Part shown: positions 1-64,000 of the stretch, piece by piece | Layout: each line of letters begins with the position of its first letter | Position numbering within the stretch: the stretch's first letter is position 1 | Source of the DNA: Antedon mediterranea | Taxonomy: Eukaryota; Echinodermata; Crinoidea; Comatulida; Antedonidae | Direction of reading: 5' to 3' | Assembly (NCBI RefSeq): GCF_964355755.1 | Contig: NC_092673.1 | Span: 35,597,648 to 35,661,647, forward strand | Length of the DNA stretch: 64,000 nt | Notes under the pieces: model-generated | Seen by the model: only the letters and a program-made list of their open reading frames with translations | Told to the model about the DNA's origin: nothing | Database searches by the model: none | Program-made: the position numbers and the translations under genes

Positions 1-2645
1 AATATATATACATAAAAAAAGTCAATGATATTTCAATTTCTGCCTTAAGTAATGATTTGTCAAATGTTGACTGGACTAGTATTTATAACTCCAATAAACC
101 CAATGAGGCATACGCTTTATTCAACGACATATTTAGTACATTATATAATAACAACATTAAAACCACTCGTTCCAGACGCAATATTCGGAAGGAAAAAAAA
201 CCTTGGATAACTAAATGCTTAATTAAATCTATCGACAAAAAACACAAATTATATAAAACATTTCTTATATCTAAAAAGCAAAAGGACAAAGATAAATATG
301 TTAAATATCGAAATGTACTTACCAAAATCCTTCGTACTGCCCAAAAGAATTACTTCAGTGACAAATTTGAATTCCATAAAAATAACATCCAAAAAACCTG
401 GCAAACAATAAATGGAGTCCTTGGCAAGAAATCTCGTAAACCGTTTCCTTCTCACTTTATTAACAATGACATTGAATTAAATAATCCTCAACAAATTGCA
501 ACTGAATTCAATAATTATTTTACTAGTATAGGGCCAAATTTAGTTAACAAAATACATGTGTCGGATAATGATACTTCTACCCTACTTCGTCCATGTGTGC
601 ACTCTCTCTTTCTTAGTCCTGTAACCGAACATGAAGTTGTCAGTATAATACTTTCCCTCAAAGATAATAAATCTCCTGAGTTTGATGGGTTTTCCAATAA
701 AATTATTAAACGTGTTTCTAATTTTATATGCAAACCCTTAACTCACATTTTTAATACTTCTTTTCAAACCGGTATTTTTCCTGATTCTTTTAAAATAGCT
801 AAAGTCATCCCTATCTACAAGAAAGAAGATCCTCATCATTTCAATAACTACAGACCAATCTCCCTACTTCCTTGTTTCTCAAAATTAATTGAAAAAATAA
901 TGCATAATCGAATTTCTTCCTTTTTAACTAAACATAACATTTTATTTAAAGGCCAATATGGTTTCAGGAAAAAGTATTCAACAGATCTTGCTTTATTAGA
1001 TATTTTTGACAAAATTACAATTGCCCTGAGTAAAAATGAGTTTTCTGTTGGCATTTTCCTTGATTTATCTAAGGCCTTCGATACTATTAACCACGATATT
1101 TTAATTCATAAACTTTCAAATTACGGTATCAGAGGCCTTCCTTTAAAACTAATTAAAAGCTACCTTTTCAATCGTGTTCAGTTTACTTCCTTAAATAATT
1201 TTAACTGTTCCTATTCCCGTTTAACCTGTGGTGTTCCCCAAGGATCGATTCTTGGACCACTCTTATTCCTGATTTTTGTTAACGATATACCAAACAGCTC
1301 TAAATTACTAAATTTTATCTTATTTGCTGACGACACAAATACTTTTTTCTCTCATCCTAAATTAAATACCTTGTTTAAAATTGTCAATGATGAGTTACTT
1401 AAAGTTTCAAATTGGCTCAAACACAATAAATTAACTCTTAATACATTCAAAACGAACTATATAATATTTTCTAAACGTAAAATTTCAAATTCTTTAAATG
1501 AACAAATATACATTGATAATAAAATGATCAAACGAGTTAATGAAACACAATTTTTAGGAGTAACCATAGATGCCTCTCTGACTTAGAAACTACATATAAA
1601 TAAAATCAGTAATCTAGTTTCTAGAAATGTTGGAATATTGAACAAATTAAAACATATCTTCCCTCAAAAAACCTTATTAACCCTTTATAATACTTTAGTT
1701 TTGCCTTACCTTTCTTATGCCAATTTATGTTGGGCAATAACTCTAGATAAATTTAATAAGTTATGCCCCTGGACAAGTCTAGAGAAAACTCAACTTGACC
1801 GCCTTTTTAAACTACAAAAACGTGCACTTCGGATTTGCGCGGGAGAATCATTTAGAGCCCATACAAAATTACTTTTTAAAAGATTTAACGTTTTAAACAT
1901 TTATGATTTAAATAAATTACAAGTTGCCTCATTTATGTACCGTTTATCTAACAATTTACTGCCTTCACATTTTAATGCTTTATTTACAAGAATTGACGAA
2001 CGCCATTCCTATAAAACCCGATCCTCTGTTAACAATTATATCCTTGATAATTTAAATGTTAAGGCTCGACGATTTTCTATGTATTATTTTGGTCCCAAAC
2101 TTTGGACTTCACTCTCAAATGAACTTAAACAGAAATCTTCCTTTTCTAGTTTTAAATCTAATTTCAAACACAACATGGTGTCAGAATATGCTACATAATT
2201 TTTCGCCGATCTTTTATCCTTATTTATTTTGTGGTGATACATGGCATTAAATCCTTCACCCTGGTATTCAATAATCTCCGCTACATTGTATCGTTATACT
2301 TGTTATTATAGCATATTTAATTATATTTCATATTGTACTCTAATTGTTATCATTATCCCTTTTATCATATATTATATAATTGCCTGGTTTATCTTAACTT
2401 CTATAATTTAAATTTTTTAAATTTCTTTATTTTATGTACTTTCACTATTATATATTCATATTTTAGTCTACTCTGTAGCAATGTTAGTATACTTATAGGC
2501 ATACGGGAGTCATGACTTAAAGTTCAGTGAACTTACTGTGACTTCCATCCACCCACATTTAATATATGTTATGTAAATGTAAATGATATATATATATATA
2601 TACAGTATATAAGTGAGTGGAAAAAATAAATAAACGAAACGAAAC
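1..2645 (+). mobile_element. Non-LTR retrotransposon (CR1/Jockey-like LINE), cut by window edge
   Basis: The 3' half of a LINE. The reading frame is already open at base 3, so the endonuclease part lies outside the window. The reverse transcriptase and C-terminal region fill 3-2198. A 3' UTR of about 440 bp follows, ending in an A-rich tail with AAATAAATAAACG at about 2620-2640. The element is related to, but clearly different from, the LINEs at 30-36 kb. Confidence 0.85.
3..2198 (+). pseudogene. LINE ORF2 reverse transcriptase, one in-frame stop
   Basis: Reverse transcriptase of a CR1/Jockey-type LINE, which copies the element's RNA at the target site. The fingers motif NYRPISLLP, the DLSKAFDTINH block, GVPQGSILGP and the catalytic FADD box are all present. 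The first possible initiation codon is a TTG at 57, but the frame is open upstream to the window edge, so this is a truncated protein and not a start. The frame is broken once, by TAG at 1584-1586, where related proteins have a tryptophan codon. It then continues without shift to the stop at 2198, which gives the LPYLSYAN C-terminal region. The single stop suggests a fairly young but dead copy. Confidence 0.85.
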
Positions 2646-3843
2646 TATTTAGATGTTTATGCTATGTTTTTCGACCGAGTTATTATTAAATATAGACATA
2701 CAGTACTACAGTAATACAAAATATTGTAAAGGAATTTATATATATATATATATATATAAATTGATGAAGGGCTAGTGTTGCCCGAAAGCTCTGCTAACTT
2801 TTCTGGCTGTTTACTTTATCGTTTTGATTTAGCTTTTCGCTTTTTATTTTTGTATCTCCATTGAGATCCAGCCACTGATACCCACAGCATTGTCATTTTT
2901 TTCAGTAATTTGCCTTCAGTAGATCCGGAAGGATGATTCCTTCAATTAAGAAGACTGAGCGTCATAATAAATCATTTCTTCCGTGTGCAATCAGGCAATT
3001 ACAACAAGCAATTTAAAAGATAACTTGAGACGTTTTATATTTTATTCTTTATATAGTATTTTAATATTTATACTGTTCATAATGTTTTATACATAGCATA
3101 TTTTCTTATATATTATCTTATCCATTGTATAGTATTGTATGTTTTTAACTGTTGTTATTTTTATTGTTTTTATTTTGCATGAATAAGTGAATTTTTAAAG
3201 TAAATAAGTGTAAACACATATCAATTTATATATTATAAACATCATGGGAAAAACAATCTATTATTTAATGGTCTATTTATTAAAGACACTTGCTATTAAA
3301 AGCATTATTGTTTATCATGAACTTGTGCAATATATGCATATGTACATGATTTGCAATTATTAGAAAAACATGACATGAATTCCTAAGACCCAGCATCAAC
3401 ACAGGAATGATTATTATTATTGACATTCATTAAGTGGTGTAGCAAAAATGTCACCAAACTTTGTCACTTTTCTCAGACTTCCGATCCATTATCAGCTACA
3501 TAATTTTTACATTTTTTTTTTGCATATAAAAATTTTTCCTGTGTTTTTTCATTATACTGTTAAAATCTTAAACGTATCCCATAGCAACGACCAGGCCGAA
3601 TAAGAACAATAGGCCTACCATTACTGGGGTATTTCCAAAATCTTCCACGATGCATTGAACCACATAATATTCATCTATTGTAAATTTCCATATGACCAGA
3701 CATATAAAAGCACACGCCTAGCATTCAATGGGTCGTAGTTTATGGTTGTAGTAAATATTGGCACCTTTTTGTTGGTGTACGTTTTTATTATTTGAATTTA
3801 ACTATAGAGGTACAGTAGTTTTATAGTAATAATTTTATTTAAT
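2646..3843. other. Non-coding DNA with old retroelement remnants
   Basis: No gene is supported. At 2730-2760 there is a (TA)n run. At 2757-2800 a GATGAAGGGC...GCCCGAAAG segment with a GGGC/GCCC hairpin resembles the ends of Penelope-like elements. At about 2931-3015 a short plus-strand peptide frame contains RHNKSFLPCAIRQL, which resembles the last residues of LINE RT proteins. The rest, to the palindrome edge, is AT-rich and featureless. Confidence 0.4.
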
Positions 3844-3867
3844 AAGCGCTAGTAGTATATAAGGGAA

Positions 3868-4115
3868 TACAGACCCGAATGAAAGGTCATACCCCCAGGG
3901 CAGGAGTATTCCAGACCCGAATAGAAGGTCATACCCCCGGGGTATATTTCATATTTCTATTGTTTAATTTCCAGGTATTGTAATAATAATTAGTGAAAGG
4001 TCACTCTTTGTACCAGACCGGAAAGGAATGTCATATCCCCAGGGTATATATTATTTTCTATTGTTTAATTTCCTGTTATTGTAATATTAATTAGCGAAAG
4101 GTCATTCTTTGTTAG
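3868..4115 (+). repeat. Degenerate direct repeats near the left palindrome end
   Basis: The phrase ACCCGAATGAAAGGTCATACCC and close variants recurs near 3872, 3914 and 4016. It is followed by GGGGTATA and a shared run containing CTATTGTTTAATTTCC near 3957 and 4055. The repeats lie just inside the palindrome terminus, where subterminal repeats of transposons usually sit; that role is inference. Confidence 0.6.
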
Positions 4116-4416
4116 AGAAGGGGGTTTGTTATTTTGGCGGGGTTTTCGTTTTGGCCTGGGTTAAAATATATTAGTGAAGGTAGTTCTTTGTTTGAGGATT
4201 GCTATTGTTATTTTTAGGCGGTTTGACCATTGCATAGGTCTCTTTTGTTTAGTATTTCCTAATTTCTTTTGTTCATTGTTCTTTTTGTTTGGTACAATAG
4301 TTTTGTTTTTTATATTTTAGAGCCGTTTCTCTTTAGACATTGTAAGAAGAGGGACTGCTTTTTGTGACCTTTCCAGTTGTTTCGTCTATTTTATCGTAGA
4401 GTTACAGTATTTCGCT

Positions 4417-4968
4417 ATGTCTGGAAGTATAGATTTTTCGTTAGGTAGCTGTGTAGATACAGTTATAATTATTAGCGATGATGAGGAGACTGTTGTTACA
4501 GGTAACGATATCGGTGATCGGTACATGCGGACCAATGAGGGTGTACCCGCCGGTGTTGATGAAGGAGATGAGAGGGGTAGCCGGGCTACAAGTTGTATAT
4601 TTACGTACGTAGATGAGGTGGAGAGAGAATTTTTATTGAAATTGGAATATTTAGCCAGAGAAGTGTTTGTTTCTCAAATGTTAAACATGTGTTGGATGTT
4701 AAGTAAAGCGGCTTGTTATGGTTGCGAATTTGATAGGCCTGGTCAAAAAGATCATGACTTCTGTTTAATGAAATCTCCAGAAGAACAGATTGATTATTTT
4801 TATCGGGAGGTTCTGGATAAAGAGTATGTTACAGACGATACCGTGTACAGCGAGATGAATAAGTACGAGGAATATTCATTACCACGGTATAGACATTTTG
4901 TTTACTTTCTCGTAAATACCTTGAGTAATTCAGAGAACCTGTATAAGTTATTGTGTGAGGATATCTAA
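4417..4968 (+). CDS. Acidic SIM-containing protein, unknown function (left copy)
   Basis: 183 residues from an ATG, not recognised as a named family. The N-terminus carries a textbook SUMO-interacting motif: hydrophobic VIII at residues 16-19 followed at once by SDDEE. The next 40 residues are acidic and low in hydrophobics. A folded-looking part starts near residue 60. It includes a C-x2-C-x9-H-x2-C arrangement (C100, C103, H113, C116) that could bind zinc, and a helical C-terminus rich in aromatic and charged residues. No intron is needed. It lies 203 bp upstream of the PC4-AlkB gene on the same strand, and an identical copy sits in the other arm. A role with SUMOylated host proteins is inference. 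Confidence 0.6.
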   Translation: MSGSIDFSLGSCVDTVIIISDDEETVVTGNDIGDRYMRTNEGVPAGVDEGDERGSRATSCIFTYVDEVEREFLLKLEYLAREVFVSQMLNMCWMLSKAACYGCEFDRPGQKDHDFCLMKSPEEQIDYFYREVLDKEYVTDDTVYSEMNKYEEYSLPRYRHFVYFLVNTLSNSENLYKLLCEDI

Positions 4969-5123
4969 AACGTGTTTCGCACGTGCCACGGAAAAACGAT
5001 TGACCGGAAAACAAACAGTTAACAATGCTTTAAGCCGCACGCGTTGTAGGGAGACAATTGATAGGAAAAACAATTAACAACGCTTTAGGCTAATTACTTT
5101 TAAAAAGGTACTTCCGTACTCAA

Positions 5124-5171
5124 CTGTATATATATCGGAGCTGATTCAAACGCAGTTTTAAAGTACCAACG
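5124..5171 (+). promoter_or_regulatory. Candidate core promoter of PC4-AlkB gene (left)
   Basis: A TATATATAT box at about 5126-5134 lies 38-46 bp upstream of the ATG at 5172, which would give a very short leader. Position and composition fit a TATA promoter; no transcript evidence is available. Confidence 0.4.
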
Positions 5172-6873
5172 ATGACTACCTCCTCGAAGTTATTGGATCC
5201 TAGAACATTTTTCAACGGTCAAACAAACGATTTGAGTAAAGCAGCGAAGCCGTCAACAAGTAAAAAATCATTTCACTCTGCCTCAGGAATTAGCGCCATG
5301 GATTATGCCGAAATGACCGGTGGTGAACCAAAGATTCCAATAACTTCAACGAATCGGATTTTTCTGTCTGAAAAACGCCATGTAGTGGCCCAGCGCTGGG
5401 GTGAAGTTGTTTATGTATGCCTTAGAGAATTTTATCAAACGGAAGAAAATGGTGCCTTCAAACCTGGACCTCTAGGTATTAATTTACCCGTTCTGCTGTG
5501 GCAAAAACTTTTTACCAATATTGATTTAATTCTTCAAGCCCTAGCCGACTTGCAAAGAGACATTAACTTGGTGGAAGCAGTAAGAATCCCACTTTCGGAC
5601 ATACTACATGTGGTAGTTAGTAGCTGGAAAGAAGAGCAGTTTGTATGTATTCGCCATTGTTACCAGGCCGAAGAAGGAGGCGAGTTTAAACCCGGCAAAA
5701 AAGGTATAAACCTTCCAAAGAGACAGTGGTACAAGTTAATTGAACAACACGGTGAAATTCAAAAGATGATTGAAGAGGTTGATAATGATAATGCGGTTAC
5801 CGTCGATGGTGGTGGTGACGAAAACGATAACGGAGGACGTTTATTCAATTCAGAGCAACAATTGCTATCCCCTGATGGGTTATCTGTGCAAAAGATAACA
5901 GGGGAAAATTTAGATTGTGATTACCTTCAACTTCTTGATAAAGGAACAGCCGATACATTGTTTAAAAAATGTGAGGAAGAGATTGACTATTTTACCGGTG
6001 ATCTTGCAAAGGTGAAAGTGTACGGAAAGTGGTTTAATATTCCTAGAAAACAGGTTAGTTCCATTATGTTTTTATCCGTGGTTTTGTATTAATGACTTGT
6101 TAATTACTTGTAGGCCTATATCGTTTCCTTTGTTTTTCTTTATTTACCGCTGGGTAGCTATATGTGTAATTTACTCTTTTACTGTAAATGATTTTATTTG
6201 GGCGTGTTCATTTACATCTCGCCAAATAAGATTCTTAAATTACTATGTAATGTATGGTTTTCCCCTCTGTAGGTTTCGTTTGGCGATTCGGGCTTAACTT
6301 ACAAATATTCAGGCAATACAGTACCAGCTTTACCGTGGCCACCATTCCTGAAAGATCTCCGCGATCTTTTAAAAACGGTTACAGGACATTACTTCAATTT
6401 TGTCTTGGTCAATCGGTAAATATTCTTGTTTATTATTTTGTTTGTTTTAATTCTATTATGCAAGTGTTATTTTACTTACATACATCCCCCCTCCCCCAAT
6501 GGATAATTGGGTGGTTTTTTTTAATCTCATGTTAAAATACTTTATTTTCTATTGTATTTTGTCGTTACTCTATAGATATGCTACTGGCAGTGATTACATT
6601 GGCGAACACAAAGATGATGAAAAAGACATGAATCACTTTAGTCCAATCGCCTCTGTATCATTGGGGCAAACACGTATGTTTAGATTTCGACATGGTGATG
6701 CGCGAGGTAAGAGTCCCAAAAGAATAATTGAACCAGTAACTGTTGATCTTAAACACGGTACATTATTAATGATGAATTATCCCACTAATGAGTACTGGTA
6801 CCATTCACTGCCTAAAAATCAATCCATCAAGCTACCAAGAATAAATCTTACGTTTAGAGATATTAAAAGATGA
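5172..6873 (+). CDS. PC4-PC4-ALKBH2-like DNA dioxygenase, three exons (left copy)
   Basis: Exons 5172-6053, 6273-6415 and 6576-6873 join by GT/AG sites into 440 codons. Residues 62-125 and 142-203 are two PC4/p15-like ssDNA-binding domains (the second has GEFKPGKKGINLP then QW). Residues 249-440 match ALKBH2, the Fe(II)/2-oxoglutarate dioxygenase that removes 1-methyladenine and 3-methylcytosine from DNA. Its iron ligands are visible as H353-x-D355 and H418, with the terminal RxNLTFR (R430, R436) that binds 2-oxoglutarate. The blocks GKWFNIPRKQ, FNFVLVNRY, MMNYPTNEYWYHSLP and GKSP are typical of the ALKBH2/3 branch. Human ALKBH2 has no PC4 domains, so the fusion is unusual. All catalytic residues are intact, so the protein is probably active. 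An acidic low-complexity linker (about 204-245) separates the halves. Confidence 0.85.
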
Positions 6874-9800
6874 GAGAAATTTTACGCAAACATTAGGCCT
6901 AACAGTCTTTAATAGCGATTGCAGATTTCAAGAACATCAACTGTTCATGATCTGTTCTCATATAGTGTAGTAGTACCAGTTAAATTACTTTTGTGATGAT
7001 ATTTCTACAAATGGTTGTATTATTGTATTGAAGTTAATTCACTTAGATATAGGGCTAATTCCATTGATCGTTAATAATAATGTGATTGTTTGTCATTGTG
7101 TGGATAATTATTAACTTTACGAAACAAATAGCTGTATTATTGTATTGAAATTCACTTAGATCTATACCTAATTCCATTGATCGTTAATATTCATGTGATT
7201 GTTTCCCATTGTGTGGATAAAAATTAAATAATCTCTTAAAAGTAAATTGTATTGTATTTCTAATTGTTATAAATACATGTAACAGTTTCTTATGTTTTTA
7301 ACAAGTGTGCAAGTTTTTCTTTAAAGCGTTTTAACCGTTTAGTTAGTAATTTCAAGAGAAACAGGTACTTGAAACGGATAAATGATGTCGTAACGTAGGA
7401 AACGGACTGGTAGATTAAAAGAATCGTTATAGGCCTAATAACACTAATAATAACAAACATATATTTCGTACATGTATCGATAAGTTATCTAAATATGTGT
7501 GATTAATATTATTACAATAAAGACCATGTAGATCTACAGTAGTTTTACTGTAAGTGGTATTGTAAATAAATTTTGAATTCAATGGTGAGAAATAATAGAT
7601 GTCTGCGTATTATTTAATATTACTTTTATCATAATTGCAAACACAGGTCGATCATAATTTGAAGGCAGAAAGACGTTTTGGTTGCCAATTGTATTTTCTT
7701 TACACTTAACACATTTTAACAGAAAAACAGAAAAGCTAGACATTCAACCGGACCCCAAACATTGAAATTTGTTTACAAACAGGTTATTTCCATTAGTTAT
7801 TCTAAGGCCTACTTTTTTTTCTACATGTTTATCTTTCGACTATTTTTTAAAAACTTTTTTTATGAATCTTCCGCTGTTTCGTTAGCAATTTTACAGGCCT
7901 GTGTCTTCGCTCTGTAGCCTTTTAACGGTTCTTTGTAAATGTTCTCTTATTGATGGTTACCTATAGCTCTCTCACATCCCTTAATCTAGCACCATTTTAT
8001 GAAAGATTCCTCAGTAAGGGGTTTATTACTGACGCTAGGTATCATCGACAGGGAATATTAGACAAAACATGACGTCACTATTTTTAAAAGGTTTTCTCAT
8101 TCAAGAACAGCTGACGTCAATGAAGAATACGTTACAACACGATAACTATCGGACAGCAGCAACAAACATCAACCAATCACAAATCTGAGCTACTAGTTAA
8201 ATAATAAATAAACGAAACAAAGACAAAAGAAAAGGAAATACACCAAACAAATCATTTTCGTCTCGAAGTTATATTAACGTAAATTTTTCCTTCACAAAAT
8301 CACAGGAGACGCGTTTAACGTTTCCAATTGTAAAGCAGTTTCAAATTACGTCGCATCATACTGCTAGTACCTTACTGTAAAATATCTACCGATATATATA
8401 TTTTGCTAGTCACTCATCATTTTATTACATCACATTATTCAACTCATCAGGTGTAATATCTTTACACAAATACTTTATATCTTTACTTTTTTTCTTACCA
8501 GCTCATAACAAACACGAATATTACTCTAAAGGATTTATACTCAATGTACCATAACCCCCCCCCCCCCACCTTTTTTTTTAAAGTCTGCATAGCGGCACGA
8601 GAAAACAATTAATAATGGGGATAAAAAGTTTGTCTTACATTGTTATACAGTAACCTGTGTTTTTCTCGGTTTACACCAACTCATTGTTTATAATTATGTA
8701 TGTTAATGTCGATATAGTGTTTCTCTATTACAGTTTATTACCTGTTTATACTCGTAAAGTTTGCAGGCCTCCATGTAGTTGGTATATTTTGTAAAAATTG
8801 TAGTTATGTTTACTTTTTAAAAATCGTTTTATTTGCATTTTATCTCCTCCTGGTTAAAATGAGTGTGATGTTGCTTAAAAAGTTAACAAGTATAACCACT
8901 AAAACGGTTCATTACCTGTAGGAGATCATCAATATTGTAACATGCGGTAAACAATACAAATTAGTTTCACAAATCATTTAAACAATAACACTAACAAATT
9001 ACTGGAATTTAAGAAAATAAAGGTGTACAGATTTTATTTCGATAAAAAAAGTGTACAAAAATAACTTTACAAAAAATGTACAGAATAAATTAACAAAAAA
9101 AAAAAAATTAATTCTTATAAAGGTGTACAGTGTACATTGGCCAGACATTCTTAAAACGAGGTGTACAGCTTTTATTTAAAAAAAAAGTATACAGAAATAA
9201 TTTTACAAAAAGTGTATAGAATAAATTTACAAAAAAAGTTCACACATTAAACTCATGCTTATAAAAGTGTACATGTCGATGTGTACATGTGACGTGGCAT
9301 TACCATTAAGAAACAAATACAAACCAAACATTTAACAGCTAAAACAGCATAGCGATCGTTTTCGTACGAAAAACAATACCTCCAGCAGGTATATCAACTT
9401 TAGTATTTTAAGTATAGGGCCTACACTTTACAAACACACACACCCTCTTGAATTGTAGGTACAGGCCTTTTGCCGTTCGTAATTCAAACAGTTCGGAAAA
9501 TTGAAGTTAATATTCTGAGATTTATGTCTATGATTGCATTCTGCCTTCCCTCTCAGGAGCTTAGACTTGTCAACGGTCTAAAAGAGCTGTAATGCAGGAT
9601 GCGAAACATAAAAGTTTATTAATAAACAGTATATTATAACGATAAAGAAACGAATGTACGATACACCAATATAACAGTACAATAACTGATTAACTGAAGA
9701 CTTGAAGTCTACTGTATTCCTACAATCATTCAAGTAGACATTGTTTGCTGAGTGTATGATACTTTCTCCAAAGAGAATTCGAACGATGTGTTTGTTTTTT

Positions 9801-9955
9801 TTTTTCGGACGTGTTTCTACGGTTATCAGAACGGGTCAATAATAATAAAAAAAAAACAAAAAAAAAAACAAAAAACGAACAACCTACTAACTTCCAAACA
9901 ATCAATACCTAAATAAGCTGAACCTAACCCACTAATTAATAATCTCTTCCATACA
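6874..9955. other. Non-coding part of left palindrome arm
   Basis: About 3 kb without a convincing gene. It holds a tandem duplication of about 110 bp (7010-7113 and 7128-7225, both with CCATTGATCGTTAATA and TGTGTGGATAA), a 13-C homopolymer at 8555-8567, and the GTGTAC cluster at 9020-9290. A short cAMP-response-like TGACGTCA-type word occurs near 8070 and 8112. The same sequence is repeated in reverse at 12314-15397. Confidence 0.6.
9020..9290. repeat. GTGTAC motif cluster (left arm)
   Basis: About ten GTGTAC/TGTACA words, often as GGTGTACAG or AAAGTGTACA, are spaced 20-40 bp apart in an A/T-rich background. The core TGTACA is its own reverse complement. The density is far above the rest of the window. 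It looks like a cluster of protein-binding sites, but the binding protein is unknown. Confidence 0.6.
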
Positions 9956-10162
9956 TCAAAATCGGCCGAAAATGATCTGAACATTGAAAAGTGGACACGG
10001 TCGTCTGTTCTTCTTATCTGTTGCCACGGCTTGTGATATCCTCGTTGGTGATAAAGCCATGCGGTCTACACACTTATGATGACCACATCGCATAACATGT
10101 TCAGGGAACTTATTTTTCAACTCTCTGATACAATGTTTAAATACAAGTGGACTGGAAACCAT
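9956..10162 (-). CDS. Small basic Cys/His-containing ORF (left copy), uncertain
   Basis: 68 codons from an ATG, reading outward from the palindrome centre. The protein is basic, with MRCGHHKC in the middle and a single later cysteine in RRPCP. No family is recognised. The only support is that it is open and identical in both arms, which weighs little given arm identity. It may be an exon (TTTCCAG precedes residue 5) or chance. Confidence 0.25.
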   Translation of the reverse strand: MVSSPLVFKHCIRELKNKFPEHVMRCGHHKCVDRMALSPTRISQAVATDKKNRRPCPLFNVQIIFGRF

Positions 10163-10171
10163 TTAGGAATA

Positions 10172-10820
10172 GGGTTTTCTAATAATAAAAGTTGTGTAAA
10201 ACTTTAGTTATGGCCAAGGGGAATTGGTCAAGACTTGGAGTAAATGGTCAAAACCGGTGGCAAATGGTCAAGACCGAGAGAAAAATTAATGTACACCATT
10301 TTATAAGTTTATAGTCAATTATTGTGTTAACATTCATTTATGAATAAACCTGTATACGTATTCAATAATAAAAAAAAAGAATAACTTTCTTATGCTTAAT
10401 ATCATGAATAACATATCTTTAGTGGTTAAGGTAATATATTATTTCTCTGTATACTGACGTCACACATAATTATAGATAAAGAGAGACTGTCCATTAATAA
10501 AAGTTGTGTAAAACTTTAGTTATGGTCAAGGGGATTGGTCAAGACTTGAAGTAAATTATCGAGACTTGGAGTAATTGGTCGAGACCGGGGGAAAATGGTC
10601 AAGACAGGGAGAAAAATTAATGTACACAATTTTATAAGTTTATAGTCACTTATTGTGTTAAATTTCATTTATGATTAAACCTGTATACGTATTCAATAAT
10701 AAAAAATTAATATTCCTTCACTTAATATCATGAATAACATATCTTTAGTGGTTAAGGTATTATATTATTTCTCTGTATACTGACCTCACAAATATAGATA
10801 AAGAGAGACTGTAACTAAAT
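10172..10820. repeat. Tandem duplication next to palindrome centre (left)
   Basis: Two copies of a unit of about 310 bp (10178-10490 and 10495-10810). Each starts with AATAAAAGTTGTGTAAAACT, followed by several GGTCAAGAC/TGGTC phrases and ends with TAAAGAGAGACTGT. The unit is mirrored in the right arm at about 11449-12097. Confidence 0.75.
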
Positions 10821-11114
10821 GTTTATCAATTATTAGGGTTACAGTGAGAGTTCTATGCAAACATTAAAAGGTCAATTAACGAGCCACCCAACTTAATTAA
10901 GTACCGGTACCTAACAAATGCGCTCAAACTCTATACAGGTTACAACTCTACAAAAGAGGACATTTTATTTTTAAACTAGGGTTAAACATGAAAAAGGTCA
11001 ATTACTTGAACTCTGAACATTGGAAAAAGGGTTGTGTCAATGGACACTTGAACTTTACCTCTATACAAGGACGAATGGACAGTGACAATTTACCATTATT
11101 TTAAACTCTGGTCA

Positions 11115-11180
11115 CAAAAGCATGGGAGTTTCAATTTTCGACTTCGTCGAAATTTGAGAGCCCCCCCCCAATAAAACGGT
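11115..11180. other. Unpaired spacer of the giant palindrome
   Basis: A 66-nt unique spacer between the arms. It contains its own small hairpin, TTTCGAC-TTC-GTCGAAA at 11136-11152, and a run of nine C at 11161-11169. A 66-nt loop is small compared with most natural large palindromes and would allow cruciform extrusion. Confidence 0.85.
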
Positions 11181-11448
11181 TGACCAGAGTTTATGGTAAA
11201 TTGTCACTGTCCATTCGTACTTGTATAGATGTAAAGTTCAAGTGTCAATTGACACAACCCTTTTTAAGTAATTGACCTTTTTCATGTTTAACCCTAGTTT
11301 AAAAATAAAATGTCCTCTTTTGTAGAGTTGTAACCTGTATAGAGTTTGAGCGCATTTGTTAGGTACCGGTACTTAATTAAGTTGGGTGGCTCGTTAATTG
11401 ACCTTTTAATGTTTGCATAGAACTCTCACTGTAACCCTAATAATTGAT

Positions 11449-12097
11449 AAACATTTAGTTACAGTCTCTCTTTATCTATATTTGTGAGGTCAGTATACAG
11501 AGAAATAATATAATACCTTAACCACTAAAGATATGTTATTCATGATATTAAGTGAAGGAATATTAATTTTTTATTATTGAATACGTATACAGGTTTAATC
11601 ATAAATGAAATTTAACACAATAAGTGACTATAAACTTATAAAATTGTGTACATTAATTTTTCTCCCTGTCTTGACCATTTTCCCCCGGTCTCGACCATTT
11701 ACTCCAAGTCTCGATAATTTACTTCAAGTCTTGACCAATCCCCTTGACCATAACTAAAGTTTTACACAACTTTTATTAATGGACAGTCTCTCTTTATCTA
11801 TATGTGTGACGTCAGTATACAGAGAAATAATATATTACCTTAACCACTAAAGATATGTTATTCATGATATTAAGCATAAGAAAGTTATTCTTTTTTTTTA
11901 TTATTGAATACGTATACAGGTTTATTCATAAATGAATGTTAACACAATAATTGACTATAAACTTATAAAATGGTGTACATTAATTTTTCTCTCGGTCTTG
12001 ACCATTTGCCACCGGTTTTGACCATTTACTCCAAGTCTTGACCAATTCCCCTTGGCCATAACTAAAGTTTTACACAACTTTTATTATTAGAAAACCC
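11449..12097. repeat. Tandem duplication next to palindrome centre (right)
   Basis: Mirror image of the left-arm unit. It differs by a 4-bp deletion (ATATGTGTG against ATAATTATGTGTG read in the same sense) and single-base changes. Confidence 0.7.
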
Positions 12098-12106
12098 TAT
12101 TCCTAA

Positions 12107-12313
12107 ATGGTTTCCAGTCCACTTGTATTTAAACATTGTATCAGAGAGTTGAAAAATAAGTTCCCTGAACATGTTATGCGATGTGGTCATCATAAGTGTG
12201 TAGACCGCATGGCTTTATCACCAACGAGGATATCACAAGCCGTGGCAACAGATAAGAAGAACAGACGACCGTGTCCACTTTTCAATGTTCAGATCATTTT
12301 CGGCCGATTTTGA
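12107..12313 (+). CDS. Small basic Cys/His-containing ORF (right copy), uncertain
   Basis: Identical mirror copy of the ORF at 9956-10162, reading outward on the plus strand. The same caution applies: no family is recognised and the length is short. Confidence 0.25.
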   Translation: MVSSPLVFKHCIRELKNKFPEHVMRCGHHKCVDRMALSPTRISQAVATDKKNRRPCPLFNVQIIFGRF

Positions 12314-15300
12314 TGTATGGAAGAGATTATTAATTAGTGGGTTAGGTTCAGCTTATTTAGGTATTGATTGTTTGGAAGTTAGTAGGTTGTTCGTTTTTTG
12401 TTTTTTTTTTTGTTTTTTTTTTATTATTATTGACCCGTTCTGATAACCGTAGAAACACGTCCGAAAAAAAAAAACAAACACATCGTTCGAATTCTCTTTG
12501 GAGAAAGTATCATACACTCAGCAAACAATGTCTACTTGAATGATTGTAGGAATACAGTAGACTTCAAGTCTTCAGTTAATCAGTTATTGTACTGTTATAT
12601 TGGTGTATCGTACATTCGTTTCTTTATCGTTATAATATACTGTTTATTAATAAACTTTTATGTTTCGCATCCTGCATTACAGCTCTTTTAGACCGTTGAC
12701 AAGTCTAAGCTCCTGAGAGGGAAGGCAGAATGCAATCATAGACATAAATCTCAGAATATTAACTTCAATTTTCCGAACTGTTTGAATTACGAACGGCAAA
12801 AGGCCTGTACCTACAATTCAAGAGGGTGTGTGTGTTTGTAAAGTGTAGGCCCTATACTTAAAATACTAAAGTTGATATACCTGCTGGAGGTATTGTTTTT
12901 CGTACGAAAACGATCGCTATGCTGTTTTAGCTGTTAAATGTTTGGTTTGTATTTGTTTCTTAATGGTAATGCCACGTCACATGTACACATCGACATGTAC
13001 ACTTTTATAAGCATGAGTTTAATGTGTGAACTTTTTTTGTAAATTTATTCTATACACTTTTTGTAAAATTATTTCTGTATACTTTTTTTTTAAATAAAAG
13101 CTGTACACCTCGTTTTAAGAATGTCTGGCCAATGTACACTGTACACCTTTATAAGAATTAATTTTTTTTTTTTTGTTAATTTATTCTGTACATTTTTTGT
13201 AAAGTTATTTTTGTACACTTTTTTTATCGAAATAAAATCTGTACACCTTTATTTTCTTAAATTCCAGTAATTTGTTAGTGTTATTGTTTAAATGATTTGT
13301 GAAACTAATTTGTATTGTTTACCGCATGTTACAATATTGATGATCTCCTACAGGTAATGAACCGTTTTAGTGGTTATACTTGTTAACTTTTTAAGCAACA
13401 TCACACTCATTTTAACCAGGAGGAGATAAAATGCAAATAAAACGATTTTTAAAAAGTAAACATAACTACAATTTTTACAAAATATACCAACTACATGGAG
13501 GCCTGCAAACTTTACGAGTATAAACAGGTAATAAACTGTAATAGAGAAACACTATATCGACATTAACATACATAATTATAAACAATGAGTTGGTGTAAAC
13601 CGAGAAAAACACAGGTTACTGTATAACAATGTAAGACAAACTTTTTATCCCCATTATTAATTGTTTTCTCGTGCCGCTATGCAGACTTTAAAAAAAAAGG
13701 TGGGGGGGGGGGGGGGTTATGGTACATTGAGTATAAATCCTTTAGAGTAATATTCGTGTTTGTTATGAGCTGGTAAGAAAAAAAGTAAAGATATAAAGTA
13801 TTTGTGTAAAGATATTACACCTGATGAGTTGAATAATGTGATGTAATAAAATGATGAGTGACTAGCAAAATATATATATCGGTAGATATTTTACAGTAAG
13901 GTACTAGCAGTATGATGCGACGTAATTTGAAACTGCTTTACAATTGGAAACGTTAAACGCGTCTCCTGTGATTTTGTGAAGGAAAAATTTACGTTAATAT
14001 AACTTCGAGACGAAAATGATTTGTTTGGTGTATTTCCTTTTCTTTTGTCTTTGTTTCGTTTATTTATTATTTAACTAGTAGCTCAGATTTGTGATTGGTT
14101 GATGTTTGTTGCTGCTGTCCGATAGTTATCGTGTTGTAACGTATTCTTCATTGACGTCAGCTGTTCTTGAATGAGAAAACCTTTTAAAAATAGTGACGTC
14201 ATGTTTTGTCTAATATTCCCTGTCGATGATACCTAGCGTCAGTAATAAACCCCTTACTGAGGAATCTTTCATAAAATGGTGCTAGATTAAGGGATGTGAG
14301 AGAGCTATAGGTAACCATCAATAAGAGAACATTTACAAAGAACCGTTAAAAGGCTACAGAGCGAAGACACAGGCCTGTAAAATTGCTAACGAAACAGCGG
14401 AAGATTCATAAAAAAAGTTTTTAAAAAATAGTCGAAAGATAAACATGTAGAAAAAAAAGTAGGCCTTAGAATAACTAATGGAAATAACCTGTTTGTAAAC
14501 AAATTTCAATGTTTGGGGTCCGGTTGAATGTCTAGCTTTTCTGTTTTTCTGTTAAAATGTGTTAAGTGTAAAGAAAATACAATTGGCAACCAAAACGTCT
14601 TTCTGCCTTCAAATTATGATCGACCTGTGTTTGCAATTATGATAAAAGTAATATTAAATAATACGCAGACATCTATTATTTCTCACCATTGAATTCAAAA
14701 TTTATTTACAATACCACTTACAGTAAAACTACTGTAGATCTACATGGTCTTTATTGTAATAATATTAATCACACATATTTAGATAACTTATCGATACATG
14801 TACGAAATATATGTTTGTTATTATTAGTGTTATTAGGCCTATAACGATTCTTTTAATCTACCAGTCCGTTTCCTACGTTACGACATCATTTATCCGTTTC
14901 AAGTACCTGTTTCTCTTGAAATTACTAACTAAACGGTTAAAACGCTTTAAAGAAAAACTTGCACACTTGTTAAAAACATAAGAAACTGTTACATGTATTT
15001 ATAACAATTAGAAATACAATACAATTTACTTTTAAGAGATTATTTAATTTTTATCCACACAATGGGAAACAATCACATGAATATTAACGATCAATGGAAT
15101 TAGGTATAGATCTAAGTGAATTTCAATACAATAATACAGCTATTTGTTTCGTAAAGTTAATAATTATCCACACAATGACAAACAATCACATTATTATTAA
15201 CGATCAATGGAATTAGCCCTATATCTAAGTGAATTAACTTCAATACAATAATACAACCATTTGTAGAAATATCATCACAAAAGTAATTTAACTGGTACTA

Positions 15301-15397
15301 CTACACTATATGAGAACAGATCATGAACAGTTGATGTTCTTGAAATCTGCAATCGCTATTAAAGACTGTTAGGCCTAATGTTTGCGTAAAATTTCTC
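12314..15397. other. Non-coding part of right palindrome arm
   Basis: Reverse-complement copy of 6874-9955, including the 110-bp tandem duplication and the homopolymer (15 G here against 13 C in the left arm). No gene is seen. Confidence 0.6.
12979..13249. repeat. GTGTAC motif cluster (right arm)
   Basis: Mirror copy of the cluster at 9020-9290, with the same roughly ten GTGTAC/GTACAC words. Confidence 0.6.
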
Positions 15398-17099
15398 TCA
15401 TCTTTTAATATCTCTAAACGTAAGATTTATTCTTGGTAGCTTGATGGATTGATTTTTAGGCAGTGAATGGTACCAGTACTCATTAGTGGGATAATTCATC
15501 ATTAATAATGTACCGTGTTTAAGATCAACAGTTACTGGTTCAATTATTCTTTTGGGACTCTTACCTCGCGCATCACCATGTCGAAATCTAAACATACGTG
15601 TTTGCCCCAATGATACAGAGGCGATTGGACTAAAGTGATTCATGTCTTTTTCATCATCTTTGTGTTCGCCAATGTAATCACTGCCAGTAGCATATCTATA
15701 GAGTAACGACAAAATACAATAGAAAATAAAGTATTTTAACATGAGATTAAAAAAAACCACCCAATTATCCATTGGGGGAGGGGGGATGTATGTAAGTAAA
15801 ATAACACTTGCATAATAGAATTAAAACAAACAAAATAATAAACAAGAATATTTACCGATTGACCAAGACAAAATTGAAGTAATGTCCTGTAACCGTTTTT
15901 AAAAGATCGCGGAGATCTTTCAGGAATGGTGGCCACGGTAAAGCTGGTACTGTATTGCCTGAATATTTGTAAGTTAAGCCCGAATCGCCAAACGAAACCT
16001 ACAGAGGGGAAAACCATACATTACATAGTAATTTAAGAATCTTATTTGGCGAGATGTAAATGAACACGCCCAAATAAAATCATTTACAGTAAAAGAGTAA
16101 ATTACACATATAGCTACCCAGCGGTAAATAAAGAAAAACAAAGGAAACGATATAGGCCTACAAGTAATTAACAAGTCATTAATACAAAACCACGGATAAA
16201 AACATAATGGAACTAACCTGTTTTCTAGGAATATTAAACCACTTTCCGTACACTTTCACCTTTGCAAGATCACCGGTAAAATAGTCAATCTCTTCCTCAC
16301 ATTTTTTAAACAATGTATCGGCTGTTCCTTTATCAAGAAGTTGAAGGTAATCACAATCTAAATTTTCCCCTGTTATCTTTTGCACAGATAACCCATCAGG
16401 GGATAGCAATTGTTGCTCTGAATTGAATAAACGTCCTCCGTTATCGTTTTCGTCACCACCACCATCGACGGTAACCGCATTATCATTATCAACCTCTTCA
16501 ATCATCTTTTGAATTTCACCGTGTTGTTCAATTAACTTGTACCACTGTCTCTTTGGAAGGTTTATACCTTTTTTGCCGGGTTTAAACTCGCCTCCTTCTT
16601 CGGCCTGGTAACAATGGCGAATACATACAAACTGCTCTTCTTTCCAGCTACTAACTACCACATGTAGTATGTCCGAAAGTGGGATTCTTACTGCTTCCAC
16701 CAAGTTAATGTCTCTTTGCAAGTCGGCTAGGGCTTGAAGAATTAAATCAATATTGGTAAAAAGTTTTTGCCACAGCAGAACGGGTAAATTAATACCTAGA
16801 GGTCCAGGTTTGAAGGCACCATTTTCTTCCGTTTGATAAAATTCTCTAAGGCATACATAAACAACTTCACCCCAGCGCTGGGCCACTACATGGCGTTTTT
16901 CAGACAGAAAAATCCGATTCGTTGAAGTTATTGGAATCTTTGGTTCACCACCGGTCATTTCGGCATAATCCATGGCGCTAATTCCTGAGGCAGAGTGAAA
17001 TGATTTTTTACTTGTTGACGGCTTCGCTGCTTTACTCAAATCGTTTGTTTGACCGTTGAAAAATGTTCTAGGATCCAATAACTTCGAGGAGGTAGTCAT
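15398..17099 (-). CDS. PC4-PC4-ALKBH2-like DNA dioxygenase, three exons (right copy)
   Basis: Mirror copy of the left-arm gene. Exons in reading order are 17099-16218, 15998-15856 and 15695-15398. The exon sequence and splice sites read the same as in the left copy, so it should give the same 440-residue protein. Retention of two intact reading frames fits either very recent duplication or arm-to-arm gene conversion. The two copies converge, with their 3' ends about 8.5 kb apart. Confidence 0.85.
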
Positions 17100-17147
17100 C
17101 GTTGGTACTTTAAAACTGCGTTTGAATCAGCTCCGATATATATACAG
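17100..17147 (-). promoter_or_regulatory. Candidate core promoter of PC4-AlkB gene (right)
   Basis: Mirror of the TATATATAT box region upstream of the left copy. Confidence 0.4.
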
Positions 17148-17302
17148 TTGAGTACGGAAGTACCTTTTTAAAAGTAATTAGCCTAAAGCGTTGTTAATTG
17201 TTTTTCCTATCAATTGTCTCCCTACAACGCGTGCGGCTTAAAGCATTGTTAACTGTTTGTTTTCCGGTCAATCGTTTTTCCGTGGCACGTGCGAAACACG
17301 TT

Positions 17303-17854
17303 TTAGATATCCTCACACAATAACTTATACAGGTTCTCTGAATTACTCAAGGTATTTACGAGAAAGTAAACAAAATGTCTATACCGTGGTAATGAATATT
17401 CCTCGTACTTATTCATCTCGCTGTACACGGTATCGTCTGTAACATACTCTTTATCCAGAACCTCCCGATAAAAATAATCAATCTGTTCTTCTGGAGATTT
17501 CATTAAACAGAAGTCATGATCTTTTTGACCAGGCCTATCAAATTCGCAACCATAACAAGCCGCTTTACTTAACATCCAACACATGTTTAACATTTGAGAA
17601 ACAAACACTTCTCTGGCTAAATATTCCAATTTCAATAAAAATTCTCTCTCCACCTCATCTACGTACGTAAATATACAACTTGTAGCCCGGCTACCCCTCT
17701 CATCTCCTTCATCAACACCGGCGGGTACACCCTCATTGGTCCGCATGTACCGATCACCGATATCGTTACCTGTAACAACAGTCTCCTCATCATCGCTAAT
17801 AATTATAACTGTATCTACACAGCTACCTAACGAAAAATCTATACTTCCAGACAT
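17303..17854 (-). CDS. Acidic SIM-containing protein, unknown function (right copy)
   Basis: Identical mirror copy of the 183-residue protein at 4417-4968, with the same SUMO-interacting motif (VIII + SDDEE, residues 16-24) and the same C100/C103/H113/C116 cluster. It lies upstream of the right-arm PC4-AlkB gene on the same strand. Confidence 0.6.
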   Translation of the reverse strand: MSGSIDFSLGSCVDTVIIISDDEETVVTGNDIGDRYMRTNEGVPAGVDEGDERGSRATSCIFTYVDEVEREFLLKLEYLAREVFVSQMLNMCWMLSKAACYGCEFDRPGQKDHDFCLMKSPEEQIDYFYREVLDKEYVTDDTVYSEMNKYEEYSLPRYRHFVYFLVNTLSNSENLYKLLCEDI

Positions 17855-18155
17855 AGCGAAATACTGTAACTCTACGATAAAATAGACGAAACAACTGGAA
17901 AGGTCACAAAAAGCAGTCCCTCTTCTTACAATGTCTAAAGAGAAACGGCTCTAAAATATAAAAAACAAAACTATTGTACCAAACAAAAAGAACAATGAAC
18001 AAAAGAAATTAGGAAATACTAAACAAAAGAGACCTATGCAATGGTCAAACCGCCTAAAAATAACAATAGCAATCCTCAAACAAAGAACTACCTTCACTAA
18101 TATATTTTAACCCAGGCCAAAACGAAAACCCCGCCAAAATAACAAACCCCCTTCT

Positions 18156-18403
18156 CTAACAAAGAATGACCTTTCGCTAATTAATATTACAATAACAGGA
18201 AATTAAACAATAGAAAATAATATATACCCTGGGGATATGACATTCCTTTCCGGTCTGGTACAAAGAGTGACCTTTCACTAATTATTATTACAATACCTGG
18301 AAATTAAACAATAGAAATATGAAATATACCCCGGGGGTATGACCTTCTATTCGGGTCTGGAATACTCCTGCCCTGGGGGTATGACCTTTCATTCGGGTCT
18401 GTA
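18156..18403 (-). repeat. Degenerate direct repeats near the right palindrome end
   Basis: Mirror of the subterminal repeats at 3868-4115, with GGTATGACCTT phrases just inside the right terminus. Confidence 0.6.
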
Positions 18404-18427
18404 TTCCCTTATATACTACTAGCGCTT

Positions 18428-18689
18428 TTCTAACAAAATCAACGCGCACACAATAAAAAAATTCTACGTATAGAATTACACACAAAATAAATATACTATA
18501 GCATGAGTGTATCTTGTACGAGATCTTGTACCTCCCTGATTTAACGTATATGTATGTAACGATTCTCTCTGTAAGCACGAAATATATAGTAATTAATACA
18601 TTTTTTCAAGAGAATACATCCCGTAGTGATTTCCAGCCAATTTTCTTACCAATATGGCATGTATAATACGGGTTTTTTCTCAGACGGAA
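18428..18689. other. Right flank of palindrome, nothing recognised
   Basis: AT-rich DNA. The only structure noted is an imperfect 16-bp palindrome, GTACGAGATCTTGTAC, near 18518. No gene is seen. Confidence 0.4.
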
Positions 18690-19041
18690 TGTTAATAACA
18701 AGCACGAATGTGCAATAACTCGGGGTACAGCGAAAGAAGCTGTAATGACGTCATAAGACCGGATGTAACGTCACATACACATCAATAACCGCGCTTCCAA
18801 ATACGGCTATACGGTACCATCTTCGAGACGTGATATGGCTGCATCCGGTTTGAAATTAAAAAATCCGGCTCTATAGCTTTGAGGACATGTCCCTGTAGTA
18901 TATTCATGCTAAATCCGAGCTCAATACTACAACGAATAAGGGAGGAGTAGTACTTTATAAATCGCACTTTTTGCTCAATAGTGTCCGGATGGAAGAAGAA
19001 GAGGAAAAGATGAGAGTCCTAGACTCAGGTACCCCGAGTAA
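18690..19041 (+). repeat. Dispersed 340-bp repeat, copy 1
   Basis: Begins with AGCACGAATGTGCAATAACT and CGGGGTAC and ends at GACTCAGGTACCCCGAG. Inside are TGACGTCA words and the phrase CCGGCTCTATAG. It is the same family as the copies at 23271-23945 and the split copy at 21476-22141. Confidence 0.8.
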
Positions 19042-19095
19042 TAAAACGAGATATACTCTATATCATATTACGTATACAGTATATTTCACCATAAA

Positions 19096-19604
19096 GTTAT
19101 CCTTTGTTTGTAAATCACTTATTGGAACGGTTGATTGTAGTAGTGTTCGTCAATCTTTAGTTGTTAATGGCCGTCACCTTGATACACTTAAGTTCATTCA
19201 TCACTATGCTCGAACCAATTGTCTTCATCATTCCGCTATTAATATATTCCCTAGGTTGTGGGAAGAATTACCGGAAATGATTAAAAATTCTTTAATTTTA
19301 GACAGTTTTCAAATATTTTTAAATTCACTTAAATCACATGTTTTATATTGACTTTGTTGAATCGACTATTATGTATTTTATCCGTTTATTTTATATTGAC
19401 ACTGTTGATTCGTCTATTTGTTTTTTAAATATTTTTATATAGTTTATTTTATATCATTGTTGTTACTTTGGGAGTACGGAACCTGAACTCTTGTTATAGT
19501 GATTAGGTTCACTTTTAGGTTCCTGCCTACTCCCTTAGTTTCTGTGTTTTGTTTGTTTGTAACTGGTTTTTGGCAATAAATAATAATAATAATAATAATA
19601 AAGA
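19096..19604 (+). mobile_element. 5'-truncated LINE copy, same family as 29952-36660
   Basis: The last ~85 codons of the ORF plus the 3' UTR and (TAA)n tail of the minus-strand LINE at 29952-36660, almost base for base; one A/T-run indel is visible in the UTR. The junction is at GTTATCC, and ATAAAG flanks both sides as a possible target duplication, although the right one merges with the tail. Severe 5' truncation with near identity indicates recent retrotransposition. Confidence 0.85.
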
Positions 19605-19610
19605 AAAATA

Positions 19611-19681
19611 GGTTTCGCCAGGGCTCGAACCGGTTCCTTCTGCGTGTTAAGCAGACTTGACAACCACTACACTACGAAACC
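19611..19681 (-). tRNA. tRNA-Val(AAC)-like, probably pseudogene
   Basis: 71 nt. The acceptor stem GGTTTCG/CGAAACC pairs perfectly, and the anticodon stem TCTGC/GCAGA encloses TTAACAC, anticodon AAC (valine). The D-stem is weak (GTG opposite CAA), and the T-stem ACCGG/CCTGG has two mismatches. It is tRNA-derived, but probably not functional. Confidence 0.55.
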
Positions 19682-19902
19682 TACTTACACTAAAAATGTG
19701 GGTTACAGAAAGTTTTTTAATCCATTTAAATTACAAATAAATATGGTAATAAGCACAAAGCAAAATAAACATGTGTAAAAGTGATAATTACCGATTACGC
19801 AAAATAAGTATTTTAAAAAATAATAAAAATAAGATATAGGCCTACTGTGTATAATTATCATATTGCGTATACAGTACTTTTCACTATAAAGTTTTAAAAA
19901 AA

Positions 19903-19974
19903 GCCTTCACCCGGGCTCGAACCAGGTACCTTCTGCGTGTTAAGCAAACGTGATAACCACTACGCCAAGAAGCC
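19903..19974 (-). tRNA. tRNA-Val(AAC)-like, degenerate
   Basis: 72 nt with the same TTAACAC anticodon loop (AAC), a good T-arm (CCTGG/CCGGG with one G-T pair) and a GGTTCGAGCC B-box. The acceptor stem GGCTTCT/TGAAGGC has two mismatches. Confidence 0.5.
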
Positions 19975-19979
19975 GAATA

Positions 19980-21408
19980 TCTATATTATAAGTGAGAGAG
20001 TTTGTCTGTTTGTCTGTCTGTTTGTTTGTTTGTTTGTCTGTTTGTTCGTTATACAAATTTTTGTTACTGCACGTAATCTTACATATGGGGTATCAAAATG
20101 ACCGCAATTGTACCGGGAATGTTCTAAGCTATATTTCAACATCATCCGCAACCTAGGATCCATGTTAGGGACCAAAATGTGGTCAAAACCCCCACTTTCG
20201 ATGTTTGTTCGTTATACAAATTTCTGTTTCTGCACGTAACCATACGTATGGGGTATCAAAATGATGGCAATTGTACCCGGAAGGTTTTAAACTACATTTA
20301 AAAAAATTCCCCCGAATTCTGGGGTTTTTGTGGGAGGGGTGGGGGGGGGGGGTGGTGTGGTGGTTTGTGATGTCATTTTTTGCTAGGGCTCGGGGTTGTA
20401 GGCTATCGAATTGTAAAATTATACTACAAAAGTTTTACAGTATTTGAATTATCCTCAGCAAGGCGTATATAGATTTACATATTTTATTCATTAACCAATA
20501 TGACACCTATTCATTTACACATTTAGCAAAGTACTTTAAGCATATCTAGCTATGTATCGGTATCTTGGATTTTCTCATTACAGACATCCATTCCTGTGTG
20601 AACATACAAACGTTGTTTACTGTTACTGTGTTCAACTACATCACGATGCCTCCAAGAAAAAAACGTCCATTGTGGGAGAATGGGGTTGGGAGTTGTGGTT
20701 CAGGGGATAGTGGGGTTTTGCGTAGACCAGAATTGTGTTTGGAAAATATTAAAGTATTTAATTATTCCTGGGAAGCGGCTGGGAGTTTGGGGTGGGGATG
20801 CAGGCCTATCACCATTACCGAAACTGTATTTGGAATGTTTTAAACTACATTTGAAAACTGCCACTGAGGGATTATGGGTTGGGAGTGATAATAACATAAT
20901 TTGTACTGGAACCGTCTTCAACACATCACCCAGTGTATCTGGGGTGTGTTTGTAGGGGGAGGTAGAAGAGCGAAAATACTGGCGTAATGAAGTAGCCTAT
21001 TTGCTTGAAATTGTACTAGGAAAAGTTACTATATTTGAACTGTCTAGGGGAGGAGTTAAGGTTTGTTGATTGTGGCTGGGGTGGTGAGAGGAGAAAGAAG
21101 GCTGGGGGCCCGCAGTATCTAAATTAGACATTTTAATTATCAGCCAATATGACACCTATTCATTTACACAATTTCCAACGTACTTCAACCATTATTAGAC
21201 CCATCATAGCTATGTATACTCCTCTCATTTTGAAGCTTACGTTGAATTGAATTTGTCCACCACTGGGAAGAATTTGTTTTTAAAAAAGAGTATGGGGTGG
21301 TATTGAAGAAGGGTGGAGGTTGGTGAGTATAGACAGATACTGGCGTCGGGTGTTGAGAAGGCTTTAAACTAATTTTGAAACCCGCCCTGGGGCGGGTATA
21401 ATTGCTAG
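19980..21408 (+). mobile_element. Non-autonomous Helitron
   Basis: The 5' end is TCTATATTATAAGTGAGAG followed by a TTTG/TCTG-rich run. The 3' end has the hairpin CCCGCCC-TG-GGGCGGG (21381-21396), TATAATTG and the terminal CTAG (21405-21408). It is inserted between A (19979) and T (21409) with no target duplication, as expected for Helitrons. The related block at 21901-21940 preserves the empty site. Inside are diverged repeats of GGTATCAAAATG...CAATTGTACC and a G-rich tract at 20331-20365. No Rep/helicase is encoded. Confidence 0.88.
20331..20365 (+). other. G-rich tract, quadruplex-capable
   Basis: GGGAGGGG, then a 13-G run, then GGTGG lies inside the Helitron. Four or more G-runs within 35 nt fit a G-quadruplex-forming sequence. 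Confidence 0.5.
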
Positions 21409-21546
21409 TAACTACATAACGCTGTGGTGTGTGTCACACATTGTGGCTTTTTAATTAAACAAATTAATTAACAAACAAGCACGAATGTGCAATACTCGGG
21501 GTACAGCGAAAGAAGCTGTATACAGACGTATACAGTTAGAAAGTTA
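21409..21546. repeat. Fragment of duplicated flank and 340-bp repeat
   Basis: AACTACATAACGCTG through TTAATTAACAA (21410-21475) recurs at 21927-21992. 21476-21521 is the first ~45 bp of the 340-bp dispersed repeat, whose tail resumes at 21991, so the second tRNA-like block interrupts that repeat. Confidence 0.7.
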
Positions 21547-21556
21547 AAGAAAAATA

Positions 21557-21627
21557 GGTTTCGCCAGGGCTCGAACCGGGACCTTCTGCGTGTTAAGCAG
21601 ACTTGACAACCACTACACTACGAAACC
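21557..21627 (-). tRNA. tRNA-Val(AAC)-like, best of four copies
   Basis: 71 nt with a perfect acceptor stem GGTTTCG/CGAAACC, anticodon AAC and a T-stem CCCGG/CCTGG with one mismatch. The D-stem is weak, as in copy 1. It is the most tRNA-like of the four, but activity is doubtful. Confidence 0.55.
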
Positions 21628-21839
21628 TCTTACATTAAAAATGTGGGTTACAGAAAGTTTTTTAATCCATTTAAATTACAAATAAATGGTAATAAGCACA
21701 AAGCAAAATAAACATGTGTAAAAGTGATAATTACCGATTACACAAAATAAGTATTTTAAAAAATAATAAAAATAAGATATACTCTGTATAATTATCATAT
21801 TGCGTATACAGTACTTTTCACCATAAAGTTAAAAAAAAA

Positions 21840-21911
21840 GGTTTCGTCCGGGCTCGAACCAGGTACCTTCTGCGTGTTAAGTAAACGTGATAACCACTAC
21901 GCCAAGAATCC
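21840..21911 (-). tRNA. tRNA-Val(AAC)-like, degenerate
   Basis: 72 nt with anticodon AAC and GGTTCGAGCC B-box intact. The acceptor stem is broken: GGATTCT does not pair with CGAAACC throughout. Confidence 0.45.
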
Positions 21912-21990
21912 GCATATAACCATATAACTACATAACGCTGTGGTGTGTGTCACACATTGTGGCTTCTTAATTAAACAAATTAATTAACAA

Positions 21991-22146
21991 CAAATTAAAA
22001 ATCCGGCTCTATAGCTTTGAGGACATGTCCCTGTAGTATGTTCATGCCAAATCCCAGCTCAATACTATAACGAATAAGGGAGGAGTAGTACTTTAAAAAT
22101 CGCGCTTTTTACTCAATAGTGTCCAGATGGAGGAAGAGGAGTCCCC
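21991..22146 (+). repeat. Dispersed 340-bp repeat, copy 2 (3' part)
   Basis: From AAATCCGGCTCTATAG to GATGGAGGAAGAGGAGT, matching the 3' half of the units at 23271-23945. A TIR element follows directly. Confidence 0.7.
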
Positions 22147-23261
22147 TTTTACACTATCACTGTAACAGCGGTGTAACCCCGCAGTTGTTAGTACACCGGG
22201 TCGTTAAACGCCGGTGTTGTGGTTTTTATTGACTGGTGTAAATGGGAAAATCCAACCACCCCGGTGTGGTCTTCCCGGGGTGAAACGAAGCTGAATGTTT
22301 TCCGGTGTACCTTCTCCGGTGTAGTCGAATCTACACCGGGGACAAGAAGTGTAAACGGTTTTTGTGGTTCAACACCGAGCTGTTAAAGGTCATTGACGTG
22401 AAAATGTAACATTTTGTCACAGAAATACAATATATTATGCGAACAAAATAGGTTTTTTGCTTAAAATACACCCTTTTTGCTTAAAATAATAATTTTACGA
22501 TATATTGTGCTGTTCGTTATTTTATTATTTATTTATTTATATTTAAAGGCAAAAACAAATTTGTGATTTTTTTTTCTGCTGAAAATATTGAAATTTTTCG
22601 TGTGCATTCTACCTTACCAGAAAGCCTAAAATAATGTAATATTTGTGTAACTCTACCCTGGCCGATTCTATATGTAGGCCTAATTATTGAAAAAGAGAAA
22701 AATATATATAATACTGACGTCTTTAGGAACTGAAAAAGTAGGCCTACCATATAATAATTTTCCTTCATTGATACATTGTTATGCTAATTAACAAATACAT
22801 TTTTATTTTAAATACTTACCGTACCTACCCTATTTTCACGCCAACCTAACAATTTAAGGCCTATTTGTACGTACAGTCTACAAGGCGGAAATGCAGTCAT
22901 TTTAAAAATAAAAATAATTGTTAGGCCCTAATTTTTAAATAATAAATGATAATCTTAATAGCCACAAAGAAAATATAACACTGGACGTGACATTCAAAAT
23001 TAAATAAATTGTGTGTAAATTCGGATTATTATGTTTTTATATGAGATTTGTCGATATGTTCCAGTATTTTAACATTTAAACCATTAGTCAGTTAAGTTCC
23101 ACGTGTGCGCTTGCAATAGTGATTTGATTGACAGCACCGGGGTGATCGATGTAGTGTAAATGGGCGCAACTCGAGTTCATCTCGCAGTTTTTTTGGCTAG
23201 TGTAAATGGAAATTGCCTCCGAGTTCAACTCGTGTTCCTCTCTCAGTCGATAGTGTAAAAA
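22147..23261. mobile_element. TIR element (MITE-like), about 1.1 kb
   Basis: Terminal inverted repeats TTTTACACTATC (22147-22158) and GATAGTGTAAAA (23249-23260) flank a segment that splits the 340-bp repeat. The motif GTGTAAA(T/C)GG recurs near both ends (about 22236, 22349, 23154 and 23197), like subterminal transposase sites. No transposase is encoded. The superfamily is not clear. Confidence 0.6.
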
Positions 23262-23270
23262 TGGTACTAG

Positions 23271-23610
23271 ACTCGGGTACCCCGAGTAAAAAGCATGAAT
23301 GTGCGATACTCGGGGTACAGCAAATGAAGCTGTAATGACGTCTTAAGACGGGATGTGACGTCACATACACATCAATAACCTACCAAATACGGCTATATGG
23401 TACCATCTTCGAGACGTCATATGGCTGCATCCGGTTTGAAATTTCAAAATCCGGCTCTATAGATTTGAGGACATGTCCCTGTAGTATATTCATGCCAAAT
23501 CCCAGCTCAATACTACAACTAATAAGGGAGGAGTAGTACTTTAAAAATCGCACTTTTTACTCAATAGTGTCCAGATGGAGGAAGAGGAGGAGAAAATGAG
23601 TAAGTCCTAG
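23271..23610 (+). repeat. Dispersed 340-bp repeat, copy 3
   Basis: Tandem with copy 4. Units are bounded by CTCGGGTACCCCGAG, a 6-bp-stem palindrome with TAC in the middle. Each has several TGACGTCA/GACGTC words and AATCCGGCTCTATAG. Confidence 0.85.
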
Positions 23611-23959
23611 ACTCGGGTACCCCGAGTAAAAAGCACGAATGTGCGATACTCGGGGTACAGCAAATGAAGCTGTACTGACGTCATAAGACGGGATGTGACG
23701 TCACATACACATCAATAACCTACCAAATACGGCTATATGGTACCATCTTCGAGACGTCATATGGCTGCATCCGGTTTGAAATTTAAAAATCCGGCTCTAT
23801 AGATTTGAGGACATGTCCCGGTAGTATATTCCTTCCAAATCCCAGCTCAATACTACAACGAATAAGGGAGAAGTAGTACTTTAAAAATCGCACTTTTTAC
23901 TCAATACTGTCCAGATGGAGGAAGAGGAGAAAATGAATAAGTTTGACTCGGGTACCCCG
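23611..23959 (+). repeat. Dispersed 340-bp repeat, copy 4
   Basis: 335-bp period relative to copy 3, with a few substitutions. It closes with another CTCGGGTACCCCGAG. Confidence 0.85.
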
Positions 23960-24382
23960 AGTAAAAACAACATACTACAATACTTGCTGTGAGTACATAG
24001 TTACCAACCTGGAAGATCTGAACTGCACGATAGACTCTTCCACTTGGCATAGGGGTACCTAGAGCCCCGTCATGGCTCAGGGACAAACTCGGCGCCTGGG
24101 GCTCGTCAGACGAATCTGGTACGTTTAGGCGGTTTTAGAATGTTTAATTATGGAATGTTCATCAGATTAAAAAAAATATATTGTATTTTTAGAATATTTT
24201 TGTTGAATATGCCATTTTAATGTCACATACAGTACTAGTTCACTTTGAACAAAAATTGTACATGAAGAAAACGAAAAATAGTAAATTGACTTGAAGTCAA
24301 TCGATTTTTGGTTGAATTTAACCGTTTTGTCTTTTTATAATAAAATATGAATATATATAGATTTTCTCAAGGTTATATTTAG
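23960..24382. other. AT-rich DNA, nothing recognised
   Basis: No gene or repeat is recognised apart from TTTAG at 24378-24382, which may be a target duplication (see next element). Confidence 0.4.
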
Positions 24383-24603
24383 CAGGGGCGGACCCAGGGG
24401 TGTTGCCCTAGTGGCCCGAGCAACACCCTTATTTCATACTAAATGTTGTTTCTGCCACAAAATTAAAATTGAGTCCCATTTCATCGTATACAATATCCAT
24501 ATTTATACGTTATAGAAGTCCAGTCTGGAAGAGAATATTTGTAAATAGGCAGAATGCACAGCAGTCCCCATTAGGCCTACTATACCGCGCACAGATACAG
24601 TAA

Positions 24604-25320
24604 CGCCCGTATTCTTAAACCGGACTTTAGTCGTAGTTCGAGCTAAAACTAAAAAAATGACGTCATTTTAATTCATAAACCGAACTTCAACTAAATCGCC
24701 GACTAATTCAGGCCAACCTCGACTAAATCGAGACGGATTTTGATCGATTTTTTTAGTCCTGGAGGGGGCAGACTAAATGGTCGACTAAATGGTTTTTAAA
24801 CGATGTTTATGAAAAACGAAACAGTCATTGAGTTGTTATATTGGCCAGATATTGAAGAATGAAATATCTATTTTATATTAGCTTAATTAAATATACATTG
24901 GTATATGTTATAATAATGAAAATCATCTTTATTTACAACTGTATACAAATTACATAATTTTCTTCGCGCAAGTCCGACTTCAACTACGTCACGCCATAGC
25001 GACAATGGCAGATGCGGAAATTCACCACGCGATGGAATGTTTAGTGGGCCTAGCGCTTTCTTGTCACGCTATGAAGTGCGTGGTTCGTCGCCATCATACT
25101 TTGTTGGGGGCCTAGAAAATATAAAAGTTACCGTACCGCCATGGTTCCTAAATATATTTTGAAGATTTTGTTTGTTGTTAATCGAAAGTACTTCACTGTT
25201 AAATTAATACTGATCTTGTTCTAATAATTAACGATTAAAATTATTTTTCATGTATAGTCCTGATGCGTAAAAAGTGTTGTAAGAAAATGGAAGCAGGGAG
25301 ATGTATCTCTCCTGATGAGG
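24604..25320 (+). mobile_element. PIF/Harbinger-like TIR element, right end missing
   Basis: Begins CGCCCGTATTCTTAAACCGG preceded by TAA (24601-24603), the usual Harbinger target. The first ~700 bp are an inverted copy of the right part of 26088-27014. A short peptide frame starts at the ATG near 25005 (MADAEIHHAMECL...) and ends after about 35 codons. Homology stops near 25290, beyond which the sequence is unique. It could be the longer parent of the short copy. Confidence 0.5.
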
Positions 25321-26035
25321 TACAAAAGGAGGCCAACACACACTGTGTTTGGGAAAAACCTGTCATATGGGTCGTGGAACTGTTCATTTATTTAATTATG
25401 TTCAATTATTGCGTATTTTCCATAATTTAAGGCCAAATCATAATTTTTCGTATAGTTTTGTTTTTCCGTTCTTTCTGAAAATTTCCTATAATTACTTTCT
25501 TTGTTTTATATTTATTATTTATTGTACAGTTTATAGTGGATAAATGAAAATGAATTTTGAAAATTGTGGTTTTAATTAACTGCTGACTCATTTAGCATTT
25601 AATTCGAAATAGTCATAAAGTAAGTTACAGAGTTGCGAGGCATTTTATTATTTTTTTTATGTTAGCTTAATTGGTAAAATTGGTAAAAGAAGTAATGCTG
25701 CCGGCAACGAATTTAACGACCTTCACAACCAAAATATTTCTTTGTAACAAAATTTATTTTAAATGGAACACTACAAAAAGAATCCTCCGCTTCATCACTG
25801 CATGAATACCTAATAACCAGACAAGAACGTATCTTTGTTGTCATATCACGCAATCCATTTTACAACAATGTAGTATATAAATAATAACATTTTGATTGAA
25901 TAGTAAGGAATTAGCTACAGTGTTGACTTTGAATAAACCATTGGTAATTTAGTGAAAATCCAATATGAACTTGTGTTATAATACAAACAAAATTATTCAA
26001 AGAAACGCTCTACTACACATGAGAAATGAGATATA
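25321..26035. other. Unassigned DNA between transposon copies
   Basis: AT-rich and without a convincing gene. It may be the interior of the truncated Harbinger-like element. Confidence 0.35.
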
Positions 26036-28243
26036 TACTCTAGTAGCTAGATCAACTTTCGTATGCACTTTGAGGTCCAGAGAATTTCGCCCGTATTCTT
26101 AAACCGGACTTTAGTCGTAGTTCGAAGTTCGACTTGGAAAAGTCGTAGTTCGAGCTATTACTTCAAATTCGATTCAAAAACGAAGTAGTCGAAGTTTGCA
26201 GTTCGACTTAATGAAGTCGAGCTTTTAGTCGAGTTGCACACGTCTGGGTAACAAAGGCTATACATTGGCCAATGACAAGAGAGTATTTGAGGAGCAGACG
26301 AAATTTTGCGCATTGATATCACTTTCCATTTCTTACAACACTTTTTACGCATCAGGACTATATACATGAAAAATAATTTTAATCGTTAATTATTAGAACA
26401 ATATCAGTATTAATTTAACAGTGAAGTATATTTGATTAACAACAAATAAAATCTTCAAAATATATTTAGGAACCATGGCGGTACGGTAACTTTTATATTT
26501 TCTAGGTCCCCAACAAAGTATGATCGCCACGAACCACGCACTTCATAGCGTGACAAGAAAGCGCTAGGCCCCCTAAACATTCCATCGCGTGGTGAATTGC
26601 CGCATCTCCCATTGTCGCTATGGCGTGACGTAGCTCAAGTCGGACTTGCGCGAAGAAAATAATGTAATTTGTATACAGTTGTAAATAAAGATGATTTTCA
26701 TTATTATAATTTATAGCAATGTATATTTAATTAAGCTAATATAAATATAGATATTTCATTCTTCAATATCTGGCCAATATAACAACTCAATGACTGTTAC
26801 GTTTTTTATAAACATCGTTTAAAAAACATTTAGTCGACCATTTAGTCTGCCCCCTCCAGGACTAAAAAAATCGATCAAAATCCGTCTCGATTTAGTCGAG
26901 GTTGGCCTGAATTAGTCGGTGATTTAGTTGAAGTTCGGTTTATGAATTAAAATGACGTCATTTTTTTAGTTTTAGCTCGAACTACGACTAAAGTCCGGTT
27001 TAAGAATACAGGCGTTTGACTTCAGAAATTGGTTTAGGATGGTCAAACAATCATTATTGGCTTGGTTACACATTTTGAAAATGTGGCGAAAGGTCAAAAG
27101 GTCAGGGTTAAAGGTTATCAAACTAAACACCAATAAGTCCTTAAATCTCGACAACCACTGGTCACAGCGAGGTAATTTTGGTCTCAAATTGATCAGAAGG
27201 TATACATTTATATTCAGTCTAATGGGACATTTTAGTAAAAAATGACCGGAAATGCCATTTCTGACCTTTGACCCACACCCCAGTGCATGTATGTATCTCC
27301 GTAACTACTGATTGTAGACACTTGAATTTGGTGTTAAATTGTTTGAAATAAACATTTTTGTTATTTGTTGCACATTTTTAAAAATGTTACAAAAGGTCAA
27401 AGGGTCAGGGTCAAGGGTAATATGAACAAATATAAATAGATACTTGTATCTCGGCAACCACTCGTCGCAGCAAGTCAATTTTAGTCTCAAAATGTTCAGA
27501 AGGCATGCTTTCATATTCAATCTAATGGGACATTTTAGTCAAATTTAGTCAGAAATGCCATTTCTGACCTTTGACCCACATATCATGGTATCTTCATATC
27601 TCTTACAGAGATATGAAGATGTCCTGGTATGTGGGTTAAAGGTCAGAAATGGCATTTCTAATCATTTTTTACTAAAATGCCCCATTAAACGGAATATAAA
27701 TGCATGCCTTCTGAACATTTTGCGACCAAAATTGACTTGCTGCGACCAGTGGTTGCCAAGATACAAGTACCTTTATTTATTTGTTCATATAACTCTTGAC
27801 CCTGACCCTTTGACCTTTTGTAACATTTTTCAAAATGTGTAACAAATAACAAAATACATATTTCGAACAATTTAAAACCAAATTCAAGTGTCTACGACCA
27901 GTAGTTACGGAGATAAATACATGCCCTGGGTTGTGGGTCAAAGGTCAGAAATGTCATTTCCGGTCATTTTTAACTAAAATGTCCCATTAGACTGAATATA
28001 AATGTATACCTTCTGATCAATTTGAGACCAAAATTACTTCGCTGTGACCAGTGGTTGTTGAGATTTAAGGACATATTGGTGTTTGGTCTTATGACCTTTC
28101 ACCCTGACCTTTTGACCTTTCGCCACATTTTCAAAATGTGTAACCAAGCCAAAAATGATTGTTTGACCACCCTAAACCAATTTCTGAAGTCAAATTCTCT
28201 GGACCTCAAAGTGCATACGAAAGTTGATCTAGCTACTAGAGTA
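26036..28243. repeat. Palindromic repeat, four monomers, centre at 27605
   Basis: Inverted repeat interrupted by the transposon at 26088-27014. The left end, ACTCTAGTAGCTAGATCAAC (26037-26087), is matched in reverse at 28196-28243. Each arm has two related monomers of about 290 bp, arranged A-B-B'-A'. The centre is a 14-bp stem, ATCTTCATATCTCT/AGAGATATGAAGAT around TAC. Monomers carry TGACCTTTGACCC words (27261, 27566 and, reversed, 27634 and 27935), i.e. AGGTCA half-sites spaced by one base. Confidence 0.8.
26088..27014. mobile_element. PIF/Harbinger-like MITE with TTT duplication
   Basis: 927 bp with terminal inverted repeats of at least 38 bp (CGCCCGTATTCTTAAACCGG... against CGCCTGTATTCTTAAACCGG...). 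It interrupts the palindromic repeat. The other arm gives the empty site GAATTTGACTTC, with TTT duplicated at 26085-26087 and 27015-27017. A 3-bp target duplication and the terminal sequence fit PIF/Harbinger. No transposase is encoded. Confidence 0.75.
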
Positions 28244-28468
28244 ATATTGTTGGTCGCGATGTTTATAGACTACAATCCTCTGTTTGCTAGCGCACTATAG
28301 AGTGAGTGACATTTCCGGCGAACTAGAGGTGCACTTTATCATAAATTTTACGTGCGAGAGTACCATTTGCGGCCATCTAGGGGTGTCGTTTAACAATTTG
28401 CTTGCTCAAATACTACAGCCCTGGAGTCTTTGGGCAACCCTCCTAAAATAGTCATGCAACCGCCTCTG

Positions 28469-29951
28469 TTTAGTTGGATATTACTATTAGTAATGTTCAA
28501 AATTATTGCCTACTGCGATTTCATATGTTAATATTAATTTAAGCTGAACATTTTTGGCAATATTATTGTAATTTAAATACATAGTATAAAAACAGTATTT
28601 ACTTACAGTGCAATTAATCTACAGAATATTAGAAACTTTCAGTAAAAAGAATATCATTATTGCAATACTTTGTAGGTTTTCCTAAAACAAATCTATCTAT
28701 CTATTGAACTCTATAAGCCACTTTCTCACAAGCCAGGCAATCTACAGTATAAACGCTACTCTAAACAGTGGTACAGGTACTGTACATTTCTATTGATGTT
28801 TATTGTTATATAAAGTGAAAGAATTTCTGATATCATACAACTTCAAAAATCATTCTTGCATGGCTGCCTTCTGTATATACAGAAATTTAAGCTGTGTTTA
28901 TTCATTTTCCAATGAACAAAGGGAAATTAAAGCAGACAGAATGTATTGTTGTGTGACAGCTCTATGCATCACCTTTATTATTAAATTAGGATTTTGTGTA
29001 ATACACCAAGTATAGTGTTTATAAATACAAAAAACAAGTGCTGGAGTAGAACTTGGCAATTCCTACAGCCTGATTAAAAAAAAACAATATTTATGATTAT
29101 TAATGATTTCCTGGCAACACAAAGAGGAATGAATTTGAATAATCGATTATAAAATGCGCGATAATATTTATTTCATATTTAATATTTATTATATATTTTT
29201 GTTTTATTATTTCATATGAAATGATGGAAATGAAATTTGGAGTATGTGTGTTGTCTCAAATAAGAATTAATATTAGAAAAACAAACTATAAACGAACAAA
29301 TAACATATCCATGAATTTTAACAAATGTCTTGATCAGAAGAAACCATGTCAGGTTGTGAGATTTATTATGACCTCCTATGACATCAGTTCAAGGTATGCT
29401 GAATTTTCTCCCAGTGCCGAAATCTTGTTTAAATTTTCAAATATTATCTACCAGCAGGTATGAACTTTAATTATAATTATATTATTATTATCTTTCTTTA
29501 TTAGATGAAAAATAAATATTTCAAAAATTATTTGTGAACTCTATTTTGATGGGGTTTTTAAAACTGAGTATATTTCTAGTACAGTATACCGTGCTCTCTT
29601 TTCTTGGCTGTGTCAAGTAATAATTTAATTAATACCGATTTAGGAAGCAAGATTTGTGAGAATTGACAGAATTTTGTTTTTAAAATATAGGGAGAAAAGC
29701 TGGTTGTGAGAAACACAATACTGATGATCTGTGTGTCTGTGTGTGCAGAGAAGGAAAATTGGAAGCAGTAAAGCCTACTAGAGAATGTTAATTGGCTTAA
29801 AGTTGTAAAGTGAGCCCTCTATTGACAAAGATAAAGGAATCACCTATGGTGAGAAGAGCCAAAGAATATATATCACAAGAATGAGTATTCTGCGATTTTT
29901 GCATGAGAAATTTGTAACAGAGAGTGATGCCGCCCTCATAAGGGCGGATGT
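28469..29951. other. AT-rich DNA, no supported gene
   Basis: Ordinary non-coding sequence. 29810-29905 contains GTAAAGTGAGCCCTCTATTG and TATATCACAAGAATGAGTAT, which recur near 38754 (direct) and 37356-37396 (inverted), so it belongs to a dispersed repeat. Confidence 0.4.
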
Positions 29952-30194
29952 ATATTATTATTATTATTTATTGCCAAAAACCAGTTACAAACAAACAAAA
30001 CACAGAAACTAAGGGAGTAGGCAGGAACCTAAAAGTGAACCTAATCACTATAACAAGAGTTCAGGTTCCGTACTCCCAAAGTAACAACAATGATATAAAA
30101 TAAACTATATAAAAATATTAAAAAACAAATAGACGAATCAACAGTGTCAATATAAAATAAACGGATAAAATACATAATAGTCGATTCAACAAAG

Positions 30195-32036
30195 TCAATA
30201 TAAAACATGTGATTTAAGTGAATTTAAAAATATTTGAAAACTGTCTAAAATTAAAGAATTTTTAATCATTTCCGGTAATTCTTCCCACAACCTAGGGAAT
30301 ATATTAATAGCGGAATGATGAAGACAATTGGTTCGAGCATAGTGATGAATGAACTTAAGTGTATCAAGGTGACGGCCATTAACAACTAAAGATTGACGAA
30401 CACTACTACAATCAACCGTTCCAATAAGTGATTTACAAACAAAGGATAACAGAAGATAATTTCTTCGATTAGATAGTGTAGGCCAATTTAGCTTAGTGAG
30501 ACGTTCCTCGTATTCCATTTCACCTCTTGTTTGTTTAAGGACAAGCCTAGTAGCCCTTCGCTGGACTGCCTCGATACGTTCTGTAAGTTTTTTGGTTCGA
30601 GGCAACCACGCTGGGACACCATATTCAAGGATGGGGACAATGAGAGCTTTATAGAGTGAGAAAATAGCTGAAGGGGATGATCCTCCTGCAATACTAGTAA
30701 TAAAACCCAACATTCGATTTGAACGAGAAATAATTAAGTTTACATGGTCATCCCAAGTAAGTTCACTATTAATCGTGACCCCCAGATGACAATGACTAGA
30801 TACGGATTTAATAGGCAAGTCATTTATACGATAAACAGGTCTATACTCTTTCCTTGATCTTGTAATGTGGAGAACCTTGGTTTTATTTAAGTTAAGCTCC
30901 ATTTCATTTAGATCACACCAAGAGGAAAGCCTGATCAGATCGCACTGAAGAACAACTTCATCGTCTACAGTAAATATATTTCTATAAATTATCGTGTCAT
31001 CGGCAAACAATGCACATGGAGAAATAATAGATGAGGGAAAGTCATTTATAAATAAGTTAAAAATAAGGGGTCCAAGTACGCTGCCCTGTGGTATGCCAGA
31101 GGTAACTGGGGATGATGGGCTAATGGATCCTTGATACAAGACTCTTTGGGAACGTCCCAATAGAAATGACTTGATCCATTTCCAGACATTGCCTCTGATA
31201 TTAAAGTGGCTAGCCAGCTTATTTAAAATAATATGGTGAGGCAGTTTATCAAACGCTTTGGCATAGTCGAGAAAGATAACATCAATTCTGGGGGCTTTAG
31301 TTTTATCTAGCGAAGATGCCCAGGAATGAGTTAGGTTGGTAAGTTGGGTAACACAGGAACGTGAGGGGAAAAAACCGTGCTGGACATCAGTAATTGGACA
31401 ATTATAAGCAACGTGATCAGATATACTTGAAAACAATATTTTTTCAAGCAGTTTCGAACAAATAGGGGTAAGGGATATTGGTCTGTAATTACAAATTGCA
31501 TTTTTATCACCAGATTTAAATATAGGAGTGATATGGGACATTTTCCACTTAGCGGGGATTTCCCCCATACGCAGGGACAAGTTAAACAAATTAAATAATG
31601 GTGGAGCAATAAATTCGGAAGCAGATTTCAATATGTATGGATGCACGGAATCAGGACCTGGAGATTTATTAGATGAAAGTCCATTAATCACCTTCTCAAC
31701 ATTGTAGACGTTAAAGTTAAGTTGAGAAAGTTCAGGGATTGGGACATTACAAACCGGAGGTTCACAGCTGGGAATTATGGGTGAGTTAAAAACAGAAACA
31801 AAAAAATCATTAAATGAACTAGCAATTACAGGGTGTGACGAAACATTCACACCATTAATATTAAAAGATAACGGTGCTGGTGATCTTCTACGTTCTCTAA
31901 CAAAACGCCAGAAAGCTTTACGAGTAGAGTCACTTGTAAATAATTTGTTGACATATGAATAATACGACTTATTGCATAGACGCTTAACCTTATTACATTT
32001 CAACATAACTGGATCCATACGACTAGCTAAACTATT
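30195..32036 (-). pseudogene. LINE reverse transcriptase, 3' part of split ORF
   Basis: About 613 codons with no internal stop. It carries the RT fingers NYRPISLTPICSKLLEK, the FLDYAKAFDKLPH block, GIPQGSVLGPLIF and catalytic FADD, then the thumb and C-terminal region ending ...KSHVLY. Catalytic residues are intact. The protein is separated from its endonuclease by the nested LINE, so the locus is dead although this half is well preserved. The first ATG at 32018 is an accident of truncation. Confidence 0.88.
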
Positions 32037-32397
32037 CTCTGAAAATATTGATGATCTCCAATTTCAATATACAGAGAAATCATCATCCAGGCAACATGCT
32101 CAAGAATGTCAAACAAACAGAAATCAAAATACACGCCCCTGGAAACGAAATAGACATGGTTATTATAATCAACAAGCAAGGAATGACAGTTACCAACACT
32201 TTAGTTATGGCTCAAAAGAGTCAAACTATATTATGTATGAACCATGCTGGAAATGTGGACTAAACAACCATCAAGCTTACGAATGCTACTTTCAAGAACA
32301 GTTAACATGTAAATCATGTGGTCAATATGGTCATAAAGCAAGATATTGTGGTAATGTACATAATTATGATCATTATTATTACGAACGAAATAATTGA
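32037..32397 (+). pseudogene. LINE ORF1 (zinc-knuckle protein), N-terminus missing
   Basis: The C-terminal ~119 codons of an ORF1 nucleic-acid-binding protein. Two CCHC knuckles of the form C-x2-C-x4-H-x4-C are visible: CWKCGLNNHQAYEC and CKSCGQYGHKARYC. Residues before about 32037 belong to the antisense of the host LINE and not to this protein. It ends in TGA at 32395-32397. The same reading frame then stays open into the endonuclease-RT ORF. Confidence 0.8.
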
Positions 32398-35300
32398 CCA
32401 AAGAGTCTAAGAAGTACATTAAAGTCACAGTCCGAAAAAGAGACTAGCAATACTACTGAATGTTCCCAGGCCATAGATGATGTATTAATTAATGATAACC
32501 ACTCATATGTAATAAATAATAGGAATAATACAATAACAGATATAAACCAAATAGTTAAAAAAGATCCTCATATATTTGAGGAACTTAATCAAAAGGGTTT
32601 TATATTTGCACATTTAAATATACGTAGCCTAGACTTACATTTTGATGAATTGCAACGTATTCTAAATAACAACAATTTCAATGTTTTTGGCTTAAGCGAA
32701 ACATTTCTCGATAATACATTTATTGATGAAGATTTTCATGTTGACAACTATATATTACACAGACTAGATAGACGTAAAACTAAAAAAGGTGGAGGTGTAG
32801 CACTCTATATAAACCTAAAAACTAACCACAAAATTAGGAATGATCTAATGTGTAATGAACTCGAACTCCTATCTATTGAAATAGTACGTGATAAATGTAA
32901 AAATCTAATTGTTCTATTGTGGTATAGACCTCCAAACACTACAGCAGTTCTTTTTGAATATTTACAAAATATATTTCAAAAGATTGAACTGGAACACAAA
33001 GATATTATGATGATGGGAGATTTAAACTGTGACGTTATGTCTGACAATCCACATTGCTACACAAAGAAACTAATTGAATTAAGTGAAAATTTTAATCTAA
33101 AACAGATCATTGAAGAACCAACACGTATAGAAAAACATTCCTCTACATTAATAGATGTTATGTATTTCTCAAATGTTTCTAAAATATTAAAGTCTGGAGT
33201 TATCCACGTCGGCTTAAGTGACCACTCAATGCCATTCGCTATAATAGGGAAAGGGGCGAAAAATAATAAAGATTCCAAAAAAACAAATAAAATTATTAAA
33301 CAGGATCATAATTATAAAATGACACGAAACTTTAAAAAATTTAATGAAGACAGTTTTTTAAACGATTTATTAATGGTAAATTGGAATGGTATTACAGCCA
33401 GTGGCGACGTAAGTCAGAGTGCCAAACTTCTCGAAACTACACTAACCAACATTTTAGATAAACATGCTCCTTGGAAAAAACACAGGGTACGTAAAAAAAC
33501 AGCTCCTTGGCTCTCTGATGATGTAATTGAAAATATGAGAGAAAGAGATAAACTCAAAAGAGAATGTAAACATTCTAAAAATGAATCACTCTGGAAAAGG
33601 TACAGAAAGTATAGAAATATGTGCAATAAATTAATACGTAAAAGTAAAGCTAATTTTATTCAAGAAAGTATAAAAGAAAATAAAAACGATGTAAAAAAAA
33701 CATGGGATACCATAAGATATATTATATCGTCAAAAAAGAAAACTCAAACTATTCAAACAATTTGCAATGATAATGGCGATGTCCTCTATAAAGCCAAGGA
33801 CATCGCAAATGAAATTAATACATTTTTCTCAAATATAGGTTCAAATCTTGCATCACAAATACATGAGCCGATAAATGATATAAATTATGATGAAATCGAT
33901 GCTTTCACCGAAAATAATTTTGAATTCGAACACATCACATGTGAATTTGTATATAAATACTTAAATAATCTTTCAAAAAACAAAGCCACTGGTCATGATA
34001 ACTTACCACCGGGCATTCTAAAACTGTCTGCCCCGATTATATCCCCAACAATTACAAGAATTATAAATCACTCCTTCACAACATGTAAATTCCCAAATAC
34101 GTGGAAAATAGCAAAGGTCACGCCAATTTTTAAGAATGGTGAAAAAACTAACCCTAATAATTATCGTCCCATTTCCGTCCTACCTATACTTTCAAAAATA
34201 ATTGAACGAGTCGTTTTTAATCAACTTTATGCTTTTTTGAATAATAATAATCTGTTATGTATAAATCAATCAGGTTTTCGACCATCATACTCAACATCTA
34301 CTGCACTTACAAAAGTGACGGAAGACTGGTATAGTGCAATAGACGAGGGTAAGCTGGTCGGAATCTGTTTACTAGATTTTAAAAAGGCCTTTGATACGGT
34401 AAACCATAACATACTATTAAGCAAATTGAGACTTTATGGTTTAAGTAAATATGTTTTAAAATGGTTCGAGAGCTATCTGTCTGAGCGAAAGCAATTCACA
34501 AATGTAAATAATACATTGTCTGACTATACACACATCCAATGTGGAGTGCCTCAGGGGTCAATCGTGGGCCCACTTGCTTTCCTCTTATATATAAATGACC
34601 TATCGAAAGTTGCAAACAAATGTAAAATAAGTATGTATGCTGACGATACTATAATTTATTGTTCTTCAAAAAATGAAAATGAAATATACCAAAGTATAAA
34701 TGAAGAACTTATACAAATCGACGATTGGCTAAAAAATAATAAATTGAGTCTAAATGTCTCTAAATCCGAGTTCATGTTGATCGGATCGACAAACCGATTG
34801 GCAACCACCAAAGAAAAAAATAGATCAGTTAATATAGATAACGATGTTGTACCACGCGTTCTATATTGCAAACATCTCGGTATCATAATAGACGAACATT
34901 TATCATGGAAAAATCAGATTGAATACATTCGAGGTAAAGCTCTAAATGGATTGGGTATGCTTAGACGATGTAGCTATTATTTTCCACAAAACATATTAAA
35001 ACATATTGCAAACTCTATTGTAATACCTTACTTGAGCTATTGTAACATAATTTGGGGAAATAGTAGTCAAACTCTAATGAAAAGAGTTCAAACTATCCAA
35101 AACAGAACAGCTCGAATCGTGTGTGGTCTAACATGGGACACACCTAGTAGTGAGGCACTAAGGCAAATTAATTGGTCACCTTTATTTTATCAAGATAGAT
35201 ATGAATGTTGTATGGTTATATATAAGGTTTTGACAGATAATGCCCCACCTTACCTAAATAATGTATTTACATTCAATGATATAAATTATAATCTAAGGAA

Positions 35301-35454
35301 CAGTGATACACATCTATTCATCCCAAAGCCAAAAACAGATTTTAAAAAACGAAGTCTGTCTTATCGTGGAGCAATTATATGGAATAGTCTCAATATTGAT
35401 ACCCTTCCAAAATCAGTTAAGTTGTTTAAAACGTATCTGAAAAATGCATTGTAA
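32398..35454 (+). CDS. LINE ORF2: endonuclease + reverse transcriptase
   Basis: Open from just after the ORF1 stop to 35454. The conventional start is unclear: a TTG at 32650 is the first alternative start, but the endonuclease motif HLNIRSL lies upstream at about 32608-32628, so translation must begin earlier or by reading through the TGA. The APE-type endonuclease has SETFLD, WYRPPN, MGDLNCD and SDHSMP. The RT has NYRPISVLPILSKI, LDFKKAFDTVNH, GVPQGSIVGP and catalytic YADD. Both catalytic centres look intact, so the enzyme may be active, although the 5' end of the element is missing. Confidence 0.88.
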   Translation, partial: PKSLRSTLKSQSEKETSNTTECSQAIDDVLINDNHSYVINNRNNTITDINQIVKKDPHIFEELNQKGFIFAHLNIRSLDLHFDELQRILNNNNFNVFGLSETFLDNTFIDEDFHVDNYILHRLDRRKTKKGGGVALYINLKTNHKIRNDLMCNELELLSIEIVRDKCKNLIVLLWYRPPNTTAVLFEYLQNIFQKIELEHKDIMMMGDLNCDVMSDNPHCYTKKLIELSENFNLKQIIEEPTRIEKHSSTLIDVMYFSNVSKILKSGVIHVGLSDHSMPFAIIGKGAKNNKDSKKTNKIIKQDHNYKMTRNFKKFNEDSFLNDLLMVNWNGITASGDVSQSAKLLETTLTNILDKHAPWKKHRVRKKTAPWLSDDVIENMRERDKLKRECKHSKNESLWKRYRKYRNMCNKLIRKSKANFIQESIKENKNDVKKTWDTIRYIISSKKKTQTIQTICNDNGDVLYKAKDIANEINTFFSNIGSNLASQIHEPINDINYDEIDAFTENNFEFEHITCEFVYKYLNNLSKNKATGHDNLPPGILKLSAPIISPTITRIINHSFTTCKFPNTWKIAKVTPIFKNGEKTNPNNYRPISVLPILSKIIERVVFNQLYAFLNNNNLLCINQSGFRPSYSTSTALTKVTEDWYSAIDEGKLVGICLLDFKKAFDTVNHNILLSKLRLYGLSKYVLKWFESYLSERKQFTNVNNTLSDYTHIQCGVPQGSIVGPLAFLLYINDLSKVANKCKISMYADDTIIYCSSKNENEIYQSINEELIQIDDWLKNNKLSLNVSKSEFMLIGSTNRLATTKEKNRSVNIDNDVVPRVLYCKHLGIIIDEHLSWKNQIEYIRGKALNGLGMLRRCSYYFPQNILKHIANSIVIPYLSYCNIIWGNSSQTLMKRVQTIQNRTARIVCGLTWDTPSSEALRQINWSPLFYQDRYECCMVIYKVLTDNAPPYLNNVFTFNDINYNLRNSDTHLFIPKPKTDFKKRSLSYRGAIIWNSLNIDTLPKSVKLFKTYLKNAL

Positions 35455-35871
35455 AACATAATGGTATGGTAATCTACGATCTACATCCAACTTTTAAAAT
35501 GGCTAAATACTATGTAAAATGTGTGTTTTATCACTATTATTTTAACGTCAATGAAATCCAAAAGATTTATTATGTATTACAGTTGAATCCCCATGAATTA
35601 TACACTTTGATAAGGGTTTCCGTTTACACGGGAAGTACCGGTATGGTGTACCCTAAATAGAGGTGTCAGATGAAGGGGATTCTGCTGTAATTTTGTTTCT
35701 TTTCAATATCAATTTTTTTCGTTTCTGTTGTATTTATATGGTGTTGATTTTTTTTTTTGTTTTGTAATACAGTATCACGAACTTGTGTAAAAACAATCAA
35801 TATTGATTGAACGAGTTGTACTGCACATCAGTCTCGTGTCTAAATAAAGTTTATATATATATATATATATT

Positions 35872-36660
35872 ACGAATAGACTTATAGTCATCCCATGCAG
35901 ATACAGAACCAATACGTTTGGCTTTTCTAAACAGTCTATGCTTTATATTGATAAATTGCTTGATGTCATTGGTAACCCATGGGGAATGTTTCCGCTGCTT
36001 GCGTGATTTCAACGGAACTGAGTCACGGACAATAGCTGTAAAAATATCCAGAAATCCATCCCATGAGTTGTCAACTGAGTTTTCATCCATGAAGACATTC
36101 CATGGGGCAAGGTGGACAAGTTTTTTTAGATGGTCAATATCAGTTTTGTGGTAAGCAAGAAAATTACGTACCAACAATTTAGAATACGGTTTGGAAAGTA
36201 ATACGTTAAAGGAAACTGCATGGTGATCACTGATCACTGGGTTATCAATGACATCAAGTGAAATTAAACGGTCTGGCCTATTTGAAAAAACAAGATCAAT
36301 TATTGTACCAGATGATGGGACCAAATGATTAGGCCTAGTGATTTCCTCAACAAGCTGAGTACAATTTAAAGCATTCATAGTGTCAAGAAAAATGGTAGGT
36401 ATCGTATGTTTAAGATTCCAATTTAAATTAAAATCCCCAACAATATAAATATCAACATACTTTGGTAAGTGAGGTAATAAAGGCAGAAGAAAATTGTTAC
36501 TAAAGTCATTCCAGAAGGACACTGGAGAGTTCGGTGGGCAGTAACAAACAGCGAAAAGCATCTTATAATTGTCAATCGAAATAGAAAAACATATAACTTC
36601 ATGAGGACCAGAGTCCAGCAAATGACAATGAATTGGATTCAGTTCGTTCTTTATTGCTGC
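35872..36660 (-). pseudogene. LINE endonuclease, 5' part of split ORF
   Basis: APE-type endonuclease C-terminal two thirds, with CYCPPN, VGDFNLNW, GTIIDLVFSN and SDHHAVSF (the catalytic SDH box), then the linker to RT. The N-terminal catalytic residues are missing because of 5' truncation. Confidence 0.85.
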
Positions 36661-37401
36661 AAATACATACTAAATAAGACTTGATTTAATAGATATTATA
36701 CATGTCACATTAAATAGAATTATGATAATATATTTTGCAATTGTAAACTATTTTATAAAACATATTTAATAACAAACTAGTGTATATTCACTTCTACAGA
36801 CAATTATTTACTACCATGCTAAATTAGTTCACAAAAAAGGCCTAACACAGCAACACCAAAAATCAACGAAGCGTTACTCAGCACAGCCTATTCTTTACCA
36901 TTGCCGCGTACTAATCTACGACTGGTAAATTAAGTATTGTTTTTATGATATAAATTAGTATAAAATACATTATTATATTATGTTATTAATAGGATACAAT
37001 GTTAAATTTCATTAACATTTATTTGTTTTACCAGAAACAAGTTAAATATAGAAATATTATTAAACTATCCTTCGTGAAAACGTGTCAACACCAACACGCC
37101 CGGTAGCGCTATCGTAGCGCCCGGTTGCTGAAGCGAACTGTTTATTCTGCAGTTTTTACTTCATAAATTGAAACGAACAATTAAATATCCAAACAGCATT
37201 TAACATGATGTTGGCATGTAGTGGATAACATTTTTTATCATGAATATACTACCGGTGGATCCAGGTTTAGATTAGTGTAACCGTAACAAAAAGTTGTATA
37301 CATCCTCACTTATGGCGTCGCCCTACCACATAGACAATATTACTGTTACAAGGAAAATCGCGGATTACTCATTCTTGTGATATATATTCTTTGGTTGTAG
37401 T
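36661..37401. other. Non-coding DNA with dispersed repeat
   Basis: No gene is seen. 37356-37396 contains CATTCTTGTGATATATATTC, an inverted match of 29860-29905. Confidence 0.4.
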
Positions 37402-38736
37402 TATTCCAAAGAACTTATAACGCAAGAATCTCCTGTTCTTCAATTTGCATTCAAAACACAGTATCGGAAGTACAGGGTTAAAAGGTCAAACTGGGCGACG
37501 CCATTTCACAGCATGGAGCAGCGCCCCCTCCAAACTAGGAAGTCAATTACTCTACCCCCTAGAGAGTATTAGCAGAACCCCTCTATGATTTTGACTTTCT
37601 AATTTGATGCGGGCGCCCTACTCCTCAGTCAATCAGAGCCATATATATAAAGAGTTACGACATTGGATTATAGTCACGTGATATGCAGATCAATTTGTGT
37701 CAAACTTGTCTCCGTTAATGCATGTAAAGTATAGGAGCAAGAAATTACTTTAAACTTTTTCTTATATTAAAAAAAATGTAATTGCACATTTTACGGTGGA
37801 ATATCGACGTGCACAGCGTACAGAACCACTTGCGCCAAAGAATATTGCGCGCGCGTACGCTAGTACATTATAACGTTCGATTGATTGATTTTGGAACAAA
37901 ACATCCCATAACTACGTCCCATTAATAACAATTATGTAATATTTTCAATTCATAATGCATGCTTTGATGACTAAATAAAATAATAAAGTGTCGTGGATAT
38001 ATTTGTTAATATATTGAATAGGTATGAACAATATTAAAATAATAAAGACAAATTATTACAAATGAAATGATGAACGAGTCTCTGAAAGCTTGTGTCAAAA
38101 ACACACAGAGAGCCATATACTGTATAAAAAGAGGGGTGAATTTGTGTGTTTTTTGTATTGGTTCATGCTTTGATGTATCCTGACTTGCATGTAGGCCCTA
38201 GCATTTATTCTTTTGTTATTATAGACACAATATATATATGTTACCAAATTAATACCATTAATAACATTATTTACTAAAATAAAAACGGAATCTAAGCGTT
38301 ATTTCATTGACAACAAAATCTAAAAATAATGCATGGAACTACAGGAAAACGCTATACAAAAGAGACGCGCGCGCCCTCAGCGTGCGAATTCTTTGACACA
38401 AAAATGGCTTCTAATTTTCAATGTCGTAACTCTTTATATATATGGCTCTGCAGTCAATTACTCTATCCCCCCTAGAGCATTTGCAGATCCCCTCTATGAT
38501 TTTGACTTTCTAAATTGATGCGGGCGCCCTACTCCTCAGTCAATTACTCTATCCCCCTCTAGAGCATTAGCAGATCCCCTCTATGATTTTGACTTTCTAA
38601 TTTGATGCGGGCGCCCTACTCCATGGCTCACAATGGCTCCACCCATAGCTTTATTCTATCCCACAATGCCTTTCGAAATTGTTACGCGCTTCGGACGAAC
38701 AGGAGATTCTTGTGTTATAAGTTCTTTGGTTATTCT
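37402..38736. repeat. Inverted-repeat element, about 1.3 kb
   Basis: The ends match in reverse: CCAAAGAACTTATAACGCAA (37411-37430) against the reverse of 38707-38732. Further inner pairs are ATATATAAAGAGTTACGACATT (near 37645) with its reverse near 38415, and GCGCGCG-rich stretches near 37848 and 38366. The pattern fits a fold-back or long-TIR transposon. No protein is encoded. Confidence 0.55.
38452..38625 (+). repeat. 86-bp direct repeat, two tandem copies
   Basis: The unit starts AGTCAATTACTCTATCCCC and ends GCGGGCGCCCTACTCC. Copies lie at 38452 and 38538, with a third single copy at 37541-37630 inside the same inverted-repeat element. Confidence 0.85.
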
Positions 38737-39171
38737 AGTTTATAGAATAGTTGTAAAGTGAGCCCTCTATTGATGAGTATGAGGAAGCATTTTATAGAGA
38801 GTTGATGGTTTAAAATTGTAGAGTGAGCCCTCTGTTGACAAAGATGAGACATAACTTTTGGAGAATGTTGATTGGCTGATAGTTGCTGGTTGATTCAGAC
38901 AACATTATGACTATTGAGACCAGTCATTCAACTAAAATAAGGAGTAAATTACTGTACTTTTAGACAAATAATGTTCTTGAGATTTAGCCAACTGATTATC
39001 TTTTTTTGAGATGTGCTTCTTTTTAATACATTTACTTAGGTTAAGGGTGGGGTGAATGATTCTTTTGAAATAATTAAGCACACAGACTCATTTTGAGATG
39101 AACTTAAAATGTTTTCAAGAATAAGCCCACTGAGATTCTCATTGATGATTTCATATCATTTATTGACTAAC

Positions 39172-39329
39172 CTGACTGATCTAATTCTGATGGATGTTTC
39201 ATCATTGTTGGCGTTCAGTGGTAGTGTCAACCTGGCATTGTCATTTACATTCCAAATCTCCCATTGGTTTGGATTCTTTTGTTGTTTCCCCATAAGACCT
39301 ATGTCAGCTCCATTGCTAGAAATATTTCC
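39172..39329 (-). CDS. Candidate internal exon of an unidentified gene
   Basis: 158 bp, bounded by TTTTACAG at its 5' side and CAG|GTTAGT at its 3' side on the minus strand. It is open throughout, with protein-like composition (GADIGLMGKQQKNPNQWEIW then a charged NDNARL stretch). I do not recognise the domain and found no partner exon nearby. It could be a repeat-derived frame. Confidence 0.35.
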
Positions 39330-39403
39330 CTGTAAAAATAACATTCTATAAAACAACAAAGTCATCAAATGACATTTGAATAAATTATGTATATTATATT
39401 TTA

Positions 39404-39900
39404 CCAGTACCTCTATCATCAGATGTATATGGCTTTTGAATACACCATGTCTCAATATATTTTATTTTACCTGTACCTCTATCATCAGATGGCTTTTGAA
39501 TACACCATGTCTCAATATAAATTATTTTACCAGTACCTCTATCATCAGATGTATATGGCTTTTGAATACAACATGTCTCAATATATCTTTATTTTACCAG
39601 TACCTCTATCATCAGATGTATATGGCTTTTGAATACACCATGTCTCAATATATTTTTATTTTACCTGTACCTCTATCATCAGATGTGGCTTTTGAATAAT
39701 ACACCATGTCTCAATATATCTTATTTTACCTGTACCTCTATCATCAGATGTATATGGCTTTTGAATACATCATGTCTCAATACATCTTTATTTTACCAGT
39801 ACCTCTATCATCAGATAGCTTTTGAATACATCATGTTTCAATATATCTTATTTTACTGTACCTCTATCATCAGATATATATGGCTTTTGAATACATTTAC
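39404..39900. repeat. Minisatellite, about 65 bp x 8
   Basis: Eight copies of a unit with TACCTCTATCATCAGATG, TGGCTTTTGAATACA and CATGTCTCAATATAT, 60-70 bp each, start near 39404, 39469, 39531, 39598, 39664, 39730, 39797 and 39856. Small internal deletions, such as loss of TATA, distinguish the copies. Confidence 0.9.
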
Positions 39901-41779
39901 ATGTTATTGTTACCTGCTAATGTAAATACCAAATAATTAAATTAAAAAAAAATCATGAATGTTAGTCCACATCCTAAACAGTCCACATCCTAAACAGTCT
40001 ACATACTACTTCATATACTAGCTAGGCATTGGTTTGCGACCGATTTGAATACACAGTGGATCGAATTACTCCGCTTGCAAACAAAAGTGGAAGTTTTGCA
40101 TCACCAGTCTAGCTAGGCCTAGGCTTAAAAAAGGTGCTAAACAGTATTCATTCAATGATACTAATGCATATCTTTACAATAATGAATTTGTTCAATGTTT
40201 ATTTTCCAAGATGCTTTACTTTAAATTATTCCCTTAGGCCTAGGCTATATAGGCTATTATATGGTATTTTAAACAACAAACCGCACGTTTTCTTACGTCC
40301 ACGTGTCGTCGTGTACTCTCGCTGATAGCTTAAACGGACTAAATGTCGGTACCAATGTGGTAGTACATGTAAACCTCTAAAGAGTATGGCGCGTCAAATT
40401 GCCTTTTGAAAATATCAAAAGTACAAAATACATAGCCCTCCAATCCCATTAGCTAAAAAGTCTTTGTAAAAGTATTTTACCATGAATAATTCCTGATTAA
40501 GATAATTTGAATTTTGAATATTAACACAAATCATTTTTTTTATCGAGAAGCATTCCTCTAGTTTCTGTTTTTGAGGAGTACAGCACCCAATCCTGACAGA
40601 AACTAAGATTGTTTTGCGTGTTAAGGTTGAGCAAGATCTTCTTGAGATATCTTGTAAATGCATAAATAAACAGAGGAGAATAAAACATATCGTGGTGGAG
40701 AAGTATACACATAGCTTTAATAGCCGCTTCCAATATGTTTGTATTCTCTGTCTGTCTGTCTGTCCATTTACAAGATATCTAGCATTGAATAAGTAAGAAA
40801 TGCAATTAGCCTACATTTCCAAATTGAGTTGGTTTTCACTGGTTATGTATCATCAGCCTCATATAAAGTTCAGGTTGGAAACTTTCCTTTTGACAGCCAG
40901 ATGAAATTAGAAACGTTTCATGCTACTGTACTCTATTTTTTAAAAGACTATAATTATTAATTATAACCCCTGGCGCCTCTGTTTCACAAATTCTGGATTC
41001 AGTCCTGATTAAAACCCCCCTCTCCCACAACACGCCCACACAAACAATGTTTAATAAAATAAAGTCAAAATTATCTATTATAAATAATTTTTTTATTTAA
41101 AAAATAATTAATCATAATCATTAAAATACATTATGTATTTTATTGATCTCAGGTTAATCTGATAATATACGTAGTAGTAACACTGATTCTCTATTCACAA
41201 TTCCTACCAATACATAATTACCTAATAACTCAAAAACCACCATTCCCATGCCAATGCCCTCTTCCCTTCTCCCCACCCCATCCAACCTACACACAACTGA
41301 AAACAAATATCCAGGAAAATATCTAAAGTCTTACAATGATATAATATAAAATTCTGATTATTATTCAAAATCTTTTTGCATTATTTTTGTAATAACACAC
41401 AATAGCAGTAAATTAAGTCTTACAATTACAATCAAATATATGAATGTTAGACACTTTTATTGCATTTATTTGTCTAATTTTCTAGAATAGAAAAATTGAT
41501 TTTCTTTACAATTAATACAGTTAATACTTAGTACTGAGCACTAACAAAGTAAACTGAAATATCTCAATAAAAATCAAAAAAGTAAAAAAAATACTGTAAA
41601 AAAAAGTAGATTATCGATATTACTGGCATATAATCTGCATATTCAAGTTAAAAATAGAATTTGAATTAGGAAAGTTCAAATATCTTGACATACAAGAACG
41701 AAGTACACACAATCTGATACTAGACCTGAAAGACAACTTGAAAATATGTGTTTTATCCTTAACTAAACATATTTATTTA
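39901..41779. other. Non-coding DNA, no supported gene
   Basis: Contains TAGGCCTAGG-type words, a CCACGTG E-box near 40299 and a short (TCTG)n at 40750. Nothing else is recognised. Confidence 0.4.
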
Positions 41780-41860
41780 CTAGCAATTATACCCGCTCCA
41801 GGGCAGGTTTCAAATTTAGTTTTAAAACATTCTTGGTACAAATCTGATTAATTTGATACC
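41780..41860 (-). mobile_element. Helitron 3' end fragment
   Basis: Read on the minus strand: a degraded hairpin (CCTGCCC...AGCGGG), TATAATTG and terminal CTAG (41783-41780), next to T. It closely matches the 3' end of the Helitron at 19980-21408. The other end was not found. Confidence 0.6.
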
Positions 41861-42080
41861 TCATAACCCCTGGACCCCAGTATCTCCCTGTACTCGAGTC
41901 ACCAACCTCCTCCCCTCTTCAATCACATCACACACTCGGGTGATTTTTAAAAAATAAAATAGATTGCAGCTTGCAATAGTGTTTAATTGTAATTTAATTT
42001 AACTTTATTTCTAGGCCTAGTACTTTACATCTGAGTAATGTTTTTGCCTTCAGTGTTGCACCTTTATGCTCTTTGAAGAA

Positions 42081-42372
42081 TAACAATTCCCTCATTATAT
42101 AGTTCAACAACTTGTTGAATGTTTGTAATAACAATTACCTCATTATATAGTTCAACAACTTGTTGAATGTTTGTAATAACAATTACCTCATTATATAGTT
42201 CAACAACTTGTTGAATGTTTGTAATAACAATTACCTCATTATATAGTTCAACAACTTGTTGAATGTTTGTAATAGCAATTACCTCATTGTATAGTTCAAC
42301 AACTTGTTGAATGTTTGTAATAGCAATTCCCTCATTATATAGTTCAACAACTTGTTGAATGTTTGTAATAGC
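42081..42372. repeat. 48-bp minisatellite x 6 with hairpin
   Basis: The unit includes TTCAACAACTTGTTGAA, a perfect 8-bp stem around a single C. The period is 48 bp, a multiple of three, so on the minus strand it reads as an open frame with a 16-residue repeat (TNIQQVVELYNE...). I see no splice sites or neighbours that make it a gene. Confidence 0.9.
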
Positions 42373-43368
42373 AATTAATACATCAATTGGAATGTAAAAC
42401 TTATAGTACTGTGCAATAGAATTAATATCAAACACTGTATAATACTTACAAATAATAAATTAAATTCAAATATAAAACTGTAATAGTACATCTTATAAAT
42501 TAACAATTTGAAATATAAAACTGTACAATTAGTTTGATAGATATTAAAGCAACACTAGTTTGACAAAAAAAGTGTGATGTGCCCAAATATGGTAGTGATA
42601 TATGCCATATATGGGCACATCACATTTTGTCACATAAAGTTTGATGGTGCAGACAGAACTTCATGGAAAATTATAAAAATAAATGAACAGCACCATCTTC
42701 TGTTCTGGTGTGAATGTAGCTTTATTTATAAAGATAAAAATTAGAAACAATTAAATATTGTTTACCTGTCATTTATTTGTATACTTAGATAAACCATGAA
42801 GGTATAATAAACATAATTCACAAGAAAAGGAAAGAACTATTTTAAAAACTAAACGGTTGTACAGTTTTCAGTGAATAAAAATTGAGAGAATAGTTGAAGA
42901 ATTATGATCACGATGAAAAGCCCCTCATAGCAACATTCAAATCCTGTGAAACTAACAATTTTAAACAAAATTTGGCGTAATATGTCTTACAATTAAATTC
43001 AAGATGACTCATCAAATTATAAAAATACTGGCATATCAAAATAGACTGTATCAAAATCTTAATTCTGACATATTACAAATGATATGCTATGTGTGCAATA
43101 TATTAGGTTGCATTAGCAATTGTCTTAAGATACTAATATACTAAATCCAAGGTAATATTGAATTTTAAACATAATATATTGTTTACAAATATTAAATAAA
43201 CAATTTTATATATAATATGACATGTATTAAAATACAATATTCACCATGATTTAATTTACATTTATATTATCAAAGATTATGATAACAAACAAGTGCCTGT
43301 AGTACATGTATCATGCAGTTGTAATGAATGTCAAATTAAGCGGCACTTTAATAACTACTGTATAGCAG
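42373..43368. other. Non-coding DNA 3' of the LRR gene
   Basis: AT-rich, with no gene. ATGGGCACATCACA-type words near 42585-42625 form an imperfect inverted repeat. It probably includes the 3' UTR of the LRR gene; no clear poly(A) signal was identified. Confidence 0.4.
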
Positions 43369-45518
43369 TTAATAGGAAAATCTACCATTTATACTCTGGA
43401 AGTGTTTCCTCATATCCTGCACTATATCATTAGGTAATTTACACCCACGCATATCAAGTGTTTTCAGTTTAGGAGAAATAGCCAGTAATGTGCCAAGTGA
43501 AGAACCTGTGATGTCACGGAGAGTATTCTTATTGATATCAAGATTATCTAATTCCAACACTAGGTTTCTATTGACACATTCCCTCACCATAGCATCTATG
43601 ATAACACCTGACAGATGGCAGAAGTACATGTTAAGTGTTTTCAGTTTAGGTGAAATAGCCAGTAATGTGCCAAATGAAGAACCTGTGATGTCACTGAGAG
43701 TATTCTTATTGATATCAAGATTATCTAATTCCAACACTAGGTTCCTATTGACACATTCCCTCACCATAGCATCTATGATAACACCTGACAGACTGCACCA
43801 GCCTATGTTAAGTGTTTTCAGTTTAGGACAAATAGCCAGTAATGTGCCAAGTGAAGAACCTGTGATGTCACTGAGAGTATTCTTATTGATATCAAGATTA
43901 TCTAATTCCAACACTAGGTTTCTATTGACACATTCCCTCACCATAGCATCTATGATAACACCTGACAGACTGCACCAGCCTATGTTAAGTGTTTTCAGTT
44001 TAGGACAAATAACCAGTAATGTGCCAAGTGAAGAACCTGTGATGTCACTGAGAGTATTCATATTGATATCAAGATTATCTAATTCCAACACTAGGTTTCT
44101 ATTGACACATTCCCACACCATAGCATCTATGATAACACCTGACAGATGGCAGAAGTACATGTTAAGTGTTTTCAGTTTAGGTGAAATAGCCAGTAAAGTG
44201 CCAAATGAAGAACCTGTGATGTCACTGAGAGTATTCCAACCAATATTAAGATTATCTAATTCCAACACTAGGTTTCTATTGACACATTCCCACACCATAG
44301 CATCTATGATAACACCTGACAGACTGCAGAAGTACATGTTAAGTGTTTTCAGTTTAGGTGAAATAGCCAGTAATGTGCCAAGTGAAGAACCTGTGATGTC
44401 ACTGAGAGTATTCCTACTGATATCAAGATTATCTAATTCCAACACTAGGTTTCTATTGACACATTCTCTCACCATAGCATCTATGATAACACCTGACAGA
44501 TAGCAGTTGCTTATGTTAAGTGTTTTCAGTTTAGGCGAAATAGCCAGTAATGTGCCAAGTGAAGAACCTGTGATGTCACTGAGAGTATTCTCATGGATAT
44601 CAAGGTTCTCTAATTCCAACACTAGGTTTCTATTGACACATTCCCTCACCATAGCATCTATGATAACACCCGACAGCCTGCAGTTGTACATGTTAAGTGT
44701 TTTCAGTTTAGGCGAAATAGCTAGTAATGTGCCAAGTGAAGAACCTGTGATGTCACTGAGATTATTCCCAATGATATTAAGATTATCTAATTCCAACACT
44801 AGGTTCCTATTGACACATTCCCTCACCATAGCATCTATGATAACACCCGACAGCCTGCAGTTGTACATGTTAAGTGTTTTCAGTTTAGGCAAAATAGCCA
44901 GTAATGTGCCAAGTGAAGAACCTGTGATGTCACTGAGAATATTCCCTCTCATATTAAGATTATCTAATTCCAACACTAGTCCTTTCTTTGATAGTGCATC
45001 AACAGCATCATTCATAGTTTCACCTGTTAAATTACCTAGTTTAAGCATTTTGAGTCGTCGTGCATTAATCAACAAATGAATTAAAAATGATGTAGAAAAA
45101 TGTGTACCAATTGGATATAGCTCGCTTTGATAAGCTTCTATATTGTATTTAAAGGTATATTTACTACATTCAGTAGACAGACCTTTCACCACATCATCAT
45201 TATATGATTGACTGATTTTAGAAAAAACATACTCTTCATCTTTTACAGCAATCAAAACATGAGCTAGCATTCTACCAATGTCTTCTGATGATTCCTGTTG
45301 AATCCATTCCCACCTCTTACGGTGTTTCCATTTTCTTTCTTCCTTATTCATACTACTTATCATCTTTATGATACCCTGATCTGTTTTTAAGCTCTTACCA
45401 CGTCTCATGAAAAATCGTCTTACAGAGTTACATATCTCATCTATAGCATGTTCATCTGTCATTGTATCTTGACTTGGTAGCTGTTGATGTGAAGTTGAGG
45501 GCTCACTGTTATCAATAC
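43369..45518 (-). CDS. Last exon: unique region + nine 59-residue LRR repeats
   Basis: The acceptor TTTTACAG precedes GTATTG, and the exon is open to the stop. The first ~180 residues are unique, charged and helical, with no family recognised. Then come nine repeats of 59 residues (177 bp), each made of two LRRs: LVLEL(D)NLxIxxNxLSDITG and [20 protein letters not shown]. Most of each unit is nearly invariant at both DNA and protein level. Differences cluster at the x positions, which in LRR folds face the concave ligand side. The last unit diverges and caps the array. The open frames on the opposite strand here are shadows of this repeat. Confidence 0.88.
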
Positions 45519-48500
45519 CTGTAAAAGGAATTCATTTTATATTAATAAGACACGGTGGAACCAGACAATGGGTGTGCAGCAATTTGATATATATTTACCA
45601 GATTCATGTCAACTTTTACAATATTAAAAGTTTCTTTATTGCTTAAGATATACACAGTATACATTAATATTTGACAATTTAGAAATAATGTAAAAGAAAC
45701 AAAAACTTAAAAAAAAAAAGTTTAAAAAATATAAACACACACTCCTTAAAGTGTATTTTTAGATGTATAGAATTTATAATTATATTCTGTAATTAAATGT
45801 TATTTTATTAATAAAATCATTTTATTTTCTATTATTTCTAAACAATAAATAATAACAATAAATGTTACATTTACTATTTTTTAATTACCTTTAATTAGAT
45901 CCATTTCTTTTGGTGATTTCTCAGAATCTGTTTTAACAGAACATTTTTTCTCTACAAACATTTTTCTTACATAGTCTATTAATGTTGTCTCTATTCAAAG
46001 AAATCAAATATCAACTCATGTATTATATAAAAAGTATATTTAAAAAATATAATAATTTTTTGTTTACATGTTTTTCATTTAAAATTAAAATACATGATTT
46101 ATTGTCAGTCTTACTCTTTTTTCTTGGTTTCTTTGCTTCAACTTGATCTTCTGACTCATCTAATAAAACAAGAGAAAATACTACAAATTAACTTTAATTC
46201 TTTAAATGTCCCTTTTATTCCCATTTTCTCATAGGTTTCAGTAAATGGTGTTTCCAGTGTTTTTCAAGCTCAGGTTTAGATTGACTAATTGTTGGTGAAT
46301 ATATTGCTGCTTCTGGTAATTTTCCAGTTTACAGACGTTTAATTTAAAAAGACTCCCAGAACAATTCATTTTCACACACCTCATGGTATATTTATTTGAA
46401 CTTACACCTTTAAATCGGTGGCACTCAATTAATGACAATTGGTGTCTTATTAAAAATATAAATAAGACACCAATATATTATTAGATAGGTATAGGTACTG
46501 TATTAAAAAAAATATGTTAGATAATATAACTGAACATTGTGTTTTTAAGACTTAAAATTATATCATTCACAATCTGATCTAAACTACATTGTGACATAAC
46601 AAATTTCTTCATAAATTTTTCTTTAAACTTTTTAATTCTTTTCTGAACTGACAGTACAGCATACCAACCTTTTGTTGATTTCTTTGTTTTCTTTAATTTA
46701 ACAGACTTATCTAAACACAACATGAAAAAGAAGTTACTATTGTAAATAATATTATACAAAATGAATGTTTATCAGTGTGGTGAAATATAACCTTTCATCA
46801 TTCACCTCTGGGCATTATTTATACCATTACATAAATATAAAACATTCATTATTTGTTTTATATCTAAATAGATTCCTGTCATTTGAATCAGATTGAATCA
46901 AATGTAGGCCTAGGCTAGTAGCCCAGGCCTACATTTGATTGAAACAGTAACATTTGGTTTTTAATAATATAATAAATATTATCTTTATTTGGATTTTATA
47001 AACACACTTACTGTAGTGTTAATTATGTCAACAAACGACCTGATCTGTTTTATGTTTCGTTTGGTCGTGCTAATGTTTGTAAAAATGGTTTTATTTCTCG
47101 TTTGTCTTCCATGAGTTTGTTGCTGTGTACATTGCTATGTTTCCCGTTAACTTATGGGTAGTGGGGGTAAAAATCTATATATATATATTTATATTTTATT
47201 TTTTCATATAACATCACCTGTAAGTGGGAACATTGTTCCTGTTGGAATGTTTTGAATAAATAAAATAAATAAATAAATAAAGGAAAATAAATAAAGGAAA
47301 ATAAAAAACAATCCTAGGCCTAGCAAGACTAGGCTAAGCGCCTAGGCCTAGCCTAATACTAACAGGCCTAGAAAGGCAGCGATACCATTACAAAACTTTG
47401 ACAGGCAACTGGAACTCAATTTTTTCAATGATTCTACGTCTTGTAGAGATGTTCCCATTAATTAATCAAAAATCCTACACACTATCTAAAGCTAATTAAA
47501 AGGCTTTTTTTGGTCTAAATTAGTACATATATCTCTCCAAATATGTACTTTTATCGCGAATAACATAACATTCAATCTTCGTGGCAGAAATACAAAATAG
47601 GAGGTGCTGTTGTATTTCTATTATAAAAAAAAATATTTTTCAAATGAGAAAAGATTTTTTTGTTCGTACACGAAATAAATTACCATTGAACAACCATTCA
47701 ATAGTGCGTACTATTGTCATGTGACCGACAATCGTACAATCAAATGACACAAATTTATTTAGGTGTTATGTTATAACAAATTGAATATTATATATTACAC
47801 ATCTATTTAAACATGGATCTGATATAAAATTTGTTGTTGTAGATAAACTGTCTTTGCAGTTGATTTCTCAATAGTGGAGTTCATTTTTTCTTTTCTCTCT
47901 TTTCAGTTTAATATCGTTATCAACGGTATGTAATCACACAAACAATTTTTAATGAGTGTTTCAGTTGTCGAAAAAATCACAACTTTAAAGATTTTTTAAA
48001 TTACATGGTGTACTATAGTATCATAAACTTAAAATTGCCAAAATTGTAAAGGCAGAACTAAACAGCCACTGACCAACCTCCTCCCCCGGGGGCTGACCTA
48101 AGAAATTAATTTTTTTAATAATAGAGCTGTTAGGTCCTCAGAAATGGGACTTATTATTTGAAATAAGTCTCCCATCATGCTTGGGGCTAAGTTAAGACAA
48201 TTTTGAGCTGTTAAGTCCCCTGAAATTGGACTAATAGACGTACTTTAAAATATGCAACAAAATATGTAAGTCTCCAGGTACAGATCTACCATGAGCTTAG
48301 AAATTTTAAAAAAATAGAGCTGCTTAGTGGACCGTTTCGCCTTTTTGGTGGGGGTGTGGACTACTACATCATGCAATTGTTTATGTCTAGATGTAAGCTA
48401 AAATAATTGCAGTCTTTTCTTTGTAATATGACCAGAGCTACTGAAAGGGTCTATTAATAATTATAAAATAGTTTATGGAATAATTAATAAAAATTAAAAA

Positions 48501-51500
48501 AATAAGTATATTTACTTGTAAAAGTATAGAACAATTTTAAATTTAATTGCAAAGTATTTTTTAAATTGAATTCAAATTATTAAAATGCTATAAATGAAAA
48601 TTGACTATTTACTAAATAAAGGTTTATAGCTAACAAAATATACTTTGTTAGAACTTGCATACCTAGTATAGATGATGATTGTTGTTGTGGCTCAACATTC
48701 TCTGTTTGCGTACCTCTACATTCTGTGGTTTTATATTAAACAATATAATTGTTGGTTAAAATAAACAATATATATATAATATTTCCTCATCTTTATCATT
48801 TCAAATTAATTAATTGAATTTCAGTATATCACCGTGCGGTTTAGAATTTATTCTGTGCCTGTGACGTTACTGTGCAGTCTTTCCCTTTGGTTGTTATTCT
48901 GAATAAAAACATTTTGCCTTCCATACCTACAGTATACGACCATAAGATGTGATATATAAAGTATAATATAATTTCTTACATGTGGTCAACAGCAACATAC
49001 ACCTTTGTTAAATTTTAAGATTTATTATCAACATATTTATAAAAAGTAATTATGAATTATTATTAAACTGTGATGTACATTTGACTATAACATTATTTAA
49101 GTTATAAATATTCAGAGAAATAAAAATACTGTAACAAATCCCTGGTAAATACAAATGGTAGATGGGGTGGGGGGGGGGGGGGTTATTATTTATTAGGTAG
49201 AGAACGGATTATCTCTTTTGTAGCTGTTTAATTCATTTGAAGATATACATACCACTACCACTTCTGTAACGGAGTACCAATTGAAGGGTTGACTGATTCT
49301 GAATGTTGTAGTCGGACAGTGCTTGCCAATCTTTAAGCTGGTTTCCAGCAAAGATAATTTGTTGCTGCTCTGGAGGAATTCTCACTTTATCTTGGATCTT
49401 AGCTTTCACATTCTCAATGATGTCTGATGGTTCAACATCAAGTGTAACTTCCTCTCCAGTGAGTGTTTTCACAAAAATCTCCATGCCGCCTCTCAGCACA
49501 AAAGGCTCTGATAATAGACAAAAACAAGACTTCAAAATGTGCCTAATATTCATATCAAGGCCATATTTGGCTAAGATCAGATTTTAATATCATGACATAA
49601 TGACAATAACAATGCAAATCTCTTAATAATTTTTTAATACAATACTTTCTGATAAAAATGAAAAACAATTGTAGATTTTTTATACATAAAAAGAATAGGC
49701 ATACATTGGTTCAGGTTCATGATTGTTTATTATTTACACTCAGCTATGTGCTTTTTATGTTTTGTTCAGACACACATGAAATGGCAGCTGTGGGGTGAAG
49801 GATGGTTGTCATATTCTTTTATACACAGATGTCTAGAATCTGCTTATTTTATATTCCATTCCATTATCATACTTCTTGTATTTGTATATGTTTTTTGATC
49901 TTGAAATAAAAATGTCATGCAGTGAAATTTTCTTATACATGACATGTCCTATAAACTCACATGCTTAAATGGTATACTGTAAAAAGTATTTAATTATTTA
50001 AAAAAAATCACACTCAACAGTGGGAAACCTGCCTCTTACCTAAGGATATTGTCATAGTAATTATAGTAGTATTATGTCTAGAGAAGATTTTGAACTATAC
50101 TAAATGATAGACCATTATAAATAATGTACTCGTAAAATAGGAAGTAACAGTTTTCATAATAAAAAAGTGTTGAATCCCACCAGAACAGAACATGGAATTT
50201 ACCTGTACCAGTAGAGCTTTTTTGTAATGCTGATTTTGGCTCTCCTTCATCAGTACCGCCAGCATCTGTAAATATCAATATACACTTAATGGACTTGATG
50301 ATGTTGTTGCTTACATACAACAAATACAATTTTAGTTAATTCATTTAGTTTAAAGTATAACTTGCAATAATAGTGTTCCATAGCATATCTACAGTTAGGG
50401 CGTTTGTTGTATGAGAGGATGCATCTGGTGGGTAAATATCTGTGATAATACTGCATATGGCTCAGTGGTCTAACGATATGATGGTCACTGGTTCTTACCC
50501 TATCCAGAGAACTTTTTTCATACAACTAAAAAATATGGAACTTTTCCACAGTATACACAGTATTATTTTTAAAAACCTGTTGAATTTGTAAAATGTGGAA
50601 CACTGTACAGTAGATATTTTGGTTTGATTAACTACCGTAGTAATGAATAAAATATTGATTGCATAATAACATAATAAATTATTATCCTAATTAAAAACTT
50701 TCATGAAAAGATATAGTTTTAAAGTCCTATTGAAGAAAACAAACATAACATATGCATACATTTTGTTAGAACTTCTTCAGGTTCTCCAAGCTTCAAGATA
50801 CCTAATTTCTCGATAAATAGTTGCATATTTCCTTCACTGATGATCTGTCTGTTTTCAAGATCATTAATCAGATCCCATTTATCTTCATAAGATGTTGGTG
50901 CCTCATTAACAAGATCACTGATGGATTCCACATTTTTTGTGGTCAGCTTATTTCCAAATTCTACCAACATGCATCTGTGACGACTATATTTTGAAACGGA
51001 AATCTCCTCGACATTTGGGAATGTTACAACTTCCTCTTGAATTTTTCTTACTAATTCAAATTCTCCTGTTACATTGATGGTGTCAAAAAACAATGTGAGA
51101 TCTTTGCTTGTCAGATGATTAGATTCAATTAAGAATTCCAGCAGGTCTATCGTGCTAGATGCCTTGTCTAGCATATGAGGAAGCAGAAGGGGTTTGTACA
51201 AGGTTTTCAGCAAACTGATTGAATCCCTCTTGTCATACCAGCGAGAAAATTCTGCTTTAATGTAGGTAAAAATAAAATCTCGTACTCCTAGATTGAAAAG
51301 AGAAGTTGAACTAAAAATGGTTTTAACATATTTGTTTTCAGAAAAAGCAACAACTATGAAAGACGCATACTACTGTACTACGTAACACATATTTGGCTCC
51401 TATGGTGAAAATCATGCTCTCATCTGACATTGTCTATTTGACATTGTCTATAACTATTTAAAGTACCTTGCTTTGATGTGATGTGAACTAATAATAATGA

Positions 51501-54500
51501 TGGTCTGAAAATCAATCTAATATTGTATAATTAATTCTAATATTATTACAAAATGTGGCCTGGTAAACTTTGCATGATCATTTTCATCACAGATTACATA
51601 AACCAAAATAATATTGAGTGTTGTCTGTTGTGGTGTAAATTATGAATTTATTTCCTTTAAACTCGTCACCCTCGTTTGAAACAGATACTTTTTCATGTTC
51701 CATTTCTTTTGTTTGTTTCTTCTGATATTCTGTTTCTAGTACAGCAAACTTTTTTAAGTCATTAAGCATCTGTTTTAACAGTTGATGATAGTTTGGTACA
51801 ACTTTAAAAACAAATTCAAAAGAACAAATAGAAATATTATAATCACTGAAATTTTAAATATTTAGTTGCAAAGTACTGTATGCATACTTTATTTTCCCTA
51901 AATCTTTTATTTGATAACTTTTTTAAATGTGTTTTTTATTTAAGCTTTTTATGATTATATACTCTATCAAGAATGTGCTTCTTTAACGTATATAAAAATA
52001 TGGCCACCACCAGGTAGGCCTACTTCATCAAGGCTTCTAAGAATGGATGACGAGTTGGGAGCAGGAATGCTAGTAGACCAAACCCAGAACCGTTTTTGAT
52101 TACGATCATGCGGGAAATTACCTCACAACGAAAATAAAATCTCATTGCATTTCTCATTGCTAGAAAACAAAATTCTCAGTAAAAATTGTTTTACCAGAGC
52201 GTTACTAACAACTTCCTGGTTTTAGTTTATTTCTTGCAAGAAAAAGGTACTTGATTAATTAATTTAATTATTTACTGATCTACAGCCAATGACCACAATG
52301 CAATATTTAAACTTGTCATGCATTGTTTGTTTTCATGATTCAGAACATACTTTTCTGACAATTATGCTGCCTCTAGAATATTGATTCTTGTCAATCAAGA
52401 CATAACTATATGTTTTAATCTATGAAGGCATATTAGGCATTTACTACCACATTCATTGTTACTTGTTTTAATCAATAAATGTGTTAGGAACTTACTTGTC
52501 TAGTTTCATTTTGAACATTAATTATGAAAGTATATCAAGGAAAAAATATACAACATTCAATGTAAATTATATCGATCACAGAGCTTGTTTACTGAAATTG
52601 GTAATAAACCCTGCCAGGCATCATCGTGACATGGTCTTCTTACAAATCCCCAAGTCGGACATCTCACAAACATTACCCACTGACCAAGAGCACCATAACC
52701 ACTCATCATACAATAAACTCATTTATATATATAGCATAACTTTCAACATTCCCTTACATGATTACCAAATGTCAAATTGGTTTCATAAACCGCCTATTAT
52801 ATCTAATGCAGACTAGTCGCATCCCACCCATCATCTAGTTCTGTTTAATATAAACTGTTCATTGGTTGTGTTTTCGTTACAATATGTTACTTTTATTTTT
52901 ATTATCTGTTTTATATTTTACCAGCTAGGCCTACACAACTATAAGCCTAGCTAAGCTAGGCCTAAGACCGTCCATGAGACGAAACTTGACGCGTTCTACT
53001 TGGTAGTGCATTGTTTCTCTCTTTTTATCATAATAAACAATAAAACGTACATTTTAGACAAGGAATGACCTGGTGTACTGTTTTTAAATATTTTTACAAA
53101 ATTGTAGGTCTAGTGTCTTTAACCACTTACCAACTTCATGCTCCATTGGTTTTGGTAAATCTTCATATTCTTTTTGCAGCATTTCTCTTTCATAGTACAT
53201 TGGTACATCTATAAAAGGAGTCAATTGAACATTCTAAAATAGTTTTTATTTTCACAGACCAGGAGAGTTGAGTTTCTTTATTGTTGAAGTATTACCACTA
53301 ATTTGCTTTGACCAAAAATATAAAACATACCTTTGAGGTAGCTAGAACTTCTGATTAGTTTTGATGGTCCAGGTTGATCTATTAAAAATAGTATTATACA
53401 TATTGATTTTAATAAACAGACAATGTAGAGATTTTGATGGTCCAGGTTGATCTATTAAAAATAGTATTATACATATTGATTTTAATAAACAGACAATGTA
53501 GAGATTTTGATGGTCCAGGTTGATCTATTAAAAATAGTATTATACATATTGATATTAATAAACAGACAATGTAGAGATTTTGATGGTCCAGGTTGATCTA
53601 TTAAAAATAGTATTATACATATTGATATTAATAAACAGACAATGTAGAGATTTTGATGGTCCAGGTTGATCTATTAAAAATAGTATTATACATATTGATT
53701 TTAATAAACAGACAATGTAGAGATTTTGATGGTCCAGGTTGATCTATTAAAAATAGTATTATACATATTGATTTTAATAAACAGACAATGTAGAGATTTT
53801 GATGGTCCAGGTTGATCTATTAAAAATAGTATTATACATATTGATTTTAATAAACAGACAATGTAGAGATTTTGATGGTCCAGGTTGATCTATTAAAAAT
53901 AGTATTATACATATGGATTTTAATAAACAGACAATGTAGAGATTTTGATGGTCCAGGTTGATCTATTAAAAATAGTATTATACATATGGATTTTAATAAA
54001 CAGACAATGTAGAGATTTTGATGGTCCAGGTTGATCTATTAAAAATAGTATTATACATATTGATTTTAATAAACAGACAATGTAGAGATTTTGATGGTCC
54101 AGGTTGATCTATTAAAAATAGTATTATACATATGGATTTTAATAAACAGACAATGTAGAGATTTTGATGGTCCAGGTTGATCTATTAAAAATAGTATTAT
54201 ACATATTGATTTTAATAAACAGACAATGTAGAGATTGTGATGGTCCAGGTTGATCTATTAAAAATAGTATTATACATATTGATTTGAATAAACAGACAAT
54301 GTAGAGATTTTGATGGTCCAGGTTGATCTATTAAAAATAGTATTATACATATTGATTTTAATAAACAGACAATGTAGAGATTTTGATGGTCCAGGTTGAT
54401 CTATTAAAAATAGTATTATACATATTGATTTTAATAAACAGACAATGTAGAGATTTTGATGGTCCAGGTTGATCTATTAAAAATAGTATTATACATATTG

Positions 54501-57500
54501 ATATTAATAAACAGACAATGTAGAGATTTTGATGGTCCAGGTTGATCTATTAAAAATAGTATTATACATATTGATATTAATAAACAGACAATGTAGAGAT
54601 TTTGATGGTCCAGGTTGATCTATTAAAAATAGTATTATACATATTGATTTTAATAAACAGACAATGTAGAGATTTTGATGGTCCAGGTTGATCTATTAAA
54701 AATAGTATTATACATATTGATTTGAATAAACAGACAATGTAGAGATTGTGATGGTCCAGGTTGATCTATTAAAAATAGTATTATACATATTGATTTTAAT
54801 AAAACAGACAATGTAGAGATTTTGATGGTCCAGGTTGATCTATTAAAAATAGTATTATACATATTGATTTTAATAAACAGACAATGTAGAGATTTTGATG
54901 GTCCAGGTTGATCTATTAAAAATAGTATTATACATATTGATTTTAATAAACAGACAATGTAGAGATTTTGATGGTCCAGGTTGATCTATTAAAAATAGTA
55001 TTATACATATTGATTTTAATAAACAGACAATGTAGAGATTTTGATGGTCCAGGTTGATCTATTAAAAATAGTATTATACATATGGATTTTAATAAACAGA
55101 CAATGTAGAGATTTTGATGGTCCAGGTTGATCTATTAAAAATAGTATTATACATATGGATTTTAATAAACAGACAATGTAGAGATTTTGATGGTCCAGGT
55201 TGATCTATTAAAAATAGTATTATACATATTGATTTTAATAAACAGACAATGTAGAGATTTTGATGGTCCAGGTTGATCTATTAAAAATAGTATTATACAT
55301 ATGGATTTTAATAAACAGACAATGTAGAGATTTTGATGGTCCAGGTTGATCTATTAAAAATAGTATTATACATATTGATTTTAATAAACAGACAATGTAG
55401 AGATTGTGATGGTCCAGGTTGATCTATTAAAAATAGTATTATACATATTGATTTGAATAAACAGACAATGTAGAGATTTTGATGGTCCAGGTTGATCTAT
55501 TAAAAATAGTATTATACATATTGATTTTAATAAACAGACAATGTAGAGATTTTGATGGTCCAGGTTGATCTATTAAAAATAGTATTATACATATTGATTT
55601 GAATAAACAGACAATGTAGAGATTTTGATGGTCCAGGTTGATCTATTAAAAATAGTATTATACATATTGATTTTAATAAACAGACAATGTAGAGATTTTG
55701 ATGGTCCAGGTTGATCTATTAAAAATAGTATTATACATATTGATTTTAATAAACAGACAATGTAGAGATTTTGATGGTCCAGGTTGATCTATTAAAAATA
55801 GTATTATACATATTGATTTTAATAAACAGACAATGTAGAGATTTTGATGGTCCAGGTTGATCTATTAAAAATAGTATTATACATATTGATTTTAATAAAA
55901 CAGACAATGTAGAGATTTTGATGGTCCAGGTTGATCTATTAAAAATAGTATTATACATATTGATTTTAATAAAACAGACAATGTAGAGATTTTGATGGTC
56001 CAGGTTGATCTATTAAAAATAGTATTATACATATTGATTTTAATAAACAGACAATGTAGAGATTTTGATGGTCCAGGTTGATCTATTAAAAATAGTATTA
56101 TACATATTGATTTGAATAAACAGACAATGTAGAGATTTTGATGGTCCAGGTTGATCTATTAAAAATAGTATTATACATATGGATTTTAATAAACAGACAA
56201 TGTAGAGATTTTGATGGTCCAGGTTGATCTATTAAAAATAGTATTATACATATTGATTTGAATAAACAGACAATGTAGAGATTTTGATGGTCCAGGTTGA
56301 TCTATTAAAAATAGTATTATACATATTGATTTTAATAAACAGACAATGTAGAGATTTTGATGGTCCAGGTTGATCTATTAAAAATAGTATTATACATATT
56401 GATTTTAATAAACAGACAATGTAGAGATTTTGATGGTCCAGGTTGATCTATTAAAAATAGTATTATACATATTGATTTTAATAAACAGACAATGTAGAGA
56501 TTTTGATGGTCCAGGTTGATCTATTAAAAATAGTATTATACATATTGATTTTAATAAAACAGACAATGTAGAGATTTTGATGGTCCAGGTTGATCTATTA
56601 AAAATAGTATTATACATATTGATTTTAATAAAACAGACAATGTAGAGATTTTGATGGTCCAGGTTGATCTATTAAAAATAGTATTATACATATTGATTTT
56701 AATAAACAGACAATGTAGAGATTTTGATGGTCCAGGTTGATCTATTAAAAATAGTATTATACATATTGATTTGAATAAACAGACAATGTAGAGATTTTGA
56801 TGGTCCAGGTTGATCTATTAAAAATAGTATTATACATATGGATTTTAATAAACAGACAATGTAGAGATTTTGATGGTCCAGGTTGATCTATTAAAAATAG
56901 TATTATACATATTGATTTGAATAAACAGACAATGTAGAGATTTTGATGGTCCAGGTTGATCTATTAAAAATAGTATTATACATATGGATTTTAATAAACA
57001 GACAATGTAGAGATTTTGATGATAAAACACTGAATGTTTTAATATCTCTCACAAGATAATGGTGACGAGTAAGGCTTTCGCGCAACACATCGTAATATGC
57101 ACATGTAATTTATTAGGCTTGATCTACAGTAGGCTGCACCACAACAATTGTACAAACAGCATAGTGTTGAAAGAGATAAAAAAAAAATCAAATTTTAAAA
57201 ATTCAAATGGCCATATGATGACGTCATATCATACTTACAGTCTAATTTTCAACAACTCATTACCTTTTCATAATATGTTAAAAATAGGGGGTCACCAGCC
57301 ATTCCGGAGAACTATAATCGATTCAAAACAGGCATATTTATACACAAATTTACATAAAATTACCTATTTTCAAGCCCAAAATTTTGACATGCATGTGTGA
57401 AAGGAACTTATCATAAACGGTATACAGAACAACAATCAAGTACAAAAACGGTCTGTCTAAGCTGCGTACAAGCTAAGTACGCAAAAGCGTGTGCATAATG

Positions 57501-60500
57501 CGAAATTCTTTGAAAAATGTGAAAAGCTTAAAATGTCCTGAAACGTGTAGAAAGTTTAGAAATTGATTTGAGCATTTTTAACTTTCAAAGCATGAGTATG
57601 CACGAATGTTCACACTTTTTCTGATGATATAGGAAGATGACCTTTGACATGCAGCATACGTGTGTCAAGTGGTATTTAAAAATATCTATTGGTTTCTAAT
57701 TTTTAGTCAATCTAAGAATTTCAGAAAATTGCTCATAGTTTAATATGATTTTCATCAAATCAAAGTTAAACAACTACATACGTGTATCTGCTGGCTAAGT
57801 TACAACATAACTGCTTTCGCCGTTTTAGAGATCTGCCACCAACAAAAAATGATTAAACAAAAATGTTCTGGACAATAATTGCTCTTCTGAGAGCCATAGC
57901 CTAATCATTTTCAGGTTGTTTAAAATTGTTGTAAGAGATGTTGACGTTTTTTTCAATTAGTCTCATAGGCTATGGGATAAGTGAACATTAGAAATTAAGT
58001 ATAATTGTAAGATCTGGAGTTTTGTTTGAAAATCAACCTTATTGCCCACAAAGAATACAACTTACCTAGCTGTGGACTTAAAGACCTCTTAAATTGTTCT
58101 GATATTCCAACTTTATCTGTAAAATATTTATCATCGAAATAGCTATGAATTAATTGCCAATAATACTTTTAAAAACCCACAAATTCTCTTCAATACACAA
58201 TAATTAATAATAATATAATAATCAACATTTATATTGCGACAATTAAATATAATAATTGAATATGCATTGTGTCCTGAATTTGCTGAAAAAAGTTATTAAA
58301 TTAATTTTAAATGAATCAAAAGTAGGTGACTTTTTGACAAAAGGTGGTATTTCATTCCAAAGAGAAGATGTAACACAATAAAAAGTGCATCCACCGTAAA
58401 TGTTAGCATGGAAACTTAAAATGGTTGACGTCTATAATTGGTCAGAGGAGCAAAGGTGACCTGATGGAACACATCGAGGAACAATTTTGGTAATTAAATT
58501 CGGAACGCATAGACAAATGTTCAAAGAAAATTGTGTTTTCTCTAAATTCTTTCTTTAAACATCACATTATGTAAAGATAGGTTAGTAAGGAGTAGTATAA
58601 TTCCATAACCGCAAGCTCATCTAGAGAATGCTAGGCTGGTGATTTGGAGGTCGTGGGTTGAAATCTCAGCTGAGAATTAACTTGACTAATTCTCAATATG
58701 TACTCAGAATATGGCAAATATCTTGCCAATCTGTCTGATTTAAAGGTACTAAAACAGTAGTTCAAAACAATAATAACAAACTAATTATTTCATTACTAGT
58801 ATTTTTTATTAATCATATTCATTTAAATTGATTCAATAAATCACTCCTTCAAATTCACCTGTTTCTAATTTAACAATTCCTTGTGATCCATGTTCTATTT
58901 CATGTTCCATTTCATGTTCCATTTCATGTTCCATTCCATGTTTCATTCCATGTTCCATTCCATGTTCTACTATTGTTGATGTATCAGATGAATTGTATGA
59001 ATCTGCTAAAAAATACAAATTTACATTGATGTTTAATTTAGTCAAATTTGTCAAATTTCCATGACACCATTCAGGTTATGATGATGTACTAGACAAATCA
59101 TTTAAATCTCAAAATAGCAAAAATTGACTTTGATGAATTTAATCAAAGTAAGGTTCTACAATGTTCAACTGTCTATAATTCCGATTCCAAAAAAAAAAAA
59201 ATATTATGTTTGACATTAAAATAAATAGTGATGGCTATGTGTATTTATATTGTGTAACTGCACCACTTACCTGTTTGTGATCTTTGTTCTTGTAGAAATT
59301 CTTCAGATTCGGATTCTGTTGATGAACCAGATAAATCATCTGAATCATCTAATAAGGATAGCAAAAAACATTTAATAATGTTCAATGTAGTAAAAACTAC
59401 TGTATTATCATGATGAAGGATGTCAGGATCTAGAACGTTTGTCACATTCTATGACCCTGATGACAAAAGAAAAAGAAAATATTTTGTACAAAGAATATAT
59501 TTTGAATCATTGTTAATTTAAATAATAATTATGGTATTAATTTAAAAAATTGTCAGGCGTTTTTGAGGGGGTGTATCCACCAGAAATTTCTATTTATATC
59601 CGAATAGACTGCCCAGGATTGACTCGCACATCGTAGGAAATTTCTATTTCTGTTTTTGTTGTTGAGTAAAAAGGGGCACCTGTACAATTTAGGGCCTCCC
59701 TCTTGAATCCACCCTTGAAAAATATATTGTCATTGCTAGAATATTAGCAAATACCCTGTCTGTTTACATGGTTGAGTCATTCTTACTTATATAAAATTTT
59801 AATTTTAAAAAATCATAGCAAAATAATTTCTCACCTATTTCTTTTATCTTTTTCATTGCAGATTTTAAATCCTGTTCTTCAATTTTAACACCAAGCAACT
59901 GGTGTTGAAATTCTTGCTGGAATTCCCCTGCTACTATTTTTGCTAAATCTTTGAGCAGATTCTCACTAGAATAGGCTTCCCAGAGGTTTTCTAATGATTT
60001 AGAGTCGTATGCAGTTAGATATAACACTAAAGACCCTGTTCCTACGTGTGTGAAATATAAATGAATACTCTTGAAGTAGGATGTAAGCTTTTCCAAAATA
60101 TTGTAACAATGTGTGGTAGCTGCTTTCTTTTGTTTTGCTAGATTGTTGAAGAAGATTTCAAGAGCATGTGGTTGGTCTCTGTCTTCAACTGACAAAGAAC
60201 AGTCGGTTTTCACTAATAACAATTCCACACCTTAAAAGATAATATACAATATACATATTCTTTTTCTGCATTGTTTTAAACAGACTACCATATTTACTAA
60301 GAATGTATGGGTTTGTTTTCTAATTGAAATTTCTAAAGATTGATATTCTTTGAAACCGGTGTCAGTAAGATGACTTTCAACCTAAAAAACAAAACAATTT
60401 TCTTCTTTTGTTTGAATTTTGCACACACTCAGTATTGTATTCAGAATGTGAATATTATTTACAAAAACTTTTCTTTTTATTTGTTTGCAATATGATGCTG

Positions 60501-61972
60501 TGTATCAAATAAAACTACCTGATAATAAACATGTTATTTCCTGCTGAGTTGATATATTTGTTAAGAACTAAGCAATAAAAGCTATTCAATTACCAATACC
60601 TTTTAGTTTTTCATCCTCAATTATTGTTTCCCAGTTTTCTAAAACTGTTTCTTGACCAACCAAAATTGTCGCTAAATCTTTAATAAGCTCTCCATTCATC
60701 TGTAATTTTGTTAATTCTGATAAGGCAGATCGACTATCTGAATCCACAGAAAACACAAGCGATGTATTTGGATTCACTGTGGTTTTGATGTCACTTAAAG
60801 TGAGAGATGGATTCACACTTCTAAAGTGTTCCTTAAACTTTTTGAACATTTCCTTGCAATATTCTTCAACTTTGACAATCAAATCAAATTTTACTGCACA
60901 AGAATTAAATTCGAGGATTAGTTGAATATTTGCTCCTTTAAAAAGAAATTTTCAAAAGTCATTAATAATTGAAATTTCTAAAGATTGGTATTCTTTGAGA
61001 CTGATTTCAGCAAGATCACGTTCAGCCTAATGTGAAAAACATAACAATTTTCTTCTTTTGTTGGAATTTTGCAAATACAGTATTGCAGTCAGAATGTGGA
61101 CATTATTCACAAAAAACATTTTCTTTTATTAGTTAGCAAAATGCTGTGTATAAATAAAAGTACCAGAGTAATAAAAATGTTGTTTCCTGCTGAGTGGATA
61201 TATTTGATATAAGAACTATGGGGCAGTACAGTATCACAGATTATATTACAGTCTTTGAAATTTCAAGTCTTGCTTTTATGCAACTTATACCGTTACCCTA
61301 ATTAGACGGTTTCTCTTTATCGTGCTAAACGTATCATGATAATAGATCATCATATTTTAATATGAACATGCCTAATGACCCACAATATTACAGTTATTAT
61401 TAAAACTTCAATATAAATGATCAGAATTTGTAATTACCATTATCAAGAAGTATTTTTCTTGCGTGTTCCGGAAGAAGTTTTGCAAACCGCTCTATTTTAT
61501 CAGGTTTATTTTCTAAATGTAACTCTCTTTCCAGATAACAAACGACTGACCAAATATTTGGTAAATTATCGGTAAGGTCTCTCAGGTTATAGCGAGAAAT
61601 TATCTTATTTAACGTATCTTCTCTAACTTCCTTTAAAGCCTTGAACAATTTTTTTCGGTATGATGAAAATGTTTGCGTACCTGAATTTATAAGATTGTTA
61701 TCTTTCATATAGTCTCTTACAAGATCTATAGCTTTCTTTTGATTAGACAATTCAGAAATCTCGAGGAGACAGCAAACATTATCAGCTGAGATAACACCAT
61801 TTTTTTCAAGTGCATTAAATATATCATTCGCTATAAAGTTTGGTTTAATATCTCCATAAGGTAGGATATTCAGTAGGCAGAATTTCAACATATCATACTT
61901 TTCACCTTCATAGTGTTTACCAAGTTCATACTTTAAGTCGCCAAACTCATCATTCCTTTCAAGAAATGCCAT
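43369..61972 (-). CDS. DED-DED/TRADD-N x2/DED-DED/ubiquitin-like/LRR protein, 17 coding exons
   Basis: Seventeen minus-strand exons join into one frame of 5,115 nt (1,704 residues plus stop). Domains in order: two death-effector-like (residues 1-178), two TRADD-N-like (179-424), short acidic, Ser-rich and basic linkers (425-623), two DED-like (624-799), linker (800-820), ubiquitin-like (821-905), linkers (906-988), a unique region (989-1168), and nine LRR repeats (1169-1700). There is no signal peptide or membrane segment, so it is probably cytosolic. DED and TRADD-N domains build caspase or death-signalling assemblies and LRRs sense ligands, so an innate-immune or cell-death receptor or scaffold is the best inference. 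No NACHT is visible, unlike standard NLRs. Every intron is phase 1. The start at 61972 (ATGGCATTTC) follows a TTGCAG acceptor, implying an untranslated first exon upstream. Some small exons may be missed. Two adjacent genes remain possible. Confidence 0.7.
45889..45990 (-). CDS. Linker exon (34 codons)
   Basis: Flanked by GAATAG and AAAG|GTAATT. The product is mixed charged, with [14 protein letters not shown]. Phase 1 at both ends. Confidence 0.6.
46115..46159 (-). CDS. Micro-exon, acidic then basic (15 codons)
   Basis: [15 protein letters not shown] between TTATTAG and A|GTAAGA. The basic end resembles a nuclear-localisation signal, but this is weak. Confidence 0.5.
46669..46710 (-). CDS. 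Micro-exon, lysine-rich (14 codons)
   Basis: [14 protein letters not shown] between GTTTAG and G|GTTGGT. The donor GTTGGT was chosen over a GTATGC four bases on, because only the first keeps phase 1. Confidence 0.5.
46711..48662. other. Long intron with TAGGCC-rich and (AAAT)n stretches
   Basis: About 2 kb. It holds repeated TAGGCCTAG words near 46905-46935 and 47315-47370, an (AAAT)n run at 47258-47300, and otherwise AT-rich sequence. No exon was recognised. Confidence 0.5.
48663..48722 (-). CDS. Micro-exon, Gln/Ser-rich (20 codons)
   Basis: [20 protein letters not shown] between ACCACAG and G|GTATGC. Phase 1 at both ends. Confidence 0.55.
   Translation of the reverse strand, partial: NVEVRKQRMLSHNNNHHLY
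49166..49186 (+). other. G-run in intron
   Basis: GGGG T and a run of about 15 G just 3' of the ubiquitin-like exon on the coding strand (as C-run). It is potentially quadruplex-forming and length-unstable. Confidence 0.5.
49253..49507 (-). CDS. Ubiquitin-like domain exon (85 codons)
   Basis: A whole ubiquitin fold beginning [13 protein letters not shown], one phase-1 exon. It is preceded in frame by PFVLRGG, the tail of another ubiquitin, so the exon appears to derive from a polyubiquitin gene across a unit junction. The hydrophobic patch L8/I44/V70 and K6, K27, K29 and K33 are kept. K11 is E, K48 and K63 are N, and the C-terminal LRGG is replaced by YRSGSG. It therefore cannot be conjugated through its own tail and lacks the main chain-building lysines. 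It probably acts as a built-in interaction module. Confidence 0.88.
50203..50265 (-). CDS. Linker micro-exon (21 codons)
   Basis: Gly/Ser/Glu-rich ([20 protein letters not shown]), between TTTACAG and G|GTAAAT. Phase 1 at both ends. Confidence 0.6.
50455..50515 (+). other. Possible tRNA-derived SINE fragment
   Basis: TGGCTCAGTGGTCTA matches a pol III A-box, and CACTGGTTCTTACCC about 30 bp later resembles a decayed B-box. It is intronic with respect to the DED gene. Confidence 0.35.
50760..51287 (-). CDS. Tandem DED-like domain exon (176 codons)
   Basis: Two helical death-effector-like modules. The first has [19 protein letters not shown], and the second has [19 protein letters not shown] then GEPEEVLTK; both match the DED pattern of helix 4 to helix 6 (F/L-LE-x-x-x-x-(L/I)S-x-x-N/D). 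The exon starts after CAATCTAG and ends AAAAT|GTATGC. DEDs assemble by homotypic contacts with FADD- or caspase-8-type partners. The canonical RxDL motif is not obvious. Confidence 0.65.
51604..51801 (-). CDS. Linker exon, coiled-coil-like (66 codons)
   Basis: [18 protein letters not shown] then a charged stretch with [12 protein letters not shown]. The acceptor TTTAAAG is clear. The donor TTTG|GTTTAT is weaker and was chosen because it keeps phase 1 and the frame into the DED exon. Confidence 0.5.
51802..53130. other. Intron, about 1.3 kb, nothing recognised
   Basis: AT-rich with scattered TAGGCCTA words. A plus-strand frame at 52481-52816 has no supporting features. Confidence 0.5.
53131..53208 (-). 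CDS. Linker exon, charged (26 codons)
   Basis: [19 protein letters not shown] and KPMEHEV, between TTTATAG and G|GTAAGT, a consensus donor. Phase 1 at both ends. Confidence 0.6.
53331..53378 (-). CDS. Micro-exon whose 5' end seeded the minisatellite (16 codons)
   Basis: [16 protein letters not shown] between TTTTTAATAG and G|GTATGT. Its acceptor and first ~20 bases are the same as in every unit of the adjacent 73-bp array. Confidence 0.65.
53359..57018. repeat. 73-bp minisatellite, 50 copies, carrying a splice acceptor
   Basis: From the first TTTTGATGG at 53359 to the last at 57014 is 3,655 bp = 50 x 73 + 5. The five extra bases are accounted for by five units reading AATAAAACAG instead of AATAAACAG. 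Copies differ only at a few sites (CATATTGAT/CATATGGAT, TTTTAAT/TTTGAAT/ATTAAT, GATTTTG/GATTGTG). On the minus strand each unit reads TTTTTAATAG then ATCAACCTGGACCATCAAAA, the acceptor and start of the exon at 53331-53378. Short repeated open frames in the array are not genes. Confidence 0.97.
57019..58065. other. Intron, nothing recognised
   Basis: About 1 kb of AT-rich sequence. The plus-strand frame at 57059-57400 has no supporting features. Confidence 0.5.
58066..58116 (-). CDS. Micro-exon (17 codons)
   Basis: [17 protein letters not shown] between TTTTACAG and G|GTAAGT. Strong splice sites; phase 1 at both ends. Confidence 0.6.
58595..58700 (+). other. Possible tRNA-derived SINE fragment
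   Basis: GGTCGTGGGTTGAAATCTCAGC resembles a pol III B-box (GGTTCGAATCC-like) about 45 bp after AAGCTCATCTAGAGAATGC. It is decayed and intronic. Confidence 0.35.
58859..59002 (-). CDS. Exon with EHGM/EHEM repeats (48 codons)
   Basis: Ser/Thr-rich start, then about eight EH(G/E)(M/I) tetrapeptides from a 12-bp repeat, then GIVKLET. The acceptor TTTTTAGCAG was taken at the second AG to keep phase 1. The repeat tract is likely length-variable. Confidence 0.6.
59271..59348 (-). CDS. Acidic Ser-rich exon (26 codons)
   Basis: [18 protein letters not shown] and QEQRSQT between CTTATTAG and G|GTAAGT. The acidic serine run is a likely casein-kinase-2 type target; that is inference. Confidence 0.65.
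59835..60230 (-). CDS. TRADD-N-like domain exon 2 (132 codons)
   Basis: The exon has [19 protein letters not shown] followed by a helix [15 protein letters not shown], then a strand and an amphipathic helix. This strand-turn-helix-strand pattern matches the N-terminal domain of TRADD (LIVQLRF... then LRAYREGALRAAL). It shares the same layout with the next exon upstream. The acceptor is CTTTTAAG, the donor G|GTGAGA. Assignment is from pattern only. Confidence 0.6.
60594..60935 (-). CDS. TRADD-N-like domain exon 1 (114 codons)
   Basis: [19 protein letters not shown] followed by [14 protein letters not shown], the same pattern as the exon at 59835-60230 but only distantly similar, so an old duplication. 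The acceptor is TTTTTAAAG, the donor G|GTAATT. Confidence 0.55.
61438..61972 (-). CDS. First coding exon: tandem DED-like domains (178 codons)
   Basis: The start ATG at 61972 begins MAFLERND; an in-frame ATG at 61990 lies in what reads as intron before TTGCAG. The first module has [34 protein letters not shown] and AIDLVRDYM, a clear DED pattern. The second has [20 protein letters not shown] and is more diverged. The donor is AATG|GTAATT. Confidence 0.75.
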
Positions 61973-64000
61973 TTTCCTGCAATATAACAAATAGTAAATC
62001 TATACATTTTTACAATGAAACATTATTAAATTACGCTTTTTATGGTAGTAGTAGCAGTACGGATCTAGACCTGTTGCTACTAACCCAGTCTCTCCAGTAG
62101 CAATACCAAACAAACTTCTATCAAAACAGAATTGTTTTCAAGTGCCTAAACTGGAAGTGTCTCTTCCCTACTTATAGACTTCACTGGCTATTAGTGAAAT
62201 TGTTTTCAAGATTTTTATTAACTTAAATTTTCCAAAAATAGTTTGCCATTATTTATAACTAAAATAAAAAATAAATGCTACGGTAGTACAGGAATACAAC
62301 AGCATTGTTATTTCACCAGATTGTATGTATTCCATATACTTTTGGATTTATCATTTACACTGCTGGACATGACAAAACTATAACATAAAAAAGCAGAAAA
62401 TAAAGATGAATAAAATGAAACTTTCAATCGTGTCATTTTATAGTTAATATTCAAAAGACAAGATACAGTAAACAATTAAATTTAACCATTAGAAGTGGGG
62501 TTACTATCTGAAAATACTAACCCACCTCCAACTTTTCTGGTCTGCAACTCATTAATAAAACAGTACGAATAAACAAATTTGGTTGAACTCTAACTTTATT
62601 TTATAAACTCAAAAACACTAAATCCTCCTCACTCCCTAGATCAACATTCATTGTCTCCTTATTTTCAAAATACGACTGCATGATGATAAGTTTTTGTGAC
62701 TCTATAGTAACCCCCATCCATGGCTTACTATATTAGAGTAGTGGGTTGTTATTATTATAGATTGACTTATAAGGTGGGTTACTATAATAGAATGGGGTTA
62801 CTACAGTATTAGAGTGTGGGTTATACCTAGCTAGTGCCAGTGGGCCACGAGCTGAACAAACTTGGAATTTGTACTCTTCCCACCGGCTAGAGATAAATCG
62901 CTGTGCTGAGCTAGCCTATGACATAGTTAACAGTTTAAGGGCTAGACATAGGCTATGTCTAGCCCTTAAACTGTTATTGTTAACTAGGCCTATAGATGGG
63001 CTAGTATTCAATTTTAGGGACATATTTGTTACAATTTTAAAAGTATACTGTTGTACATAGTACATACTTGAAAACCTGTCGGAATTTATTGGAAAAGAAC
63101 AAGTTGAATCAACATGGCGGCGGTCCTGTCTTCCTCGTTTGTTCTCATTCACCACCACTACCAGGTCAGTGTCATGGTGTAGCAAAAGAGCCCTGGAAAT
63201 GGGAATTCCCCTTTCTGGAATGACGTCATTGAATATCTTGCTTGATCGTTGCCCAATGTAGTAGTAGTTGAGATGTTTATAAATAATTGATTTTGTGAAT
63301 TTCACAACTAAACATTTATAATCACATTAAAAGTCAAACAATTATTGTTTGAAGTTTTAGTTTTAAAGGTCGAGACGTTTTCCAGGAAGGAAAAATGAAT
63401 AAGACGTTTTGATATCGTTTATATTCTTTAAAATCTATATTATAAAAACAAAAATGTAGAAATTGTAATTATTATTACATAATTCGAAATATTTCATAAA
63501 ATGTAATATAGAAATTAAAACCCATCCTTACAATAGATTTTAAGTTCTGTATTGTTTTGTACGATCATGTCAATAATAGCCTATTAACTCATCTACAAGG
63601 TTAATACGAATACGAATTGAAGAAATCAAAATTATTCATAACAATAATATTTTAAAACAAAAGAAGGAATGTACTAAATGGTCAAGACATGATGATGACA
63701 TGATAAACGTCATGATTAAACTCCAGACTACATTTTTTGGGCACTGTATTCAAACACATACCTGTTTATGTAATCTGGAATGTCTGAACATATAGAAATT
63801 ATTTTATACCTCCTTTGCCAGATTTTTTTAAATCTGTACTTGCATGTCCCTGAACGTGTAATACAGTAGGTATACTAAAGCATATTATTATTATATCCTT
63901 ACACAACTAAAAAGTTGTAAACAAACAAAGCATGCATTCAGTATATTTTATTTAACATAATAGTAAAAGATATTAGTAGTTCAATTTCAATCAATATCTA
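61973..64000. other. Upstream region of the DED gene
   Basis: No coding region is supported. It probably contains an untranslated first exon and promoter. 62930-62985 has an inverted repeat of GTTTAAGGGCTAGACATAGG and its reverse. The rest is AT-rich. Confidence 0.4.
63110..63125 (-). promoter_or_regulatory. YY1-like site in a candidate promoter
   Basis: CAACATGGCGGCGG at about 63111-63124 matches the YY1 consensus AANATGGCGGC, common at TATA-less promoters near transcription start. It lies 1.1 kb upstream of the first coding exon. Assigning it to the DED gene is inference. Confidence 0.35.

Follow-up and report, generated by a model that had tools for sequence, protein, structure and literature searches.

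Does a single gene encode a protein in which DED pairs and TRADD-N-like domains are followed by a ubiquitin domain and an LRR array, with no NACHT domain between them? An earlier note had made this claim for a 64,000-nucleotide stretch of the genome of the crinoid Antedon mediterranea (here the window; C4:35597648-35661647 in an assembly of 354 Mb and 18 contigs). At the level of the gene model, as predicted from the DNA, the observation is confirmed. When joined, seventeen exons on the minus strand, from 61972 to 43369, give a continuous reading frame of 5,043 nt (1,680 amino acids) without internal stops, and all 16 introns are GT-AG and in phase 1. The claim of 17 exons in one consistent frame held, with exon ends that recur in paralogs; the length given earlier for that frame was 5,115 nt. 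The ATG of the frame, at 61972, lies directly after an acceptor-like AG, and the frame ends at 43369. In the model, a tandem DED is followed by two TRADD-N-like domains, linkers, a second tandem DED, ubiquitin, and the LRRs.

The phase count alone is no independent evidence because the short exons of the model were picked partly for frame-keeping. Independent support comes from paralogous loci: an acceptor at offset 0 was observed in at least one of L001 to L006 for E3, E6, E7, E8, E10, E11, E12, E15, E16, and E17, and most paralog splice sites agree with those of the window in aligned position and phase. For E5, E13, and E14, no paralog match was found at E < 0.05. Among DED-pair exons of loci on many contigs, the best-scoring donor was in phase 1 in 23 of 24, with GT at the exact aligned base in 14 of 24, according to a crude score for donors within 45 nt. 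This test used 24 of the 30 rows of an alignment of E1-like exons; the window and five rows that ended short of the exon end, or that represented a second divergent copy, were left out.

Most of the short exons encode linkers. Upstream of the central DED pair these are the acidic, Ser-rich E4 (59271-59348; a single 48% match, in L016), the Glu/His/Met-rich E5 (58859-59002), which contains a 12-nt tandem repeat, E6 (58066-58116; 94% identity with L003), E7 (53331-53378), E8 (53131-53208), and E9 (51670-51801; homologs in L005 and L016). E11 (50203-50265) lies directly before the ubiquitin exon in both the window and L002/L001. Further downstream are E13 (48663-48722), the lysine-rich E14 (46669-46710), the charged E15 (46115-46159; homologs in L001, L003, L004, and L018), and E16 (45889-45990), which is 82-94% identical to its counterparts in L001, L003, L004, L006, and L018. 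Intron 6 measures 4,687 nt and contains a 73-bp minisatellite of about 50 copies (53359-57021), which repeats the acceptor and first codons of the adjoining E7 and thus places many decoy acceptors beside the real exon. The L005 paralog carries the minisatellite in about 24 copies (7287-9017 of that locus), and none was reported in L001.

Elsewhere in the window, a 14.6-kb inverted repeat (3832-18439) has arm pieces of 4,748, 1,928, and 540 nt that are 100% complementary. It includes PC4-like and 2OG-Fe(II) oxygenase frames that are present again on the other arm; possible explanations are gene conversion, a fold-back in the assembly, or a duplication that took place very recently. Reverse transcriptase is encoded by two retroelement frames, at 30195-32063 (minus strand) and 32398-35454 (plus strand), one of which also has an endonuclease domain, and three tRNA-Val (AAC) genes lie close together in about 2 kb of the minus strand (19609-21628).

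Scanned exon by exon, E1 (61438-61972), the first coding exon, and E10 (50760-51287) match Pfam DED (PF01335) with E values of 1.1e-6 and 6.5e-7. Their scores of 29.2 and 30.0 bits are both below the gathering cut-off of 35.9 bits, which other DED matches of the genome exceed. Because Pfam scores were below the cut-offs for the DED and the TRADD-N calls, these were tested by other means. An alignment of 30 E1-like exons of the genome, 22 of which match Pfam DED at 0.01, gave a profile that matches the tandem DED of caspase-8 over approximately positions 6-149 (E 1.1e-4). The AF2 model of E1 has a pLDDT of 91.6, and when it was compared with the PDB using Foldseek, all 50 matches listed, out of 102, were entries of caspase-8, cFLIP, or viral FLIP, alone or in complexes (E down to 6.7e-5, TM approximately 0.7, identity approximately 20%). 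For E10, where the evidence comes from sequence, a profile of nine aligned E10-like exons matches the tandem DED of cFLIP at positions 44-164 as its best hit in the PDB (E 5.9e-4). The second DED of each pair is supported by profiles, fold, and homologs. Inspection by eye did not reveal RxDL, a DED-interaction motif, in either E1 or E10. A chance origin of the DED calls was rejected on the basis of the caspase-8 and cFLIP profile matches of the two exons and the fold matches of E1. By fold and homology, E1 and E10 are divergent tandem DEDs, as the earlier note had placed them, and its expectation of HMM support was borne out in part: both exons match, but under the Pfam cut-off. E1 has the tandem DED fold in common with caspase-8 and cFLIP; in contrast to these, the window protein does not contain a caspase-like domain, and the identity is only about 20%.

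The TRADD-N-like domains of E2 (60600-60935) and E3 (59835-60230) are, by their sequences, the least sure of the domain calls; their support consists of low Pfam scores, a motif that is conserved, and homologs that exceed the cut-off. E3 matches TRADD-like_N (PF20694) at 0.0057, with 16.9 bits against a cut-off of 23.7. The Pfam scan of E2 gave no relevant match (best E 0.097), and E2 is assigned solely by homology to E3-type exons, namely E3 itself and L009. Of the two TRADD-N domains claimed, one is thus backed by a weak match and a motif, but this match is below the cut-off and the other domain is called by homology. Related exons at L008 and L009 exceed the cut-off (43.6 and 24.5 bits), and 6 of the 12 rows of the TRADD-N alignment match PF20694 at 0.1. 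The TRADD-N superfamily is described as having an RRM-like four-stranded fold with a tiny residue and a Ser in the beta2-beta3 turn, and as sitting between constant and variable parts, coupled to Death-fold domains (Kaur et al. 2021, PMC8195603). G65-S66 of E3 lies between predicted strands 57-62 and 67-73, matching a tiny residue plus Ser in the beta2-beta3 turn. S66 is kept in at least 90% of the 12 rows, so that the Ser of the motif is nearly invariant, and E2 has T-S at this position, keeping the Ser and replacing the tiny residue. The coupling is likewise seen here, with the E1 DED pair before the two TRADD-N copies and variable cassettes after them. The model of E3 is of low confidence (pLDDT 63.9) and has the order strand-helix-strand-strand-helix. 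Foldseek gave nothing below E 0.1 for this model, with mostly ferredoxin-like matches and no TRADD structure among the matches listed; a second fold comparison reached a best Z of 6.2, also without TRADD among the matches listed. A PDB profile search with the TRADD-N alignment gave no match below E 0.056. The genome survey for TRADD-N combined PF20694 (4 matches at 0.01) with one concatenated query and yields a lower bound. At L008 (C8:15156223-15157812) and L009 (C10:20328250-20330404), DED exons are followed by the TRADD-like_N exons that exceed the Pfam cut-off, in the order DED pair, TRADD-N, DED pair at L009.

By comparison with the Pfam cut-offs, the calls of the ubiquitin and LRR domains are secure at the sequence level. 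E12 (49253-49507) matches PF00240 with an E value of 5.9e-26 and 90.5 bits, the cut-off being 25.4, so that the ubiquitin domain claimed for this gene is indeed present. Its protein shares 55 of 76 residues with the polyubiquitin of the genome, its DNA is 82-83% identical to five of the polyubiquitin units, and it starts with V-L-R-G-G-M, like a polyubiquitin junction; E12 was therefore probably captured from polyubiquitin. It differs from polyubiquitin in being internal to a larger protein and in the loss of lysines 11, 48, and 63, and it keeps L8, I44, and V70. The tail reads LRYRSGS, with R-S-G-S (G75S) in place of a conjugable C-terminal Gly-Gly, and more exons follow in the model. Because of G75S and its internal position, E12 would not be conjugable by its tail. 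The ubiquitin of L001 (6860-7111 of that locus) keeps R-G-G-S, and a deubiquitinase might cut the L001 protein, unlike that of the window. The possibility that E12 is a chance open frame was rejected, as it is 94% identical to the L001 copy, in which both splice sites are at the aligned place. Inside the receptor cluster, L017 contains a degenerate polyubiquitin of three units (1206-1799 of that locus, minus strand; C4:35.5167-35.5173 Mb), possibly the source or a relic of the captured ubiquitin.

E17 (43369-45518) encodes a helical head that resembles the region following NACHT in NLRs, then the LRR array and the stop. Pfam LRR_1 (3.6e-25) and LRR_4 are both over their cut-offs. Nine LRRs had been counted earlier; the array stands, but it is made up of eight equal-length double units of 59 residues plus end units, that is, approximately nine double units or 19 single repeats. 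Fourteen of the 59 columns vary between units, among them 8 of the 12 that we take to be exposed strand columns (the x positions of LxxLxLxxNxL, with motif and register assumed by us) and 6 of the 47 others (Fisher 4e-4); given the non-independence of the units, this no more than hints at a ligand face. As had been claimed, no NACHT was found: tblastn with one NACHT of the genome gave a best E of 2.8 in the window, and the closest of at least 103 listed NACHT matches (a lower bound, 103 of 162 candidates having been scored) is 485 kb away. The window protein is therefore not an NLR, but only NLR-related.

The genome does encode receptors of that type. At L007 (C11:16.95 Mb), a DED exon (8.7e-5) is followed by a single exon with NACHT (6.1e-18) and LRR. 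For 53 of the 103 listed NACHT matches, the 10 kb upstream contain a DED exon of the same strand; 5 have one downstream and 0 have one on the opposite strand, as judged from a DED list of 326 rows from which eight TRADD-type matches, six second DEDs of listed pairs, and one further row had been left out. The E17 head shows homology (31% identity) to the stretch that follows NACHT. We compared heads using 37 of 159 matches, leaving out rows that covered mainly LRR. For the 14 heads that are at least 38% identical to E17, the list contains no NACHT in the 5 kb upstream; among the more distant heads, a listed NACHT is found upstream in 18 of 23 (17 of these at 1.2-1.5 kb) and none is listed in 5 of 23. 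In an unrooted tree of 26 heads, the 14 NACHT-less heads fall on one side of a branch with support of 100/97, and L058 and L059, distant heads with no listed NACHT, fall outside this group. The 26 heads were taken from 33 rows, without six second matches in LRRs and L056. In a first tree, which included partial LRR rows and to which the NACHT-bearing L049, L050, and L054 contributed no row, the NACHT-less heads did not form one side. If the root lies among the other heads, a single loss of NACHT in the lineage would be the simplest reading; it is only inferred, because the trees are unrooted and the number of listed NACHT matches is a minimum.

The paralog cluster occupies the same 180-kb stretch of C4 as the window. 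L003 (C4:35.48-35.49 Mb) has E1-E2-E3-E6-E10-E15 (twice)-E16-E17 within 8 kb, without ubiquitin and with a broken LRR exon. L002+L001 (C4:35.56-35.58 Mb) carries E1, part of E2, E3, E11, E12, E6, E7, E8, E10, E15 (twice), E16, and E17. Here the E11-E12 cassette comes before E10, in the window it comes after, and as the place of the ubiquitin differs between its two copies, a DED before the ubiquitin is no fixed trait. Identity between L002+L001 and the window is 38-40% for E1 and E3 and 80-94% for E10, E12, and E17, so that the two halves of the gene have different histories. L016+L005+L004 has E1 (48%), part of E2, E3 (35%), E4- and E9-like exons, E7, E9, E10, E15, E16, and E17. Shorter sets are a second unit of L004 (only E10-E15 (twice)-E16-E17), for which the E16 donor was not found, L006 (E1-E16-E17), and L018, in which a truncated E1 precedes E15 (twice), E16, and E17. 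The LRR exon is broken in two of five cases in the cluster (L003, and L004 at 9310); the window and L002+L001 are thus the copies of long order with an LRR exon open to its usual end. By their sequences, the paralogs support a single unit, and the related copies, with their parts in a different set or order, suggest an immune receptor family built by exon swapping.

Comparisons with paralogs (Nei-Gojobori dN/dS) gave 0.47-0.57 for E1 (4 comparisons), 0.62-0.67 for E2 (3), 0.27-0.47 for E3 (4), and 0.31-0.82 for E10 (4), that is, values below 1 in 15 of 15 comparisons for these four exons. The head of E17 gave 0.37-0.82 (5 comparisons), E6 gave 0.27 (1), and E7 gave 0.24, with one more comparison without silent changes. 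No sign of constraint was found in these comparisons for E12 (1.40; 1 silent and 5 amino-acid changes from its single paralog) or for E16 (1.20 against L001 and 0.68, two more being without silent changes). The differences between the two copies of E12 are too few for a judgement on selection.

These data bear on whether the model describes one working gene. It might instead join two or more adjacent genes, a DED-TRADD-N gene and a DED-(Ub)-LRR gene, split at the minisatellite intron. The 4.7-kb size of intron 6, the occurrence of shorter units such as the second unit of L004 and L006, and the unequal divergence of the halves in L002+L001 would fit such a split, which we nevertheless consider quite improbable: L003 has the whole order within 8 kb, phase 1 is common to all 16 introns, and the LRR exon, in the window as in the six paralog copies examined, begins at a phase-1 acceptor and therefore needs an upstream exon. 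In L006, the sole homologous exon found upstream of the LRR exon is the first-exon DED. Equally, the layout might be a functionless accident of tandem duplication in a decaying, NLR-derived array. The two broken LRR exons among five, the truncated DED of L018, the degenerate polyubiquitin of L017, the varying position of the ubiquitin, and the E16 donor missing from the second L004 unit all speak for decay in the cluster. In the window copy, however, the frame stays open for 1,680 codons and every intron is GT-AG, and dN/dS of E1 and E3 is 0.27-0.57 over eight comparisons, which makes this explanation, too, improbable.

We give about an even chance to the explanation as a whole, in which one gene assembled from symmetrical phase-1 cassettes would encode a NACHT-less, NLR-derived receptor or adaptor working as a scaffold-type sensor. 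The protein would be cytosolic, and its LRR array would bind a ligand. Both tandem-DED units would then nucleate or join DED filaments without ATP-driven oligomerisation, with caspases or this genome's DED-NACHT-LRR receptors as possible DED-bearing partners. The TRADD-N domains may gate or bridge between the DED and the variable parts, in line with the proposal that TRADD-N keeps its neighbours inactive until a signal arrives (Kaur et al. 2021, PMC8195603). The internal ubiquitin, with L8, I44, and V70 kept, could serve as a permanent docking site for ubiquitin-binding signalling proteins, and the family would diversify by loss and movement of phase-1 cassettes. The earlier note had likewise proposed an immune sensor that nucleates DED filaments and recruits ubiquitin-binding proteins, and its interpretation is supported in part: the gene model, its domain content, and the tandem-DED fold bear it out, and the roles themselves are predictions. 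The main rival to the scaffold-type sensor, which we regard as the most likely role, is that the protein would regulate the genome's DED-NACHT-LRR receptors or serve as a decoy for them, by analogy with cFLIP or with CARD-only and pyrin-only proteins. Such a protein would co-assemble with these receptors via DED and LRR and dampen or tune them, and would not be a sensor of its own. The position of the NACHT-less group inside an NLR-related head family, the genome's 103 or more NACHT matches, of which 53 have a DED exon upstream, and cFLIP as the best PDB match of the C-terminal DED pair are consistent with this role. We consider it rather unlikely, as the long LRR array is retained and varies at presumed exposed strand positions, which suits ligand binding, and two tandem DEDs with a ubiquitin resemble a scaffold more than a minimal inhibitor.

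The general theme of this architecture is known. In marine invertebrates, one to three Death-fold domains are combined with TRADD-N and a variable C terminus that may include LRRs, and in Amphimedon the C-terminal parts include an SH3 followed by LRRs (Kaur et al. 2021, PMC8195603). Lineage-specific expansions of DED-TRADD-N proteins, in NCOA6 and DEDD2 clades, are described for Amphimedon, Crassostrea, Branchiostoma, and cnidarians (PMC8195603). Judging from the accessible part of that report, these proteins share with the window protein an N-terminal Death-fold followed by TRADD-N, the variable C terminus, and the tiny-Ser motif. They differ in their tendency to a single TRADD-N copy between globular domains, whereas in the window two tandem DED pairs flank two copies, and the inserted ubiquitin and NLR-akin LRR part appear only in the window protein. 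In the same portion of the text, the sole mention of a Ubl concerns a bacterial system, in which it is fused to EAD1 and not combined with DED-TRADD-N (PMC8195603). Amphioxus, sea urchin, and Nematostella are reported to have DED-NACHT proteins as well (PMC2575513). In the present genome, DED-NACHT-LRR receptors such as L007 have the upstream DED-pair exon, the homologous head, and the 59-residue LRR units in common with the window, in which NACHT is absent and TRADD-N and ubiquitin are added. Brown algae have a repertoire of ROCO candidate immune receptors with LRRs, and its diversification was ascribed to exon shuffling; these candidates concern other organisms and other domains, with a GTPase core (PMC11378527). 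Titles and abstract beginnings in the open-access literature yielded neither such a layout nor a NACHT-less DED-LRR protein. The suggestion that the layout is unprecedented can thus be kept for the combination, but not for Death-fold plus TRADD-N plus variable C terminus (Kaur et al. 2021, PMC8195603). As far as the consulted sources extend, four features appear to be new here: the second DED pair, the presence of two TRADD-N copies, the ubiquitin insertion, and an LRR part related to the DED-NACHT-LRR receptors of the genome itself.

In a broader proposal, which we put forward tentatively and with somewhat less than even confidence, the window protein would represent a new class of NACHT-independent immune receptors. 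One NACHT loss from a DED-NACHT-LRR receptor would have given rise to an exon-cassette family that numbers 14 or more LRR-head loci in this genome, a few broken ones included. Phase-1 exon shuffling would have added, removed, or rearranged its tandem DEDs, TRADD-N pairs, and captured ubiquitin in frame, and the built-in ubiquitin would replace signal-induced ubiquitination. The findings suggest that, within one genome, an NLR lineage lost its ATPase and had its other parts re-assembled as in-frame cassettes together with a captured ubiquitin. If the gene is expressed, two questions become testable: can a tandem-DED scaffold turn LRR recognition into a signal with no NACHT switch, and can a hard-wired ubiquitin take the place of regulated ubiquitination in a death-fold complex?
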